Source of the DNA: Nocardia abscessus
Lineage (GTDB): Bacteria > Actinomycetota > Actinomycetes > Mycobacteriales > Mycobacteriaceae
NCBI RefSeq assembly: GCF_015477775.1
Contig: NZ_JADLQO010000002.1
Span: 558,001-622,000 of the forward strand
Direction: 5' to 3'
DNA: 64,000 nt
This document shows, piece after piece, positions 1 through 64,000 of the stretch. The notes beneath the pieces were generated by a model. The model did no database searches. It was not told the DNA's origin and was given only the letters and a program-made list of their open reading frames with translations. Each line of letters begins with the position of its first letter. The stretch's first letter is position 1. The translations under genes and the position numbers were made by a program.

Positions 1-1
1 C

Positions 2-220
2 TGCATCTTTGCGCTCCGCAAGTTCGGAATCGAGTTCGCCACATGGCCCGATGGCAGGTCCACGGATAGCGTTCTCGGGCTCGTGCAGTGGTGGCTGGAC
101 GACTGGGGTCCGACGCCCGGCGAGGACGGCTGGACCGCTCCCACCATGCGACAACTCCGTATCCGCTCGAAGGCTGAGTTTGATGCGTCGCTACCTCCTC
201 ACATGCGTCCAGAGTTCTGA
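2..220 (+). CDS. hypothetical protein, C-terminal fragment (5' end outside window)
   Basis: An open frame enters from the left edge and gives 72 residues beginning CIFALRKFGIEF and ending MRPEF before a TGA at 218-220. The residue mix (WW, LDDWG, KFGIEF) looks like a globular protein rather than a shadow frame, but I do not recognise the family. Its last 22 bases overlap the convergent gene on the other strand. No start codon is visible because the gene begins outside the window. Base composition here is lower in GC than the dapB region, as in the next gene. Confidence 0.6.
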   Translation, partial: CIFALRKFGIEFATWPDGRSTDSVLGLVQWWLDDWGPTPGEDGWTAPTMRQLRIRSKAEFDASLPPHMRPEF

Positions 221-1191
221 TTGTCGGTCAATCTGTACTTGCCAACCTGCGGCAACGGGGGCCAGTCAGACTCCCCGACGACCGCGGCGCCATGCGAATC
301 AACTGCGATACCACCCCAGCCGGTGGTGCCATAACCACATCGGTCCAGGTGAGCACGCGCCCGATTGCGGCGAAGCGAACCCGGAATGGGCATACCGCCC
401 TGTCGCGGTTCCCAATCAGGCTTCGCCATTTCTTCGGCAAGCCACCGCGCGAATTCGCTACTCTTACAAACATATTCATCAACCTCGCTGCGCACGGCCA
501 GTGTCACCTGGTTCCAAAACCATTCGTAGAACTGACGGGCACGCTTAGAGTACTTCTCAAGGAGAGGAAGAAACTCGACGTCTTGCTCCTGCGTCCTGAG
601 GAAGCGTTTTGCAGGACCTCCCCAACTGGAGAACTTGTCCAGCTCCGAGCGTTTGAGTTCAACCGTGTTGATCCACTCCATCCGACCGGGCGGGCGATGG
701 CTCCAAGTCGTCCCGATCGACATCATCGGTGCCGAGTAGTGCACCGTGAAGTTCCGGAGGTCGAACAGGAACTTGATGTCGTCAACGCCGAACAGTTCGG
801 TCACCTTAGGCTCATACGTGCTGACCTCCCAGATCGTTCTGCTGTCGTTCCGGTCGCGCCGCTGTTCATCAGGAAGTCGCTCAGGCCAGACCTTACGATG
901 GGTGCTGCGCTGGACGTCGCGGAGAGTGGCAACCGACGCGACGTAGTTGTGGAACAGGCGCACAGCCTCATGTTCGAACTCATCTGGAAGCTCGTTTACA
1001 TGCCTGTCGGTACCGACAAACGTCCCAATATGGTCGGACAACTCAGTGCCGTTGGTCGAGAACAATCGCGAGACTCGATTCAGGGCTTCGAGTCGTTCGT
1101 GGTGTTCTTTGCCCGGTAGTTCGGCAAGGTGCGCCAGCCGCTCTTCACGCTCCACAGCCCAGTTCGCCTTCCAACTCCGCTGTTCGCTCAT
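199..1191 (-). CDS. HEPN-like helical protein, unknown function
   Basis: This 330-residue protein starts at an ATG at 1191 behind a strong GGAGGTGGGG site; the longer open frame upstream has no such site. It is predicted soluble, helical and charged, with no signal peptide or membrane segment. Residues 146-151 read RNFTVH inside the helix-like context FLFDLRNFTVHYS, which fits the R-N-x3-H motif of HEPN domains, many of which are ribonucleases in toxin-antitoxin or abortive-infection systems. The family call rests on this motif alone. The gene lies 29 bases downstream of the flavodoxin-like gene on the same strand and could be co-transcribed, but its codon use is clearly lower in GC than its neighbours, which suggests acquisition. 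It overlaps the convergent fragment at the left edge by 22 bases. Function unassigned. Confidence 0.8.
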   Translation of the reverse strand: MSEQRSWKANWAVEREERLAHLAELPGKEHHERLEALNRVSRLFSTNGTELSDHIGTFVGTDRHVNELPDEFEHEAVRLFHNYVASVATLRDVQRSTHRKVWPERLPDEQRRDRNDSRTIWEVSTYEPKVTELFGVDDIKFLFDLRNFTVHYSAPMMSIGTTWSHRPPGRMEWINTVELKRSELDKFSSWGGPAKRFLRTQEQDVEFLPLLEKYSKRARQFYEWFWNQVTLAVRSEVDEYVCKSSEFARWLAEEMAKPDWEPRQGGMPIPGSLRRNRARAHLDRCGYGTTGWGGIAVDSHGAAVVGESDWPPLPQVGKYRLTDNQNSGRM

Positions 1192-1220
1192 TGCCCCACC
1201 TCCGGCTGATACAAATCGTC

Positions 1221-1673
1221 CTATCCCATCAACTGCGCGGCGACCGTCGCGCCGAGTTCCCAGCACGCTTCGAGGTCAGCTTTCGATGGCTTACCCGAGA
1301 CCACCACGTACTCTGCGGCTTTCACCCACCCCAGCCCGGTTGTGATGGAAGTGACGCCCTTCTCCGCGCCCTCGGTACCTTCGTTGCCGTGGAAGTACGC
1401 CCCGAACGGGCGGCCACGGGTCGAATCGAGGCAGGGGTAGTAAATGACATCCAGTCCGTGTTTCAGGCCGCCGCTCATGTACCCGAGGTTGGCCGGGGTG
1501 CCGAGCACGTACCCGTCGGCCTCCAGAACGTCCGTCGGCGACAGCGACAGCGCTGCGCGACGCACGACCTCCACGCCCTCGATCTCCGGGTCGGTGGCCC
1601 CGGAGACGACGGCCTCGAACATCGCCTGCATATGCGGGGACGGCGTGTGATGGATGATCAGCAACCGGGCCAC
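1221..1673 (-). CDS. flavodoxin-family protein (Rv2771c-like)
   Basis: The 150-residue protein begins at GTG (1671-1673). The N-terminus MARLLIIHHTPSPHMQAMFEAV has a beta strand followed by a T-P-S-x-H phosphate loop as in flavodoxins and NADPH-dependent FMN reductases. Residues about 54-66 (YVLGTPANLGYMSG) match the second FMN-contacting loop, and a later GNEGTEGAEKG loop fits the third. It probably binds FMN and acts as a small redox protein; the partner is unknown. Length and position beside the small membrane gene and dapB match M. tuberculosis Rv2771c as I recall it. No strong ribosome site precedes the GTG. Confidence 0.85.
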   Translation of the reverse strand: MARLLIIHHTPSPHMQAMFEAVVSGATDPEIEGVEVVRRAALSLSPTDVLEADGYVLGTPANLGYMSGGLKHGLDVIYYPCLDSTRGRPFGAYFHGNEGTEGAEKGVTSITTGLGWVKAAEYVVVSGKPSKADLEACWELGATVAAQLMG

Positions 1674-1699
1674 CCTGCGATGGTATCGGCCCCGCGCGG

Positions 1700-2200
1700 T
1701 CAGAGGGTGTCGCGCTCGTGCCGTTCCAGCGCGACCGCGCGGCGCATGGTCTCGCGGGCTCTGGTGCGGTCACCCGCGTAGTCGTAGGCGCGAGCGAGAC
1801 GGTAGGAGACGCGCCAATTGTCCGGGTCGGCCTCCCACTCCGCCTTGACCGTCGCGAACAGTTCGTCGGCGGCCGCGCGTTCGATGCGGCCGGACGGGAG
1901 GCGGGGCAACGCGGAGGTGTCGAGCTCGAGACCCTCGTCGTGGATGCGCCGCGCGAGGTGCTGATGCGCCAGAGCCGCGCGCACGGTGGCCACGACGATC
2001 CACACGCCCAGCAGTGGCAGGATCAGCACGCCCACGCCGATGACGATCGCCGCCACGTCGCCGGAAACGATCAGGCTGACCGCGATCCGGCCGAGCACCA
2101 GGAAATAGAAGCCGAGAACCAGGACGAGCGCCGCGATCGGCGCGACCACCTTGACGACGTCCCCGCTGCCCTTCCGATCGGACGGCTCGGAGCCGCTCAC
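1700..2200 (-). CDS. conserved membrane protein with TPR-like C-terminus (Rv2772c-like)
   Basis: The protein has 166 residues, with a GTG start at 2200. After a short charged N-terminus, residues about 17-36 and 44-72 form two hydrophobic membrane segments (VVAPIAALVLVLGFYFLVL; IVIGVGVLILPLLGVWIVVATV). The C-terminal half is soluble and ends with a pattern like one tetratricopeptide repeat: WEADPDNWRVSYRLARAYDY then RARETMRRAVALE. That suggests a membrane-anchored protein-interaction role. It lies between the flavodoxin-like gene and dapB on the same strand, as in mycobacteria. No enzymatic motif is visible, so the role is unknown. Confidence 0.8.
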   Translation of the reverse strand: MSGSEPSDRKGSGDVVKVVAPIAALVLVLGFYFLVLGRIAVSLIVSGDVAAIVIGVGVLILPLLGVWIVVATVRAALAHQHLARRIHDEGLELDTSALPRLPSGRIERAAADELFATVKAEWEADPDNWRVSYRLARAYDYAGDRTRARETMRRAVALERHERDTL

Positions 2201-2252
2201 GATCGTGCACCGCCGCGGTTCGGCACCGCCGGGCGCGACAGCCGGCGCACGC

Positions 2253-3029
<777 letters not shown>

Positions 3030-3090
3030 TCAGCCTAATGGGCCCGGCCGTCCCCACTCCTTCCGCCGCCCGCGCGGGCGAGCGAGCCGC

Positions 3091-3537
3091 TTATCGCACC
3101 GGCTGTGCTGCGCCGACCTCCGCACTCGATGCGCCCGCGAGATTCGCGGCCATCTGTTGCAGCAACCGCATGGTCTCGGCGAACTGCTCGCCGGTGATTC
3201 CCTCCGCCATCTGCCGCCTGCGCCGGGCGATCCGGACGAAGGCCTCGTCGTGGGCGACGCGGCCCGCCTCGGTCAGCGACAGCACGCCTTCCTCGTCGGC
3301 GACCAACCCGGCGGCGACGAGTTCGGCCAATTCGGTGGGCCATTCGGAGTCGTCGGTCCAGAAGGTGTCGAGCGCGTCGCGGACGTCGTCGGCGCGCTGC
3401 GGGCCCTCCGCGAGCGATTGCACGGTCTGCCAGCGCCGGCGGCTGAACCCGCCCGCGGCGAGGTCTTCATCGAAGCGCTGGTTGATCAGTCGATCGAGTT
3501 CCACGAGCCAGTAACCGATGCCGCGCTGGATGGCCAT
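3091..3537 (-). CDS. MarR-like transcriptional regulator
   Basis: The ATG at 3537 gives 148 residues (MAIQRGIGYWLVELDRLINQ...). A longer frame upstream would run through the AT-rich dyads of the promoter region, so the short start is preferred. The middle shows a winged-helix pattern (RRRWQTVQSLAEG, then LAELVAAGLV, then VLSLTEAGRVAHDEA), and the C-terminus is a long helix suited to dimerisation, as in MarR/PadR-type regulators. It is divergent from a second MarR regulator, and their 75-base gap contains several dyads, so either or both probably bind there. The ligand is unknown. Confidence 0.8.
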   Translation of the reverse strand: MAIQRGIGYWLVELDRLINQRFDEDLAAGGFSRRRWQTVQSLAEGPQRADDVRDALDTFWTDDSEWPTELAELVAAGLVADEEGVLSLTEAGRVAHDEAFVRIARRRRQMAEGITGEQFAETMRLLQQMAANLAGASSAEVGAAQPVR

Positions 3538-3548
3538 CACCACTCCTA

Positions 3549-3592
3549 TACATGCATGTAAACAAGTACATGCACTATGACATATAAATGTC
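3549..3592. promoter_or_regulatory. palindromic operator cluster between divergent MarR genes
   Basis: The gap between the two regulators is markedly AT-rich. It holds a perfect 12-base palindrome TACATGCATGTA at 3549-3560, a repeat of its half (TACATGCA) at 3567-3574, and a second dyad GACAT-N4-ATGTC at 3579-3592. Such symmetric sites of 12-20 bases are typical MarR operators. Which of the two regulators binds which dyad cannot be told from sequence. Confidence 0.6.
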
Positions 3593-3612
3593 GGATATGA
3601 CAGAGTAGACGA

Positions 3613-4047
3613 ATGGACGAGCACGATGCCGTCACCGCCGCCGTGGAAGCGGCGATGGCCCGGATCCGGCGCAGGCAGACGCGTGGTGCGCTGAGCGACG
3701 GCGCGATCCCCGTGGCGGTGTTCCGCGTGCTGGACGCCGTCGCCGACGGCGCGGCGGACACGGTCGGCGCACTCGCTCCCGCACTCGGCGTCGATCAGCC
3801 GAGGGCGAGTCGACTGGTGGCCCAAGCCGTCACCTCCGGCTTACTGGAGCGTGTCGCCGATCAGCGCGACGGACGGCGTTCGGTCCTGCGCCTGACCGCC
3901 GCCGGGCGCCGGGCCGTGGCCGAGGCCACAGCAGGCAGGCGCGCCGCCATGGCCGCCGCGATGGCGGACTGGACTTCCGCCGAGCGCGCCGACTTCGCTC
4001 GCCTGCTCGAACGATTCGTCGAGAAGATGGACCGGCCTGCCGACTGA
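3613..4047 (+). CDS. MarR-family transcriptional regulator
   Basis: The ATG at 3613 gives 144 residues. The winged-helix domain is clear: VFRVLDAVADGAADTVGALAPALGVDQPRASRLVAQAVTSGLLERV is a helix-turn-helix with recognition helix around DQPRASRLVAQ, and DQRDGRRSVLRLTAAGRRAV is the MarR wing, with the D-x-R-D-x-R-x4-L-x-L-T-x-x-G signature. It probably represses itself and its divergent neighbour through the dyads at 3549-3592. It ends 34 bases before the convergent alcohol dehydrogenase. The effector is unknown. Confidence 0.9.
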   Translation: MDEHDAVTAAVEAAMARIRRRQTRGALSDGAIPVAVFRVLDAVADGAADTVGALAPALGVDQPRASRLVAQAVTSGLLERVADQRDGRRSVLRLTAAGRRAVAEATAGRRAAMAAAMADWTSAERADFARLLERFVEKMDRPAD

Positions 4048-4081
4048 GCAGGGATGCTCGGTTACGACCGGCCGAGCCGGA

Positions 4082-5194
4082 TCAGTCGAAGACGATGACC
4101 TGACGCAAGGCGTGTCCCGCGGCGAGTTCGTCCATGGCGCGGTTGATTTCGTCGAGTCCGATGTGCGCCGAGACGAGCCGCTCCACCGGCAGACGTCCCG
4201 CCCGCCACATGCGGACGTACTCGGGAATGTCCCGGGACGGCACGGCCGAGCCGAGGTAGCTGCCGACGATGGATCGGCCTTGGGCGACCAGGGCCAAGGG
4301 CGAGATAGCGGCGCGGGCATCGGGAGCGGGCAATCCGACGGTGACCGTCGTGCCACCGGGCGCGGTCGCGGCGACGGCGGTCTCGAAGGCACGGACGTTG
4401 CCCGCGGCCTCGACCACCACCTCCGCCTGCACACCCAGCTCGGCGACCTCGGCCGGGGTATATGCGGCGTGAACGCCCAATTCCCGGGCGAGGGCGAGCT
4501 TCTCCGGCACGGTGTCGACCGCGATCACCTCGTGTCCCTCCGCGGCGAGCGACACCGCGACCAGCACCGCCGCCATACCGACGCCGCCGAGACCGACGAC
4601 CATGATCCGGTCCCCCGTGCCCGGTCGCGCCGAATTCAGCAGGGCGCCACCGCCGGTCAGCACCGCGCAGCCGAGCACGGCCGCGACCTCCGGGGGCACG
4701 TCGTCGTCGACGGGGACCACCGACCGGCGATCCACCACCGCGTGCGTGGCGAAAGCGGAAACGCCCAGGTGGTGGTGCACCTCGGCGCCCGCACGGGACA
4801 ATCGCCGCCCGCCGTTGAGCAATTCACCCGCATTGTTGGCCACACTGCCGGGCACGCAGGGGGTGCGACCGTCGGTCGCGCAACCCGCGCATTCGCCGCA
4901 GCGGGGCAGGAAGGTCATGACCACGCGCTGCCCGACCGCGATGTCGCCGTCACCGGGACCGACCGCCTCCACCCGCCCCGCGGCTTCGTGGCCCAGCAGC
5001 ATGGGCACCGGGCGCACCCGGTTGCCGTCCACCACGGACAGGTCCGAGTGGCACAGCCCCGCCGCCTCGATCCGAACCAGCAGTTCGCCCGGCCCCGGCT
5101 CGTGCAGCTCCAGATCGCATACGGTGATCGGCGCCGATTCGGCGAACGGCGCCGGCGCCGCGATCCGCTCCAGGACTGCTCCACGAATCTTCAT
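4082..5194 (-). CDS. zinc-dependent alcohol dehydrogenase
   Basis: This 370-residue medium-chain dehydrogenase starts at ATG 5194 (MKIRGAVLERI). It has the catalytic-zinc residues in GLCHSDLS and LLGHEAAG, the structural-zinc set C-x2-C-x2-C-x7-C in CGECAGCATDGRTPC, and the nucleotide site VVGLGGVGMAA. Overall it resembles the class III / AdhD-type enzymes of actinobacteria that oxidise primary alcohols or thiol adducts with NAD. It is convergent with the MarR gene and divergent from the VOC protein gene. The physiological substrate cannot be read from the sequence. Confidence 0.92.
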   Translation of the reverse strand: MKIRGAVLERIAAPAPFAESAPITVCDLELHEPGPGELLVRIEAAGLCHSDLSVVDGNRVRPVPMLLGHEAAGRVEAVGPGDGDIAVGQRVVMTFLPRCGECAGCATDGRTPCVPGSVANNAGELLNGGRRLSRAGAEVHHHLGVSAFATHAVVDRRSVVPVDDDVPPEVAAVLGCAVLTGGGALLNSARPGTGDRIMVVGLGGVGMAAVLVAVSLAAEGHEVIAVDTVPEKLALARELGVHAAYTPAEVAELGVQAEVVVEAAGNVRAFETAVAATAPGGTTVTVGLPAPDARAAISPLALVAQGRSIVGSYLGSAVPSRDIPEYVRMWRAGRLPVERLVSAHIGLDEINRAMDELAAGHALRQVIVFD

Positions 5195-5354
5195 TCCGCC
5201 GACGCTACCGCCCGCACCGGTTCGGGCACATCTCTTCCGGGACTGGCGCGGGCCGCGGACCGGTGTTAGGTTGGCCGACCGTGACGGTGCTCCCGTTGGC
5301 CGCCTTGTACCGAGCCCGGGGTCGGGATCGTCACGCACCAGAGGAGAAATTCCA

Positions 5355-5744
5355 CTGTCCGTACGATTCGATCACACCATTGTCGGTTGCCACGACCACC
5401 GGGTATCCGCCGCATTCTGGGCGGACATCCTGGGACTGGAAGTCGGAACGCAATGGGGACCGTTCATTCCGCTCTCGCTGCCCGGCGGCGTCACCTTCGA
5501 CTTCGCGAACGTGCCGCCGCAGGTCACCGAAATCCAGCCTCAGCATTACGCGTTCTTGGTCTCCGAGACCGAATTCGACGCCGCCTACGCCAAGATCCAG
5601 CGCGAGCGCCTCGACCATTGGGCCGATCCGCAGCAGCGGCGGCCGGGCGAGATCAACCACAACGACGGCGGTCGCGGCATGTACTTCCTGGATCCCAGCG
5701 GTCACTTCCTGGAGCTGATCACCGTTCCGTACGGCGGCTGGTGA
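5355..5744 (+). CDS. VOC (glyoxalase/bleomycin resistance) family protein, probable CTG start
   Basis: The 129-residue product is a compact vicinal-oxygen-chelate protein: FDHTIVGCHDHRVSAAFWADILGLEV, then the second half with YAFLVSETEFDAAYAKI, NHNDGGRGMYFLDPSGHFLELIT. The candidate metal ligands are the His of FDHTIV, the Glu of FLEL and a His in the second module. No ATG, GTG or TTG lies in frame near the expected N-terminus. A GAGGAGA site at 5341-5347 is followed seven bases later by CTG at 5355-5357, giving (M)SVRFDHTIV, the form I expect for relatives. The substrate is unknown. The gene is divergent from the alcohol dehydrogenase. Confidence 0.85.
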   Translation: MSVRFDHTIVGCHDHRVSAAFWADILGLEVGTQWGPFIPLSLPGGVTFDFANVPPQVTEIQPQHYAFLVSETEFDAAYAKIQRERLDHWADPQQRRPGEINHNDGGRGMYFLDPSGHFLELITVPYGGW

Positions 5745-5799
5745 GCCGACTGGCGTTCGAGATCCGGGCTCGAAGCTGACGAACGGCCGCAGGCGTACG

Positions 5800-6201
5800 A
5801 TGCCGCGAATGGGTGTCGATCTGGTCGACGCGGTCGAGCGGTTGCACGCCGACCTCGCGACATGGCTGGGCTCGCCAGCGCAGGCCGAGGTGTTCGAGCG
5901 GTTCGCGGCGGCGCAGCACGAGCGGTTCAGCATGGTGACGACCGGCGGCGAAGTGCTGGGACGCAGTGCGCTGATCACGAGTGTCCGTGGCGCGCGTAAC
6001 GCCGTGCCCGGGTTGTCCATCGACGTCTCGGACGTCGAAGAACTGCTGCGGTCCGGCGGCATCGCGGTCGTGCGCTTCCTGGAGACGCACCGGGCGGCCG
6101 GAAACGTCACTCGCCGCCGCGTGACGGCCGTGCTGACCACCGACGACCCGGAGGGAGTCCGCTGGCTGACGGTGCACGAAACCGAGGACGCACCGGGCTG
6201 A
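5800..6201 (+). CDS. SnoaL/DUF4440-like (NTF2-fold) protein
   Basis: The ATG at 5800 gives 133 residues (a second ATG lies three codons in). The pattern LHADLATWLGSPAQAEVFERFAAAQHERFSMVTTGGEVLGRSALITSV followed by alternating strands (IAVVRFLETH, RRRVTAVLTT, RWLTVHETE) fits the NTF2-like cone fold of SnoaL/DUF4440 proteins. These include isomerases and many small binding proteins. No catalytic residues can be assigned. It follows the VOC gene by 55 bases on the same strand and could be cotranscribed. A long hairpin region follows. Confidence 0.75.
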   Translation: MPRMGVDLVDAVERLHADLATWLGSPAQAEVFERFAAAQHERFSMVTTGGEVLGRSALITSVRGARNAVPGLSIDVSDVEELLRSGGIAVVRFLETHRAAGNVTRRRVTAVLTTDDPEGVRWLTVHETEDAPG

Positions 6202-6563
6202 GCATTCCCAGCACCGGGACATGCGTGCGATGCCCGTATCCCGGCGATCATCGCCCCGCTCACCGCCGACGCGGAAGCGATACCCGATCTGCCCGATCTG
6301 GTTCCTGGCGCGCCGAGCTTCCGGGAGGTATGGGCACTCCCGCACTCGGACACGGCGAGCCAGCGCGTGCGTAGCCGTGGTTCCTCGCCGGACGGGACGG
6401 TCCGGCCGATCCGGGCCTACTCGACCGGCGAGGAACTACGGCCACCCCGAGCGCAGTCGGGTGACTCGGGGTGACTCGACCGTGCGGTCCTCGAGTATCG
6501 GCACATGGCATCTACCTCCGTTCGGGCGGGCAGCGCGGCGGCTGCCTGGTGGGGGGTGAGGGA
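6202..6563. other. intergenic region between convergent genes, with long hairpin
   Basis: I see no convincing gene in this 362-base stretch; the open frames are Arg/Pro-rich shadows. It contains the inverted repeat described at 6371-6445 and, just after it, a short tandem copy of GTGACTCGG (6461-6478). Confidence 0.5.
6371..6445. terminator. 21-bp imperfect inverted repeat, possible bidirectional terminator
   Basis: The arms are 6371-6391 and 6425-6445; 19 of 21 positions pair, around a 33-base loop. The core is GTTCCTCGCCGG paired with CCGGCGAGGAAC. It sits between a plus-strand and a minus-strand gene that end on either side, so a terminator role is plausible. There is no U-run, and the long loop is unusual, so it may instead be a relic of a mobile element. 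Confidence 0.45.
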
Positions 6564-7052
6564 TCAGGCGTAGAGCTTCGCCAGGAACGTGGTCATGTTC
6601 TCGCGCACCCGCTCGATCTTCTCCTCGGGCGTGAGGTCTTCGCGGTACCGGCTGCCGAGCGCGGGCCGCTTCTTGTTGCGCGCGTACAGCGAGCAGGCGA
6701 GATCGGTGCACATGTAGGTGCCGACCGAGTTACCCCGGCGCCCGGATTCTCCGGCTTTGTGCGCGGTCATCAGCGAGACCCCGCCGCCGGTGTGGGTGGT
6801 CAGGCAGATCGTGCACATCTGCGCCCGGCCGGTGCCACCGGTGGGATAGCGCAGCGCGACGCCGACCAGGCGGTCTTCCCGCGGAACGATCAGGTAGCCA
6901 CGCCCTGGCAAGGACGGATCGCTCCAGCCCAGGAAGTCCAGGTCGGCCCAGGGCCGCTCGGCCAGGTCCCGCGGCACGGGCAGCCGCTTGGCGTCTCCTT
7001 TCGAACAGTTGACGAACGACGACCTGATGTCGCGCTCGGTGACGGGTTCCAT
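6564..7052 (-). CDS. FBP domain protein (FusB/EF-G-binding type zinc finger)
   Basis: This 162-residue protein starts at ATG 7052 behind AAGGAG. The motif FVNCSKGDAKRLPVP near the N-terminus and the treble-clef zinc-finger region MCTICLTTHTGGGVSLMTAHKAG...GNSVGTYMCTDLACSLYAR are hallmarks of the FBP family. Two Cys pairs (C-x2-C and C-x4-C) supply the zinc ligands. Staphylococcal FusB-type members bind EF-G and rescue ribosomes stalled by fusidic acid. In actinobacteria the role is not established, so ribosome-associated function is inference. It is convergent with the SnoaL-like gene and divergent from the polyketide synthase. Confidence 0.88.
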   Translation of the reverse strand: MEPVTERDIRSSFVNCSKGDAKRLPVPRDLAERPWADLDFLGWSDPSLPGRGYLIVPREDRLVGVALRYPTGGTGRAQMCTICLTTHTGGGVSLMTAHKAGESGRRGNSVGTYMCTDLACSLYARNKKRPALGSRYREDLTPEEKIERVRENMTTFLAKLYA

Positions 7053-7492
7053 GATCGGATCTCCTTCGTCGATCGGTGGGCAAACCTCAGCGACATTACG
7101 GTCCCACCGGGGCCGCAACAACGGATTTTCTCGGTGTCGCGCCCCCGGATTCACGCACCCCCGCAGCGCTGTGGCGCGACCACGAAAGCACGGCCGCAAG
7201 TCACCGGGTGCATGTCGGATCCGATTGGTGTACGTTGCTGTTTGTAAATGATGATTAGCTGCTCAGGTGGGGCCAGTGCAGCACGTCGCGAGGGTCAGTG
7301 GTGGGCGAAACGTTCGAGCATGTTGTCGTCCATTCCGCGACGAAACAGTAGGTAACCTGGCTTGTTTCGAGAGCAGATCAGGCGTTCGTCGCCGATGACC
7401 CGTGGCTGCCGCACAGCCCGCGCACGGCCGGAGGCTGACGGCATCCGCAGCTCGGACAACCGGCCATCGACCTGTTTGAAGGAGCACGATCC
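7053..7492. other. divergent promoter region of the FBP gene and the polyketide synthase
   Basis: There is no believable gene in these 440 bases. Around 7231-7262 the sequence turns AT-rich (TTGCTG at 7235-7240, then GTAAATGATGATTAG), the best candidate for the synthase promoter, which would leave a leader of over 200 bases. No clear operator palindrome was seen. Confidence 0.45.
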
Positions 7493-10400
7493 GTGTCGGA
7501 CATCGCGATCGTCGGTATCGGCTGCCGCTACGCGGGTGGCATCGACTCACCGGAGTCGTTCTGGGACTTCGTAATCGGGAAGCGCGACGCGGTCACCGAG
7601 ATTCCGGCCGACCGCTGGGACAACCGCCGCTACTACGATCCGGACCACCGTGCGCCGGGTCGCATGTACACCAAGCGGGCGGCATTCCTCACCACCGATC
7701 CGTGGGCTTTCGACCCCGACTTCTTCGGTATCTCCCCGCGCGAGGCGGCGGCCATGGATCCGCAGCAGCGACTCGTCCTGGAGGTAGCCTGGGAGGCGCT
7801 CGACGACGCGGGCATGGCGGGCCACACGGCCGAGGCCTCCGTCGGCGTCTACGTCGGCGCCTTCACCCTCGACCAGCTCGCGGGCGGGTTCACCGGCGCC
7901 GCTCTGCCGCACATCGACATGCACTCCTGCGCGGGGGCGTCGTACACGATGCTGTCCAACCGGATCTCCTATGCACTCGACCTAGACGGTCCCAGCCTGA
8001 CCGTGGACACCGCCTGCTCGTCCTCGTTGGTCGCCCTGCATCTGGCCTGCCAGGCGCTGGCCAACGGCGACTGCCGGACCGCGCTGGCCGGCGGTGTGAA
8101 TCTGATGCTGCGACCGGGCACTTTCGTCGCGATGTGCAAGGGCGGCTTCCTCGCCGAGGACGGGCGCAGCAAGGCCTTCGGGGCGAGCGCGGACGGCTAC
8201 GGTCGTGGCGAGGGCGCCGGCATGGTGGTGCTGAAACCGCTCGCCGACGCCGAACGCGACGGCGACCGGGTCTACGCGGTGCTCGCGGCGACCGGCGCCA
8301 ATCAGGACGGACGCACCACCGCGATCACGGTTCCGAACGCGGACGCGCAGGAGGCGCTGGCGAGATCGGTGTGCGCGCGAGCGGGCATCGCGCCGCACGA
8401 AGTGACCTACGTGGAAGCGCACGGCACCGGGACCCCGGTGGGCGACCCGCTCGAACTGCGCGCGATCGGTCGCGCCTACGGTGCGGTCGAAGGCCGTTCG
8501 ACGCCCCTCCCGGTGGGGTCGGTGAAGGCGACCCTCGGGCACACCGAAGCCGCCGCGGGCATCGCGAGCGTCATCAAATCCGCGCTGGCGATCTCGCACC
8601 GCACACTGCCTCCGCAGGGCTGGCTCGACGACGAGCTCAACCCCGAGATCGATCTGGACAGGTTGCGGCTCACGATTCAGCGCGAGGCCGCGCCCCCCGC
8701 ATCCCGAGTCGACCGGATGACGGTGGCGGTCAACGGATTCGGCTACGGCGGCAGCAACGCGCACGCCATCCTGCGGGAACACCGGCCCGGCCCGGCCGCG
8801 GCGACATCGCTGCCCGCGCATCGTGGCGTGCTCGCCTTGTCCGCACACAGCGATCAGGCCGTCCGTGCGGTGGCGCATGATCTCGCCGCACTCCTGGATC
8901 GCGGCGTCGACCTCGATCATCTCGCCGCGGCGGCGTGGACCAGACGCAAGCACCACCCGTTCCGGGTCGGCCTGCCGTTCACCGACGCCGCCGAGTTGGC
9001 CGCCGACCTCCGCGGTCTCGCCGCAGGCGAGGGCAGGGCCCCGGTGCGCGTCACCGGAAACCCTGGCGCCGGACCGGTTTTCGTGTTCACCGGTATGGGC
9101 CCCCAATGGTGGGGCATGGGTCGCGACCTGCTTGCCACCGACCCCGTGTGCGCCGCGGCGGCCGAGCGCGTCGACACCGCGTTCTCCGCGCTGGCCGGGT
9201 GGTCGATTCGCGCCGAGCTGGCCCGGCCGGAGGCGCAATCCCGGGGCATCGCGACCGAACTCGCTCAGTCCGCCAATTTCCTGCTCCAGGTGGCGCTGTT
9301 CGAAACCCTTGTGGCACGGGGTATCCGGCCCGCTGCCGTCGTCGGCCACAGCGTCGGCGAAGTGTCGGCGGCGTATGTCACCGGTGTGCTGTCACTCGAC
9401 GACGCCGTGGCGGTGGTCTACCACCGCGCCCGTCTGCAGGCGACCACCGCGGGCACCGGCGGCATGCTCGCGGTGGGCCTGTCCGCCGACCAGGCCGAAC
9501 GATTGATCGGCGACGGTGTGGACGTCGCGGCGTACAACGGCCCCGCCTCCGTAACCCTTTCCGGCGCCGTGGACCGGCTGGCCGAGATCGCCGACCATCT
9601 CGGCGAACGCGGCGTTTTCGCGAAGCGCCTTCAGGTGGAGGCGCCGTACCACAGCGCGCTGATGGATCCGATCCTCGATGAGCTGCGCGCCGCCCTGGCC
9701 ACCCTCGCGCCGCGCAAGCCGCAAATTCCCCTCTTCTCCACCGTCACCGGCGCGGCGGTGACCGGCGCGGACTGGGACGCGGGCTACTGGTGTGCCAACG
9801 TCCGCGCGCCTGTGCGCTTCGCCGACGCGATCCGCGCGGCGATCACCGCGGGTGGACGCGTGTTCTTGGAGGTCGGTCCGCACCCGGTGCTCGGCGCGAA
9901 CATCCGCGAGGTGCTGCTGCACACCGGGAAGAAGGGCACCGGCGTGGCGACGCTCGACCGCAAGCAGCCCGACGACCACAGCATGCGTCAGGTGATCGCC
10001 GACCTGTATACCGCGGACGCGCTCGACGTCGGCGCGGTGATCGGCGAAACCCGCGCACCCCATCTGCCGCTGCCCAGATACCCCTGGCAGCGCAAGCGCC
10101 TGCGCGCCGACCTCCCTGAGTTCGGCCACCGACTGCACGGCACACCCGGCCCGTACACCATGCTCGGCGACCCGAGCCCGGACCAGGAGCGGCACTGGAC
10201 GGTCCAGATCGCCGCGGAGCTGCTGCCCTGGATCGATGACCACGTCGTCGACGGCGCCCGGATCCTGCCCGGCACGGCTTATCTGGACGCGGCGCTGAGC
10301 GCGGCGGCCGTGCAGTTCGGCGCGCCGAATACCGCCGGTGTGGCCGCCGTCGAGCACGTCCGCTTCGTCGCGCCGCTGGTGATCGAGCGGGGTGAGGTCC

Positions 10401-13400
10401 CGGTCGTGCGACTGCGGGTCGAGGAATCGACGCGGCGGTTCACCATCCGCTCCCGCGGCGCGATCGGCGACACGTGGACGACGCACGCCACCGGCCGGCT
10501 GGTCGAAGGCGCGATCGACGCGCCCCGGATCGTCGTGCCCGACACCGCGGCGATGACATCGGTCGAGCCCGCCACGCTGTACGCCGGTCTCACCGCCACC
10601 GGCGTCGCGCACGGTCCGTCGTTCCGGCTGGTCCGCGCGGCGTGGGTGGACGGCGACACCGTCGTGGCGAGCGTGGACGCCGCCATCGCGGGCGGCACCG
10701 GTCATCTGGCGCATCCGTGTGTGCTAGACGCCGCCTGGCAGGTCGTCTCGCTCGGCGACGCGGGCGGACCGCGGCAGGCGGGCGCGATGATCCCGGTGGG
10801 TGCGGCCGCGGTGCGCATGTTCGCTCCGTTGCCGAGGCGCGCGGTCGTGGTCGCGCGGCTCACCGCGCCGCTGTGCGCCGACGTCACCGTGCTCGACGCC
10901 GGGCACGATGTGGTGTTGCAGATCGTGGGCGCGAAGTTCCGGGCCGTGCCGTTCGGCCACGGTCCGCTGCGCCGATTGGAACAGCTGTACTACGAGGAGC
11001 GCTGGACGCCGCGCGATCCGATCGATCACTCCGCCCTGCCTTCGGCCGCCCACGCCCACACCGTGGTGGTGCCGCTGGCGGGCGCGCGGCGAAGCAGGGT
11101 GGAGCAGATCACGCGGGGTTCCACCCGCGCGGAGGTGCTCGACATCGATTCGCTCGGCGCCGCATTCGAGAACGTACTGCGGGAGCGGTTGCACGTGGCG
11201 CACACCGCGGAGGGCGTCGAGCGGATCCACGTGTGCGTGCTCGCGGGCACCGGCGCCGATCCGGTGCGTGAGCTGTGGCTGCTGAGCAGGCTGGCGCTGA
11301 TCGTCGAGCGCTTCGCCGATGCGGCGCAGCGGCCGCCGCGCCCACCGACCGGCGACGGCTCCGTCCACGTCACCGTGGTCACCGAACGCGCCTTCGTGCA
11401 TCCCGAGGACACGGCACTGCCCGATCCGGATCACGCCGCGCTGGCCGGCGCCCGCCGCGTCCTGCTGAACGAGCAGCCGCCGCTGCGCTGGCGGCTGGTC
11501 GACGTCGAACCGGAGACCTCCGAGGCCGACCTGCTCGCCGAACTGGCTGTGCCGGGAGCGTTTTCGGCCGACGGCACCGACGAGGTCTTCCTCCGCGACG
11601 GCACGCGATGGTCGACGACCGTGGTGCGCGCGCTGCCGGATCGGCTCGCGGCACTCGACCGGCCCGCGCCGCTGCTCGACGCCGAGGCCAACTTCACGCT
11701 GGACATCCCGCGCTCCCGGGTGCTGTCCCAGCTCGGCTGGCGCCGCGCCGAACGGCGAGCGCCGGGCCCCGGCGAGGTCGAGGTGCGGATGGCCGCGGTC
11801 GGCCTGGGTTTCAAGGATCCGCTCAAAGTGCTCGGCGTCCTCGGTGCGGACGAGCTGGCCGGAACGCATTTCGGCACCGCGCCGGGCATGGCGGGCGCGG
11901 GCACCGTGGTCCGGGTCGGCCCCGACGTCACCCAGCCGCGCGTCGGCGACCGCGTCGGCCTGGCCTCGCCGGGCATGATCGAGCGCTACCACGTGGCGCG
12001 CGCCGAGGTCGTCGGCCCGGCTGCGGACGGCATGCGGCCGGAGGTGTGCACCTCCACCGTCTCCATGGTCACCGCCGAGTACGCGCTGCTGGAGCTGGCG
12101 CGGGTGCGCTCCGGTGAGACGGTGCTGGTGCACGGTGCGGCAGGCGGCGTCGGCGCGGCGGCCGTCCAGCTGGCGAAACTGCACGGCGCCAGGGTGATCG
12201 GCACCGCGAGCAACGACGAGCGGCGCGCCTACGTGCGGGCCCAGGGCGCCGACGACGTGCTGCACTCGCGGTCGCTGAACTTCGTCGACGACGTGCTGCG
12301 CCGCACCCACGGCCGGGGCGCGGACATCGTCATCAGTACCGTCCCCGGCGAGATCGTCCACCAGAACTTCGCCGCGGTAGCGGAGTTCGGCCGGATCGTG
12401 GAGATCGGCAAGGCCGACATCTACACCGGCGGCGTGCTCGACCTGGGCAACTTCGACAAGAACGTCGCCTACTTCTCCTTCGACCTGGACCGGATGCTGA
12501 AGCTGCGCCCCGCCGAGGTGCTCGCCCGCGTCCAAGCGGTCGACGACAAGCTCGCCGACGGCACCTACCGCCCGCTGCCGTATCACTCGTTCGGCGTGCA
12601 CGAGGTGGCCACCGCGTTCGAAGAAGCGCTGCGCTCCACTCGAATCGGCCGCGTCGCGCTCGACCTGACCGGCGCGGCGCCTCCGGTGCGTCCGTGCCCT
12701 GCGGAGGCATCCATCGATCCGGACGGCCGCTATCTGATCACCGGCGGACTCGGCGCCTTCGGCCTGGCCACCGCGCGCTGGCTGGTGCGGCGCGGCGCCC
12801 GGCACCTGGTGCTGGTCGGCCGCCATGGCGCCACCACCGCGGCCGCCCGCGCCCATCTGGAGCAGTGGGGTGCGGAAGGCGTCGAGGCGCTGGTCGAGCG
12901 GACCGACGTCACCGATGCCGCCGCGGTCCGCGCGGTGATCGAGCGGGTGCACACGGCGCGGTCCCCGCTGCGCGGAGTCTTCCACGCCGCGGGCGTGCTG
13001 GACGATCAGCGCATCGCCGCCATGGACCGCGCCGGTCTCGCCGCGGTGTTCCGGCCGAAGCTGGACGGGGCGCGCGCATTGGCCGCCGCGCTGGCCGCCG
13101 CCGAGGTGCGACCGGAGATGATCGTGCTGTTCTCCTCCGGCAGCGCGATCATGGGCGGCATCGGCCAATACTCCTACACCGCGGCCAACCTGGCGTTGCA
13201 ATCCTTCGCCGACCAGCTGGCCCGCCGCGGTCAGCGAGTGCTGTGCGTCGGCTGGGGCGCGATGTCGGGCGGCGGCATGGTCGACTCCGACGAGACCGTG
13301 CAGCGCTACCTGCGCATCGCCGGATTCGACGCGATCGACATGGACGAAGGCGCCGAATACCTCGGTGAGGCTCTGCGGCTAGGGGTGCGCCAGGCGGCGA

Positions 13401-13813
13401 TCATTTCCGTCGAATGGAGCAAGGTGGCGCTGGCCGCACCCCAGCTGGCCTGCACCCCGAGGGTGGCCGAGCTGATCGCGGCCGCCGCCGAGGACGATTC
13501 GGCCCTCGCCCGGCTGCGCGCGGAAGTGACCACCCTCGCCCCGGCCCAGCGCGCCACCGTCGTCGGCTGTCTGCTCGCCGAGCAGCTCGCGGACGTGATG
13601 GGCGTGGCGGCCGACTCCATCGATCCGGCGGTGCCGCTGCCCGAACTCGGCATGGACTCGCTGATGGCCGTCGAATTCGGGGCGCTGGTGAGCAAGACGC
13701 TCGGCGTGGAGATGAACCGTATGCAGCTGGGCCGCTCGTTCAGCCTGGCGCAGGCCGGCGCCCGGATCGCGGATATGGTCGTCGGCTCCGCGGACCGCGC
13801 TCACCACCCCTGA
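7493..13813 (+). CDS. type I polyketide synthase, single fully reducing module (KS-AT-DH-ER-KR-ACP)
   Basis: The 2106-residue synthase starts at GTG 7493 behind AAGGAG. In order: ketosynthase about 1-430 with DTACSSS (Cys175), EAHGTGT and KATLGHTEA; acyltransferase about 520-820 with GHSVGE (Ser620) and the specificity-loop motif PYHSALM, which is neither HAFH (malonyl) nor YASH (methylmalonyl); dehydratase about 880-1150 with His917 and Asp1079; enoylreductase with HGAAGGVG at 1547-1554; ketoreductase with TGGLGAFG from 1750 and Tyr1895, its LDD motif indicating B-type; ACP with GMDSL (Ser2056). All catalytic residues appear intact. There is no thioesterase. The order matches iterative mycocerosic acid synthase-like enzymes, so a reduced, possibly branched, acyl chain is a fair guess. 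No FAAL, Pap or transporter gene adjoins it; PptT, 35 kb away, probably activates the ACP. Confidence 0.95.
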   Translation: MSDIAIVGIGCRYAGGIDSPESFWDFVIGKRDAVTEIPADRWDNRRYYDPDHRAPGRMYTKRAAFLTTDPWAFDPDFFGISPREAAAMDPQQRLVLEVAWEALDDAGMAGHTAEASVGVYVGAFTLDQLAGGFTGAALPHIDMHSCAGASYTMLSNRISYALDLDGPSLTVDTACSSSLVALHLACQALANGDCRTALAGGVNLMLRPGTFVAMCKGGFLAEDGRSKAFGASADGYGRGEGAGMVVLKPLADAERDGDRVYAVLAATGANQDGRTTAITVPNADAQEALARSVCARAGIAPHEVTYVEAHGTGTPVGDPLELRAIGRAYGAVEGRSTPLPVGSVKATLGHTEAAAGIASVIKSALAISHRTLPPQGWLDDELNPEIDLDRLRLTIQREAAPPASRVDRMTVAVNGFGYGGSNAHAILREHRPGPAAATSLPAHRGVLALSAHSDQAVRAVAHDLAALLDRGVDLDHLAAAAWTRRKHHPFRVGLPFTDAAELAADLRGLAAGEGRAPVRVTGNPGAGPVFVFTGMGPQWWGMGRDLLATDPVCAAAAERVDTAFSALAGWSIRAELARPEAQSRGIATELAQSANFLLQVALFETLVARGIRPAAVVGHSVGEVSAAYVTGVLSLDDAVAVVYHRARLQATTAGTGGMLAVGLSADQAERLIGDGVDVAAYNGPASVTLSGAVDRLAEIADHLGERGVFAKRLQVEAPYHSALMDPILDELRAALATLAPRKPQIPLFSTVTGAAVTGADWDAGYWCANVRAPVRFADAIRAAITAGGRVFLEVGPHPVLGANIREVLLHTGKKGTGVATLDRKQPDDHSMRQVIADLYTADALDVGAVIGETRAPHLPLPRYPWQRKRLRADLPEFGHRLHGTPGPYTMLGDPSPDQERHWTVQIAAELLPWIDDHVVDGARILPGTAYLDAALSAAAVQFGAPNTAGVAAVEHVRFVAPLVIERGEVPVVRLRVEESTRRFTIRSRGAIGDTWTTHATGRLVEGAIDAPRIVVPDTAAMTSVEPATLYAGLTATGVAHGPSFRLVRAAWVDGDTVVASVDAAIAGGTGHLAHPCVLDAAWQVVSLGDAGGPRQAGAMIPVGAAAVRMFAPLPRRAVVVARLTAPLCADVTVLDAGHDVVLQIVGAKFRAVPFGHGPLRRLEQLYYEERWTPRDPIDHSALPSAAHAHTVVVPLAGARRSRVEQITRGSTRAEVLDIDSLGAAFENVLRERLHVAHTAEGVERIHVCVLAGTGADPVRELWLLSRLALIVERFADAAQRPPRPPTGDGSVHVTVVTERAFVHPEDTALPDPDHAALAGARRVLLNEQPPLRWRLVDVEPETSEADLLAELAVPGAFSADGTDEVFLRDGTRWSTTVVRALPDRLAALDRPAPLLDAEANFTLDIPRSRVLSQLGWRRAERRAPGPGEVEVRMAAVGLGFKDPLKVLGVLGADELAGTHFGTAPGMAGAGTVVRVGPDVTQPRVGDRVGLASPGMIERYHVARAEVVGPAADGMRPEVCTSTVSMVTAEYALLELARVRSGETVLVHGAAGGVGAAAVQLAKLHGARVIGTASNDERRAYVRAQGADDVLHSRSLNFVDDVLRRTHGRGADIVISTVPGEIVHQNFAAVAEFGRIVEIGKADIYTGGVLDLGNFDKNVAYFSFDLDRMLKLRPAEVLARVQAVDDKLADGTYRPLPYHSFGVHEVATAFEEALRSTRIGRVALDLTGAAPPVRPCPAEASIDPDGRYLITGGLGAFGLATARWLVRRGARHLVLVGRHGATTAAARAHLEQWGAEGVEALVERTDVTDAAAVRAVIERVHTARSPLRGVFHAAGVLDDQRIAAMDRAGLAAVFRPKLDGARALAAALAAAEVRPEMIVLFSSGSAIMGGIGQYSYTAANLALQSFADQLARRGQRVLCVGWGAMSGGGMVDSDETVQRYLRIAGFDAIDMDEGAEYLGEALRLGVRQAAIISVEWSKVALAAPQLACTPRVAELIAAAAEDDSALARLRAEVTTLAPAQRATVVGCLLAEQLADVMGVAADSIDPAVPLPELGMDSLMAVEFGALVSKTLGVEMNRMQLGRSFSLAQAGARIADMVVGSADRAHHP

Positions 13814-13895
13814 CACCGCGGCGAAGCATCGAACACCACTGACGTGACGCCGGTTTCGCGGCCGGTACGCCGGGTATCCGGCCCGAGCGGGAGGT

Positions 13896-14858
13896 GTGAG
13901 CGTGGCGCAGAATGCACAGAGGAAATTCGTGGCGCGACGGCGGCTGCGCGGACCGGCGGATCTGCCGGGCCGGTCGTGGTGGGGCGTGGTGAAGCGATCG
14001 GTCCGCGAATTCCAGGAGGACAATCTCAGCGACTGGGCCGCGTCCCTGACGTACTACAGTGTGCTGTCGCTGTTTCCGGGGCTGATCGTGCTCACCGCCG
14101 GGTTGGGCATGCTGGGGCGCGACGACACCGGCGCGCTGGTCGACACCATCCGCGGGATCGGGCCGGGCAGCGGGACGGACCTGCTCGTCGACGCGGTGAA
14201 CGACATACACGAAGCGCAAGCCCCGGCCGGCCCACTGGCGTTGCTCGGGTTGGCCTCCGCGTTGTGGACCGCGTCGGCCTACATCGGCGCGTTCATGCGC
14301 GCGAGCAACGCCATCTACGACATCGAGGAAGGGCGGCCGCCCTGGAAGACCGTGCCGGTGCGGGTGGCCCTGACCGCCGCGGTGGTCGCCCTGCTGGGCG
14401 TCTGCACGGTCGGCGTGGTGATCAGCGGTTCGCTGGCCGACCACGTAGGCCGGTGGCTCGGGCTCGGGCAGCTCGCGATCACGGTCTGGGGCATCGTCAA
14501 GTGGCCGGTGATGATGGCGCTGATCAGCCTGGTCTTCGCCCTGCTGTACTGGGCGGCTCCGAACGTACGGCAGCCGGGATTCCGCTGGCTGACGCCGGGT
14601 AGCGCGCTGGCCGTCCTGGTCTGGGCGGCCGCTTCCTGGGGCTTCGCGTTCTACGTAAGCCACTTCGGCTCCTACAACCGGGTGTACGGCTCCCTCGGCG
14701 GCGTCGTCGTCTTCCTCGTGTGGCTGTGGATCTCGAATATCGCGGTGCTGCTGGGCGCGGAAGTGGATGCCGAACTCGCGCGAGCGCGCAGCATCGCCCA
14801 CGGCCACCCCGAGGATGCCGAACCTTACCTACCTCCGCGCGACGACCCCGACGAATAA
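13896..14858 (+). CDS. YihY/BrkB-family membrane protein
   Basis: The start is GTG 13896 after GGGAGG; 320 residues. The cytoplasmic N-terminus ends with REFQEDNLSDWAASLTYYSVLSLFPGLIVL, the family's typical opening into the first membrane helix. Five or six further hydrophobic segments follow (for example LALLGLASALWTASAYIGAF, VALTAAVVALLGVCTVGVVIS, MMALISLVFALLYWAAPNV, SYNRVYGSLGGVVVFLVWLWISN). The C-terminus is acidic and soluble. These proteins were once annotated as ribonuclease BN; the transport substrate is unknown. It lies 82 bases after the polyketide synthase on the same strand, but I see no functional link. Confidence 0.92.
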   Translation: MSVAQNAQRKFVARRRLRGPADLPGRSWWGVVKRSVREFQEDNLSDWAASLTYYSVLSLFPGLIVLTAGLGMLGRDDTGALVDTIRGIGPGSGTDLLVDAVNDIHEAQAPAGPLALLGLASALWTASAYIGAFMRASNAIYDIEEGRPPWKTVPVRVALTAAVVALLGVCTVGVVISGSLADHVGRWLGLGQLAITVWGIVKWPVMMALISLVFALLYWAAPNVRQPGFRWLTPGSALAVLVWAAASWGFAFYVSHFGSYNRVYGSLGGVVVFLVWLWISNIAVLLGAEVDAELARARSIAHGHPEDAEPYLPPRDDPDE

Positions 14859-15023
14859 CCAAGCGCAGCAACCGATCCCGATAGACAGCGCGGAGCCGAG
14901 CGCACGGAACAACCACCGGCGCGACTCGGCGAAGCCGTCGGGCTCGAAGTCAGGGAGAGCGCGGGTCGACGGACGCGTAGGTCGGCGACACGGATGATCG
15001 CCGACCTTCGCGCCGCCGATTCG

Positions 15024-15173
15024 TCACCGTCGATCCGCTTCGGTGCTCTGATCGGCTGCGCGGATCGCTTCGGCGAGTTCACCGCGCAAGCGCTCGGCGG
15101 TCGTCTCGTCGCCCGCGTCCTCGGCGGTGGTGATGTCCTGCCGCAGTTGCGCGATCGTGTCCTGCAATGCCAT
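15024..15173 (-). CDS. small helical protein, 49 residues
   Basis: An ATG at 15173 directly preceded by GGGAGGTCTC gives MALQDTIAQLRQDITTAEDAG and continues to EADRR: acidic, entirely helix-forming, with a heptad-like spacing (L, I, L, I, A) suggesting a short coiled coil. Much longer open frames through the same region have no ribosome site. The quality of the site and the clean composition support a real small gene. Function unknown; it is divergent from the AraC regulator. Confidence 0.6.
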   Translation of the reverse strand: MALQDTIAQLRQDITTAEDAGDETTAERLRGELAEAIRAADQSTEADRR

Positions 15174-15558
15174 GAGACCTCCCTCGTCACGTTCTCGAAC
15201 GGCTTCGATGGGAAGGGCGGCGATCCGCCCCTCCTGATCAGGGTGGCCGCTCGAGCGAGGACGAAACACCGCGAGACCCCGGCGGCCGGTCGTGAACCCG
15301 GAAAACCCGCTCGCCTCGATCGGATACCGCGGTGAAATGCAGAGTCCTGAGATTGAACTCGAGAGAAGCGGGTACTCAAGAGGACGATGTGTCGGGGATT
15401 CCAGGTCGCCGCTGCCTCGTATTGTACCGACCGCGTCGGCACCTGCTTCGGTCGTGACCAGTCCGAACGCTGAGCACAGCCGCTCGGCAGACACCCCTAT
15501 CACCCCTACGACGTGCTGGGCGGGATGCCGTATCCGAAAGAGCAGGAGTGTCGCGCCG
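15174..15558. other. intergenic region upstream of the AraC regulator
   Basis: No gene is supported in these 385 bases between the 49-residue ORF and the AraC gene. They must contain both divergent promoters, but I could not place a convincing -35/-10 pair or operator. Confidence 0.4.
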
Positions 15559-16512
15559 ATGGAGTCGTTCGCCTTTCGCAGCGACAGCTTGAGTGACACC
15601 GAAGAATTCCTCAATCTCAACTACACGACCATGCGGATCGGCAACAGCGCCGGGACACCGGTCCGGACGAGCGTCACCCGGGACATACTCGGTCCGGTCA
15701 GCCTCGACGATCTCGAGCTGGACTTCGACATGAGCTATGACGCGCAGCCGTTGGGCAAGATATGCCTGTGCCGAGTGAAGTCGGGCACGATCGAAGAGCA
15801 CTACCGCGACATCGGCACCGACTACTTCCATCCCGGGGAGGTCGGACTGCTCACTCCGCCGGACCTGCCGTATTCGGGGGTGATCCACCGCGCCCACTAC
15901 AGCATCACAATGTTCGACCCGGCTCTGCTCACCCGAGTGGCGGCCACGAGCCCCGATCACGATTTCGAACCGGTCCGGCTGACGGGCCACCGGCCGGTCT
16001 CCCCCGCGGCCGCCGGGCACCTGTCCCGGGTGCTGGAACACATGCGCGACCTCGCCGCCGACCCCACCGCGCGCGAGCAACCGCTGATCACCTCCACCGC
16101 CGCGCAGTACCTGGCCGCCAGCGTGCTGCACGCCCTGCCCAGCACCGCCCACACCGATCCGACGGCGAGCGACCGCAACGATGCCCATCCCGACACGGTG
16201 CGGCGTGCGCTGGCGTATCTCGAGTCCCATGTCCGCGACGACATCGCCGTCACCGACATCGCCGCGGCCGCGTACGTGACCGTCCGCGCACTGCAATTGG
16301 CGTTCCGGCGTCACCTCGACACCACGCCCATGGCGTATCTGCGGCGGCTTCGCCTGCGCGGTGCGCACGAACAACTGCGCGACTGCTCGCCCGAGGACGG
16401 TCACACGGTGACCTCGATCGCCGCCGCGTGGGGCTTCGGCCACCCCGGACGATTCGCGACCACCTACCGCGAAGCGTACGGCCGGTCCCCGTTGACGACG
16501 CTCAACGACTGA
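15559..16512 (+). CDS. AraC-family transcriptional regulator
   Basis: The ATG at 15559 (MESFAFRSDSLSDTEEFLN) gives 317 residues, the usual length; upstream in-frame codons are unlikely to be translated. Residues about 20-190 form an AraC-binding-like sensor domain (TEEFLNLNYTTMRIG, YDAQPLGKICLCRVKSG). The C-terminal third has the two helix-turn-helices: RRALAYLESHVRDDIAVTDIAAAAYVTVRALQLAFRRHLDTTPMAYLRRLRL and TSIAAAWGFGHPGRFATTYREAYGRSP. The effector and targets are unknown. It is convergent with sigF, with a short GC hairpin between them. Confidence 0.93.
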   Translation: MESFAFRSDSLSDTEEFLNLNYTTMRIGNSAGTPVRTSVTRDILGPVSLDDLELDFDMSYDAQPLGKICLCRVKSGTIEEHYRDIGTDYFHPGEVGLLTPPDLPYSGVIHRAHYSITMFDPALLTRVAATSPDHDFEPVRLTGHRPVSPAAAGHLSRVLEHMRDLAADPTAREQPLITSTAAQYLAASVLHALPSTAHTDPTASDRNDAHPDTVRRALAYLESHVRDDIAVTDIAAAAYVTVRALQLAFRRHLDTTPMAYLRRLRLRGAHEQLRDCSPEDGHTVTSIAAAWGFGHPGRFATTYREAYGRSPLTTLND

Positions 16513-16516
16513 TCCA

Positions 16517-16543
16517 GCGCGGCCTGCGTGCGGTCGGCCGCGC
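16517..16543. terminator. GC hairpin between convergent AraC and sigF genes
   Basis: GCGCGGCC (16517-16524) pairs perfectly with GGCCGCGC (16536-16543) around an 11-base loop. It lies four bases after the AraC stop and about 27 bases beyond the sigF stop, so it could terminate both. There is no U-run, as is common in high-GC actinobacteria. Confidence 0.5.
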
Positions 16544-16569
16544 GCACCGCCGGGCATTCGGTGCCGCGA

Positions 16570-17391
16570 TCAGTCGCGCATGGCGCGCTCCCGAAGGTCG
16601 GCGATGGTCCGCGACAGCACCCGGGAGACGTGCATCTGGGACACCCCGAGCACTTCGGCGATCTGCGCTTGCGTGCGCCCTTCGAAGAAGCGCATGCGCA
16701 GCACCCGCCGCTCCCGCTCGGGCAGTTCGGCCAGCAAGGGCGCGACCGCCAGTGCCTCCTCGGTCAGTTCGTAGGAGGGGTCCTCTTCGCCGAAGGTCTC
16801 GGCGACCCGGACCGACGTGCCGCCGGTCTCGTCGTCCTCGACGACGGCGTCGATCGAGTTGGTGGAGTAGGCGTTGCCCGCCAGCAGCGCCTGCGTGACC
16901 TCCAGTAGATCGACGTTCAGTTCCACGGCGATCTCCAAGGCGGTGGGCATCCGCTCCAGGCGCTGGCAGAGCTTTTCCACGGCGGGGCCGATGGTCAACT
17001 GGATCTCCTTGGTCCGGCGCGGCACCCGCACGGCCCAGCTGTGGTCGCGGAAGTGGCGGCGCACTTCGCCCATGATCGTCGGGACCGCGAACGACAGGAA
17101 CGACGGCCCACGAGCCGGGTCGAAGCGGTCGACCGCGAGTACCAAACCCACCGAGGCGATCTGGTACAGGTCGTCATAGCTCTCCCCCCGGCCGACGAAA
17201 CGGCGGGCGATGTGGTCGGCCAGTGGCAAGCACCGGCGCACGATCTCTTCCCGCAACCGAGGGCGTTCGGGGTCGTCGTCGGTCATCCCGCCCAACTTCT
17301 CGAGCCACGGTTCGATGCCGTCGTAGCTGTCGGTTCCGCGGCGCGTCCGGCGCGGAACGGCGGTCCTCTGCTTCGTGGTCGCCAATGCCAT
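16570..17391 (-). CDS. sigF: SigF/SigB-type RNA polymerase sigma factor
   Basis: This 273-residue sigma-70 factor of the SigB/SigF stress group starts at ATG 17391 after AGGAAG. Region 2 is clear: IVRRCLPLADHIARRFVGRGESYDDLYQIASVGLVLAVDRFDP...FAVPTIMGEVRRHFRD. Region 3 follows (IQLTIGPAVEKLCQRLERMPTALEIA). Region 4 has LPERERRVLRMRFFEGRTQAQIAEVLGVSQMHVSRVLSRTI. It directs polymerase to general-stress promoters. Upstream on the same strand lie a STAS antagonist and a PAS-ANTAR protein, but the anti-sigma kinase gene usually next to sigF is missing. A TTGACA occurs in its upstream region. Confidence 0.93.
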   Translation of the reverse strand: MALATTKQRTAVPRRTRRGTDSYDGIEPWLEKLGGMTDDDPERPRLREEIVRRCLPLADHIARRFVGRGESYDDLYQIASVGLVLAVDRFDPARGPSFLSFAVPTIMGEVRRHFRDHSWAVRVPRRTKEIQLTIGPAVEKLCQRLERMPTALEIAVELNVDLLEVTQALLAGNAYSTNSIDAVVEDDETGGTSVRVAETFGEEDPSYELTEEALAVAPLLAELPERERRVLRMRFFEGRTQAQIAEVLGVSQMHVSRVLSRTIADLRERAMRD

Positions 17392-17553
17392 GAGCTTCCT
17401 CGATTCGCCTTCACCTGCCGGTCGACACGCTCACGAGAGGGTGAACGATGCGACGATCGCCGAGTACCGCCCGACGACGATGTCAAGCGATGGCAGGCAG
17501 GTTTGTTCGTATAGTGGACGGCCGACGGTGTGGACGTTCGTTCGCGACGCAGC

Positions 17554-18078
17554 TCATCTCGGCTCGACGTCGCCGCGGCTGAGGCCCGCCACCGGAGGAG
17601 TGCGGTCGATGATCCGCGTGCGCGGCGGCTGCGCGTTGTTTCCCGGACCACCTTTGGTCCGTCCGAGTGCGTCGTTCGGCCGCAGGGCCCCGGGTGAGCG
17701 GCACTCACGCGGCGGCTCGGCGGCATGCGGCGCGGGCACACGGCATACGACGACCGGCACCTTCTGCCGCACTGCCAGCACGTCCACGATTCGCGGCACC
17801 GGACCGTCGTCCGGCACGGTGATGCGAACGGCGACGTCTCCTCGGGCACCGCGTTCCGCCAGCCGCAATACCGCCCGCACGCCCGCACAGGACAGGAAAC
17901 GCACCCGGCAGAGGTCGACGATGACCGACGACATCGTCGTTGTGCCGCAGTGGTTTTCGACAGCCCGAGCCATCGCCGCGAACCAGCCGTCGGCGTTCGC
18001 CGCGTCCAATTCACCGTACGTGAGCAGAACAAGGCCGTCGTTCGTCCGGATGGCCTCCACGCCGTACTGACATGACAT
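17554..18078 (-). CDS. STAS-domain anti-anti-sigma factor-like protein
   Basis: The start is ATG 18078 behind GGAGGTGCGC; 174 residues. Residues about 8-105 form a STAS domain: strand VLLTYGELDAANADGWFAAMARAV, then SSVIVDLCRVRFLSCAGVRAVLRLA. The loop normally containing the phosphorylatable Ser (D/S-S-S/A-G) reads S63-C64-A65-G66, so the usual phosphoacceptor position is Cys. Residues after about 115 are a Pro/Arg-rich tail of probable disorder. It should act on an anti-sigma factor to free SigF, whose gene is 162 bases downstream. If the Ser is truly absent, switching by RsbW-type kinases may be lost or redox-based. Confidence 0.85.
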   Translation of the reverse strand: MSCQYGVEAIRTNDGLVLLTYGELDAANADGWFAAMARAVENHCGTTTMSSVIVDLCRVRFLSCAGVRAVLRLAERGARGDVAVRITVPDDGPVPRIVDVLAVRQKVPVVVCRVPAPHAAEPPRECRSPGALRPNDALGRTKGGPGNNAQPPRTRIIDRTPPVAGLSRGDVEPR

Positions 18079-18206
18079 GCGCACCTCCGGCGGCGGGGTT
18101 CGGGCACAAGACGCGCCTCCAAGCCTCTCAGCGTTCGCGGCCGGTGTCAGCGCGGCAGGCGAAGTCATCCGGGGGCGGCGGTCCGAAAAACGAAATCTCC
18201 TCGCGG

Positions 18207-18884
18207 TCAATCGCGGGGTATGCGCAGATGGACCGTGAGCAGAATGTGGTCGAACGCGGCGACCACGTCCGGCGGTGGCGGCGGCACGAGGGGCAGTTCG
18301 GTGATCAACTGCTGGGCCAGCGCGCGCAGCTTGGTGTTGGTCTCCTGGGACCGCCAGCGCAGCACCTGGAACGCTTGATCGGCGCTGATCTGGTAGATGT
18401 TCATGAGCACCCCCTTCGCCTGCTCGATCACCGCGCGGTTCTCGTAGAGACCGGGCAGGGTCGCGGCGAGCATGGCCTGGTGGGCCTCCTCCAGGGTGCC
18501 GGAGAGATCGACGTAGAAGCCGGAAGTACCGACAGCGGTGCCGGTGTCGTCCAGGATGCGGTCGGCGACGACGAGCACGGTGTGTTCCTGGCCGGACAGG
18601 TCGATGAAGCGATGGCGGCTGGAGAAGGGCTCGCCGTGGTCGATGGCGCGCGTGATGGTCTCGGCGACGTGCGTGCGGTCGTCGGGATGTTTGTGCGCGA
18701 GCAGCAGTTGCGTCGTCGGTTCGATCTCGCCCGGCCGGTAGCCGTGCATGCGGTACACCTCCGCGGACCACTCCCAGCGGCGTGTGGCGAACCAGAACCG
18801 GAAACTGCCGACGGACGGCTGCTCGACAGGCGACGAGCCGGTGACGGTCGTAGGTGACGTGCACGGCTGGGTGTGCTGAGTCAT
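18207..18884 (-). CDS. PAS and ANTAR domain protein
   Basis: The ATG at 18884 (MTQHTQPCTSP) gives 225 residues; another in-frame start lies eight codons upstream. Residues about 25-130 are a PAS-3 fold (FATRRWEWSAEVYRMHGYRPGEIEPTTQLLLAHKHPDDR...RHRFIDLSGQEHTVLVVADRILDDTG). The C-terminal ANTAR RNA-binding domain reads RAVIEQAKGVLMNIYQISADQAFQVLRWRSQETNTKLRALAQQLI. Such proteins sense a signal and release terminator hairpins in target mRNAs. It is 128 bases upstream of the STAS gene on the same strand, forming a stress module with sigF. Confidence 0.9.
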   Translation of the reverse strand: MTQHTQPCTSPTTVTGSSPVEQPSVGSFRFWFATRRWEWSAEVYRMHGYRPGEIEPTTQLLLAHKHPDDRTHVAETITRAIDHGEPFSSRHRFIDLSGQEHTVLVVADRILDDTGTAVGTSGFYVDLSGTLEEAHQAMLAATLPGLYENRAVIEQAKGVLMNIYQISADQAFQVLRWRSQETNTKLRALAQQLITELPLVPPPPPDVVAAFDHILLTVHLRIPRD

Positions 18885-19323
18885 GAATGCGATGCCTCTC
18901 CGAAACACAAGGGGCTGGTGGCCGCGTGAGCCCGCGGACCGGCGCCATCCCTCGCGGGGAAGCGCACGGCCATGGACGCGTTCGGCCGAAATATCCGCTG
19001 TTGACTCAACGGCCGGCGCACGGACACATCGTGTCGGCAGCCGGTGATTTGCCGACCCAGTATGTCATCTGTGTTCGGATCGGGCAGGCCGGACCCCGCG
19101 ACGGCGCCGAACGGCATTGCCGACCTTTGATTCCGCCGCGCGTGTGATCGCCTGTCCCACAGTCGATGTCGCCGCGACGGATGGTGAGGTCGCCGTCTGT
19201 GGCCTTCTGTTCGAGGCTCGCGCAGGCGGCGTCGCGTCCACGCGGACGGGGCCATCGCCTGCCGCTCCGCCGCGTTTGCGGCACCCGGCGGGCCCGCCGA
19301 TCAGCAGGCCCCGGGCGCGGAGA
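18885..19323. other. intergenic region between the PfkB gene and the PAS-ANTAR gene
   Basis: No gene is supported in 439 bases; open frames on both strands lack family features and ribosome sites. It holds the promoter of the stress module. The AT-richer patch at about 19050-19075 (GTATGTCATCTG) is the most promoter-like part. Confidence 0.4.
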
Positions 19324-20325
19324 TCACACCCACCGGCTGTCCCAGTTGCCGACTGCTCCGGATCCGAGGGCCGACTCGGATTCCGAGAACGCGGCGGCGG
19401 CGCCGGAGCCGACGAACTCGGCCGCCGCGATCACCGCACGGCGCACCGCGCTCTCCGGTGTGCGGCCCGCGCCGAGATGGGCTGCCGCGGCGGCGGCAAA
19501 ACTGTCTCCCGCGCCGCAGGTGTCACAGCCATGGGGTGCTTTCACCGCGGCAGGGAGCGGGACGCGCAGGCGTTTCCCGGACGCACGCAGGCAGACGAGG
19601 GCGCCCTCCGATCCGAGGGTCACCGCGATCGCCTCCACGGCCCACCCTCTGGCGAGCTTCCACAGATCCGGTCCCTCGTCGAGCCGGCCGGACAGCCGAT
19701 CGAGCGCTTCCGCGCGATTGGGGGTGACCAGAGCCGCGCCCGGAATCGGGACGGGCCCGTGCGGATGGGGGTCCCAGACGACCGGGACGTGGGCGGCCTG
19801 GGCGCGCAGCAGCGTGCGGATCTGCGGGTGGGCCGCGATACCGCGGCCGTAGTCCGAGACCAGAACGGCGTGCGCCGATGCGACCACGGCATGCGCCTCC
19901 TCGGGCAGCGGGTCCGCGCCGACTCGTCCGGTGCCGGAATCCATTCTGGTGATCAGGACGGGCCGCGCGAGCTGCCTGGCCTTGGTGTGCCCGTTCGGGC
20001 TCGCCCACGGCCCGACCGCTCGCACCCGTTGCTTGCAGACGGTCGAACCGCGCAGGGGCAGGGCGATGACCCGCACGTGCCGATCCAGCAGCCCGCGCAG
20101 CCGCGCGGCCGCCTCGTCCGTGGCGAAACCCGCGATGAGCACCACTTCCCGGTGGTCGGCCGCGGCGAGCCGGGCCGCCAAGGCGGCGCCACCCGGCCGG
20201 AACGTCCGGTTGGCGACGTCGACGACCGGAGCCGCGGCTTCCGGGCTGCACCGGTCGGCGCGGCCGTCGACGTCGATGTCGAGCAGCGCGTCGCCGATCA
20301 CGACGAGCGGATCGCCCGCTGCCAT
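19324..20325 (-). CDS. PfkB-family sugar kinase, heptose-7-phosphate kinase (RfaE1/HldA)-like
   Basis: The start is ATG 20325 (GTG 20328 is also possible; GGAG precedes both); 333 residues. Motifs: N-terminal GDALLDIDVDG, the RfaE-like VSDYGRGIA, VVWDPHPHGPVPIPGAALVTPNRAEAL, and the C-terminal PfkB signature CDTCGAGDSFAAAAAAHL with the catalytic Asp in GAGDS. The D-Y-G-x-G and W-D-P-x-x signatures point to the heptose kinase branch rather than ribokinase. It follows two glycosyltransferase genes in the same direction, so a heptose- or hexose-containing glycan or secondary metabolite is likely. No adenylyltransferase partner is nearby. Confidence 0.85.
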   Translation of the reverse strand: MAAGDPLVVIGDALLDIDVDGRADRCSPEAAAPVVDVANRTFRPGGAALAARLAAADHREVVLIAGFATDEAAARLRGLLDRHVRVIALPLRGSTVCKQRVRAVGPWASPNGHTKARQLARPVLITRMDSGTGRVGADPLPEEAHAVVASAHAVLVSDYGRGIAAHPQIRTLLRAQAAHVPVVWDPHPHGPVPIPGAALVTPNRAEALDRLSGRLDEGPDLWKLARGWAVEAIAVTLGSEGALVCLRASGKRLRVPLPAAVKAPHGCDTCGAGDSFAAAAAAHLGAGRTPESAVRRAVIAAAEFVGSGAAAAFSESESALGSGAVGNWDSRWV

Positions 20326-20362
20326 CACTGCCGCTCCGGGCGGGCGGTGGCGACCCGCCCGC

Positions 20363-21385
20363 TCATCCGGACCCGCCCGGCCCCGTCGCGACCGCGTCGA
20401 CCAGCAGGTCGTCCCATCGCCGCACGAAGTCGTGGATGCCGAAACGCGTCAGTGCCCAATGCCGGGCGGCTTTTCCCGCCACCTCGGCGGCCGTCCGATC
20501 GCCCAAGAAGTGCCGGACGGCCTGGGTGAGTACATCAGGGTCGGCCGAGACCACACCGGCCTCGGCCGGGATCGACCCGTGCGCCTCGGTGGCGGCGACG
20601 GCGACGACGGGCATGCCCAGATGCATCGCCTCCAGGACCGAGAGTCCGAGCGAAGTCCAGCGCGGCGTGTGCACGAAAACGCGCCGCCGCGCCAGTTGCC
20701 GGTGCAGGCGATCCTGGGTGTGCTCGCCTGCGCCGTGCACCCGCCGTGGCGAGCAGCGCAACGCTTCGTGCACGTTCTCGGTGCCGAGGCCGTAGACGTC
20801 GATCGGGGCGGCCCGTGACAGCGGAACGAGCAGGTCGGTGCCGTTGACACGCCAGCGCAGCACCGGTTCGTCGACGACCGTCGCGGCGCGCGGGAGTTCA
20901 CCGGTGTAGGAGTAGCCGGGGTCCGGCACGCCGTGCGGAATCACGGTCACCGGAGTGCGGCCGCTGTCCCACATCAGCCGATTGAAGTGCGTCACGTGGA
21001 CCAGGGTCAGATCGGGGCGGTCCGCGAGCGGGTGCCTGGTCAGCGCCGCGTGCTGGTCAGGGGTGTTGTGCTCGACGTACAGCACCGGCACGTCGACGCC
21101 GGGCCTGCACCGCGACCACTCCCCGATCAGATCCAGTTCGCGCGGGCGCTGCGCCACCACCACATCGATCGGTTCGCCGGCGAGCGCGTCCGGCGCCACC
21201 TCGACGGCCGCGTCCGGCCAGGGGCGCCCGCACCGCCCGCGGGCCCATGTGCCGAGCCGGGCATCGGCCGGAATCAGATAGCGATGACCGCCCTGGACGA
21301 ACGAGGTCGTCCAGGAGCCGTGCACATGCCAGACGAGCACGTTCAACCGCCGCCCCGTCGCGCGCCGGGCGCGGGCGTCGGTCAC
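20363..21385 (-). CDS. glycosyltransferase, GT-B fold
   Basis: The GTG at 21385 gives 340 residues. The N-domain reads LNVLVWHVHGSWTTSFVQGGHRY, then VDVVVAQRPREL and VLYVEHNTP; the C-domain has VFVHTPRWTSLGLSVLEAMHLGMPVVAVAATE and IPAEAGVVSADPD. That is a GT4-like arrangement, but the first Glu of the usual E-x7-E is Thr here (T-S-L-G-L-S-V-L-E). It sits between the second glycosyltransferase (82 bases upstream) and the PfkB kinase (37 bases downstream), probably one operon. Donor and acceptor sugars unknown. Confidence 0.85.
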   Translation of the reverse strand: MTDARARRATGRRLNVLVWHVHGSWTTSFVQGGHRYLIPADARLGTWARGRCGRPWPDAAVEVAPDALAGEPIDVVVAQRPRELDLIGEWSRCRPGVDVPVLYVEHNTPDQHAALTRHPLADRPDLTLVHVTHFNRLMWDSGRTPVTVIPHGVPDPGYSYTGELPRAATVVDEPVLRWRVNGTDLLVPLSRAAPIDVYGLGTENVHEALRCSPRRVHGAGEHTQDRLHRQLARRRVFVHTPRWTSLGLSVLEAMHLGMPVVAVAATEAHGSIPAEAGVVSADPDVLTQAVRHFLGDRTAAEVAGKAARHWALTRFGIHDFVRRWDDLLVDAVATGPGGSG

Positions 21386-21467
21386 GGTCGAGAGCTCTCG
21401 ATGGACGGACGGACCACCGGCTCGCCAGAGGGCGACACGGCGCCGAGTTCCCCTGCCGGTCGCCGGT

Positions 21468-22700
21468 TCACGTCGCTCCTTTCGGCGTCACCGGCGGCAC
21501 GACGGGGGCCGTCGCGCCGCGGGCGAGTCGATCGGAGGTGAGGACCTGGTAGGCGCCGAGCGTCCGGGCACCGATCCGGTCCCAGGAATAGCCACGGCGG
21601 ACCCGGCGCAGTCCCGCCGCCCCCCAGGTCTCGCGCAGGACCGGGTCGGCGAGCAGCGGGCGGACCGCCGCGGCCACCGCCTCCGGCGTGGCGGGCGCGA
21701 CCAGGCGTCCGGTCGTTCCGTCGCAGACCGTGTCGAGCAGGCCGCCGACCGCGGTGGCGACCACCGGCTTGCCACACGCCATGGCCTCGAGCGGCACGAT
21801 GCCGAAGGGCTCGTACCACGGCGTGCACAGCACCACGTCGGCGGAGCGCAGCAGTCCCGGCATCGCCGTGCGTGAGACGTGCCCGATCAGCCGTACCCGC
21901 TCGGCCACGCCGTGCTCGGCGGCGACACCGCCGAGGCGGCGGATCTCCGGGTCGTCGCCGGACTCGCCCCCGGCGATGACCAGCTCGGTGTCGGGCAGCT
22001 GGGCGAGAGCCGCGATCGCGAGGTCGAAACCCTTGCGCCGCACCATCCGTCCCACCGAGACCAGCCGATGCGTCCGGCCGCGCCGATCGGCAGGTCCGTC
22101 CGGGGTGAAGCGGTCGAGATCCACCCCGCACGGCACCACCGAGATCCGGGCGCTGGGAACACCCATCCCGGACAGTTCACCCACCTCCTCCGAGCAGGTC
22201 GCCACCACATGCGCGGCGCGGTGGGCGATGATCCGCTCGGTCCGGATCCGTGCGGGCGGGCTGGTGTCGGCGGTTCCCTGATACCGCCGTTTGACGCAGC
22301 CGAGGGCATGAAAGGTCACCACGAGCGGAATCCCCAGCTGCCGCGCCGCCGGTTCGGACGCCACACCCGACATCCAGAAGTGGGCGTGTACCAAGTCGGG
22401 CCGGCTACCGGCCCAGCAGTCTCGCAAGAACGCGCCGAACTCGCCCAGGAAAGGGACGATCTCGTCTTTCGGCACAGGTTCCGGCGGACCGGCCGGGACG
22501 TGGACGACGCGGTAGCCCGCGCCGGTCGTGACTTCGCGCTCCGTACGGGAGCCGTCGTGTCTGGTGTAGACCGTCACGTCGTGCCCGCGCCGCGCTATCG
22601 CCGCCGAGAGTTCGGCCACGTGAACGTTCTGGCCACCGGCGTCGACACCACCGAGCTGGGCCAGCGGGCTGGCATGGTCGGACACCATGGCGATCTTCAC
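21468..22700 (-). CDS. GT4-family glycosyltransferase
   Basis: This 410-residue enzyme starts at GTG 22700 ([28 protein letters not shown]); the reading frame upstream has no site. The N-terminal [34 protein letters not shown] is the donor/acceptor loop seen in MshA- and sucrose synthase-like GT4 enzymes. The C-domain has [18 protein letters not shown] and [24 protein letters not shown] with an intact E-x7-E. It probably uses a nucleotide sugar. It is first in a three-gene minus-strand group with another glycosyltransferase and a heptose-kinase-like PfkB protein. Confidence 0.92.
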
Positions 22701-22847
22701 TGCTGGCTCCGTTTCGTCGCGGACGACTGGATCGAGTAGCGCAGTAGCCGATCGGGCCGCACCGCGACAGCCCGCCACCTGCGGACATGCCCTGGCCGCC
22801 CGCGCCGAAACATCGATCGCGAAAACCCGCGTGCGCCGGGTCGCCGA

Positions 22848-23213
22848 TCACAGCGGACGGTGGCCGGACCTCCGGAGCTCCGCCCGTCGCTCGGCGGACT
22901 GCCGACCGGGCGGGTAGGGACGCGGTGCGTAGGGGCGTACGGTCGCCGCTTCGGGGCCGCGGTCGGTGATGGTGGTGGTGAAGACGACGGTCTGGCCGGG
23001 AGCGAGGGTTTTGTAACCGCGCATATCGATGGCGCGGAAGTCGACGAACACCGGGCTGGTGCGGTCGTCGGGTTCCAGGTAGCCGAAACCTTTTTCGGTG
23101 TTGAACCAGGCGACGGTGCCGTGCCGCCATTCGGTCCCCGTGGCGGGGACGAGGGTGTCGCAGTGCGTGCGAAACGCACGCGATCGGATCGGGGAATGCG
23201 TGGGGGTCGTCAT
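22848..23213 (-). CDS. cold-shock domain protein with N- and C-terminal extensions
   Basis: The ATG at 23213 gives 121 residues. Residues about 31-90 form a CspA-type cold-shock domain: HGTVAWFNTEKGFGYLEPDD contains RNP-1 and VFVDFRAI is the RNP-2 region (Phe/Asp in place of the usual H-x-S). The Arg/Pro-rich tail and 30-residue N-extension are longer than the classical 67-residue CspA. It should bind single-stranded nucleic acid as an RNA chaperone. It lies 24 bases after the 71-residue ORF and is probably expressed from the strong promoter near 23.8 kb. Confidence 0.88.
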   Translation of the reverse strand: MTTPTHSPIRSRAFRTHCDTLVPATGTEWRHGTVAWFNTEKGFGYLEPDDRTSPVFVDFRAIDMRGYKTLAPGQTVVFTTTITDRGPEAATVRPYAPRPYPPGRQSAERRAELRRSGHRPL

Positions 23214-23237
23214 GGGAGCGTGGCGCCGGAATTCGGG

Positions 23238-23453
23238 TCAGTAGGCGAGCGGGTACTCGTCGTCGGGCAGCGGGGTGAGGACGGCTTGGTCGAACCGGTC
23301 GACTCGGTCGGCATGGTCGAACGCGTCCCGGATGCGTTCGGCGAGGGGCGTGAGTGCCGTGACGTCGATCCCGGTGTCCTCGCGGCGGTCGACAGGTGAC
23401 CGCTGTTCGCGGTGATCGGCAGTGCTACCGGCGGGAATCGTCGAGTTGTTCAC
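23238..23453 (-). CDS. small hypothetical protein, 71 residues
   Basis: The GTG at 23453 follows a strong CCAGGAGGACCACC site, giving MNNSTIPAGSTADHREQRSP...DRFDQAVLTPLPDDEYPLAY. The N-terminal half is polar and probably disordered; the second half has an amphipathic helix (LAERIRDAFDHADRVDRF). It has no signal peptide or known motif. It precedes the cold-shock protein by 24 bases in the same direction, so the two are likely co-expressed. The quality of the ribosome site makes a shadow frame unlikely. Confidence 0.7.
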   Translation of the reverse strand: MNNSTIPAGSTADHREQRSPVDRREDTGIDVTALTPLAERIRDAFDHADRVDRFDQAVLTPLPDDEYPLAY

Positions 23454-23468
23454 GGTGGTCCTCCTGGT

Positions 23469-23714
23469 TCAGGCCGTCGCGGATACGGGAGCCGCGGGCC
23501 CGGACGTCGGTGCCGGGCCCGCGTCGGAAGAGAGTGACGTGACGGTTGGATCGGTCCGAGCATCACCTGCCTTTCTCATTCCTCGTATCTCCGGTTGATC
23601 TGCCGCGCCCGAAGGTTCGCGCTCGCGCGAATGCGACCCGTGCGCCGGAATCCGGCCACGTGAGGTGACCACTTCCGCGGAAAGGCACAGCGCGGTTGCT
23701 CCCTCCAGGCGCAA
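23469..23714 (-). CDS. possible leader ORF in the cold-shock transcript
   Basis: An open frame of 81 codons from a TTG at 23714 (or 36 codons from an internal ATG) ends 15 bases before the start of the next gene, where it could couple translation. Its composition (Ala/Pro/Ser/Thr) shows no family features and no good ribosome site. It may simply be untranslated leader. Low confidence. Confidence 0.2.
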   Translation of the reverse strand: MRLEGATALCLSAEVVTSRGRIPAHGSHSREREPSGAADQPEIRGMRKAGDARTDPTVTSLSSDAGPAPTSGPAAPVSATA

Positions 23715-23755
23715 GTCGGTGGTGGTCGCACCTCCAACTCACCCGTTCTAGCTCA

Positions 23756-23784
23756 CTGGATCGAGATAACCTGTGTCGATCCAG
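23756..23784. promoter_or_regulatory. perfect 9-bp inverted repeat at the transcript start
   Basis: CTGGATCGA (23756-23764) pairs with TCGATCCAG (23776-23784) around an 11-base spacer. It begins about nine bases downstream of the -10 of the minus-strand promoter at 23793-23821. It could be an operator at +1 or the first hairpin of the leader RNA. Confidence 0.5.
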
Positions 23785-23792
23785 ACAGATTT

Positions 23793-23821
23793 CTTATAGC
23801 ACTACAGAGAGTGCAACGCAA
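23793..23821 (-). promoter_or_regulatory. strong sigma-70-type promoter for the cold-shock transcript
   Basis: On the minus strand TTGCGT (23816-23821) and TATAAG (23793-23798) are separated by exactly 17 bases, unusually close to consensus for this high-GC genome. Within the spacer GCACT-N6-AGTGC forms a short dyad, a position where a repressor would block polymerase. The predicted start near 23786 leaves a leader of roughly 330 bases before the 71-residue gene. Confidence 0.6.
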
Positions 23822-24202
23822 GTGCTCGCCAGAGGTAACCCGCCCACAACACGACATGACCGTACGAACGGTCCGGATTCGAGGTATCACCGCAGGCCAG
23901 AGGGTTGTCAGAGGAATCGTCGCGCCGAGGGCGTGCATGACCGGCCCGAAAGGCTTCCCACACGCTAGATGGCGGGATGAGCACCCTCCTCGCCGGACTG
24001 CGAACCCAGGGGCCGATCAGAAGGCGATCCCGAGGCCGGTCCGGAGAAGACGTCCTCCCCCATGGTCAGCGCTGCGTGACGATCGATGCCGACGCCCGGC
24101 GCTCGTGCGGATATCCGGCGCTCACCACGGCGCTGCTACACCGATCGCGATCGCGCAGCAGCAACGGGGGGTGATTCCGGCAGAGACGGCCGGGGAGTTT
24201 CG
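23822..24202. other. intergenic region between tRNA-Gly and the cold-shock promoter
   Basis: No gene recognised in 381 bases; the composition is more mixed than in the surrounding genes. No integrase gene and no repeated tRNA 3' end are visible, so there is no sign that an element used this tRNA. Confidence 0.4.
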
Positions 24203-24278
24203 TGGAGCGGATGACGGGATTCGAACCCGCGACCCTCACCTTGGCAAGGTGATGCGCTACCAGCTGCGCTACATCCGC
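24203..24278 (-). tRNA. tRNA-Gly (anticodon GCC)
   Basis: The minus strand folds as a complete cloverleaf. The acceptor GCGGATG pairs with CATCCGC, the D-arm contains AGCGCAGCTGGTAGCGC, the anticodon stem TCACC/GGTGA carries the loop TTGCCAA with anticodon GCC (complement at 24243-24245), and the T-arm has GGTTCGAATCC. The 3' CCA is encoded (24203-24205). It decodes GGC and GGU. Confidence 0.95.
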
Positions 24279-24349
24279 ACTCGCATCACGGCGTCCGCGA
24301 TGCGACACAGAACATTAGCGGACACGCTCGGCAAAAAGCCAATCGCCGC

Positions 24350-25564
24350 TCATGCCGCCCTGACCGCCGCCCGGTTGCGGCGCAGGCCGAGTCCGGCCGC
24401 GATCAGGCAGGCCAGGGCGACGACGGCGACGAACCACGGGAACACGGTGCTCAGGCCCCAGGTGGTGGCGGCCCAGCCGGCCAGGATGGTGGGCAGCGCC
24501 ATCGCCGAGTAGGCCAGCAGGTAGTACGCGGACATCGTCTCGCCGCGCTTGTGCTGCGGCACGACCTCCGACAGGTGCCGCAGCGAACCACCGAAACCGA
24601 GTCCGAAGGTCGCCCCGAGCGCGACCCCCGCGGCGAGCACCGCGATCCAGTGGTGCGTGGCCAGTGCGGGCACGGTCAGCAGCAGCGACAGCGCCATGCC
24701 GGTGTCACCGAGGATCGCGGCCCACCGGGCGGGCACACCGGTCGCGAACAGTTGCGCGGTGGCGCCCGACAAAGCCGTCGAGGCGACGACGGCGCCGCCG
24801 AAGACCAGATTGTGGATGCCGGTCTGCTGGGCGGCCAGCGACGGATACAGCGACAGCAGCACGCCCAGCACCGACCAGGCCGCCATCACGCCGATGGCCG
24901 AGAACCAAAAGTCGGCGCGAATCTCCTGCGGCACCGCGGGTTTCGCGATCCGGATGCGTCCGGCCACCCGGGCGGAGTGCGGTTCGCGCAGCGCGAGCAC
25001 GCCGACGCCGATCGCCAGGCAGACGACGGTGATCACGACATAGGGGGTGCGCAGCGGATGCGGCGCGTACTGCGCCAGCAGCGCCGAGCCCAGGATGGCC
25101 ACGGCCATCCCCACATTGAACGCGACGCCGCTGAGCTGCCCGGACCGCGCGCCGCGATGCGGGCGCAGATCCAGCAGCGCGGCGGCCCCCGCGACCACGG
25201 TCGAGCCGACCGCGACGCCGTGCAGCGCCCGCGCCAGCAACAGCATGGACACACTGTCGGCGAGCACGAACACCACCAACCCGGCGACCATGGTGGCGAA
25301 CGCGCCGAGCAGCACCGGTTTCCGGCCCACCACGTCGGAAATCCGCCCGGACACCAGCACCGCGCCCAGGGCGGCCACCGCGTAGACGGCGAACACGATG
25401 GTCGTGGTGAGTGGCGAGAGATGCCACTGCTTCTCGTAGATGCCGTAGAGCGGCGCGGGCACGCCGGAGACCCCGAGCGCTACGCCACTGGCCGCGAGCA
25501 CCAAGGCATACGCCCAGCGCTGCGCGGTCTGCTCCTCGACGGGCACCGCCATCGTCGCTGCCAT
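24350..25564 (-). CDS. major facilitator superfamily transporter
   Basis: The ATG at 25564 gives 404 residues with about twelve hydrophobic segments. The MFS signature after helix 2 is GRISDVVGRKPVLLG (G-x3-D-x2-G-R-x-x), and a related loop VPARWAAILGDTG lies mid-protein. The middle loop RIAKPAVPQEIRADFWF separates two six-helix halves. It resembles drug/metabolite proton antiporters; the substrate is not readable. It is divergent from an ArsR regulator, with an inverted repeat between them, so substrate-induced expression is likely. Confidence 0.92.
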   Translation of the reverse strand: MAATMAVPVEEQTAQRWAYALVLAASGVALGVSGVPAPLYGIYEKQWHLSPLTTTIVFAVYAVAALGAVLVSGRISDVVGRKPVLLGAFATMVAGLVVFVLADSVSMLLLARALHGVAVGSTVVAGAAALLDLRPHRGARSGQLSGVAFNVGMAVAILGSALLAQYAPHPLRTPYVVITVVCLAIGVGVLALREPHSARVAGRIRIAKPAVPQEIRADFWFSAIGVMAAWSVLGVLLSLYPSLAAQQTGIHNLVFGGAVVASTALSGATAQLFATGVPARWAAILGDTGMALSLLLTVPALATHHWIAVLAAGVALGATFGLGFGGSLRHLSEVVPQHKRGETMSAYYLLAYSAMALPTILAGWAATTWGLSTVFPWFVAVVALACLIAAGLGLRRNRAAVRAA

Positions 25565-25582
25565 CGGACTCCGATCGGGTAA

Positions 25583-25638
25583 GTTTGATGACTATCGAAC
25601 CAGAGTCGACCATACATCCGGTACGACGATCATCAAAC
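25583..25638. promoter_or_regulatory. inverted repeat between MFS transporter and ArsR regulator
   Basis: GTTTGATGA (25583-25591) and its exact complement TCATCAAAC (25630-25638) flank 38 bases in the divergent gap, and similarity continues for a few bases inwards. The two half-sites probably mark the ArsR binding region covering both promoters. Confidence 0.5.
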
Positions 25639-25656
25639 CTGGGAGTGATCCAGATC

Positions 25657-25986
25657 ATGACCGATGTCCGTGGCGCGGAGCAGCAGGCGCCCCCCGTGGC
25701 CGCGCTCCCCGCGGTGCTCAGCGCGTTACAGGACCCGGTGCGATTGGAGATGGTGCGGCGGCTCGGCAACGCGGGAACGGCGGTCCGCTGCGGCGCGCTC
25801 TACGAGGTGATCAACAAATCGACCGCCACTCATCATTTCAAGATCCTGCGCGACGCCGGAATCATCGAGCGCCTGGTCATCGACGGGCACACCTGCCAGC
25901 GCCTGCGCATCGACGACCTCGAATCCGCCCTGCCCGGGCTGGTGCCGACGATCATCGCGGCCGCCAACCGCGCTCGGCGGGAATGA
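25657..25986 (+). CDS. ArsR-family winged-helix regulator
   Basis: The ATG at 25657 gives 109 residues (MTDVRGAEQQAPP); an in-frame GTG lies 12 bases upstream. The domain is classical ArsR: LPAVLSALQDPVRLEMVRRLGN, then the recognition helix region NKSTATHHFKILRDAGIIERLVIDGHTCQRLRIDDLESALPGL. The Cys pair of metal-sensing members (CVC on the recognition helix) is absent, so a small-molecule or redox signal is more likely than arsenic. It probably controls the divergent MFS gene. Confidence 0.9.
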   Translation: MTDVRGAEQQAPPVAALPAVLSALQDPVRLEMVRRLGNAGTAVRCGALYEVINKSTATHHFKILRDAGIIERLVIDGHTCQRLRIDDLESALPGLVPTIIAAANRARRE

Positions 25987-26007
25987 CGCGGCAGCGCGGA
26001 TGCGCGC

Positions 26008-26430
26008 TCAGCAGTTGTCGAAGCGCCACTGCCCGTCGACGAATGTCCAGGTCGCCGGCTTCCGGTCGTCCTCGGCCGCGCGGGCGTCGAAGTTCTCGAC
26101 CGTGACCGTCCCCGTCGATCCCGACGTGGTCACGGTGACCTTCGACGGCTTGGACTTCAGATCCCTGCCGTCGTAGAGCTGCGCCATCGACGCCACGTAG
26201 TCGTCCTGGTTCAACGTGAGCCTGCAACGCGCGGAACGGAACTGGTAGGCGGCGGCGTAATCGTGGGCGGCCAGCGCGTTGGTCATCTTCGTGGCTTCCT
26301 CGCGCAGCGCGGCCGCGCTCGGCTCCCCCGCCTTGCTCGCCTCCGCGTCCGTTCCGCCACACCCGGACAGTACGAGGATCGGCATCGAAACCGCGCCCAG
26401 CACGCGAAGGGCACGATTCGTTCGGTTCAT
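26008..26430 (-). CDS. secreted lipoprotein, NTF2-like C-terminus
   Basis: The start is ATG 26430 after AAGGAG; 140 residues. The N-terminus has Arg, a hydrophobic core and the lipobox LVLSGCGG, with Cys24 as the acylated residue. The mature part (AAALREEATKMTNALAAHDYAAAYQFRSARCRLTL... PATWTFVDGQWRFDNC) looks like the NTF2-like fold common in actinobacterial lipoproteins, with two Cys that could form a disulphide. Function unknown. It is convergent with the ArsR gene. Confidence 0.85.
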   Translation of the reverse strand: MNRTNRALRVLGAVSMPILVLSGCGGTDAEASKAGEPSAAALREEATKMTNALAAHDYAAAYQFRSARCRLTLNQDDYVASMAQLYDGRDLKSKPSKVTVTTSGSTGTVTVENFDARAAEDDRKPATWTFVDGQWRFDNC

Positions 26431-26548
26431 CTCGACTCCTTGGCAGAGATCGCCGGATCCGACACCCGGACAATCGAGTTCAGCGCCCTCCGGCGGGACC
26501 GACGGCCGGGCGGCCGAAACGATATCGCGCCGATGGATTCCCCGCCAA

Positions 26549-26571
26549 GCCGCGGGCGGCTCGCCCGCGGC
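26549..26571 (-). terminator. perfect 10-bp hairpin downstream of pepR
   Basis: GCCGCGGGCG (26549-26558) pairs fully with CGCCCGCGGC (26562-26571) around a three-base loop, beginning six bases beyond the pepR stop on the minus strand. It lacks a U-run but is very stable. Confidence 0.6.
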
Positions 26572-26576
26572 GAGGA

Positions 26577-27944
26577 TCAGCTCGGCACCAGCCGCCGTAC
26601 CGCGGCGGGCAGGTCACGGGTGCGCTTGTAGGGTCCGGCGACCGACGCGGCGAAGGGCCGTGCCAGCAGCGTGCGCGCGATGGCGGATACCTCATCGGTG
26701 GTGACGGCGTCGATGCGGGCCAGGGTTTCCGACACGCTGCGGTGATTGCCGTAGCTGAGTTCGCTGCGCCCCAGCCGGTTCATGCGCGAGGCGGAGTCCT
26801 CCAAGCCGAGCACCAGCCCGCCGCGCAACGAGCCCTTGGCCCGTGCGCACTCCGCGTCGGTGATGCCGTCGGCGGCAACTTCCTCCAGTACGCCGCCCGC
26901 CAGGGTCGCCACCTCGCCCAGGTTCTCCGGCTGACAGCCGATGTAGACCGAGAACGCCCCGGTGTCGGCGAAGGTGTCGACGCTGGAATACACCGAGTAG
27001 GCCAGCCCGCGCTCTTCCCGGATGCGCTGGAACAGACGCGAACTCAGCCCACCGCCGACCACCGTGTTCAGCACCGACAACGGCCACCGCCGCTCTCCCT
27101 CGTGCCGCCCGAAGGCGCGCACGCCGAAAGCCAGGTGCGCCTGCTCGCTGTCGCGATGACTCCACTGCAGCTGCGGCGCGCCGTTCGGCCGGAACCGGCC
27201 CTCGCGCCGCGGCGCGGGCGTCGCCGCCGGATCGAGCCGGTTCTCGAAGGCACGATGCACCAATTCCACGGTGTGCTCGTGCTCCACGTTGCCCGCGACG
27301 GCGACCACCATCCGGTCCGGCCGGTAGCGGCGCAGGTGGAACGACCGCAGCTGCGCGGCCCGCATCCCTTCGATGGATTCGATGGAGCCGATCACCGGGC
27401 GCCCGATCGGATGGTCGCCGAACAGCGCGGCCAGGAACGAGTCACCGACCAGGTCCTCGGGGTCGTCGTCGCGCATGGCGATCTCCTCGAGCACCACCTG
27501 CCGCTCCACATCGACATCCGACGACCGGCACAACCCGTTGAGCACCACATCGGAGACCAGGTCGACGGCCAGGGGCAGATCCTCGTCCAGGACGTGCGCG
27601 TAGTAGCAGGTCTGCTCCTTCGCGGTGAACGCGTTGAGCTCGCCGCCGACCGCGTCCATCGCCTCGGCGATGTCCAGGGCCGACCGCGTCGGCGTCGCCT
27701 TGAACAGCAGGTGCTCCAGGAAGTGCGCGGCGCCCGCGACGGTCGGGCCCTCGTCGCGCGAACCGACCCCCACCCAGACGCCGATGGACGCCGAGCGGAC
27801 GCCGGGCAGATACTCGGTGACCACGCGCAATCCGCCGGGCAGGACGGTGCGCCGCACTCCGCTGTCCGCGTCCGCCCGCAGCTCGAGTGACGAACCCCCC
27901 CGCCCGGTGTCGAGCAGAGGGGTTGTCGTCTTCTTCTTCGTCAC
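26577..27944 (-). CDS. pepR: M16-family zinc metalloprotease PepR
   Basis: This 455-residue protease starts at GTG 27944. The M16 inverted zinc motif H-x-x-E-H is HFLEH at 74-78, and the downstream acidic ligand lies in the VLEEIAMRDDDPEDLV region. The second half, including the inactive-domain pattern GGGLSSRLFQRIREERGLAYSVYS, matches the complete two-domain mitochondrial-peptidase-like fold. The gene is eleven bases after gpsI, the mycobacterial gpsI-pepR operon order (Rv2783c-Rv2782c). Substrates are not established. Confidence 0.95.
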   Translation of the reverse strand: MTKKKTTTPLLDTGRGGSSLELRADADSGVRRTVLPGGLRVVTEYLPGVRSASIGVWVGVGSRDEGPTVAGAAHFLEHLLFKATPTRSALDIAEAMDAVGGELNAFTAKEQTCYYAHVLDEDLPLAVDLVSDVVLNGLCRSSDVDVERQVVLEEIAMRDDDPEDLVGDSFLAALFGDHPIGRPVIGSIESIEGMRAAQLRSFHLRRYRPDRMVVAVAGNVEHEHTVELVHRAFENRLDPAATPAPRREGRFRPNGAPQLQWSHRDSEQAHLAFGVRAFGRHEGERRWPLSVLNTVVGGGLSSRLFQRIREERGLAYSVYSSVDTFADTGAFSVYIGCQPENLGEVATLAGGVLEEVAADGITDAECARAKGSLRGGLVLGLEDSASRMNRLGRSELSYGNHRSVSETLARIDAVTTDEVSAIARTLLARPFAASVAGPYKRTRDLPAAVRRLVPS

Positions 27945-27955
27945 AGGGACAAGTA

Positions 27956-30244
27956 CTACTCGGTCCCGGCCGAGCCCGCATCGTCCGTGTCGTCGCCGGG
28001 CTCCTCGGCGTTCTCCTCGACCGGCACGAGCGAGATCTTGCCACGGTTGTCGATGTCGGCGATCTCCACCCGCAGCTTGTCGCCGACGTTCACGACGTCC
28101 TCGACCTTGGCCACGCGCTTGCCGTTACCCAGCTTGGAGATGTGCACCAGGCCGTCGCGACCCGGCAGCAGGGAGACGAACGCGCCGAAGGCGGTGGTCT
28201 TGACGACCGTGCCCAGGAAGCGCTCGCCGACCTTCGGCAGCTGCGGGTTGGCGATGGCGTTGATCGCGTCGATCGCGGCCTGCGCCGACGGGCCGTCGGT
28301 CGCACCGACGAACACGGTGCCGTCGTCCTCGATGGAGATGTTGGCGCCGGTGTCCTCGGTGATCTGGTTGATCACCTTGCCCTTGGGGCCGATCACCTCG
28401 CCGATCTTGTCGACCGGGATCTTGATCGCGGTGACGCGCGGCGCGTACGGGCTCATCTCGTCCGGGGTGGCGATGGCCTCGGCCATCACGTCCAGGATCG
28501 TGGTGCGCGCGTCGTGGGCCTGGCTCAGCGCACCGGCCAGCACCTGCGAGGGGATGCCGTCCAGCTTGGTGTCCAGCTGCAGCGCGGTGACGAACTCGCG
28601 GGTGCCCGCGACCTTGAAGTCCATGTCGCCGAAGGCATCCTCGGCGCCGAGGATGTCGGTCAGCGCGACGTAGCGGACCTCGTCCTCGCCCTTGTCGTTG
28701 GTGATGGTGTCCGACACCAGGCCCATCGCGATACCGGCGACCGGCGCCTTCAGCGGCACACCCGCGTTCAGCAGCGACAGGGTGGAGGCACACACCGAGC
28801 CCATCGAGGTGGAGCCGTTGGAGCTCAGCGCCTCCGAGACCTGCCGGATGGCGTACGGGAACTCCTCCTGGCTGGGCAGCACCGGGATCAGCGCCCGCTC
28901 GGCCAGCGCGCCGTGACCGATCTCGCGGCGCTTGGGCGAACCGACTCGACCGGTCTCGCCGGTGGAGAACGGCGGGAAGTTGTAGTGGTGCATGTAGCGC
29001 TTGCTGGTCTCCGGGCCGAGCGAGTCGACCTGCTGGGCCATCTTCACCATGTCCAGGGTGGTGACGCCCATGATCTGGGTCTCGCCCCGCTCGAACAGCG
29101 CCGAGCCGTGGGCGCGCGGTACGACCGCGACCTCGGCCGACAGCGCACGGATATCGGCGAGCCCACGACCGTCGATGCGGAAGCCGTCGGACAGGATGCG
29201 CTGGCGCACCAGCTTCTTCGTGACCGAGCGGAACGCGGCGCCCAGTTCCTTCTCGCGTCCGGCGAAGTCGTCGCCGAGCCGGTCGAGCACGGCGAGCTTG
29301 ATCTCGTCGATCTTCTCCTCGCGCTCCTGCTTGCCCGCGATGCCCAGCGCCTCGCTCAGCTCGCGCTTGGCGGTGCCTTCGACGGCCTCGTACACGTCCT
29401 GCCCGTACGGCGGGAACAGCGGGAACTCTTCGGTCGGCTTCGACGCCAGCTCGGCGAGGTCCTGCTGCGCGCGACACAGGCGTGCGATGAACGGCTTGGC
29501 AGCCTCGAGGCCCTCGGCGACGACGGCCTCGGTCGGCGCCTGCGCGCCGGCCTCGACCAGCTCGATCACCTTGTCGGTGGCCTCGGCCTCGACCATCATG
29601 ATGGCGACGTCACCGGACTCGACCACGCGGCCCGCGACCACCATGTCGAACACGGCGCCCTCGAGCTGCTCGACGGTCGGGAAGGCCACCCATTGAGACG
29701 CAGCCCCGCTCGCGATCAGCGCGACACGCACGCCGCCGACCGGGCCGGAGAACGGCAGGCCCGCGATCTGGGTGGACGCGGACGCGGCGTTGATCGCCAC
29801 CACGTCGTAGAGGTCGTTGGGGTCCAGGCTCAGCACGGTGACCACGACCTGGATCTCGTTGCGCAGGCCGTCGACGAACGACGGACGCAGCGGCCGGTCG
29901 ATCAGGCGGCAGGTCAGGATCGCGTCGGTGGAGGGACGGCCCTCACGGCGGAAGAACGATCCGGGGATGCGACCCGCGGCGTACATCCGCTCCTCGACGT
30001 CGACCGTCAGCGGGAAGAAGTCGAACTGGTCCTTGGGCTGCTTGCCCGCGGTGGTGGCCGACAGCAGCATGGTCTCGTCGTCCAGGTAGGCGACGACCGA
30101 ACCGGCGGCCTGCCGGGCGAGGCGTCCGGTCTCGAACCGGATGGTGCGGGTGCCGTAGCTGCCGTTGTCGATCAGCGCGACGGATTCGAATACGCCCGGT
30201 TCGACCTCGACGGCCGAGCTCTTGCGTTCAGTTGTTTCGGTCAT
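27956..30244 (-). CDS. gpsI: polynucleotide phosphorylase / guanosine pentaphosphate synthetase
   Basis: PNPase degrades RNA phosphorolytically in the degradosome. The 762-residue product starts at ATG 30244. Two RNase PH domains are visible: the first with [29 protein letters not shown], the second with [16 protein letters not shown] and [24 protein letters not shown]. They are followed by the KH domain [20 protein letters not shown] and the S1 domain [33 protein letters not shown]. The C-terminus is acidic. It begins after an unusually long non-coding stretch downstream of rpsO, consistent with a separately controlled leader. Confidence 0.98.
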
Positions 30245-31031
30245 TCTTCTCTCTCAACCTCTCGTCTTCGCCGGCTCGAGCGCTCGTCGGGCGCGATCCG
30301 GCTGTCGTCAGCCGTACCGGGTACGGACGCGCGGCAACCCTCCTGGCTGCGACGCGCACACCCGGCCGAATCCCCTTGGAGACGGCGACGCGGAGGCGGT
30401 CATCGATCGAAGCCCGACGGCGCCAACTCGCTGCCGATAGGCCACTACCGAAGACCGACGCCACGCGGGCGGGTGCATACGGCTGTGCAATGTTGTCGTG
30501 CGCAGGGGGGCGATCCACCCCTATACACAAATAGCCAACGGAGCGATTGTACGTCTCCCCATCGGCTGAACCAGCGACCGCCTCGGACACCCCCGTGTCG
30601 AGCAGCCGGTTACCACTCCCCCCACACCGCATCGAGTCGCCGCTGCCCCGGACACCGATCCCCGTAAGTCGGCACGGGACCCTCGCCTGCACGGGAGCCG
30701 GGTCGACGATGCGTGAAACTGCTGCTGATCTACGTGCACTCCCCCACCCGGCGATCAGCGTGACCGCGCTCCGGGTGATCATGGCCGGTAAGCCTCGTCA
30801 GCTCACCGGTAGCTCCGGAACTCGGGCTCGAGCGCTCGAGCCATCGCCAGATGAGCGGCGGCACGGGCGCGCAAGCTACCCCCGAAGCGAAACCGAATCG
30901 GCCCCACGCCGTCTTTCGAGCGAAGCGAGACCGAGCATTGTCCGTTCGCGGCCCGGCTCGCGTCCGAGCGGCCGCCGCGTCCGCGACGCAGTCGCCAGCG
31001 GCGGTCGCTCGGACACGAGCCATAACAAAAA
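30245..31031. other. 787-base non-coding region between rpsO and gpsI with large palindromes
   Basis: I find no credible gene on either strand. Structures: a perfect 18-base palindrome GGCTCGAGCGCTCGAGCC at 30825-30842, of which 14 bases recur at 30272-30285; and a long hairpin with arms 30956-30970 and 31006-31020 (14 of 15 pair) enclosing a further GC stem. A possible minus-strand -10 (TACAAT) lies near 30546-30551. In mycobacteria a lipoprotein gene (lppU) occupies this position; here it is absent. Confidence 0.55.
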
Positions 31032-31301
31032 CTACCGCCTGAGCCCGAGCCGCTCGATCAGCGAACGGTAGCGGTTGATGTCGTTGTCCTGCAGGTACTT
31101 CGACAGCCGCTTGCGACGACCGATCAGCGCCATCAGACCGTGGCGGGTGTGGTGGTCGTGCTTGTGCTTCTTCAGGTGCTCGGTGATGTCGGCGATCCGC
31201 TTGGACAGCAGCGCGATCTGCGCCTCCGGCGAACCGGTGTCCTTCTCGTGCAGGCCGTACTCGGCGAGAATCGCCGACTTCTGCTCGGTGGTCAGCGCCA
31301 T
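31032..31301 (-). CDS. rpsO: 30S ribosomal protein S15
   Basis: S15 binds 16S rRNA early in small-subunit assembly. The ATG at 31301 gives exactly 89 residues: [69 protein letters not shown] and the end [11 protein letters not shown]. All the rRNA-contacting residues of the H-x-H-D-x-H-x-R segment are present. It lies between ribF and gpsI, as in mycobacteria. Confidence 0.98.
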
Positions 31302-31560
31302 GGGGCATCCACTCCTGTTTCTCAGTTCCGCGCTCGAATGTCCGGCTACCCGGGTGCGGGTGCCACCGCGGACCGCAGCAAACCCGAGGGACCACCCTAC
31401 CCGACCGGGCTCTTCCTGCTGAAATCGCAGGTCGATCGGCTCGGCTCGCGGCGCCGGGCGTGTGACGCAAGGAAGCGCCCGCATTACCTTCCGGGTAATC
31501 GACTCACCGCACATCGGCTGCGAATCTTTCTCTCGTACCGCCGAATACGAGGAGACAACG

Positions 31561-32379
31561 ATGCCCTACCTGGAGACGACCGACGGCACCCGCCTGGCCT
31601 ACGAAGACTACGGAACCGGAGCGCCGATCCTGTTTCTGGCCGGGTGGGCGCTCAACACGGAGATGTGGGAGTACCAGGTCCCGTTCTTCGTCGAGCAGGG
31701 CTACCGCTGCGTGCTGTTGGATCGGCGCGGACACGGCCGTTCCGACCGTCCGTCCACCGGATACGACCTGGACACCCGCGCCGACGACGTGGCCGAGCTG
31801 ATCGAACGACTGGACCTGCGCGAGCTGACCCTGGTCGCGCACTCCGCGGGCGGCGCGGAGGTCGCCCGCTATCTGGCCAGGCACGGCACCGAGCGGGTGG
31901 GGCGTATCGCGCTGCTGGCCACCACGCTGCCGTTCCTGCGGCAGACCGAGGACAACCCCGAGGGCCTTCCGGACGAGCTGAGCCAGGCGTCGATCGCGCA
32001 GTGGCGCACCGACCGGCCCAAGTGGTTCGCCGATCGCGCCCAGGGATATTTCGCCACCCACCTCGGCAACGACGTGTCCCCCGCGCTGATCGAGCACGAG
32101 ACCCGGCGCTGCCAGTCCGCGTCACCGTGGTCCACCATCGCGGTCTGGGAGTCGACCTTCTCGTCCGACCACCGCGAGACCCTGCGGAATCTGCCGATTC
32201 CCGCGCTGGTCGTGCACGGAGTGCCGGATCAGTCCATTCCGATCGACGCCAGCAGCAGGCGCACCGCGAAACTCATCCCCGACTGTGTCTACAAGGAGTA
32301 CCCGACCGCAGGCCACGGGCTGTACATGACGCACGCCGACCAGCTCAACCAGGACCTGCTCGACTTCATGAGGGCTTGA
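31561..32379 (+). CDS. alpha/beta hydrolase (non-haem chloroperoxidase-like)
   Basis: The ATG at 31561 behind CGAGGAGA gives 272 residues. The N-terminus [30 protein letters not shown] supplies the oxyanion strand. The catalytic triad is Ser95 in AHSAGG, Asp223 in HGVPDQS and His252 in [17 protein letters not shown] is the typical loop after strand 4. Overall it resembles non-haem haloperoxidases/esterases such as those of Streptomyces; the natural substrate is unknown. It is divergent from rpsO and ends three bases before the convergent ribF, interrupting the usual rpsO-ribF adjacency. Confidence 0.92.
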
Positions 32380-32382
32380 CGC

Positions 32383-33354
32383 TCACCCGGCGTCGACGGC
32401 GGTGAGGATCTTGCGCGCGGTCTCCACGTCGCGGCCCATGCACTCGATGAGTTCGTCCACGGACTCGAACTTGCGCTGGCCCCGGAGGTGTTCGACGAAG
32501 TCGACCGCGACGTGCTGACCGTACAGATCGGCCTCGCCGTCGAGCACGTACGCCTCGACCGTGCGGGCGCGGCCGGAGAAGGTCGGGTTGGTGCCCACCG
32601 AGATGGCGGCCATGGCTCGCTCACCCGGGGTGACGGTACCGATGGTGGGGCCGGGGCCGAGCACGGTGAACCATCCCGCGTACACGCCGTCGGCCGGAAT
32701 CGCGGCGTGCATCGGCGGAGCGACGTTCGCGGTCGGGAAGCCGAGCTGCTTGCCGCGGCCGTCACCGTGCACGACGACGCCTTCGACCCGGTGCGGACGC
32801 CCCAGCGCCTCGGCCGCGGCAGCCATGTCGCCCGCGTCGACGCACGCGCGGATGTAGGTGGAGGAAAAGGTCACGGCGTGTTCGGCGAGCAGTGTCACGC
32901 CGTCGACCTCGAAACCGAATCGCTTGCCGAGTTCGCGCATGGTCTCGACCGTGCCCGCGGCCTTCTTGCCGAAGGTGAAGTTGTCGCCGACCACCACCTC
33001 GACCACGTGCAACCGCTCCACGAGCAGGTCGTGGACGTACCGCGCGGGCGTCAGCTTCATGAATTCGTGGGTGAAGGGCATCACGCAGAACACGTCGACG
33101 CCCAGTTCCTCGGCCAGTTCGGCACGGCGGGTCAGCGTGGTCAGCTGCGCGGGGTGCGAGCCGGGGCGGACCACTTCCATCGGGTGCGGGTCGAAGGTCA
33201 TCAGCACCGCGGGCACGCCGCGCGCGGCGGCGGACTTCACGGCCCGGCTGATCAACTGCGCGTGGCCGCGGTGCACACCGTCGAACACACCGATCGTGAG
33301 GACACAGCGCCCCCAGTCCGCGGGCACCTCGTCGAGACTTCGCCATCTCTGCAC
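32383..33354 (-). CDS. ribF: bifunctional riboflavin kinase / FAD synthetase
   Basis: RibF makes FMN and FAD. The GTG at 33354 (VQRWRSLDEVP) gives 323 residues and agrees with the mycobacterial start. The N-terminal nucleotidyltransferase has LTIGVFDGVHRGHAQLI, MTFDPHP and VVGDNFTFGKKAAG, plus FSSTYIRACVDAGD. The C-terminal kinase has VHGDGRGKQLGFPTANVAPP with the P-T-A-N signature and ISVGTNPTF. Both domains look intact. Confidence 0.97.
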   Translation of the reverse strand: MQRWRSLDEVPADWGRCVLTIGVFDGVHRGHAQLISRAVKSAAARGVPAVLMTFDPHPMEVVRPGSHPAQLTTLTRRAELAEELGVDVFCVMPFTHEFMKLTPARYVHDLLVERLHVVEVVVGDNFTFGKKAAGTVETMRELGKRFGFEVDGVTLLAEHAVTFSSTYIRACVDAGDMAAAAEALGRPHRVEGVVVHGDGRGKQLGFPTANVAPPMHAAIPADGVYAGWFTVLGPGPTIGTVTPGERAMAAISVGTNPTFSGRARTVEAYVLDGEADLYGQHVAVDFVEHLRGQRKFESVDELIECMGRDVETARKILTAVDAG

Positions 33355-33814
33355 AGTGCGCAGCCTACGCAAATCAGGTAGCGAACAGTATTCGGGCGTG
33401 CTGATCTCACACAACACTTCCGCGCGCGGGGAGGCGGCGAGCAGGGCCGGATCGGCGCACCGGCGTCGTCCCGCCCGGCCCGGCGTCGCGCGACCCGTCC
33501 GGAGCGGACGCCGGCCCCGTCGGCCGGCCGCGCCGGTCCGGCCGAGCGGCGGGAGATCACGGCGCTGCCGTACTCCTCCTCGGGGAGTTAACCGCCGAGT
33601 GGCCGCGGCCGCAGCACGACGCGCGTTTCCGTGCGCAAGCGTCGGGGTTCACGACATCGCCGACGAAACTTCGCGCACCGGAAACGTGCCGGACGGATTC
33701 GTGAAAGTGCCGATACACCGGAGGTTTTCCGCGCTCCCACAAGCTCGTCTCTCGCCAGCAGCGGGAATGGTCTAGCGTCCAATTCGATCGGCGAGAAAAG
33801 TGTCCGGAGTACCC
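33355..33814. other. intergenic region upstream of the cupin operon
   Basis: No gene is supported in 460 bases; frames on both strands are Arg/Pro-rich. The last 60 bases before the cupin are AT-richer (GGTCTAGCGTCCAATTCGATC) and probably hold its promoter. Confidence 0.4.
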
Positions 33815-34270
33815 ATGAAAAGTGCAGTCAAGCATGTGCGTGTGATCAAACCGTCCGACGCGGCGGAGACTTTCGGACGACAACGACAACGCCTCACCCC
33901 CTGTGTCACCACCGAAACCTGCGGTGCGACCGGCATTTCGGCCGGGATGGTCACCATGCCCCCCGGCGCCATGTCGAAAGCGCATTATCACGCGCACAGC
34001 GAGATCGTCGTCGTCTGCCTGCGCGGCCGGGCGGTCACGCTCATCGGCCCGCGACTGACTCCGTATTTCCACGGCCCCGGCGAGTTCATCTACATCCCCG
34101 ACGGCGTCGTGCACGTGGCGGTGAACCTCGACGAGGCCGAGGACTTGCTCGCGGTGGAAATGCGGACCGATCCCCTGTTCAACGAGGACGTGGTGCTGAC
34201 GCCGGAATACGACACCGACGTGGCCGAAACCGTTGCCCGCCTGCGCGGCCAACAGCCGATCGGCTCCTGA
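33815..34270 (+). CDS. cupin-domain protein
   Basis: The start is ATG 33815 after CCGGAG (an in-frame GTG lies five codons upstream); 151 residues. It is a single beta-barrel cupin. Motif 1 is H-Y-H-A-H-S-E-I-V-V-V-C-L-R-G, giving three His and one Glu as metal ligands; motif 2 is GEFIYIPDGVVHVAVNL. The Lys-rich N-terminus is lower in GC than the surrounding genes. One base separates it from the aminotransferase gene, so they are certainly one operon. It may be an isomerase, dioxygenase or sensor for the same metabolite. Confidence 0.88.
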   Translation: MKSAVKHVRVIKPSDAAETFGRQRQRLTPCVTTETCGATGISAGMVTMPPGAMSKAHYHAHSEIVVVCLRGRAVTLIGPRLTPYFHGPGEFIYIPDGVVHVAVNLDEAEDLLAVEMRTDPLFNEDVVLTPEYDTDVAETVARLRGQQPIGS

Positions 34271-34271
34271 G

Positions 34272-35459
34272 ATGGCCCTCTCGAAGCGCAGCCGCGGCGC
34301 GGCCGCGGTGACCAGCGGGCCGATCGACGACATCTTCGCGGCGCTGGCAGGCCGCCCCGACGTCGTCTCGTTCGCCGTCGGAGCCCCCGATCCTGCCCTG
34401 TTGCCCGCCGAACTCGTCGCGACGCTGTCGCAAGCCGTCATCGGCAGATACGGCGGCGCCGTACTCCAGTACGGGATGACCCAGGGATTCTCCCCGCTCC
34501 TGGCCGAGGCCCGGAATCTGTTGCGCACCCGCGATATTCGATGTTCGACCGATAACTTGCACATCTCGACGGGTGGATCCGGCGCATTGCACAACGTGTG
34601 TTTGGCGCTGCTGGACCCGCACGACGTGGTTCTGGTGGAAACTCCGACCTACGGCCCGGCGGTCAAAGAATTCCGCAGCCACGCGGCCACCGTCGTCGCG
34701 GTGCCGTCCGACGATTTCGGCATGGTGCCCGAAGCACTGGAGGAGGCCCTGGTCCGATATGACGTCGCATTCGTGTACCTGCTCCCGACGTTCCAGAATC
34801 CGACCGGGCGGACGATGCCCGTCGAGCGGCGCGAACGAATTGCCGAGATCGTCGCCCGCCACGGCACGCTGATTGTCGAGGACGACGTCTACACCGACCT
34901 GCGCTACCGCGGAGTGCCACCGCCCGCCCTGGCGTCTTTCGCGCCGGACAACTCGATCTACATCACGTCGCTGTCCAAAACTCTCGCTCCGGCGATCCGT
35001 GTCGGTATCACCGTCATGCCCGCGGATCTGCTGAAAACCGTGCTCGCCTTGAAACAGGGCATCGATATGCAGACCTCGACCTACTGCCAGGCGATTGCCG
35101 CCGAGTTCCTGGGCAGCTCGGCCGGAGCCGAGCACCTGGCCGAGGTCGTGGACGCGTATTCGGCCAAACTGGACATCTTGGGAGCCGCCGTGCAACGGCA
35201 TCTCCCGGCCGGTTTCCGCTGGGTCGTACCCGACGGCGGGATGTTCCTGTGGGTCGAGGGCCCGCCCGGTTTCGATGCCGACGCGCTGTTGGAGGAGGCG
35301 CTGCGCCGCGGCGTCGCCTTCCTGCCGGGAAGCGTCTGCTACGCCGAGGACGTCGCCGACCACCGCAACACGATGCGGCTGAGCTTCGCGAACGTGCCGC
35401 GCGAGGACATCGACCGTGGCGTCGCGCTGCTGGCGGCGGTCTGCGCGGGTGCGGCATGA
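34272..35459 (+). CDS. PLP-dependent aminotransferase, class I/II (LysN/MocR-domain type)
   Basis: The ATG at 34272 gives 395 residues. Fold-type I features: LQYGMTQGFSPLLAEARNLL, STGGSGALHNVCLALLDPHDVVLVETPTYGPAV, LLPTFQNPTGRTM, VEDDVYTDLRY, and the PLP lysine in TSLSKTLAPAIRVG (Lys236). That pattern is the 2-aminoadipate / aromatic aminotransferase group. No DNA-binding domain is attached. It starts one base after the cupin stop and overlaps the next gene by ATGA. The amino donor and acceptor are unknown. Confidence 0.93.
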   Translation: MALSKRSRGAAAVTSGPIDDIFAALAGRPDVVSFAVGAPDPALLPAELVATLSQAVIGRYGGAVLQYGMTQGFSPLLAEARNLLRTRDIRCSTDNLHISTGGSGALHNVCLALLDPHDVVLVETPTYGPAVKEFRSHAATVVAVPSDDFGMVPEALEEALVRYDVAFVYLLPTFQNPTGRTMPVERRERIAEIVARHGTLIVEDDVYTDLRYRGVPPPALASFAPDNSIYITSLSKTLAPAIRVGITVMPADLLKTVLALKQGIDMQTSTYCQAIAAEFLGSSAGAEHLAEVVDAYSAKLDILGAAVQRHLPAGFRWVVPDGGMFLWVEGPPGFDADALLEEALRRGVAFLPGSVCYAEDVADHRNTMRLSFANVPREDIDRGVALLAAVCAGAA

Positions 35460-35875
35460 GCGAGCGCCACCCCGTACTGGGCACCTGGGAGGTCATCGCC
35501 GACGGCGCTCCGTTCGGCTACCACGTGATGCAGTTCCACCCGGGCGGCACGATGCTGCAATCGAATCCCGACCACGGCAACCGCGCCACCAGTGACAGCA
35601 ACGGCATGGGCACCTGGCGATCCGACGGCGACCGGGTCACCGGCGCGTTCGTGGAGTTCACCGTCGATCGCGCGGATCCCACCGTCGTGCGCAAAGGGAT
35701 CGTCGCCTTCGACCTGGAAGTGACCGGCGACCGGTTCACCGGCTCCGCTACGGCGACCTTCTACGAGCTGTCCGGTGCACCGGTCCACGCCCCGGCCACG
35801 GCGCGCTTGAGCGGTAGACGGTTCGACGGCTCGGCCGCACATCGCGCCGCGCTGAACCGCTCCGCGACCGCGTGA
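35456..35875 (+). CDS. small beta-barrel protein of unknown function, lipocalin-like
   Basis: The ATG at 35456 overlaps the aminotransferase stop by four bases; 139 residues. The sequence alternates strands with the pattern LGTWEVIADG...YHVMQFHPGGTML, GMGTWRSDGDRVTGAFVEFTV, KGIVAFDLEVTGDRFTGSATATFYEL, like calycin/lipocalin-type small barrels. It has no signal peptide and no catalytic motif. Tight coupling to the cupin and aminotransferase suggests it binds or processes the same small molecule. Confidence 0.75.
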   Translation: MSERHPVLGTWEVIADGAPFGYHVMQFHPGGTMLQSNPDHGNRATSDSNGMGTWRSDGDRVTGAFVEFTVDRADPTVVRKGIVAFDLEVTGDRFTGSATATFYELSGAPVHAPATARLSGRRFDGSAAHRAALNRSATA

Positions 35876-36002
35876 CGACGTCGAGGTCACGGCCCGAACG
35901 GCCCCGCGTACCGAGCGGACGCCGACCCGTCCACTCGCGGATCAACGACGAATCGCGATTCGTTTGCGATGCCCCAACGGCGGGTCGCAGGATGTGTGTA
36001 TC

Positions 36003-36016
36003 GGCACGCTAGTGCC
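36003..36016. promoter_or_regulatory. GGCAC-N4-GTGCC dyad before the DtxR-family gene
   Basis: A symmetric site GGCAC-GCTA-GTGCC ends fourteen bases before the GTG start of the regulator. It could be an autoregulatory operator or a leader hairpin. It does not match the classical DtxR iron box. Confidence 0.3.
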
Positions 36017-36029
36017 TAAGCTCGGGTGT

Positions 36030-36782
36030 GTGCCCGGTAAACGAGATATCGCCACTCGCCGCGAGTTGGCCGACGCCCCGGTGCCGGGCGATCCGCACGG
36101 CGGTACCGCGACGATCGCGCCTGTGCTCTCGTCGGTCGCCCAGGACTACCTGAAGGTCATCTGGACCGCGCAGGAGTGGTCGCAGGAGAAGGTGACCACC
36201 AAACTGCTCGCCGAGCGGATCGGCGTGTCGGCCTCCACCGTCTCCGAAGCGGTGCGAAAGCTCGCCGACCAGGGATTGGTCGAGCACGCCCGCTACGGGG
36301 CGATCACCCTCACGCCCGAGGGCCGCCGCGCCGCCATCGCGATGGTGCGCAGGCACCGGCTCATCGAGACATTCCTGGTGAACGAGCTCGGCTACGGCTG
36401 GGACGAGGTGCACGACGAGGCGGAGGTGCTCGAGCACGCGGTCTCCGAGTTGCTGATGGCGCGCATCGACGCGAAACTCGGCTACCCCGATCGCGACCCG
36501 CACGGCGACCCGATCCCCTCGGTGGACGGCGCGGTGCCCACCCCACCCGCGCGTCAGCTCAGCGACTTCCATGCCGGTGAGCACGGCCGGGTCGCCCGCA
36601 TCTCGGATGCCGATCCCGACATGCTGCGCTACTTCGACTCCGTCGGCATCGCCTTGGACACCGTCATCACCGTGGTCGAACGCCGCGACTTCGCGGGGAC
36701 CATCGCCATCCGCATCGGCGCCACCGAGTCCGCAACCGATCTCGGGCGCCCGGCCGCCGATGCCATCTGGCTCACCGCCTGA
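36030..36782 (+). CDS. sirR: DtxR/MntR-family metalloregulator SirR
   Basis: The start is GTG 36030; 250 residues. The helix-turn-helix region is SSVAQDYLKVIWTAQEWSQEKVTTKLLAERIGVSASTVSEAVRKLADQGLVEHARYGAITLT. The dimerisation/metal domain reads MVRRHRLIETFLVNELGYGWDEVHDEAEVLEHAVSELLMARIDAKLGYPDRDPHGDPIP, whose His, Glu and Asp are the usual metal ligands. A C-terminal SH3/FeoA-like domain follows. It is very close in text to M. tuberculosis SirR (Rv2788) as I recall it and has the same place relative to ribF. It probably represses metal-uptake genes when Mn or Fe is sufficient. Confidence 0.95.
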   Translation: MPGKRDIATRRELADAPVPGDPHGGTATIAPVLSSVAQDYLKVIWTAQEWSQEKVTTKLLAERIGVSASTVSEAVRKLADQGLVEHARYGAITLTPEGRRAAIAMVRRHRLIETFLVNELGYGWDEVHDEAEVLEHAVSELLMARIDAKLGYPDRDPHGDPIPSVDGAVPTPPARQLSDFHAGEHGRVARISDADPDMLRYFDSVGIALDTVITVVERRDFAGTIAIRIGATESATDLGRPAADAIWLTA

Positions 36783-37013
36783 GCCGCTGATCCGCTCGGT
36801 CGTTCGAGCGGACCGGTCAGCCGAATCGGAACGCTTCGAACCGCCGCAGATGCCGGGTGCAGCGTCGGCACGAATCTCCCGGCCCGGGCCCACTCGATCC
36901 GACACCCGTCGCCCGCGCCGAGGTCGACCTCACCTCGGCCCACACCGGCGCCACCATCCGGGTCGCGGTCGACGAAACGGCGATGGAGCGTCGAGAGGAA
37001 TCTCCGCGATCCG

Positions 37014-38093
37014 TCAGCCGAGTTCCGCCGCGGCGGGGCGGGCCAACTCGGCCGCGCGGGCGGCGATGGCGTCGCCGAGTTCGTCGGTGGTGCCCGTGCC
37101 GCCGAGATCCGGGGTGCGGACCGCACCTGCGGCGAGCACGTCGCAGACGGCTCGGTCGATCGCGGCGGCCGCCGCGGACTCGCCGAGATGGTCGAGCATC
37201 ATCGCGCCTGCCAGGATCTGCGCGACCGGATTCGCGATGCCCTGACCGGCGATGTCGGGGGCGCTGCCGTGCACGGCCTCGAACATCGAGGGGCCGGTGC
37301 GCTCGGGATTGATATTGCCCGACGGCGCCAGACCGAGCCCGCCGGTGACGGCGGCGGCGAGATCGGAGAGGATGTCGCCGAACAGATTCGAACCCACGAT
37401 CACGTCGAGCCGGTCCGGGTGCAGCACGAGTTCGGCGGCGAGCGCGTCGACGTGCATCTGCCGCGTCGTGACCTGCGGATAGTCGGCCGCGATGCGTTCG
37501 AAGACACTGTCCCAGTACGGCATCGAGTGGATGATCCCGTTCGATTTGGTCGCCGAGCACAACCGCCCGGACCGTTCGGCGGCCCGCTCGAACCCGTAGC
37601 GGATGATCCGCTCGCACCCCGTGCGGGTGAACACCGACTCCTGGAGCACGAATTCGTCGGGGCGGCCCTCGTTGTGGATGCCGCCGATCCTGGAGTACTC
37701 GCCCTCGGAGTTCTCTCGCACGATCAGGATGTCCAAATCCTCGGCGGTCCGGTCGCGCAGCGCCGAGTCCGTGCCGGGTAGCAGGCGCACCGGGCGCAGG
37801 TTGACGTACTGACCGAAGGCACGGCGCAGCGGGATCAGTAGCCCCCACAGCGAAACATGATCGGGCACACCGGGAAATCCGACGGCGCCGAGCAGGATCG
37901 CGTCGAAGTCCGCGAGGCGTTCCGCGCCGTCGGGCGGCATCATCGCCCCCGTGCGCAGGTAGTTCTCACAGGACCAGTCGAATTCGGTCCATTCCACGCC
38001 GGGCAGCACGGCGTCGAGCACGCGCACCGCCGCCGCGGTGACGTCGACTCCGATCCCGTCACCCGGGATGGTGGCGATGCGGTACTCCCTCAC
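37014..38093 (-). CDS. isopropylmalate/isocitrate-type dehydrogenase (tartrate / D-malate dehydrogenase group)
   Basis: The GTG at 38093 after GAAGGAG gives 359 residues. Motifs of beta-decarboxylating dehydrogenases: IPGDGIGVDVTAAAVRVLD, NLRPVRLLPG, LIVRENSEGEYSRIGG, ATKSNGIIHSMPYWDSVFE, VGSNLFGDILSDLAAAVTGGLGLAPSGN, EAVHGSAPDIAGQGIANP. The N-S-E-G-E-Y signature and the short substrate loop fit tartrate/D-malate dehydrogenase better than LeuB. It is ten bases downstream of the semialdehyde dehydrogenase in the same direction and belongs to the GntR-controlled island. It would send a 2-hydroxydicarboxylate into central metabolism. Confidence 0.92.
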   Translation of the reverse strand: MREYRIATIPGDGIGVDVTAAAVRVLDAVLPGVEWTEFDWSCENYLRTGAMMPPDGAERLADFDAILLGAVGFPGVPDHVSLWGLLIPLRRAFGQYVNLRPVRLLPGTDSALRDRTAEDLDILIVRENSEGEYSRIGGIHNEGRPDEFVLQESVFTRTGCERIIRYGFERAAERSGRLCSATKSNGIIHSMPYWDSVFERIAADYPQVTTRQMHVDALAAELVLHPDRLDVIVGSNLFGDILSDLAAAVTGGLGLAPSGNINPERTGPSMFEAVHGSAPDIAGQGIANPVAQILAGAMMLDHLGESAAAAAIDRAVCDVLAAGAVRTPDLGGTGTTDELGDAIAARAAELARPAAAELG

Positions 38094-38103
38094 TGGCACT
38101 CCT

Positions 38104-39576
38104 TCACAGTCGCACTCCGATGTACTTGGTCTCCAGGAATTCGTCGATCCCGGTGAGCCCGCCCTCGCGGCCCAGCCCGGACTCCTTGACACCGCCGAAC
38201 GGTGCGGCCGGGTTCGACACCACGCCCTGGTTGAGTCCCACCATGCCGGTCTCCAGCGCCTCGCACACCCGCAATCCGCGCCGGAGGTTCTCCGTGAATA
38301 CGTAGCTCACCAGCCCGTATGGGGTGTCGTTGGCCCGGCTCACCGCTTCGTCTTCGGTGTCGAAGACGCCGATCGCGGCGACCGGCCCGAAGATCTCGGT
38401 GTGGCACAGCTCGGCGTCGTCGGGGACGTCGACCAGGACGGTCGCGGGATAGAACGTGCCCGGCCCGGCCTGCGCGGTCCCGCCGGTGAGCACCGTGGCG
38501 CCGCGGGCGCGGGCGTCATCGACCAAGCGCTGCACCTTCGTCACGGCCTCGCCGTCGATCAGCGGTCCGACCACGACGCCCGGTTCGGTGCCCCGGCCCA
38601 TCGGCAGGGCGGCCATCCGGTCGGCGAGCTTGCGTGCGAACTCCGCGGCGACGCCACGCTGGACGAGGATGCGGTTGGCGGCGGTGCACGCCTGGCCGAT
38701 ATTGCGCATCTTCGCCGCCAAGGCGCCCTCGATCGCCTCGTCCAGGTCGGCGTCGTCGAACACCAGCAGCGGCGCGTTGCCGCCGAGCTCCATCGAGGTG
38801 CGCATCACCGTCTGCGCGCACTGCGCGAGCAACTGCTTGCCGACCGCCGTCGAGCCCGTGAACGACAGCTTGCGGGAACGGTCGTCCAGGATCAGCGGCG
38901 TCATCACCGCGGCGGGGTCGGCCGTCGTGATGACGTTGACCACCCCGGCGGGCAGCCCGGCGCCCGCCATCACCTCGGCCAGCGCCAGCATCGAAAGAGG
39001 CGTCTGCTCCGCCGGTTTCACCACGCAGGTGCACCCGGCGGCGAGCGCGGGCGCGATCTTGCGCGCCCCCATGGCAACCGGGAAGTTCCAAGGCGTGATG
39101 AGCAAGCTCGGGCCGACCGGCTGGCGGGCCACCAGGAAACGGGAGCCGCCGGTCGGCGCGGGCATGTACCCGCCGTCCAAGCGCACGGCTTCCTCGGCGA
39201 ACCAGCGGAAGAACTCCGCGGCGTAGGCGATCTCGCCGCGCGCCTCGGCCAGCGGCTTGCCCATCTCCAACGTCGCGATCAGCCCGAGCCGATCGGTCTC
39301 GGCCAGCAGCGCGCGATGCACGCGCATCAGCAGATCGCTGCGCTCCCGTGGCGGCGTGGCCGCCCAGCCCGGTTGCGCTGCGCATGCCGCGTCCAGCGCG
39401 GCGAGACCGTCGGCCGGGTCCGCGTCGGATACCGCGCACAGCGGTGCACCGGTCGACGGATCGAGAACCGGCAGGGTCCGTGCGGTCGCACGCCACAGCC
39501 CGTCGATGAACAGGCCGCGCGGCACCGTATCGATCGCGGCGCGCTCGGCTGCGCTGAGAGCGCTTTCGGTGAGCAT
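38104..39576 (-). CDS. NAD(P)-dependent succinate-semialdehyde dehydrogenase family
   Basis: This 490-residue aldehyde dehydrogenase starts at ATG 39576 after AAGGAG. The N-terminal FIDGLWRATA, the Rossmann part ITPWNFPVAMGARKIAPALAAGCTCVVKPAEQTP, and FTGSTAVGK are standard. Glu263 in MELGGNAPL and Cys297 in GQACTAANRI are the catalytic pair. The C-terminus PFGGVKESGLGREGG binds cofactor. Semialdehydes such as succinate or malonate semialdehyde are expected substrates. It is divergent from a class III aminotransferase across an operator-bearing gap, a classical GABA- or beta-alanine-type pair. Confidence 0.94.
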   Translation of the reverse strand: MLTESALSAAERAAIDTVPRGLFIDGLWRATARTLPVLDPSTGAPLCAVSDADPADGLAALDAACAAQPGWAATPPRERSDLLMRVHRALLAETDRLGLIATLEMGKPLAEARGEIAYAAEFFRWFAEEAVRLDGGYMPAPTGGSRFLVARQPVGPSLLITPWNFPVAMGARKIAPALAAGCTCVVKPAEQTPLSMLALAEVMAGAGLPAGVVNVITTADPAAVMTPLILDDRSRKLSFTGSTAVGKQLLAQCAQTVMRTSMELGGNAPLLVFDDADLDEAIEGALAAKMRNIGQACTAANRILVQRGVAAEFARKLADRMAALPMGRGTEPGVVVGPLIDGEAVTKVQRLVDDARARGATVLTGGTAQAGPGTFYPATVLVDVPDDAELCHTEIFGPVAAIGVFDTEDEAVSRANDTPYGLVSYVFTENLRRGLRVCEALETGMVGLNQGVVSNPAAPFGGVKESGLGREGGLTGIDEFLETKYIGVRL

Positions 39577-39646
39577 TGTCGGTGGCTCCTTTCGACACCG
39601 CGCAGCGTTCGGCCATTGCTGCGACCCGTGCCGCCATGTTATGCAT

Positions 39647-39658
39647 ATTGTCGACAAT
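39647..39658. promoter_or_regulatory. GntR-type operator, first copy
   Basis: The perfect palindrome ATTGTCGACAAT lies midway between divergent aldehyde dehydrogenase and aminotransferase genes; two more GACAAT half-sites follow within 20 bases. A near-identical site occurs at 43969-43980, also in a divergent gap. FCD-type GntR regulators bind such T-x-GT...AC-x-A sites. Confidence 0.7.
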
Positions 39659-39708
39659 CCGACAATAGACAATCCCGCATTCATCCCCGCTCCGGGAGGC
39701 GAACCACC

Positions 39709-40950
39709 ATGACCGAGCTCTCGCCCATCCTGAAACAGGCCACTCCGGTGACCGTCGACCACGGCGCGGGGTGCTATCTCTATGGCACCGACGGCCGGAG
39801 GTATCTGGACTTCACCGCCGGTATCGGCGTCACCAGCACCGGTCACTGCCACCCGCACGTGGTCGCGGCGGCGCAGGCGCAGGTCGCGACGCTGATCCAC
39901 GGCCAGTACACGACCGTGCTGCACCGGCCGCTGCTGGAACTGACCGAACGGCTCGGCGCGGTGCTGCCCGAGGGGCTGGACGCGCTGTTCTTCGCCAACT
40001 CCGGCAGCGAGGCGGTCGAGGCCGCGCTGCGGCTGGTCCGCCAGGCCACCGGACGGCCGAACGTCGTCGTCTTCCACGGCGGCTTCCACGGCCGCACCGT
40101 GGCCGCCGCCACCATGACGACCTCCGGCACCCGGTTCTCCGCCGGGTTCAGCCCGCTGATGTCGGGCGTGCACGTCGCACCGTTCCCCACCGCGTACCGG
40201 TACGGCTGGAGCGAATCGGAGGCCACCGCCTTCGCGCTGCGCGAACTCGACTACCTGTTCGCCACGCTCACCTCACCCGCCGAGACCGCCGCGTTCATCG
40301 TGGAGCCGGTGCTCGGGGAGGGCGGCTACGTCCCGGGCAACACCGAGTTCTTCCGCGGCTTGCGCGAACGCGCGGACCGGCACGGCATCCTGCTGGTCTT
40401 CGACGAGATCCAGACCGGCTTCGGGCGCACCGGAAAGTTCTTCGGGCATCAGCACTTCGACGTCCGGCCCGACGTGATCACCATCGCGAAGGGCCTGGCC
40501 AGCGGGTTCCCGCTGTCGGGCATCGCGGCCTCGCGCGAGCTGATGTCGCGGGCGTGGCCCGGCTCCCAAGGCGGCACCTACGGCGGCAACGCGGTGGCGT
40601 GCGCGGCGGCCATCGCGACGCTCGACGTCATCGAATCCGAAGGGCTGGTGGACAACGCGGCTGCCCGCGGCGCACAGCTGCTGCGCGGTCTGCGCGACAG
40701 TGCCGTCAAGGCGATCGGTGATGTCCGCGGCCTCGGTCTGCTCGCGGGCGCCGAGTTCACCACGGCCACCGGCGAACCCGATCCGGCCACCGCCGCTGCC
40801 GCCCAGCGCGCCGCGGTGGACAAGGGACTGCTGCTGCTGACCTGCGGCGCGCACATGAACGTGGTCCGGATGATTCCACCGCTGATCGTTACAGATACTC
40901 AGATCGAGGACGCTCTGGCGATCTGGTCCGAGGTGCTCGCCGAGCTGTAG
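39709..40950 (+). CDS. class III aminotransferase (4-aminobutyrate / beta-alanine type)
   Basis: The start is ATG 39709 behind GGGAGGC; 413 residues. Family features: YLYGTDGRRYLDFTAGIGVTSTGHCHPHVVAA, FFANSGSEAVEAALRLVRQATG, VFHGGFHGRTVAA, FDEIQTGFGRTGKFF and the PLP lysine Lys261 in ITIAKGLASGFPLSG. It should transfer an omega-amino group to a 2-oxo acid, making the semialdehyde for the divergent dehydrogenase. A DUF3830 gene follows 66 bases later. The exact omega-amino acid is unknown. Confidence 0.94.
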   Translation: MTELSPILKQATPVTVDHGAGCYLYGTDGRRYLDFTAGIGVTSTGHCHPHVVAAAQAQVATLIHGQYTTVLHRPLLELTERLGAVLPEGLDALFFANSGSEAVEAALRLVRQATGRPNVVVFHGGFHGRTVAAATMTTSGTRFSAGFSPLMSGVHVAPFPTAYRYGWSESEATAFALRELDYLFATLTSPAETAAFIVEPVLGEGGYVPGNTEFFRGLRERADRHGILLVFDEIQTGFGRTGKFFGHQHFDVRPDVITIAKGLASGFPLSGIAASRELMSRAWPGSQGGTYGGNAVACAAAIATLDVIESEGLVDNAAARGAQLLRGLRDSAVKAIGDVRGLGLLAGAEFTTATGEPDPATAAAAQRAAVDKGLLLLTCGAHMNVVRMIPPLIVTDTQIEDALAIWSEVLAEL

Positions 40951-41016
40951 TGCTCGCGAACACCATCCGTCCGCCCGTCGGCCCGTCCGGCGGCACCGAT
41001 CAGGAAGCAGCACCGT

Positions 41017-41511
41017 ATGGCCCGCTACATCACCATCACGCTCACCAAAGCCGCCGTCACCTGCCGCGCCCGTCTGCTGGACGAGGAGGCGCCGCGCACC
41101 TGCGCGGCGGTGTGGAACGCCCTGCCCCAAGAAGGCGACGCCTTCCACGCCAAGTACGCCCGCAACGAGGTGTACACCCTGCTCCCCCGGATCGGTGCGG
41201 CACCGCACCGGGAGAATCCGACGGTCACCCCGATCCCCGGCGACGTCTGCCTGTTCGATTTCGAGCCGTGGGAGATCGGCAACCCGGCCTACGGCTACGA
41301 GCCCGGCTCCGCGGCCGAGCACGAGCGCGGCGCCACCGATCTGGCGCTGTTCTACGGCCGCAACAATCTGCTGATCAACGGCGACCTCGGCTGGGTACCG
41401 GGCAATGTCTTCGCCACGATCGAAGAAGGGCTCGCCGAGATAGCCGCGGCGTGCAACACGCTGTGGCTGCACGGCGTGCAGGGTGAGACACTCGCCTTCG
41501 CCCGCGCCTGA
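41017..41511 (+). CDS. DUF3830 family protein (cyclophilin-like fold)
   Basis: The ATG at 41017 gives 164 residues: ARYITITLTKAAVTCRARLLDEEAPRTCAAVWNALPQEGDAFHAKYARNEVYTLLP, then PIPGDVCLFDFEPWEIG and TDLALFYGRNNLLINGDLGWVPGNVFATIEEGL. These are the hallmarks of DUF3830, a small family with a cyclophilin-like barrel and no proven reaction. Members, as I recall, often lie beside Asp/Glu racemase-like and amidase genes, as here. No signal peptide. A cofactor-free enzyme or metabolite-binding role is inference. Confidence 0.85.
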   Translation: MARYITITLTKAAVTCRARLLDEEAPRTCAAVWNALPQEGDAFHAKYARNEVYTLLPRIGAAPHRENPTVTPIPGDVCLFDFEPWEIGNPAYGYEPGSAAEHERGATDLALFYGRNNLLINGDLGWVPGNVFATIEEGLAEIAAACNTLWLHGVQGETLAFARA

Positions 41512-41525
41512 AGCCCGGCGAACGA

Positions 41526-41559
41526 CCGATGGCCCCGTGGTAACCCGCGGGGCCATCGG
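41526..41559. terminator. 12-bp perfect hairpin, bidirectional terminator
   Basis: CCGATGGCCCCG (41526-41537) pairs fully with CGGGGCCATCGG (41548-41559) around a ten-base loop. It lies between the convergent stops of the DUF3830 gene and the amidase gene. Confidence 0.75.
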
Positions 41560-41562
41560 CGT

Positions 41563-42963
41563 TCAGGAGGCCAGCACGAATTCGGCGTAGCGCGCCACCG
41601 CCAGCACCAGCTCGTCCGAGTGGCGCGGGCCGACGATCTGCAGTCCGACCGGCAGGCCCGCCCGGGTCGTACCGGCCGGGATGCTGATCGCGGGCTGCTG
41701 AGTGAGATTGAACGGGTAGGTGAACGGGGTCCACTCCGGCCAGCTGCGCAGGCCGCTGCCCGGTGGCACGTCGTGGCCCGCCTCGAACGCGGGAATCGGC
41801 ACCGTCGGGGTGATCAGCACGTCGTAGTCGGTGTGGAAGGCGCCCATGGTGATGCCGATCTGCGCCGCCACGTTGCGCGCGCCGAGATAGTCGACGGCCG
41901 TGACGGTTTCACCGCGCTCCCATACCGTGCGTAGCCCGGGGTCCACCCGGTCGCGCGTGCCCTCCGGGAAGCCGGACAGCATGGTGGCCGCGCCGGCCGC
42001 CCAGAGCAGTTCGAACGCCTCGCGCGGATCGCCGAAGCCCGGATCCGCGACACCGACCCGGAGTTCGGCCTCGGCAAGGCGAGCCACCGCCGCCTCCACG
42101 ATCGCGGCGACTTCGGGGTCGACCGCGACGTAGCCCAGCGTCGGCGAGTACGCCACCCGCAATCCGCGGACGTCGCGCTGCATTTCGGCACGGAACACGG
42201 TGAGGGTGGGGGCCAGCGAGGTCGGGTCGCGCGGATCCGGCAGCGACAGGATGTCCATCAGCAGCGCCGCGTCCTCGACGGTGCGCGTCATCGGCCCCGC
42301 GTGCGCCAGCGGGCCGAACGGACTGGCCGGGAACAGCGGAATCCGGCCATAGGTGGGCTTGAACCCCACGATGCCGCAGAAAGCGGCCGGGATGCGCACG
42401 CTGCCACCGCCGTCGGTGCCCACCGACACCGGGCCCATGCCACCGGCCACGGCCGCCGCGCTGCCGCCGGAGGATCCGCCCGCGGTGGTGGACGGGTCGG
42501 CCGGGTTGCGGGTGACACCGGCCAGCGGACTGTCGGTGACCGCCTTCCACGCGATCTCCGGGGTGGTGGTCTTGCCGAGGAACACCATGCCGTCCTCGCG
42601 CAGCCGGGCCGCCACGGGGCTGTCCACCGGCCACGGTCCGGCCGGATCGATCGAGGTGGAGCCACGCCGGGTGGGCCAGCCTTCGGTCAGGAAGACGTCC
42701 TTGATCGAGATCGGCACACCGTCGAGCAGGCCGCGGGCGTGGCCGGACTGCCAGCGCGCCTCGGAATCCTTCGCCTGCACCAGGGCGCGATCGGGGTCGA
42801 CGAGACAGAAGGCGTTGAGCGCGCCGTCGCGGTCGGCGATCGCGCGCAGGATCGCCTCGGTCGCCTCGACGGGCGACAAGGTGCCCGCAGCGTAGGCCGA
42901 GACCAGCTCGACCGCGCTCATAGCGGTCGGGTCGGTGGGATGGTTCCTGTCGGGGTAGCTCAT
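41563..42963 (-). CDS. amidase signature family enzyme
   Basis: The ATG at 42963 after AAGGAG gives 466 residues. The Ser-cisSer-Lys triad is visible: Lys in PISIKDVFLTEGWPTRRGS, and the Gly/Ser stretch TAGGSSGGSAAAVAGGMGPVSVGTDGGGSVRIPAAFCG. MTRTVEDAALLMDIL follows. The C-terminal half (TPTVPIPAFEAGHD, FTYPFNLTQQPAISIPAG) is typical. It hydrolyses an amide, releasing ammonia or an amine; the substrate is unknown. It starts 12 bases after the hydroxyacid dehydrogenase stop, so the two form one operon within the GntR island. Confidence 0.94.
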   Translation of the reverse strand: MSYPDRNHPTDPTAMSAVELVSAYAAGTLSPVEATEAILRAIADRDGALNAFCLVDPDRALVQAKDSEARWQSGHARGLLDGVPISIKDVFLTEGWPTRRGSTSIDPAGPWPVDSPVAARLREDGMVFLGKTTTPEIAWKAVTDSPLAGVTRNPADPSTTAGGSSGGSAAAVAGGMGPVSVGTDGGGSVRIPAAFCGIVGFKPTYGRIPLFPASPFGPLAHAGPMTRTVEDAALLMDILSLPDPRDPTSLAPTLTVFRAEMQRDVRGLRVAYSPTLGYVAVDPEVAAIVEAAVARLAEAELRVGVADPGFGDPREAFELLWAAGAATMLSGFPEGTRDRVDPGLRTVWERGETVTAVDYLGARNVAAQIGITMGAFHTDYDVLITPTVPIPAFEAGHDVPPGSGLRSWPEWTPFTYPFNLTQQPAISIPAGTTRAGLPVGLQIVGPRHSDELVLAVARYAEFVLAS

Positions 42964-42975
42964 GGATGGGCTCCT

Positions 42976-43941
42976 TCAGCCGGGCACGTATCCCAGCCTT
43001 TTGTCGACCACGTTGTCCAGCGGACGTCCGGCGATCCAGTTGTCGAAATTCTCGGTGAACGCATTGACGATCTCGGTGCGCCATCCGATGAAGTCACCGG
43101 AGTTGTGCGGAGTGATCCGGACATTGGGCAGTTCCCACAGGGGGTGATCGGCGGGGAGCGGCTCGGGGTCCACCACATCGAGCGCCGCCGCGGCGATCGA
43201 TCCGGTGCGCAGCGCGGCGACGAGATCGTCGGTCACAACGAGTTCCCCACGGCCGACGTTGACAAACCTCGCGTGCGGCTTCATCGCGGCGAAGGCCGCG
43301 GCATCGAACATGTTCCTGGTCTGCTCGGTGAGTGGCGCGATCGCGACGACGTAGTCGGCCCTGGCCAGTTCGGCGTGCAGATCGGTGACCACCTCGCCGA
43401 AATCCGGATCCGAGGCACGCTCCCGCCTGCCCACCGCGCGCACGCTCATCCCGACCGCGCGCAGCAACCGGGCGATGTGGCGGCCGATCGAACCGGTGCC
43501 GACGATCAGCGCCGTCGCCCCCGCGACCCGTTCGGATTCCCGGTGCCGCCACTCGTGCCGCTGCTGTAGCAGTAGCGAGCCGGACAGGTCCTTGGCGAAA
43601 CCGAGGATCTGACCGAGCACGTATTCGGCGATCGCGGCGTCGAAGACGCCCCGGGTGTTGGTCACGACCACGTCACTCGCCCGCAGCTCGGGAAACATCG
43701 CGGGGTCGACACCCGTCGACCCCATGTGCACCCACCGCAAGCGGTCGGCGGCGTGCCACGCGCCGGGTAACGCCCGCGTACGGAAGTCGTAGACGAACAA
43801 GATTTCCGCCCCGCCCAGGGCGTCGGCCAAACCGGGTTCCTCGGTGTACCGGAGGGTGGCACGGTCCGCTACCCGGTCCATGCGCTCGGCGTCGGGCACA
43901 CTGTCACTGTGCAGGACGGCGACGATCGGGCCCTGTTCCAC
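42976..43941 (-). CDS. D-2-hydroxyacid dehydrogenase
   Basis: The GTG at 43941 gives 321 residues. No ribosome site precedes it, so it may be leaderless or start elsewhere. The NAD site is ALIVGTGSIGRHIARLLRAVGMSVRAVGRRE. Catalytic residues are the Arg of NVGRGELV (substrate-binding loop), the acid in LDVVDPEPLP and the His of RITPHNSG (an unusual variant of the H-x-S/A/G-G end). The reaction is reduction of a 2-oxo acid to the D-hydroxy acid or the reverse. The operator at 43969-43980 is 28 bases upstream. First gene of the dehydrogenase-amidase transcript. Confidence 0.92.
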   Translation of the reverse strand: MEQGPIVAVLHSDSVPDAERMDRVADRATLRYTEEPGLADALGGAEILFVYDFRTRALPGAWHAADRLRWVHMGSTGVDPAMFPELRASDVVVTNTRGVFDAAIAEYVLGQILGFAKDLSGSLLLQQRHEWRHRESERVAGATALIVGTGSIGRHIARLLRAVGMSVRAVGRRERASDPDFGEVVTDLHAELARADYVVAIAPLTEQTRNMFDAAAFAAMKPHARFVNVGRGELVVTDDLVAALRTGSIAAAALDVVDPEPLPADHPLWELPNVRITPHNSGDFIGWRTEIVNAFTENFDNWIAGRPLDNVVDKRLGYVPG

Positions 43942-43968
43942 ATTGACACACTAAGATCACATCGTATG

Positions 43969-43980
43969 ATTGTCAACAAT
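43969..43980. promoter_or_regulatory. GntR-type operator, second copy
   Basis: ATTGTCAACAAT, followed by CCGA, differs by one base from the palindrome at 39647-39658 and shares its right flank. It lies between the divergent hydroxyacid dehydrogenase and the racemase-like/GntR operon, close enough to the start of the former to overlap its promoter. Confidence 0.7.
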
Positions 43981-44027
43981 CCGATCGTGTTCGGAGGTCG
44001 TCCCGGCTGAGCGCGAGAGGGGCCGTA

Positions 44028-44768
44028 GTGGATCTGAGCTTTCCCGACCTCGAGGGGCCCGTTGCACAACGGGGTATCGGGATCATCGCACCGTTCGATC
44101 TCGCACTCGAACGAGAGCTCTGGCGCTGGGCGCCGCTGGAGGTGAGCCTGCACCTGGCGCGCACACCCTACGAGCCGGTCCCGGTGTCGCTGGAGATGGC
44201 CGAGCTGGTCTCGGACGCCGCGCACCTCACCGCGGCCACCCGCAACGTGCTGCACGTGGAGCCGGAAGTGGTGGCCTACCTGTGCACGTCGGGCAGCTTC
44301 ATCAAGGGTCTCAGCTACGAGAAGTCGCTGCGGGACACCATCTGCCAGGCCGGAGCGCAGGACGCGGTCACCACCTCGGGCGCCCTGCTGGAGGCGATCC
44401 GCCACCTGAACCTCACGCGGGTCTCGGTGCTCACCCCCTATGACGAGATCCTCACCCACCGGCTGCACGAGTTCCTCGCCGAAGCCGGATGCTCGGTGGT
44501 GCGCTCCGACCACCTCGGGCTCGGCGGCGGCATCTGGAAGGTCAGTTATCGCACGATCGCCGAACGCATCCTCGCCGCCGACGATCCCGAAGCCCAGGCC
44601 GTCTTCGTCAGCTGTACCAACCTGCCGACCTACGACGTGATCGAGCCGCTGGAGAACGCACTCGGCAAACCGGTGCTCACCGCCAACCAGCTCACCATGT
44701 GGGCCTGCCTCGGCCGGATGAAGCTGCCGATGATGGGCCCGGGCAAGTGGCTACTCAACGTTTTCTGA
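44028..44768 (+). CDS. maleate isomerase / Asp-Glu racemase-superfamily protein, two catalytic Cys
   Basis: The start is GTG 44028 after GAGAGGGG; 246 residues. The two half-barrels each have the catalytic Cys loop: AYLCTSGSF (Cys86) and FVSCTNLPTYD (Cys196). The pattern RGIGIIAPFDLALERELWRWAP and LTPYDEILTHRLHEFLAEAG fits maleate cis-trans isomerase / arylmalonate decarboxylase relatives. It could isomerise a maleate-like acid or racemise a 2-substituted acid. A paralogue follows 14 bases downstream. Confidence 0.9.
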   Translation: MDLSFPDLEGPVAQRGIGIIAPFDLALERELWRWAPLEVSLHLARTPYEPVPVSLEMAELVSDAAHLTAATRNVLHVEPEVVAYLCTSGSFIKGLSYEKSLRDTICQAGAQDAVTTSGALLEAIRHLNLTRVSVLTPYDEILTHRLHEFLAEAGCSVVRSDHLGLGGGIWKVSYRTIAERILAADDPEAQAVFVSCTNLPTYDVIEPLENALGKPVLTANQLTMWACLGRMKLPMMGPGKWLLNVF

Positions 44769-44782
44769 AGGAAGAACATCGC

Positions 44783-45514
44783 ATGCACGCACCCACCGTC
44801 GGTTTCATCTACCCCGATCACGCGGCGGAGGACGACTACCCGCTCGCGGCGGCGACGCTCGGCGCGCACCTTCCGGTGGCCCACATCTACGGCACCGATC
44901 TGCACGCCGTCCCCGAACTGCTCGAGCTGGGCAGTCCGGCGAAATTGCGCCTCGGCGCTTCGCTGCTGGCCCGGCACCGCCCCGACGCGATCGTCTGGGC
45001 TTGCACCTCCGGCAGTTTCGTCTACGGACCCGCGGGCGCCCGCGAGCAGGTGCGAGCGCTGTCCGAGGTCGCCGGTGTGCCCGCGACCAGCACCAGCATC
45101 GCGTTCGCCGATGCCGTGCACGCGCTGGGGCTGCGCACCGTCGCCGTCGCCGCGAGCTATCCCGACGAGGTCGCGCGACTGTTCGTGGACTTCCTGGCCG
45201 ACGCGGACATCGAGGTCGTCTCCATGTCCAGCGCGGGCATCGATACCGCCGCGGAGGTCGGCACCCTCACCGCGAGCCAGGTGCTGCGGCTGGCCGCGGA
45301 CAACGACCACCCCGGCGCGCAGGCGCTGCTCATCCCCGACACCGCGATGCACACCCTGGCGGTGCTGCCGGAGCTGGAAGCTACGCTGGGCAAACCGGTG
45401 CTGACGGCCAATCAGGTGACGATCTGGGCAGGCTTGCGGCTGGCCGGCGCCGAGCCGGTCGTACCCGGGCTCGGCACCTTGTTCGCGGAAAGGCAGACCG
45501 ATGTCCGTCGTTGA
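44783..45514 (+). CDS. maleate isomerase / Asp-Glu racemase-superfamily paralogue, second Cys replaced
   Basis: The ATG at 44783 gives 243 residues. The first catalytic loop is intact (VWACTSGSFVYG, Cys74), but the second reads LLIPDTAMHTL: aligned with VSCTNLPTYD of the neighbour, the Cys becomes Asp186. The rest of the fold (TVGFIYPDHAAEDDY, TVAVAASYPDEVARLFVDFLADADIEVV, GKPVLTANQVTIWAGLRLAG) is conserved, so it is not a decayed copy. One-Cys members of the superfamily (arylmalonate decarboxylase) catalyse decarboxylation, though there the other Cys is the one kept. It may form a hetero-oligomer with its neighbour. It overlaps the GntR gene by 14 bases. Confidence 0.88.
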   Translation: MHAPTVGFIYPDHAAEDDYPLAAATLGAHLPVAHIYGTDLHAVPELLELGSPAKLRLGASLLARHRPDAIVWACTSGSFVYGPAGAREQVRALSEVAGVPATSTSIAFADAVHALGLRTVAVAASYPDEVARLFVDFLADADIEVVSMSSAGIDTAAEVGTLTASQVLRLAADNDHPGAQALLIPDTAMHTLAVLPELEATLGKPVLTANQVTIWAGLRLAGAEPVVPGLGTLFAERQTDVRR

Positions 45515-46166
45515 TTTCGAGCCGGTGAACCGGCAGTCGACCGCGGAGATGATCGCCGATCGACTCCGCGAAGCGATCATGCGCGGCAGTCTGGCGCCTG
45601 GGTCCCAGCTGGGCGAAGCCGACCTCGCCGCGCGGTTCGCGGTCTCGCGCGGGCCCGTACGCGAGGCGATGCAGCGCTTGGTGTCCGAAGGCTTGCTGCA
45701 CAGCATCCGGCACCGCGGCATCTTCGTCATCGAACTGAGCCTCGACGACGTCGTCGACATCTACCGGGCGAGGACGGCGCTGGAGGGCGGCGCGCTGGAG
45801 CTGATCCTGGACGGTCGCCGCCCGATCGCCTACGAGGCGCTCGGGCCCAGCGTCGAGGAGATGGTCGCCTGCGCCGCACGCGGTGACGCGGTGGGTGTCT
45901 CGGACGCCGACCAAGCCTTCCACGAGGCGCTGGTGGAGAGCTCGGCCAGCCCGCGCCTGGTCCGCGCGGCACGCACCCTGCTGATCGAGACGCGGATGTG
46001 CCTCGGCGCCTTGCAGACCACCTACCCGGACCTGCGGGAGCAGGCCGACGAACACGTCGACCTGCGCGAAGCGATCGCCACCGCCGAGCCCGCGCGCGCC
46101 CGCGCCCTGCTCGTCGAGCACATGGACGACGCCGTGGAACGACTCCGCCGCCAACTCGGCTCCTGA
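45501..46166 (+). CDS. GntR-family regulator, FCD subfamily
   Basis: The ATG at 45501 gives 221 residues. The winged helix: TAEMIADRLREAIMRGSLAPGSQLGEADLAARFAVSRGPVREAMQRLVSEGLLHSIRHRGIFVIELS. The helical FCD ligand domain follows, with the metal-ligand pattern D-x3-H (DQAFHEAL), H-x-D (EHVDLREAI) and a late His (EHMDDAVERL). FCD regulators usually sense a small carboxylate. It is the last gene of the racemase operon. The two ATTGTC-R-ACAAT palindromes are its probable targets and would place all nine genes of the island under its control. Confidence 0.94.
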   Translation: MSVVDFEPVNRQSTAEMIADRLREAIMRGSLAPGSQLGEADLAARFAVSRGPVREAMQRLVSEGLLHSIRHRGIFVIELSLDDVVDIYRARTALEGGALELILDGRRPIAYEALGPSVEEMVACAARGDAVGVSDADQAFHEALVESSASPRLVRAARTLLIETRMCLGALQTTYPDLREQADEHVDLREAIATAEPARARALLVEHMDDAVERLRRQLGS

Positions 46167-46182
46167 ACGCGCGGCCGCGGCG

Positions 46183-46605
46183 CTACCGGGAGAGGAACTC
46201 CAGCAGCGCGCGGAATTCCGGCAGCGAGAGATAGCCGTCGCCGTCACGGTCGGCGGCGGCCAGCAAGGCGTCGGCCGGTTCGTCGATCCGGCCCGCGCCG
46301 CAGTGCCGGATGAGCGATTCGAGTTCCTCGACCGAGATGCGGCCGTCGCCGTTGACGTCGAAGACCTTGAACGCGGCGTCGGCGTCGGTCACCTCGATGC
46401 GTCCGCCCACCAGCGCCGCGTCGAATTCGGCGCGGGAGACCAGGAAGTCGCCGTTGGTGTCGGCGGCCGCGACGAGCCGTTCCACCGCCGCGTCGTCGAC
46501 CTCCAGACCGAGCGCCCGGATGCCCGCCGTGATGTCCTCCACCGAAACGAGCCCGTCGCCGTCGCGGTCCCACAGTCCGAACGTGTCCACCGGTCCATCA
46601 CTCAT
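46183..46605 (-). CDS. calmodulin-like EF-hand calcium-binding protein
   Basis: The start is ATG 46605; 140 residues. Four canonical 12-residue EF-hand loops: D13-x-D15-G-D17-G-L-V-S21..D24, D49-x-N51-G-D53-F..E60, D83-x-N85-G-D87-G..E94 and D119-x-D121-G-D123-G..E130. Only loop 1 has Asp rather than Glu at position 12. There is no signal peptide, so it is cytosolic, like calerythrin and the calcium sensors of Streptomyces. It may buffer calcium or transduce a signal. Convergent with the GntR gene. Confidence 0.93.
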   Translation of the reverse strand: MSDGPVDTFGLWDRDGDGLVSVEDITAGIRALGLEVDDAAVERLVAAADTNGDFLVSRAEFDAALVGGRIEVTDADAAFKVFDVNGDGRISVEELESLIRHCGAGRIDEPADALLAAADRDGDGYLSLPEFRALLEFLSR

Positions 46606-46780
46606 GCCCGCTACCTTCGCCGCCACTATCGACCACGGCCGCCGGCGAACCGCGCAGGCGACCACTCCACACTGTACGGATTCCGTTGGGGGCGTGAGAT
46701 GCTCAGGCCGCGCACCGGGACCACTCAGTGCAGCGCACAGCAACAGCCGCTCGGAGGCGCCGCGACAGTCGCGAGCCGCG

Positions 46781-47114
46781 CACTTCGACTACTTCGAGGC
46801 CAACGCCAACAGCGTGCTCGCGGCCAACAGCGTGCTGGCCGCCGACCCCACGATCCAGGAGATCATCGCGGGCCGAGCTCGGCGAATTGCGTGAGCGCGC
46901 GCTCGACGCGCTGAAGCTGGAGGGGCGGCTTCGCGCGACGGTCTCGGCGATCCTGATGAGCTGGCTGGCCTTCGTCCGGGTGCTCACCGTCGACTGGCTG
47001 GAGCACGACACGCTGACCCGGGCACAGATGCGCGAGACTCCGCTCGGAGCTCTGCTCGGAGCCGTGCGGCCGGTCATCGACATCGATGACGTGAGCCGAG
47101 CGCCGAATCGGTGA
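46781..47114 (+). pseudogene. TetR-family regulator remnant, N-terminus lost and frameshifted
   Basis: One frame reads HFDYFEANANSVLAANSVLAADPTIQEIIA from 46781. The next frame continues from about 46872 as RAELGELRERALDALKLEG...ATVSAILMSWLAFVRVLTVDWLEHD...LGALLGAVRP. Together these look like the C-terminal ligand domain of a TetR-type regulator. No helix-turn-helix is found upstream, so the 5' part has been deleted, and a frameshift near 46870 breaks the rest. Family assignment by general resemblance only. Confidence 0.55.
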
Positions 47115-47135
47115 CGCCGACGACCGAAAGCCCCC

Positions 47136-48035
47136 CTACAGATTCGCCGGACGCACGACCATCACCGATGCCGCTCGCTTTCCGCTTTCCCGCAGCAGCG
47201 CGATCGCACGGCCCTCCGGATCGATGGCGGCGTAGACGTCCGGTATCCCGACCGGGTCGAGCCAGCGTCCGTTGCGCAGATCATCGGCCTGCTCGGCGTC
47301 GATGTCGCGGTGCGGGAAGGCGGTGCGCACAGCCTGGTCCATGTCGAGGCTCAGGGGTGGCGCGCCCGATTCCGCGGCGGCGGCCAGCTCGTCCAGGGTG
47401 CGCGCGTGCTCGAGGGTGAAGGGACCGACCCTGGTGCGACGCAAGGCGGTCAGGTGGCCGCCGACGCCGAGCGCGGCGCCCAGGTCTCGGGCCAGCGCCC
47501 GCACGTAGGTGCCCGAGGAGCACTCGACCACCACGTCCAAGTCGACGAAATCGCCGTTGTCGCGGCGGGCGAGCACGTCGAAGCGCGACACCGTGACCGG
47601 GCGGGCGGCCAACTGCACTTCTTCGCCCGCGCGGTGACGGGCATAGGCGCGCTCGCCGTTCACCTTGATCGCGCTCACGGTGGCGGGCACCTGGTCGATG
47701 TCGCCGGTCAGTTCGGCTGTGCGCGTGGCGATGTCGGCGTCGTCGAGGTGACCGGCCGGGGTCGTGACCAGTACCTCGCCCTCGGCGTCGTCGGTGCTGG
47801 TGGCCTGCCCGAGCCGGATGGTCGCGGTGTACGCCTTGGTCGTCAGGGTGAGCAGGCCGAGCAGTTTGGTCGCGCGTTCCACGCCCAGCACCAGCACACC
47901 GGTCGCCATCGGGTCCAGGGTGCCCGCGTGACCGACCTTCTTGGTGCGCAGCAGCTTCCGGCATCTCGCGACGACGTCGTGGCTGGTCCAGCCACCGTCC
48001 TTGTCGACGACGAGCAGCCCGCCGAGTGCGTCCAT
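47136..48035 (-). CDS. truB: tRNA pseudouridine(55) synthase
   Basis: TruB forms pseudouridine-55 in the T-loop of tRNAs. The ATG at 48035 gives 299 residues: GLLVVDKDGGWTSHDVV, the catalytic motif VGHAGTLDPMATGVLVLG with Asp41, LTTKAYTATIRLGQATSTDDAEGEV, SGTYVRALARDLGAALG and LRRTRVGPF. The C-terminal PUA-like part is present. Its start overlaps the pptT stop by one base (TGATG), so the two are translationally coupled, as in M. tuberculosis Rv2793c-Rv2794c. Confidence 0.97.
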   Translation of the reverse strand: MDALGGLLVVDKDGGWTSHDVVARCRKLLRTKKVGHAGTLDPMATGVLVLGVERATKLLGLLTLTTKAYTATIRLGQATSTDDAEGEVLVTTPAGHLDDADIATRTAELTGDIDQVPATVSAIKVNGERAYARHRAGEEVQLAARPVTVSRFDVLARRDNGDFVDLDVVVECSSGTYVRALARDLGAALGVGGHLTALRRTRVGPFTLEHARTLDELAAAAESGAPPLSLDMDQAVRTAFPHRDIDAEQADDLRNGRWLDPVGIPDVYAAIDPEGRAIALLRESGKRAASVMVVRPANL

Positions 48036-48703
48036 CAGACGTGCGCGATCGCGGTCAGGATGTACCCGTCGGTGATCAGCCAACGTCCGTCGAACGAATG
48101 CAACGGCGGCCCGCCGTCGGTGGTCTGCCCCGGCACCAGCAATTCGGTGTGGAAGCTGCCGCGCCCGGAATCGGCGGAGCTGTCCTCGATCTCGAACGTG
48201 ATGTGCGCCTCCTCGAAGCCCAGCCAGCGCACGGTCAGCGGAAACCACGCTTTGTAGGTGCTCTCCTTGGCGCAGAACAGCAACCGGTCCAGGTGCAGCT
48301 CGGAGTCGGCGGTCTTCAGCCATGCCCGCTCCTCGGGCAGGCTGACCGAATCCAGGACGCCGTCCGGCAGGGTGGCGTGCGGCTCGGCGTCGATGCCGAT
48401 GGAGCGGAAGCGCAGCTTGTGGCCGAGCGCGGCGGCGCGATATCCATCGCAGTGGGTCATGCTGCCGACGATCCCGCGCGGCCACACCGGAGCGCCGCGC
48501 TCCCCCTTGCCGATCGCGACCGGCTGCTCGCCGAGTTGCGTGAGCGCCAACCGGGCACAGTGCCGCGCGCCGATGAAGTCACGACGCCGCTTCTCCACCG
48601 ACTTGGCGATGAGATGCTCCTCCGCCGGATGCGGTCGCAGGTCCTCCGGGTATGCCAGCAACTCGGCCGAGGCCACACCCGCGGGCAGAATGTTCTCGAT
48701 CAT
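48035..48703 (-). CDS. pptT: 4'-phosphopantetheinyl transferase (PptT/Npt)
   Basis: PptT attaches phosphopantetheine to carrier proteins of polyketide synthases, NRPSs and carboxylic acid reductase. The ATG at 48703 gives 222 residues. Sfp-type motifs: RRRDFIGARHCARLAL, GSMTHCDGYRAAAL, IGIDAEPH (Asp105, Glu107, metal-binding) and LLFCAKESTYKAWFPLT (Lys146, Glu147). The sequence follows Npt of Nocardia iowensis closely from memory, one of the reasons for placing this genome in Nocardia. It likely activates the ACP of the polyketide synthase at 7.5 kb. Confidence 0.97.
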   Translation of the reverse strand: MIENILPAGVASAELLAYPEDLRPHPAEEHLIAKSVEKRRRDFIGARHCARLALTQLGEQPVAIGKGERGAPVWPRGIVGSMTHCDGYRAAALGHKLRFRSIGIDAEPHATLPDGVLDSVSLPEERAWLKTADSELHLDRLLFCAKESTYKAWFPLTVRWLGFEEAHITFEIEDSSADSGRGSFHTELLVPGQTTDGGPPLHSFDGRWLITDGYILTAIAHV

Positions 48704-48852
48704 CACCGAAGAGCGTAGTCGAGCCTCAACGCGCGGACTCGCAGCGCCGAGCCCAGCCAAGTCGCCGAGGCCGGGCGGACCCGGCGCATCGGACGGCATG
48801 GGCCGAGCCATCGAGGGCGCAGTTGCTTCGCGACCACGCGAAGAGCCGAGGC

Positions 48853-49812
48853 CTAGGCCAGCCCGCGCCGCTGTTGCGCCTTGCTTCGCATCTCGGCCGC
48901 GGCGGCTTCCATCTCCGGGGTCACCTGGAAGTGGCCGCCCCACTTGTTCAACGTGCCCGGCGGGTACTCCGGGGTCGGCAGGATCTGGCGCAACAGTCGC
49001 TCGGGGAGGCCGCGGCGCTGCCATTCGCGCGGATAGCCGAGCGAAACCTCCTCGAACCGGACGCCGTCGTAGTGCGACGTGCGTGGGATGTGCAAGTGCC
49101 CGTAGACCGAGCAGACCACGTTGTAGCGGGTGTGCCAGTCCGCGGTCAGCTCGGTGCCGCACCACAGCGCGAACTCCGGGTAGAACAGCACGTCGGTCGG
49201 CTGCCGGACCAGCGGGAAGTGATTGATCAGGACGACCGGGGTGCCGGGGGCGAGCGCGTCGAGCTTGCGCTTGGTCACCTGCACCCGGGCATGGCACCAG
49301 GCGTCCCTGGTCAGGTACGGCTCCGGTGAGAGCAGGAACTCGTCGGTCGCCACCACATTGCGCTCCCGGGCGATCGCGAGTCCCTCGGCCTTGGTGGTCG
49401 CGCCTTCCGGCAGGAACGAGTAGTCGTACAGCAGGAACATCGGCGCCAGCGTGACCGATCCGCCGTACTCCTCGGCGCCCGCGCCCTGCCAGACCGGGAA
49501 GGGGTCTTCCGGCGTGAGCACGCCCAGGTCACGGCACATCGACACCAAGTAGTCGTAGCGCGCCACCCCCGCCATCTGCACCGGATCCTTCGCCGTGGTC
49601 CACAGCTCGTGGTTGCCCGGCACCCAGATCACCGTGGCGAACCGGCTGCGCAGCAGCTCCAGCGCCCACCGGATGTCCTCGGTCTTCTCCCCCACGTCGC
49701 CGGCCACGATGAGCCAGTCCTCCGGCGAGTCCGCCCGGATCTGCTCGACGACCGGCCGATTCCCCTGGTGCCCGACGTGAATGTCGCTCACCGCCATCAA
49801 CTTGGGTATCAC
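48853..49812 (-). CDS. calcineurin-like metallophosphoesterase (Rv2795c-like)
   Basis: This 319-residue protein starts at one of two adjacent GTG codons (49812 chosen, eight bases after AAGG). The dinuclear metal motifs are VSDIHVGHQGN, IVAGDVGEKTEDI, VPGNHELW, INHFPL and YGHLHIPR, a full metallophosphoesterase set. There is no signal peptide. It lies upstream of pptT-truB in the same direction, as in mycobacteria. The physiological phosphoester is unknown. Confidence 0.93.
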   Translation of the reverse strand: MIPKLMAVSDIHVGHQGNRPVVEQIRADSPEDWLIVAGDVGEKTEDIRWALELLRSRFATVIWVPGNHELWTTAKDPVQMAGVARYDYLVSMCRDLGVLTPEDPFPVWQGAGAEEYGGSVTLAPMFLLYDYSFLPEGATTKAEGLAIARERNVVATDEFLLSPEPYLTRDAWCHARVQVTKRKLDALAPGTPVVLINHFPLVRQPTDVLFYPEFALWCGTELTADWHTRYNVVCSVYGHLHIPRTSHYDGVRFEEVSLGYPREWQRRGLPERLLRQILPTPEYPPGTLNKWGGHFQVTPEMEAAAAEMRSKAQQRRGLA

Positions 49813-49870
49813 CACACCTACCTTGGCACATCCGTTCGGATTCGCACGCACCGGCCGAGCCGGGTGTCGG

Positions 49871-51262
49871 TCACCTCGGCATTTCGGCGCCGACCTGGGC
49901 CCACCGTCCCGACAGCGCCCGCCACGCGACCGCGAGCAGCCGCAACATCATGAACGCGGCGAGGCCGGACCAGATTCCGGCGACGCCCCAGTCGAAGGCC
50001 AGCGACAACCAGATGGCGGGCAGGAAGCCGAGCAACGCCGCGCCGAGGGTGGTGGTGCGCAGATAAGCCGCGTCGCCCGCGCCGAGCAGAACGCCGTCGA
50101 GGGCGAAGACGATGCCCGCCACCGGGATGAGCGCCACGAAGAACCACCACACCACGTGGGTGCGCTCGAGCACCGCCGGGTCGTCGGTGAACAGCGCCGG
50201 AATCGCCATCGCGCCGGCCGCGAAGCAGGCGGCGAGGCCGAGACTGAAGATCTCCGACCAGCGGGTCACCCGCCGCGCGATCCCGCGGGCGCCGGCGGCG
50301 TCACCCGCGCCCAGAGCGGAGCCGGTGAGGGTCTGCGCGGCGATGGCCAGTGCGTCCAGGGCCAGCGCCAGGAAGTTCCACAGTTGCAGCACCAGCTGGT
50401 GAGCCGCCACGGACGCGGCGCCGAAACGCGCGGCGACCGCCGCCGCCGAGACGAAGCAGGCCTGGAAGGCGAAGCTGCGGGCGATGAGGTCGCGCCCGAG
50501 CACGAGCTGGGCCCGCATGACCGGCCACCGCGCGGCGAGCGGAACCCGTTCGCGGACCAGCGCGTTCAGGAACAGGATCGCGGTGACGACCTGACCCACG
50601 ACGTTCGCCACGGCAGAGCCGGTCAGGCCCAGCTGCGGCGCACCGAGCAGTCCGTGCACCAGTACCGGGCACAGGACACCGGAGACCCCCAGCCCGGCAA
50701 CCACGTAGACCAGCGGCCTGCGTGTCTCCTGCACGCCGCGCATCCAGCCGTTGCCCGCCATGGAGATCAGGATCAGCGGCACGCCGAACAGCGCGATCCG
50801 CACCCAGTCCAGGGCTTCCTCCGCGATGTCGCCGCCGCCCGCGATGGCGTCGGTCACCGGCACCGCGCAGGCCTGGACCAGCATCAGGATCGCGGTGCCG
50901 ACGGCGAGCGCGAGCCAGGTGGCCTGCACGCCTTCTGCGACGGCTCCCCGATGGTCGCCCGCGCCGTGGCGACGCGCGGAGCGTGCGGTGGTGCCATAGG
51001 ACAGAAAGGTCAGCTGCGAACTGGTCTGCGCCAGGATCAATCCGCCGACGGCGAGACCTGCCAGCGCGAGCGCGCCCAGCCTGCCGACCACGGCGAGGTC
51101 GAACAGCAGGTAGATCGGCTCGGCGACCAGCACGCCGAGGGTGGGCAACGCGAGCCCGAGGATGCGCATCGGCCCGGCCGCGGCGGCGCGCCCCGGCTCC
51201 GGCCCCTCCGCGCGCAGGACCGGGTCACCGATTTCCGCGCCACTGGAACTTTGCGCGTTCAC
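49871..51262 (-). CDS. dinF: MATE-family efflux transporter DinF
   Basis: The GTG at 51262 is five bases from GGAGG and gives 463 residues; a GTG two codons earlier would overlap that site. Twelve hydrophobic segments in two halves show MATE features: LALPTLGVLVAEPIYLLFDLAVVGRLG, then the second-half repeat RSFAFQACFVSAAAVAARFGAASVAAHQLVLQLWNFLALALDALAIAAQTLTG. It exports drugs or metabolites using Na+ or H+. The gene order dinF-nrnA-rbfA matches M. tuberculosis Rv2836c-Rv2838c. Confidence 0.95.
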   Translation of the reverse strand: MNAQSSSGAEIGDPVLRAEGPEPGRAAAAGPMRILGLALPTLGVLVAEPIYLLFDLAVVGRLGALALAGLAVGGLILAQTSSQLTFLSYGTTARSARRHGAGDHRGAVAEGVQATWLALAVGTAILMLVQACAVPVTDAIAGGGDIAEEALDWVRIALFGVPLILISMAGNGWMRGVQETRRPLVYVVAGLGVSGVLCPVLVHGLLGAPQLGLTGSAVANVVGQVVTAILFLNALVRERVPLAARWPVMRAQLVLGRDLIARSFAFQACFVSAAAVAARFGAASVAAHQLVLQLWNFLALALDALAIAAQTLTGSALGAGDAAGARGIARRVTRWSEIFSLGLAACFAAGAMAIPALFTDDPAVLERTHVVWWFFVALIPVAGIVFALDGVLLGAGDAAYLRTTTLGAALLGFLPAIWLSLAFDWGVAGIWSGLAAFMMLRLLAVAWRALSGRWAQVGAEMPR

Positions 51263-51349
51263 GCACACCTCCCCAGCACGTCCACCTCCGGAGCCGCCAG
51301 TGCTTTTCGTCGGAGCCGACTCGGAATCCGCTGATACCGAAGAGCACGG

Positions 51350-52354
<1,005 letters not shown>

Positions 52355-52364
52355 CTACCGCATG

Positions 52365-52808
52365 TCACTCGTCGGCGTCGCGTTCGGCCTTGTAGGGGTC
52401 GGCTTCGCCCGCGTGCCTGGCCGTCGCGGCTGCCTTGGCGACCTCGTCGTCCGCGGCCCGCGCCCTGGCCAGCAGTTCCTCCATCTGCCGGGCCGCGTCG
52501 GGCACCCTGTCCAGCACGAATGCCAGCGTCGGGGTGAACTTCACCCCGGTTCCCGCGCCCACCTTGGAGCGCAGCACACCCTTGGCCTTCTCCAGACCGG
52601 CCGCCGCGCCTTCGTAATCCGGTTCGGCGTCGAGGGTTTCGCCCATCACGGTGTAGTACACCGTCGCCTCCCGGAGATCGCCGGTGACCTTGGCGTCGGT
52701 GACGGTCACGAAACGCAGCCGCGGATCCTTCACCTCGTATTCGATCGCGGTCGCGACGATCGAGGAAATCCGCTTGGCGAGTCGGCGTGCCCTGGCTTGG
52801 TCCACCAT
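52365..52808 (-). CDS. rbfA: ribosome-binding factor A
   Basis: RbfA helps late 30S maturation and cold adaptation. The 147-residue product begins at GTG or ATG 52808 ([56 protein letters not shown]). It has the single KH-type domain with [31 protein letters not shown], and an Ala/Asp-rich C-terminal tail found in actinobacteria. Located between nrnA and the DUF503 gene in the nusA-infB cluster. Confidence 0.96.
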
Positions 52809-52907
52809 GGCCGTTTCCTCCTCACTACTAACTCTGTCGATGGCGGGCGGAGCGTGGGCCGGTGTGGCTCATCTGAGCTCCGTCCTCCGCGCCGTCGCTG
52901 GGCCGCG

Positions 52908-53198
52908 TCAGTCTTCGGGGCCGAAGACTCGGCGGCGCACCGCCAGCAACTGTAACTCCGGACGGGCCGCGACGTGCCGTTCACAGCGGTCCAGCACCTC
53001 GGTCAGGTGATCCATTCCCGCGCTGACCATGGCCACGCCCAGGAGCGAGCGACGGTATAGATCGTGTTCCCCACCTTCGGCCGCACTCACACCGAATCGC
53101 TGCAATTCGGCCAGAATCGGCCGGATCACCGAGCGCTTCTGTTTCAGCGAGTGCACGTCGCCGAGCAGCAGGTCGAACTCCAGTGCACCCAGGTACAC
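52908..53198 (-). CDS. DUF503 (YlxP-like) protein
   Basis: The GTG at 53198 after GGAGGG gives 96 residues: MYLGALEFDLLLGDVHSLKQKRSVIRPILAELQRFGVSAAEGGEHDLYRRSLLGVAMVSAGMDHLTEVLDRCERHVAA. This is the ferredoxin-like YlxP family that always lies in nusA-infB-rbfA operons and has been linked to ribosome assembly. The H-S-L-K-x-K-R motif is intact. Confidence 0.92.
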   Translation of the reverse strand: MYLGALEFDLLLGDVHSLKQKRSVIRPILAELQRFGVSAAEGGEHDLYRRSLLGVAMVSAGMDHLTEVLDRCERHVAARPELQLLAVRRRVFGPED

Positions 53199-53270
53199 AC
53201 ACCCTCCAGTGTCGGGACGACCGGCCGGACGCCGCGCACTTCGCGCGGCGTCCGGGTTTGTCTCGGTCGG

Positions 53271-56297
<3,027 letters not shown>

Positions 56298-56405
56298 TGC
56301 TCTCCTCACTGAGAGGTCGAGCAGCCCCACCGTTCTGGCGACGGCGGCCCGCACGACCTCGGGTTATCTCCGATGGACGTTCATCGTTGGTACTTCACGG
56401 TGTGC

Positions 56406-56738
56406 TCATGAGTGCTCGTGCCTGTTCTCGAGGTAATGCTCCAGGGCTGAGATATCCAGATGTCCGGACACTCGTAGTGCTCTGCCGATCGCTCGGCGCC
56501 GTTCCGCCGCGCGCAGACAAGCCGAAAGGGGGTGCATCCAGGCACCCCGTCCAGGAAGTCTGCGCCGCGGATCGGGAACGATCTCGAGAACGTGGGAGCC
56601 GTCTCCGGTCTCACGATCCCGAGCCACGATCCGCAACAGATCGACGGCCAGTACTCGCTTCCGGCACCCGATGCACGTCCGTACCGGAGCTGCTCGGCGC
56701 TGGGGCGCCGGGGGCTGCTCGGTGGTGCGGTCGGGCAT
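56406..56738 (-). CDS. YlxR (DUF448) RNA-binding protein
   Basis: The ATG at 56738 gives 110 residues (MPDRTTEQPPAPQRR); an open frame continues upstream without start codon or ribosome site. The family signature is APVRTCIGCRKRVLAVDLLRIVAR followed by LPGRGAWMHPLSACLRAAERRRAIGRALRV, with a C-I-G-C pair. YlxR proteins bind RNA and RNase P RNA or act in expression control. The position between nusA and infB is universal in this operon. Confidence 0.93.
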   Translation of the reverse strand: MPDRTTEQPPAPQRRAAPVRTCIGCRKRVLAVDLLRIVARDRETGDGSHVLEIVPDPRRRLPGRGAWMHPLSACLRAAERRRAIGRALRVSGHLDISALEHYLENRHEHS

Positions 56739-56860
56739 TGGAACCGAAGGCTCGGACTGAACCTTGGACCACTCTACCGCTGCCGCACTCGGAACGCCGA
56801 ACCCCTCCCCCGCGGAAGTTACGAACATGTCATCCCGAGCACTCCGCGGGCGGGCTCCGG

Positions 56861-57889
56861 TCAACTCCGATGCGCCTCCGTTCGCACGGATCCGCCCATG
56901 TCGGGCGCGGCGTCGCTGCGGATATCGATGCGCCAGCCGGTCAGCCGCGCAGCCAGGCGGGCATTCTGCCCCTCCTTGCCGATCGCCAGCGAAAGCTGGA
57001 AATCGGGGACCACGACGCGGGCCGCCCTCGCCTCCGCGTCGACGACAGTGACCGATACCACTTTCGACGGAGAGAGCGCGTTGCCGACGAAGGTCGCCGG
57101 ATCGTCGGCGTAATCGATGATGTCGATCTTCTCGCCGGCCAGTTCGCTCATCACGTTGCGCACGCGCTGCCCCATGGGCCCGATACAGGCGCCCTTGGCG
57201 TTCACGCCGGGCACGGTGGTGCGGACGGCGATCTTGGATCGGTGGCCCGCCTCGCGCGCCACGGCCACGATCTCCACCGAGCCGTCGGCGATCTCCGGCA
57301 CCTCCAGCGCGAACAAGCGCCGCACCAGGTTCGGGTGGGTACGCGAGAGCGTGATCTGCGGACCGCGCGGACCGCGGGAGACGCCGACGACGTAGCACTT
57401 GATCCGGTCGCCGTGCTCGTAGGTCTCGCCCGGCACCTGCTCGGCGGGCGGGATCAGCCCCTCCGCGCCGTGCAGCTCGCTGCCGATGCGCACCACGACC
57501 GTGCCGCGGGCGTTGGCGCGCGCGTCGCGTTGCACCACGCCGCCGACGATGTCGCCCTCGTGGGTGGAGAACTCGCCGAAGGACTTCTCGTTCTCGGCGT
57601 CGCGCAGCCGTTGCAGCACCACCTGCCTGGCGGTGGTCGCCGCGATCCGGCCGAACCCCTCCGGGGTGTCGTCCCATTCGGAGATCACATTGCCGTCGGC
57701 GTCCACTTCGCGCGCCATCACCCGGACCACACCGGTCTTCTGGTTGATGTCGATGCGCGCGTTGGGCTGGTGGCCCTCGGTGTGGCGGTACGCGGTCAGC
57801 AGCGCCGACTCGATCGCGGAGATCACGGTCTCGATCGAGATCCCCTTGTCGGCGACGATCGCGCGCAGGGCTTCGATTTCGATGTTCAT
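56861..57889 (-). CDS. nusA: transcription termination/antitermination factor NusA
   Basis: NusA binds RNA polymerase and nascent RNA. The ATG at 57889 gives 342 residues: N-terminal polymerase-binding domain ([39 protein letters not shown]), S1 domain ([25 protein letters not shown]), KH1 ([35 protein letters not shown]) and KH2 ([31 protein letters not shown]). No acidic C-terminal repeats, as in other actinobacteria. Its ATG overlaps the rimP stop by four bases. Confidence 0.97.
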
Positions 57890-58551
57890 TCCACGGTCCC
57901 TTCGGTCGGCGAATCGGACGCAGTCACGGATTCGGAGAGTGCATTCGGTGTTCCTCGGAGCTCCGCGGCGTCGTCGACCGCCACCGCATCTTCCTGGCCC
58001 GGGGCGGGGCGCCCCGGAACGACTCCGCCCGCGAGTTCCAGCTCCCGCGCGCCGGGCGGGGAGAACTCGATCTGGACGACGGCTGTGGCGATGTCGGCGA
58101 GCGGGACCGTCACCCGGTGCGGGTCGCGCTTGCCGCCGAGCACCAGCGCCACCGAATCACCGGAGAGCGCGCCGACCCTGGCCTCGAAGCGGGCCGATCC
58201 CTCCGGCGGCTGCGCGCCCTCGCGCAGTGTGACGCGCACCTTCCGCCCCCGCGCCCGGCGCCAGTGGCGGTCGGCGGTCAGCGGACGATCGATGCCCGGG
58301 GTCGTGACTTCCAGCAGGTAGGGCGTCTCGCCGAAATCCCCCGCCTCGTCCAGCAGCGCCGACAATTCGGTGCTGAGGTTCGCCAGCGCGTCCAGATCGG
58401 AGGTGTCGCGATCCACGGTCACCTGCACCCGAGCCTGCGCGTCCACGCGCTTGCCCGCCGTCGAGATCTCGACGCCCTCGAGGTCGAATCCTCGGCGTTC
58501 GACGAGACCAGCTACTAGCTGGCTCACCCTTTCCTCGGTCGGCATCGGCAT
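57886..58551 (-). CDS. rimP: ribosome maturation factor RimP
   Basis: RimP assists 30S assembly. The ATG at 58551 nine bases after GGAG is preferred over a second ATG two codons on; 221 residues. The N-domain reads [62 protein letters not shown], then the family motif [32 protein letters not shown]. The C-terminal Sm-like domain has the strand pattern [17 protein letters not shown]. First gene of the nusA-infB operon, as usual; the acidic tail is longer than in E. coli. Confidence 0.94.
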
Positions 58552-58760
58552 GTGGGGCGGCTCCTGGTTCAGTTGTGACGCGGCGGGAGAATTCTCTACC
58601 GAAGGTCTAGCGTAACGCGCCACGAGAGTGTAAAGGACCAGCGGTCGAGGAGTTTGCACGCCACGGCCGACGCTCGTCCGGTGACGCCCCGCGAATCTGG
58701 CACGATGGTGCCGTGCCCATCCGCCTTCCCGCCCCGCCGTGTGCCGGGCGCACTTCCGGC

Positions 58761-59309
58761 ATGCCTTCCGACCGGCACCAACCCCGCCTCGCCGCGCTGG
58801 ATCGTCGCAGCGCACTACGTCTCGCGGGCGGCGGAACTGTCGGCGTCCTCGCCCTCGGGGCCCTGGCGGGCTGCACCGGCGACGACGTGGTCCACGAGCC
58901 GGATCCCCTTGCCGCGCAGGAGGTCGCGGCCCGTGCCGACGCCGCTGCCGCGACCGCGACCATCGCCGTCGCACCCGAGCGGCACGCCGCGCTGACCGCG
59001 ATCGCGGCCGAGCGCACCGCTCACGCCGACGCGCTGCGGACCGAGATCGACCGCGTGATCGGTGTCTACGCCGACGGCACCAAGCCGGTGCACCGCACCC
59101 GCGCCAACGGATCCGGTCCGTCGGCCGTGGCTTCGGGCAGCGCCGCGCCGCTCACCGCGCCCCCCACCGTCGACGCGCTGCGGACTCAGCTGACCGAGTC
59201 CCGGAAACAGACCGCCGATCTGGCTCGCGCCCTGTCCGGCTACCGGGCCGGTCTACTCGCATCGATCAGCGCCGCCTGCGCGGTGCACGCGGGGGTGTTG
59301 CTGGCATGA
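58761..59309 (+). CDS. Tat-type lipoprotein, Ala-rich
   Basis: The ATG at 58761 gives 182 residues; a GTG at 58713 is an alternative with no better site. The signal peptide has a twin-arginine motif (DRRSALRLAGGG), a hydrophobic core and the lipobox LGALAGC, so it should be exported folded by Tat and lipidated. The mature part is helical and Ala-rich (ARADAAAATATIAVAPERHAALTAIAAERTAHADALRTEIDRV). It corresponds in place to M. tuberculosis Rv2843. Its stop overlaps the next start by ATGA, so the pair is co-expressed. Confidence 0.85.
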   Translation: MPSDRHQPRLAALDRRSALRLAGGGTVGVLALGALAGCTGDDVVHEPDPLAAQEVAARADAAAATATIAVAPERHAALTAIAAERTAHADALRTEIDRVIGVYADGTKPVHRTRANGSGPSAVASGSAAPLTAPPTVDALRTQLTESRKQTADLARALSGYRAGLLASISAACAVHAGVLLA

Positions 59310-59740
59310 CCGAGGCCGAACGCGAAGCGCTGATCGACGCGCTGAACGCCGAGTACGGCGCGGTGTACGCCTACGGGGTGATCGCCGCCTACGCCTCGCC
59401 GGAGCGCACCAGGCTGGTCGCCGAGTACACCGCCGCGCACCGGGCCCGGCGGGACGCCACCGTGGACGCACTCACCTTGGGCGGTGCTCAGGTGCCGCCG
59501 CCCGACGCGGCCTACACGGTGCCCTTTCCGGTCACCGACCCGATCGCCGCCGCGCGGCTGGCCGTCACGGTCGAGTCCGATACGGCCGTCGCCTGGCGGT
59601 CGGTGGTCGAGCGCGGCGCGTCCATGGCCATCCGGCGCGGCGGTGTCGAGGCGCTCACCGAAGCCGCCGTCCGGCTGGCCACCTGGCAGTCGATCCTCGG
59701 CGCCGATCCGCCCACCGTCGCGTTCCCCGGCAAAGCCTGA
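59306..59740 (+). CDS. DUF4439 ferritin-like protein
   Basis: The ATG at 59306 overlaps the lipoprotein stop by four bases; 144 residues. It is a four-helix bundle: EREALIDALNAEYGAVYAYGVIAAYASPERTRLVAEYTAAHRARRDATVDALTLGG with Glu/His spacing of ferritin-like domains, then RLAVTVESDTAVAWRSVVERGASMAIRRGGVEALTEAAVRLATWQSI. This fits DUF4439 (Rv2844-like). Metal binding is not proven. It probably works with the upstream lipoprotein, whose mature part is also helical. Confidence 0.88.
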   Translation: MTEAEREALIDALNAEYGAVYAYGVIAAYASPERTRLVAEYTAAHRARRDATVDALTLGGAQVPPPDAAYTVPFPVTDPIAAARLAVTVESDTAVAWRSVVERGASMAIRRGGVEALTEAAVRLATWQSILGADPPTVAFPGKA

Positions 59741-59844
59741 CCCGGCGACCGGGCACCGAGGCATCTAGCGAGATTCCTTGCGCCGCACCGCCAGTGAGCC
59801 GGTGACGCGGGTGCGGCCGTCGGCAGCCCGCCGAAGAAAGCCGC

Positions 59845-59904
59845 ACCGGGCGATCAATGCGAGCACCGCGCGATCAATGGGAGCACCGGGCGATCGGTGC
59901 GAGC
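59845..59904. repeat. three 20-bp tandem repeats
   Basis: Three consecutive units ACCGSGCGATCAATGSGAGC (59845-59864, 59865-59884, 59885-59904; third unit CGATCGGTGC) lie in the 208-base gap between convergent DUF4439 and acyl-CoA dehydrogenase genes. Function unknown. Confidence 0.75.
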
Positions 59905-59948
59905 GGCGGCCGACGGATCGCCCCGGGCCGCCGCTCGGCGCACGGTTC

Positions 59949-61700
59949 CTACGGGCGCATCTCGTACGCGCCGTCGTAGGACGCCGCCTCTGCCCACACC
60001 CGGTCGAAGCGCGGGCGATCGGCGACCGGAGGCCGCAGTGCCGATGCGGCCCAGCCCTGCTGGTCCGGGGTAGCCGATGATTTGCCGTACAGCGCCGTCG
60101 CGTAGGCGTTGAAATCGCGGATCTGGAAATCGAAGATCTGATCGATGAGATCACGGTCCAGGCCGGTGATCGCGGCCTGCTCCAGGATCAGCTGACCGTA
60201 GACCACCAGGGAGAACAGGTGGCCGATGGTCAGCATGAAGTCCAGATCCTTCTGCTGGTCCGCATCCGGCGCCGCGGTTGTCAGCAGCGTGCGCAGCGCC
60301 TGCGCCTGCTCGTAGAACCGGCCCACGTTGGGAATGTCGGCGTGCTTGTCGTAGACCGGCGTCCAGTCGGCGAAGCGCACCTTGCCCGCGCCCCGGGCCG
60401 GGCCCTGACGCCAGAAGAACGCGTCGTCGGCGGCGTCCTGCCGGGTGCCGATCTCCGGATAGTCCTGCGGGGCGAACAGGTAGTTGGGCATGAACTTCAG
60501 GATCTGCCCGACGTTCACGTGCACCGTGCCCTCCAGCCGGGGCAGCGTGTTGATCAGGCGCTGCACCTCGGCGAAGTAGGTGTTCTTCTCGAATCCCTTG
60601 GCGGCCAGCACATCCAGCAGCAGCGTCATGACCGTTTCGCCCTCGGAGGTCACCTTGGACTTCGTCATCGGATTGAACAGCAGGTACCGGCGGTCCTCCA
60701 GGCTCGCGCTGCGGAAGTAGTCGACCGCGCGGTCGCTGAACAGCTTCATCGCGACAATGCGCGCGTAGGCGTCGACGAAGTTCCCCCGCACGTGCGGGAA
60801 GTCGGTGACCGGGTTGCCGTAGAGGATGCGGTTGTTCGCGTGCGTGATCGCCTCGTAGAAGGAGTGCTCGACCATGCCGATCCCGCCGTGGCAGAGGTTG
60901 AACTTGCCCACGTTGACGGTGTTCAGCGCCGCGGAGAACGCCTCGGGGCCGGTGTGCAGGATGTCCTCCGCGCGCACCGGGTAGTTCTCCAGGCGGAAGG
61001 TGCTGACGTACATCTGCTGATGCACGACGTTGCCGAGCAGGCGGTAGTTCTCGTGCCGGGAGTCGGCGGCGAACCAGACGTAGGCGTCTGCGCCCTCCAG
61101 GTCGGAGCGCCGGGAGAACACCGACACCATGCTGGCCACGTTGCCGTTGCCGATGTAGTACTTCTCGCCGTTCGCGCGGAACAGGATGCCGGCTTCGGCG
61201 TCCTCGCTGCCGGGTTCGGTAGGCGTGAGCACCAGGTCGGTGTTGTAGATGTCGGCGCCGTGGGTCTGCTCGGACAGACCGAACGCCATCACCTCGCCGT
61301 CGGCCAGATCAGCGGCCGCGCGCTTCTTGGCCGCCTCGTTGTCGCTCTGCCAGATCGGTCCGAGGCCGAGGATGGTCACCTGCTCGGCGTACCAGTACGC
61401 CAGGCCGTAGAAGCCGAAGATCTCCGACAGCGCCGCGTTGCGCGCGGCGTCCCAACGCCGGTTCGGGTCGCCGTCGGCGTAGGCCGCCGGGGTCAGGAAG
61501 GTCGCGAACAGCTTCTCCTTCTTCACGAAGTCGAGGAAGTCCGCAGTCCACACCGCGTTCGCGTCGTCGGCGAGCAGCCGCTGCTTACCCCGGCCCTCGA
61601 ACCACTCGATGGTGGCGCGCAACAGGCGCCGCGTCTCGGCGTCGAACTGCTGCGGGTCGTAGGTGGCGGGGTTGAACAGCCGCGCGTCGGTGTTTGTCAT
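59949..61700 (-). CDS. acyl-CoA dehydrogenase
   Basis: The ATG at 61700 gives 583 residues, longer than the usual 380-400. The FAD/substrate regions are present: MAFGLSEQTHGADIYNTDLVLTP (the G-L-S-E / T-E-x-x-x-G loop), YYIGNGNVASMVSVFSRR, FNLCHGGIGMVEHSFYEAITHANNRILYGNPVTDFPHVR, YRSASLEDRRYLLFNPMTKSKVTSEGE. The C-terminus has an extra helical domain. It likely oxidises a long-chain or unusual acyl-CoA. Alone between convergent and co-directional neighbours; no ETF or thiolase nearby. Confidence 0.92.
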   Translation of the reverse strand: MTNTDARLFNPATYDPQQFDAETRRLLRATIEWFEGRGKQRLLADDANAVWTADFLDFVKKEKLFATFLTPAAYADGDPNRRWDAARNAALSEIFGFYGLAYWYAEQVTILGLGPIWQSDNEAAKKRAAADLADGEVMAFGLSEQTHGADIYNTDLVLTPTEPGSEDAEAGILFRANGEKYYIGNGNVASMVSVFSRRSDLEGADAYVWFAADSRHENYRLLGNVVHQQMYVSTFRLENYPVRAEDILHTGPEAFSAALNTVNVGKFNLCHGGIGMVEHSFYEAITHANNRILYGNPVTDFPHVRGNFVDAYARIVAMKLFSDRAVDYFRSASLEDRRYLLFNPMTKSKVTSEGETVMTLLLDVLAAKGFEKNTYFAEVQRLINTLPRLEGTVHVNVGQILKFMPNYLFAPQDYPEIGTRQDAADDAFFWRQGPARGAGKVRFADWTPVYDKHADIPNVGRFYEQAQALRTLLTTAAPDADQQKDLDFMLTIGHLFSLVVYGQLILEQAAITGLDRDLIDQIFDFQIRDFNAYATALYGKSSATPDQQGWAASALRPPVADRPRFDRVWAEAASYDGAYEMRP

Positions 61701-61860
61701 GCCGGTTAACTTACCAAGGGGTAACAGCAGCGTCGGCGCGGTCTACGGATCTGTGACCAGCAAATACAGGTTACGGTCGCGTAGGTGGCGGCCCCATCGT
61801 TCCCGCGGTCGGAGCAACCTCCGGGCATGCCGCGACGGCCGTCTCGCCAACAGCGAACAG

Positions 61861-61883
61861 CCCCCGGCGGATTCCGCCGGGGG
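61861..61883 (-). terminator. strong GC hairpin downstream of proS
   Basis: CCCCCGGCGG pairs perfectly with CCGCCGGGGG around ATT (61861-61883), 15 bases past the proS stop on the minus strand. No U-run follows. Confidence 0.7.
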
Positions 61884-61898
61884 CCGTCGAGAACCGGG

Positions 61899-63656
61899 TC
61901 AGCCGCGGACTCGGGCTACCACCGCGTCCACCGCCGAGGCGGCGGGGAGTTCCTCGGCCTCGCCGGTGAAGCGGTCGCGCAGTTCGACCTTGCCCTCGGC
62001 CCAGCCGCGGCCGATCACCAGCACCAGCGGCATGCCGAGCAGCTCGGCGTCCTTGAACTTCACCCCCGGCGAGGCGGTCCGGTCGTCGAAGAGCACGTCC
62101 AAGCCTCGAGCGTGCAGGCCGGACACCACTTCCTCGGCGCCGGAACGGGCCGCATCGTCCTTGTTCGCGACCACGACATGCACGTCGTAGGGCGCGACCG
62201 CCGCGGGCCAGCGCAGCCCCTTGTCGTCGTGCTGCTGCTCGGCGATCACCGCGACCATGCGCGAGACGCCGATGCCGTAGGACCCCATCGTCAACCGCAC
62301 CGGCTTGCCGTTCTCGCCGAGCACGTCCACCTCGAACGCGTCGGTGTACTTGTTGCCGAGCTGGAAGATGTGGCCGATCTCGATACCCCGGGCCGCCACC
62401 AGCGCGCCCCGGCCGTCGGGCGAGGGATCGCCGTCGCGCACCTCGGCGGCCTCGATGGTGCCGTCGGGGGTGAAGTCGCGGCCCGCCACCAGACCGACGA
62501 CGTGCTTGCCCGGAGCGTCCGCGCCGGTGATCCAGCTGGTGCCGGTGCCGACACGGGGATCGGCCAGGTACCGAACACCGTTGGCCTGCAGCGCCTTCGG
62601 GCCGATATAGCCCTTGACCAGGAACGGATTCTCGGCGAAGTCCGCTTCGGTGAGCAGTTCCACCTCGGCCGGTTCGACCGAGGCGGCGAGGCGCTTGTCG
62701 TCGACCTCGCGGTCACCGGGGACGCCGATGCCGACGATCTCGGTCTTCCCGTCGGGATGCCGCAGCTTGACCATGACGTTCTTCAACGTGTCGGCGGCGG
62801 TGACCGGACGACCGTAGCGCTCGGCGAGACCGGCGCTGTTGGCCCAGTCGACCAGCGTCGCGATGGTGGGAGTGTCCGGGGTGTCGTGCACCACGGCCTC
62901 CGGCTGTCCTTCGAGCGGCAGCGGTTCGGGAGCGGGCGTGACCACCGCCTCCACATTGGCCGCGTAGCCGGATTCCGGGCAGCGCACGTAGGTGTCCTCA
63001 CCGACGGGGCTGTCGGCCAGGAACTCCTCCGACGCGCTGCCGCCCATCGCGCCCGAGGTGGCGGCCACGATGACGTACTTGACCCGCAAGCGGTCGAAGA
63101 TGCGCTGATAGGCCTGGCGGTGCGCGTCGTAGCTGGCCTTCAGGCCGTCCTCGTCCAGGTCGAAGGAGTAGGAGTCCTTCATCACGAACTCGCGCCCGCG
63201 CAGGATGCCCGCGCGCGGACGCTCCTCGTCGCGGTACTTCGTCTGGATCTGGTACAGCGTGACCGGGAGGTCCTTGTACGAGCTGTACTCGCCCTTCACG
63301 GTGAGCGCGAAGAGTTCCTCGTGCGTGGGGCCGAGCAGGTAGTCCGCACCCTTGCGGTCGCGCAGCCGGAACAGGCCGTCGCCGTACTCGGTCCACCGGT
63401 TGGTGGTCTCGTACGGGTCCCGCGGCAGCAGCGCCGGTAGCGAGATCTCCTGGGCGCCGATCGCGTCCATCTCCGCGCGCACCACGTCCTCGACCTTGCG
63501 CAGCACGCGCAGGCCCAGCGGCAGCCACGAGTAGACACCCGGGGCGACGCGACGCACGTAGCCGGCACGGACCAACAGTTTGTGGCTCGGCACCTCAGCG
63601 TCGGCGGGATCGTCGCGGAGGGTTCGCAGGAACAGGCGGGAGAGGCGGGTGATCAC
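61899..63656 (-). CDS. proS: prolyl-tRNA synthetase
   Basis: ProS charges tRNA-Pro. The GTG at 63656 ([22 protein letters not shown]) gives 585 residues, matching the mycobacterial N-terminus. Class II motifs: [26 protein letters not shown] (motif 1 area), [28 protein letters not shown] (motif 2), and [17 protein letters not shown] (motif 3). Between motifs 2 and 3 is a full INS editing domain, the bacterial type. The anticodon-binding domain ends the protein. A strong hairpin lies just beyond its stop. Confidence 0.97.
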
Positions 63657-63714
63657 GGAAGCACAGGGTAGTCGCTGGCCGGTCGCCGGTCCCAGCGCAT
63701 TACCGTATTCGTTC

Positions 63715-64000
63715 GTGCTGGTGCTGCTGCCTCCTTCCGAAACCAAGTCCGATGGCGGCGCCGGGACGCCGCTCGCCCTGGACTCGCTGGCGATGCCGCA
63801 GCTCACGGCCGTGCGGGCACGGCTGATCGACGAGGTGGTGCGATTGGCGGCCGACCCGGAACGCTCGCGGACCGCGCTGGGCCTGGGCAAGGGGGCCGAC
63901 GGCGAGATCGCGCGCAACGCCGCGCTGCGCGTTTCGCCGACCCGTCCCGCGCTGGAGCGCTACACCGGCGTCCTCTACGACGCGCTCGACGCGCGCTCGT
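63715..64000 (+). CDS. yaaA: YaaA (DUF328) family peroxide-stress protein, 5' part
   Basis: The GTG at 63715 opens a frame that runs off the right edge: [40 protein letters not shown], then [42 protein letters not shown] and Y-T-G-V-L-Y-D are the signatures of YaaA, a DNA-binding protein that limits iron-driven oxidative damage in E. coli. It is divergent from proS with 58 bases between starts. About 95 codons are visible. Confidence 0.92.

Follow-up and report, generated by a model that had tools for sequence, protein, structure and literature searches.

A cluster of nine genes in Nocardia abscessus is probably a regulon for the catabolism of ectoine and 5-hydroxyectoine that does not depend on EutD. 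It lies in the window, the stretch of 64,000 nucleotides of contig NZ_JADLQO010000002.1 that we analyzed. The palindrome shared by its promoter regions, which in exact form is confined to the cluster in this genome, together with the genes for making or importing ectoine that neighbor its relatives, indicates that this is likely an overlooked pathway of ectoine breakdown. Ectoines are nitrogen-rich osmolytes and salt-protection molecules, and an EutD-free cluster in Nocardia and other genera would alter the picture of which organisms consume or recycle them.

Gene content of the sirR–truB interval

Nine open reading frames, lying where the original prediction had placed them, occupy the interval between sirR (36123–36782, forward strand) and truB (reverse strand, stop at 47136). 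They form four transcripts in two divergent pairs: ssdh–ttuC (−) against the aminotransferase and DUF3830 genes (+), and hdh–amidase (−) against mi1–mi2–gntR (+; Table 1). The Pfam families represented are Iso_dh, Aldedh, Aminotran_3, DUF3830, Amidase, 2-Hacid_dh, Amdase (twice), and GntR with FCD.

Table 1. Genes and sites of the cluster (positions in the window)
Feature	Position	Strand	Family or remark
ttuC, tartrate/D-malate-type dehydrogenase (Iso_dh)	37014..38093	−	last gene of the ssdh–ttuC transcript
ssdh, succinate-semialdehyde-dehydrogenase-like	38104..39576	−	TIGR01780, 541.8 bits, under the cut-off of 646
Operator 1, ATTGTCGACAAT	39647..39658		divergent ssdh/aminotransferase region
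at3, class III aminotransferase	39709..40950	+	PF00202
DUF3830 protein, long clade	41017..41511	+	PF12903, 207.5 bits, full profile (gathering cut-off 26)
ami, amidase-signature enzyme, PRK06169 family	41563..42963	−	NF004815, 752 bits (cut-off 506)
hdh, D-2-hydroxyacid dehydrogenase	42976..43941	−	PF02826
Promoter-like TTGACA-16-TATGAT for mi1	43943..43970	+	11/12 consensus bases; −10 end touches operator 2
Operator 2, ATTGTCAACAAT, inside GATTGTCAACAATC	43969..43980		divergent hdh/mi1 region
mi1, EutA/Asp-Glu-racemase-like	44028..44768	+	PF17645, TIGR02990
mi2, second racemase-like paralogue	44783..45514	+	Amdase domain
gntR, GntR-FCD regulator	45501..46166	+	PF00392 + PF07729

The expectation, drawn from mycobacteria, that sirR and truB lie closer together was borne out within Nocardia: the gap is about 10.35 kb in the window and 31 to 9036 bp in 14 cluster-free Nocardia genomes (14 of 20 searched for sirR, taken from the 51 Nocardia without DUF3830). 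Calling the cluster an "island" was too strong, as much of the genus carries it, with DUF3830 in 97 of 148 Nocardia genomes (about two thirds). The G+C content of the nine genes (66–72% per kilobase) is similar to that of the flanks. Neither this composition nor the distribution across the genus supports a recent foreign origin. An Rfam scan of positions 30000–50000 gave a sole match, an Actino-pnp element outside the cluster.

The product of ttuC scores above the cut-off of the NCBIfam tartrate dehydrogenase model TIGR02089 (496.6 bits against 470.4), and its closest solved relative is the tartrate dehydrogenase/decarboxylase 3flk. The gene was found in only one of 57 loci outside the genus and is a lineage-variable accessory. 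The closest solved relatives of the ssdh product, whose ATG is preceded by AAAGGAG, are the aldehyde dehydrogenase 3ek1 and the SSADH 3jz4; the top PDB match of at3 is the GABA aminotransferase PuuE (6wj8). Both belong to the right families (SSADH-like and PF00202), with no cut-off reached among the NCBIfam matches listed, and from their sequences they are predicted to be the equivalents of Ssd/DoeC and Atf/DoeD, respectively. In the loci outside the genus, at3 adjoins the core genes in 23 of 57 and ssdh in 21 of 57. The top PDB match of hdh is 3hg7, and at least 97% of 61 sequences share its residues R231, E260, and H279. The same level of conservation was found in 64 amidase sequences for K88, S164, and S188, which lie at the usual triad positions of that family; the enzyme is a candidate deacetylase in the place of EutE.

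The closest named family of both mi1 and mi2 is EutA of ectoine utilization, and their scores on its model TIGR02990 (104.1 and 103.9 bits) are below the cut-off of 318. Enzymes of the Asp/Glu-racemase type have two catalytic-type cysteines. Both are present in mi1 (C86 and C196, invariant in 51 of 51 sequences), whereas mi2 has the first one (C74, in 63 of 66 sequences) and Asp186 at the position of the second. The cluster could help to explain the function of EutA, EutB, and EutC in hydroxyectoine use, whose "precise enzymatic activities are unknown" according to the available part of PMC8739950.

A palindrome shared by both promoter regions

The 8.7 Mb genome contains exact copies of the palindrome ATTGTCRACAAT at only two sites, and each of the cluster's two divergent promoter regions holds one of them; allowing one mismatch adds eight sites. 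Among comparable named loci, operator 1 is strictly palindromic in 60 of 60 and operator 2 in 57 of 65. Outside the genus, the operator was present in 30 of the 31 loci with gntR and absent from 22 of the 26 without it. GntR is the predicted repressor of both regions. Its helix-turn-helix and FCD domains score 75 bits (cut-off 27) and 70.8 bits (cut-off 24.3), and with 18.9 bits on the MocR-like EhuR model (cut-off 480) it is not a MocR-type EnuR. In genome G155 the operator also stands 5′ of ehuB. The exact operator marks no transporter in the genome of the window, and none was found at the stand-alone ehuBCDA copies in the fetched stretches of Nocardia (L148, L150–L153, L155–L157, L203, and L204).

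The nine genes behave as one unit, and the recurrence of the core and the confinement of the exact palindrome show an arrangement that chance would not give. DUF3830 and mi1 are jointly present or absent in 147 of 148 Nocardia genomes, and in G142 the two halves of the cluster are 2.5 Mb apart, yet both are kept. Of 137 genera sampled from the class, 16 carry the cluster, and the five-gene core (DUF3830, amidase, hdh, mi1, and mi2) was complete in 50 of the 57 loci outside the genus. In two of the remaining loci the missing part is elsewhere in the genome (L118, L166), and in three the gap is near contig ends (L128, L162, L200; the genome of L162, G697, gave no match to mi2 anywhere); L129 lacks hdh, and L164 lacks the amidase and mi1. 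The maps of fetched loci come from a codon-bias gene caller, in which starts can be wrong; it missed the hdh of L160, which was recovered by tblastn. When plasmids were searched with DUF3830 and mi1, all matches were below 60% identity. One of these, on a Sinorhizobium plasmid, adjoins genes annotated as ehuA/B/D, an ectB-type transaminase, and an aldehyde dehydrogenase, an arrangement that fits and was left out of the counts.

Ectoine genes beside the core

Biosynthetic genes adjoin the core in separate lineages. In two of the 57 loci outside the genus (L160 and L163, from one other genus), ectA, ectB, ectC, ectD, and DUF3830 form a codirectional row next to the amidase, hdh, mi1, mi2, and gntR, and in L160 DUF3830 starts 27 bp after ectD. 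All the Ect proteins scanned there (EctA to EctD of L163, EctC and EctD of L160) exceeded their NCBIfam cut-offs. The only other case of ectD beside the core was in Rhodococcus tibetensis (L091), where EctD (405 bits; cut-off 336.5) is encoded by the next gene after gntR.

Import genes are more frequent, with homologues of ehuA and ehuB in 21 of the 57 loci. In one family (f4), each of the 20 genomes with the cluster has the ectoine importer ehuBCDA near DUF3830, within 400 bp in 18 of them; in locus L120, EhuB scored 255.6 bits (cut-off 190.9) and EhuA 382.6 (cut-off 345.4). In five Nocardia, ehuBCDA lies 74–345 bp beyond ttuC, and EhuB was over the cut-off in all five. Two EhuB proteins of such clusters had 2q88/2q89 as top PDB match, structures of Sinorhizobium EhuB with bound ectoine and hydroxyectoine. 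In 12 control regions 200 kb away, neither the operator nor any core gene, ehuB, or ectD was found; one region encodes an ehuA-like ATPase, 36% identical. Of the 36 Nocardia genomes with both EhuB and DUF3830, only 5 have them on the same contig and no more than 20 kb apart, a count from which fragmented assemblies may hide others, and six genomes had EhuB without DUF3830.

The ectABCD–DUF3830 rows, the importer beside the core in f4 and the five Nocardia, and the operator before ehuB in G155 narrow the substrate to ectoines. The survey of neighborhoods, proposed as a check in the original prediction, was the decisive test. These results agree with a catabolic unit under GntR control that combines amide hydrolysis, racemase-type chemistry, transamination, and oxidation; the substrate, left open as an "amide or imide", is very likely ectoine or 5-hydroxyectoine. 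Weighing against this reading are the rarity of ectD beside the core, the few Nocardia with EhuB near DUF3830, the stand-alone ehuBCDA copies with no operator, the absence from the genome of the window of an EhuB over the cut-off and of a transporter marked by the exact operator, the below-cut-off scores of mi1, mi2, at3, and ssdh, and the many loci with neither at3 nor ssdh next to the core.

With ectABCD in the genome of the window, the pathway may serve to recycle solutes that the cell makes itself as well as to use imported ones. It is quite possible that the role of the cluster, with the same substrate, is the disposal of the cell's own ectoine and hydroxyectoine after an osmotic downshift and not the use of a food. 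No EhuB over the cut-off was found in this genome or its cluster (best 75.9 bits), EctD is over the cut-off in 143 of 148 Nocardia, the ectABCD–DUF3830 rows exist, and Methylotuvimicrobium has a larger ectoine pool when doeA is lost (PMC7192451, in its accessible part). The constant association of core and importer in f4 and its occurrence in five Nocardia fit nutrition as well. Ehu importers also serve osmoprotection, according to the portion of PMC13342039 available, which weakens the case that they mark ectoine breakdown.

It is unlikely that the target of the regulon is some other polar solute, cyclic or N-acylated and similar to an amino acid, that enters through Ehu-like, BCCT, or ProP-like carriers, and that ectoine genes adjoin the regulon through common osmotic regulation. 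The transporters beside the core do vary (Ehu-type ABC, BCCT nearest to the glycine-betaine type, and ProP-like MFS), the EutD-like proteins found beside DUF3830 score under the ectoine-specific cut-off, and a distant DUF3830 clade sits in seemingly urate/allantoin clusters. Against this, EhuA, EhuB, and EctA to EctD encoded next to the core exceed curated cut-offs specific for ectoine, and do so in lineages separate from one another; DUF3830 ends an ectABCD row, and both racemase-like proteins have EutA as their nearest named family.

It is very improbable that the cluster degrades an amide- or imide-type xenobiotic or, alternatively, pyrimidine, nicotinate, or GABA. Families of the amidase, maleate-isomerase-like, and GABA-aminotransferase-like kind are present, and one long-clade locus (L123) borders purine-degradation-like genes, as read by eye; however, lineages separate from one another repeatedly have ectoine genes next to the core, and once this showed in the maps, nicotinate, pyrimidine, and GABA breakdown, suggested by the gene families alone, were set aside. 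These pathways are an unneeded frame, although the sequences of the aminotransferase/aldehyde dehydrogenase pair are GABA-like. Two unrelated adjacent pathways (aminotransferase/SSADH/TtuC/DUF3830 and amidase/hydroxyacid dehydrogenase/racemases) are hardly credible: the halves are often parted by inserts, sometimes far apart, and TtuC and the aminotransferase/SSADH pair are variable, but the co-inheritance and common operator of the halves already contradict this.

Known ectoine clusters, the proposed route, and DUF3830

The canonical clusters are ehuABCD-eutABCDE of Sinorhizobium, eut/ueh of Ruegeria, and doeABCD of Halomonas and Methylotuvimicrobium; the roles of Atf, Ssd, EutA, and the regulator in known clusters are described in the accessible parts of PMC5924519 and PMC8739950. 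The Nocardia cluster has in common with them a class III aminotransferase with an SSADH-like enzyme, an EutA-type protein, a GntR-superfamily regulator gene, and, in its relatives, the Ehu importer. In contrast to them, it has no EutD over the cut-off, a GntR-FCD regulator in place of the MocR-type EnuR, two EutA-like genes, and, as extras, DUF3830, the amidase-signature enzyme, and the D-2-hydroxyacid dehydrogenase. EutD/DoeA (TIGR02993, cut-off 613) was over the cut-off in none of the 148 Nocardia genomes, and the best score in the genome of the window was 58.9 bits.

A 2018 review, in the part available, restricted ectoine consumers to Proteobacteria (PMC5924519), and a doeBDAC cluster is reported from the actinobacterium Tsukamurella (PMC7192451, likewise in part). 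A 2026 survey that added Gram-positive candidates used EutD and EutB as queries (PMC13188858). Its putative Gram-positive and archaeal clusters have the same proposed substrate, with EhuABCD or BCCT in some, and contain eutD because they were found with these queries. Surveys that searched with EutD would miss EutD-free clusters, judging from their accessible portions. The words "amidase", "DUF", "Nocardia", and "Streptomyces" do not appear in the main text of that survey, as far as it was available. A literature search on ectoine breakdown, with subscription papers mostly outside its reach, gave no title or abstract opening describing this cluster.

In an EutD-independent ectoine regulon, the predicted first step is hydration and opening of the cyclic amidine ring by DUF3830 to give N-acetyl-(3-hydroxy-)diaminobutyrate. 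The amidase would take off the acetyl group, the role of EutE, before or after the next two steps, in which the class III aminotransferase would convert the terminal amine into an aldehyde (as Atf/DoeD do) and the SSADH-like enzyme would oxidize it (as Ssd/DoeC do). The expected products are aspartate from ectoine and 3-hydroxyaspartate from hydroxyectoine. As a guess, the two EutA-like proteins, the D-2-hydroxyacid dehydrogenase, and TtuC, where present, may epimerize and oxidize the hydroxylated C4 product toward central metabolism. GntR-FCD would repress both promoter regions at the palindrome until an intermediate releases it. The analysis shows the genes, their co-inheritance and neighbors, the distribution of the palindrome, and the fold match of a predicted model; the reactions with their order, the inducer, and the repression are inferred.

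DUF3830 is a candidate for the ring-opening enzyme. It is 56%–60% identical to PDB 3kop of Arthrobacter FB24, a solved structure of the same family deposited as an uncharacterized protein, and the fold of its predicted model matches Pictet-Spenglerases. Its residues His44 and Glu66 are invariant. Two of these, KslB and McbB, are larger, share 15%–21% identity with DUF3830, and perform biosynthetic ring formation, in contrast to the ring opening proposed here; a common fold shows no common reaction. It is possible, and we propose it tentatively, that a second, EutD-independent route for ectoine and 5-hydroxyectoine is widespread in Actinobacteria, that DUF3830 is its entry enzyme, a cyclic-amidine hydrolase with a cyclophilin-like Pictet-Spenglerase fold, and that the short clade performs a related C–N cleavage on ureido intermediates of purine breakdown. 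The ectoine reading would give DUF3830, a family of unknown function for which a structure has been solved, its first predicted job and would make it directly testable. No paper containing "DUF3830" was retrieved by a literature search that mostly did not reach subscription papers.

An EutD-like M24 enzyme adjoins DUF3830 in L118 (415 bits; cut-off 613), where a one-base variant of the operator precedes its gene, and L123 has a weaker EutD-like enzyme beside DUF3830, adjoined by an exact operator; DUF3830 is therefore not forced as the ring opener. A replacement of the amidase, mi1, and mi2 by EutD in L118, at first sight a natural swap experiment, was rejected, as all three genes are 80 kb away in the same genome (G155), which makes this locus uninformative on which enzyme opens the ring. 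The urate/allantoin-like surroundings were seen for the distant clade of DUF3830, and the purine-degradation-like ones for L123, a mapped locus of the long clade.

Gene content and unity of the cluster

The original prediction placed nine genes between sirR and truB, and the gene map of the window bore this out. The genes form two divergent transcript pairs: ssdh-ttuC (succinate-semialdehyde-dehydrogenase-like and tartrate/D-malate-type dehydrogenases) against aminotransferase-DUF3830, and hdh-amidase (hdh, D-2-hydroxyacid dehydrogenase) against mi1-mi2-gntR (a EutA/racemase-like pair and a GntR-FCD regulator). The predicted gene families were confirmed by Pfam and NCBIfam; among the NCBIfam rows listed, solely ttuC, as tartrate dehydrogenase, and the amidase, as PRK06169, reached a curated cut-off. 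The closest named NCBIfam family to mi1 and mi2 was EutA, which belongs to ectoine utilisation clusters (104 bits versus a cut-off of 318). The genome behind the window is Nocardia-like: the DUF3830 protein was 92% identical to one from Nocardia sp. 2YAB30.

The cluster is one unit rather than two. DUF3830 was present in 97 of the 148 Nocardia genomes and an mi1 orthologue in 96; both occurred in 96, neither in 51, and DUF3830 alone in one (G122), a genome that is 88% complete. In another genome (G142) 2.5 Mb separates the two cluster halves; both are intact, and DUF3830 and mi1 are both retained. Among the 80 named loci (the best 80 of 569 from the genome scan), both modules are found again in Nocardia, Rhodococcus, Hoyosella, Janibacter, Georgenia, Occultella, Amycolatopsis, and one Mycobacterium; the fetched stretch of several named loci includes just one half, and ttuC and ssdh are missing at the locus in some Nocardia. 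The three-gene group beside sirR (Table) was found together in 6 of these best 80 loci.

Table. Coordinates of features in the window and in compared loci (L-numbers)
Feature	Sequence	Position	Strand	Remark
Actino-pnp RNA element	window	30395-30459	-	upstream of pnp; 54.3 bits versus gathering score 47.7
Cupin-like, PLP-dependent aminotransferase-like, and small third gene	window	33800-35875	+	just 5' of sirR
Operator, first site	window	39647		
Operator, second site	window	43969		
GlcD-type FAD oxidase and PRK07586 thiamine-diphosphate enzyme	L109	10601-13539		Amycolatopsis
DUF3830 neighbourhood	L111	10438-12408		Azospirillum plasmid
Short-clade DUF3830	L134	8372-8791		
Short-clade DUF3830	L135	9852-10268		
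ehuBCDA then directly ectD	L203	7669-11620		Nocardia G114, cluster-free
RidA-like gene	L217	14956-15411		G155; identified by eye

The operator palindrome

The palindrome ATTGTCRACAAT, a predicted GntR site, was present in both divergent intergenic regions. These two sites were the only ones in the window with at most one mismatch (average 0.05 matches across 100 shuffled sequences), and the exact sequence occurred nowhere else in the 8.7 Mb genome; eight more places in the genome match it with one mismatch. The second site abuts a strong promoter-like sequence at its -10 end, which fits repression. In the named loci, the strict palindrome ATTGTNNACAAT was found in 60 of 60 comparable ssdh-aminotransferase regions and 57 of 65 comparable hdh-mi1 regions.

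We mapped 57 loci outside Nocardia, 50 from a search of the class and seven from a search of the phylum. The operator was present in 30 of the 31 loci with gntR (exception, L126) and absent from 22 of the 26 without gntR in the fetched stretch; of the four operator-bearing loci that lack a local gntR, two (L118 and L166) have one elsewhere in the genome (L217 and L218). No operator was found in 12 control regions, each 200 kb away. The regulon is thus defined by sequence, and we infer that the regulator binds the operator.

Ectoine synthesis and import genes

We named ectoine or 5-hydroxyectoine as the proposed substrate because of the rows of ect synthesis genes, the adjacency of the ectoine importer genes ehuBCDA, and the operator before ehuB in G155. 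In two loci (L160 and L163), ectA, ectB, ectC, and ectD are followed by DUF3830 in the same direction, and the Ect proteins scanned there were above ectoine-specific cut-offs. Rhodococcus tibetensis has ectD after gntR. EctD, the hydroxylase, was encoded in 143 of the 148 Nocardia genomes; in the genome of the window, ectABCD lies on a different contig.

The importer genes lie beside the core genes (DUF3830, amidase, hdh, mi1, and mi2) in one other locus and in all 20 cluster-bearing genomes of f4, a single family, presumably Streptomycetaceae, whose genomes are not independent; in 18 of the 20 they are within 400 bp of DUF3830. They also stand directly past ttuC in five Nocardia, where EhuB was above its cut-off. 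The best solved-structure match of two cluster EhuB proteins was 2q88/2q89, the structures of EhuB with ectoine and hydroxyectoine. In G155 (L118 and L217), exact copies of the operator stand before ehuB, hdh, the DUF3830/aminotransferase pair, the gntR/mi2 pair, and an MFS gene; a EutD-like hydrolase and mi1 are preceded by one-base variants. The operator also lies between a glutamate-dehydrogenase-like gene and either a BCCT transporter (L124 and L125) or a weaker EutD-like gene (L123).

None of ehuB, ectD, or the core genes was found in the 12 control regions; one encoded an ehuA-like ATPase (36% identity). Within Nocardia, DUF3830 was present in 36 of the 42 genomes that have EhuB and in 61 of the 106 that lack it (Fisher p 0.001, uncorrected for descent). 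The window's own genome had no EhuB above the cut-off, so its ectoine source may be internal. The neighbourhood and regulon evidence points to the substrate class, not the reaction.

Stand-alone Nocardia ehuBCDA copies had no operator within the fetched stretches; four of them (L148, L150, L151, and L152), from cluster-bearing or cluster-free Nocardia, adjoin a prolyl-tRNA-synthetase-like gene identified by eye. The importer is paired with the ectoine hydroxylase in L203 and in L204 (Nocardia G019), where two genes separate ehuBCDA from ectD; EhuB and EctD exceeded NCBIfam cut-offs in both. The RidA-like gene of G155, between mi1 and ehuBCDA with the operator-like ATTGTCTACAAT just upstream, would suggest a possible imine or enamine intermediate.

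Known ectoine pathway and DUF3830 outside Nocardia

Judged by EutD and by its regulator, the cluster is not the known ectoine pathway. In that route, as outlined in PMC5924519 (section 8.4) and PMC8739950, EutD opens the ring, EutE deacetylates, and Atf and Ssd lead to aspartate. EutD was above the cut-off in none of the 148 Nocardia genomes, and the regulator here is of the GntR-FCD type, whereas that of canonical ectoine clusters is of the MocR type. Of the published surveys consulted, PMC13188858 searched with EutD and PMC8739950 required eutD/eutE pairs; clusters without EutD would therefore escape both.

The long DUF3830 clade was found in 54 of 394 genomes of the class (16 of 137 genera), 50 of them outside Nocardia, and the whole family in 33 of the 296 genomes of the phylum search. 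By tblastn, all five core genes were within the fetched stretch in 50 of the 57 mapped loci. In Amycolatopsis (L109, where families were scanned, and L110), a flavin oxidase and a thiamine-diphosphate enzyme lie downstream of DUF3830, and on Azospirillum plasmids (L111 and L112) it adjoins genes annotated as dihydropyrimidinase, GntR, and amino-acid ABC transporter.

A short DUF3830 clade (L130-L137) shares about 20-28% identity with the protein of the window and is a candidate enzyme for the ureidoglycolate step. Judged by eye from N-termini, its neighbours resemble urate-to-glyoxylate genes in all of the eight stretches but L136; in L135 it is flanked by an allantoate-amidohydrolase-like M20 gene on one side and by glyoxylate-assimilation genes on the other.
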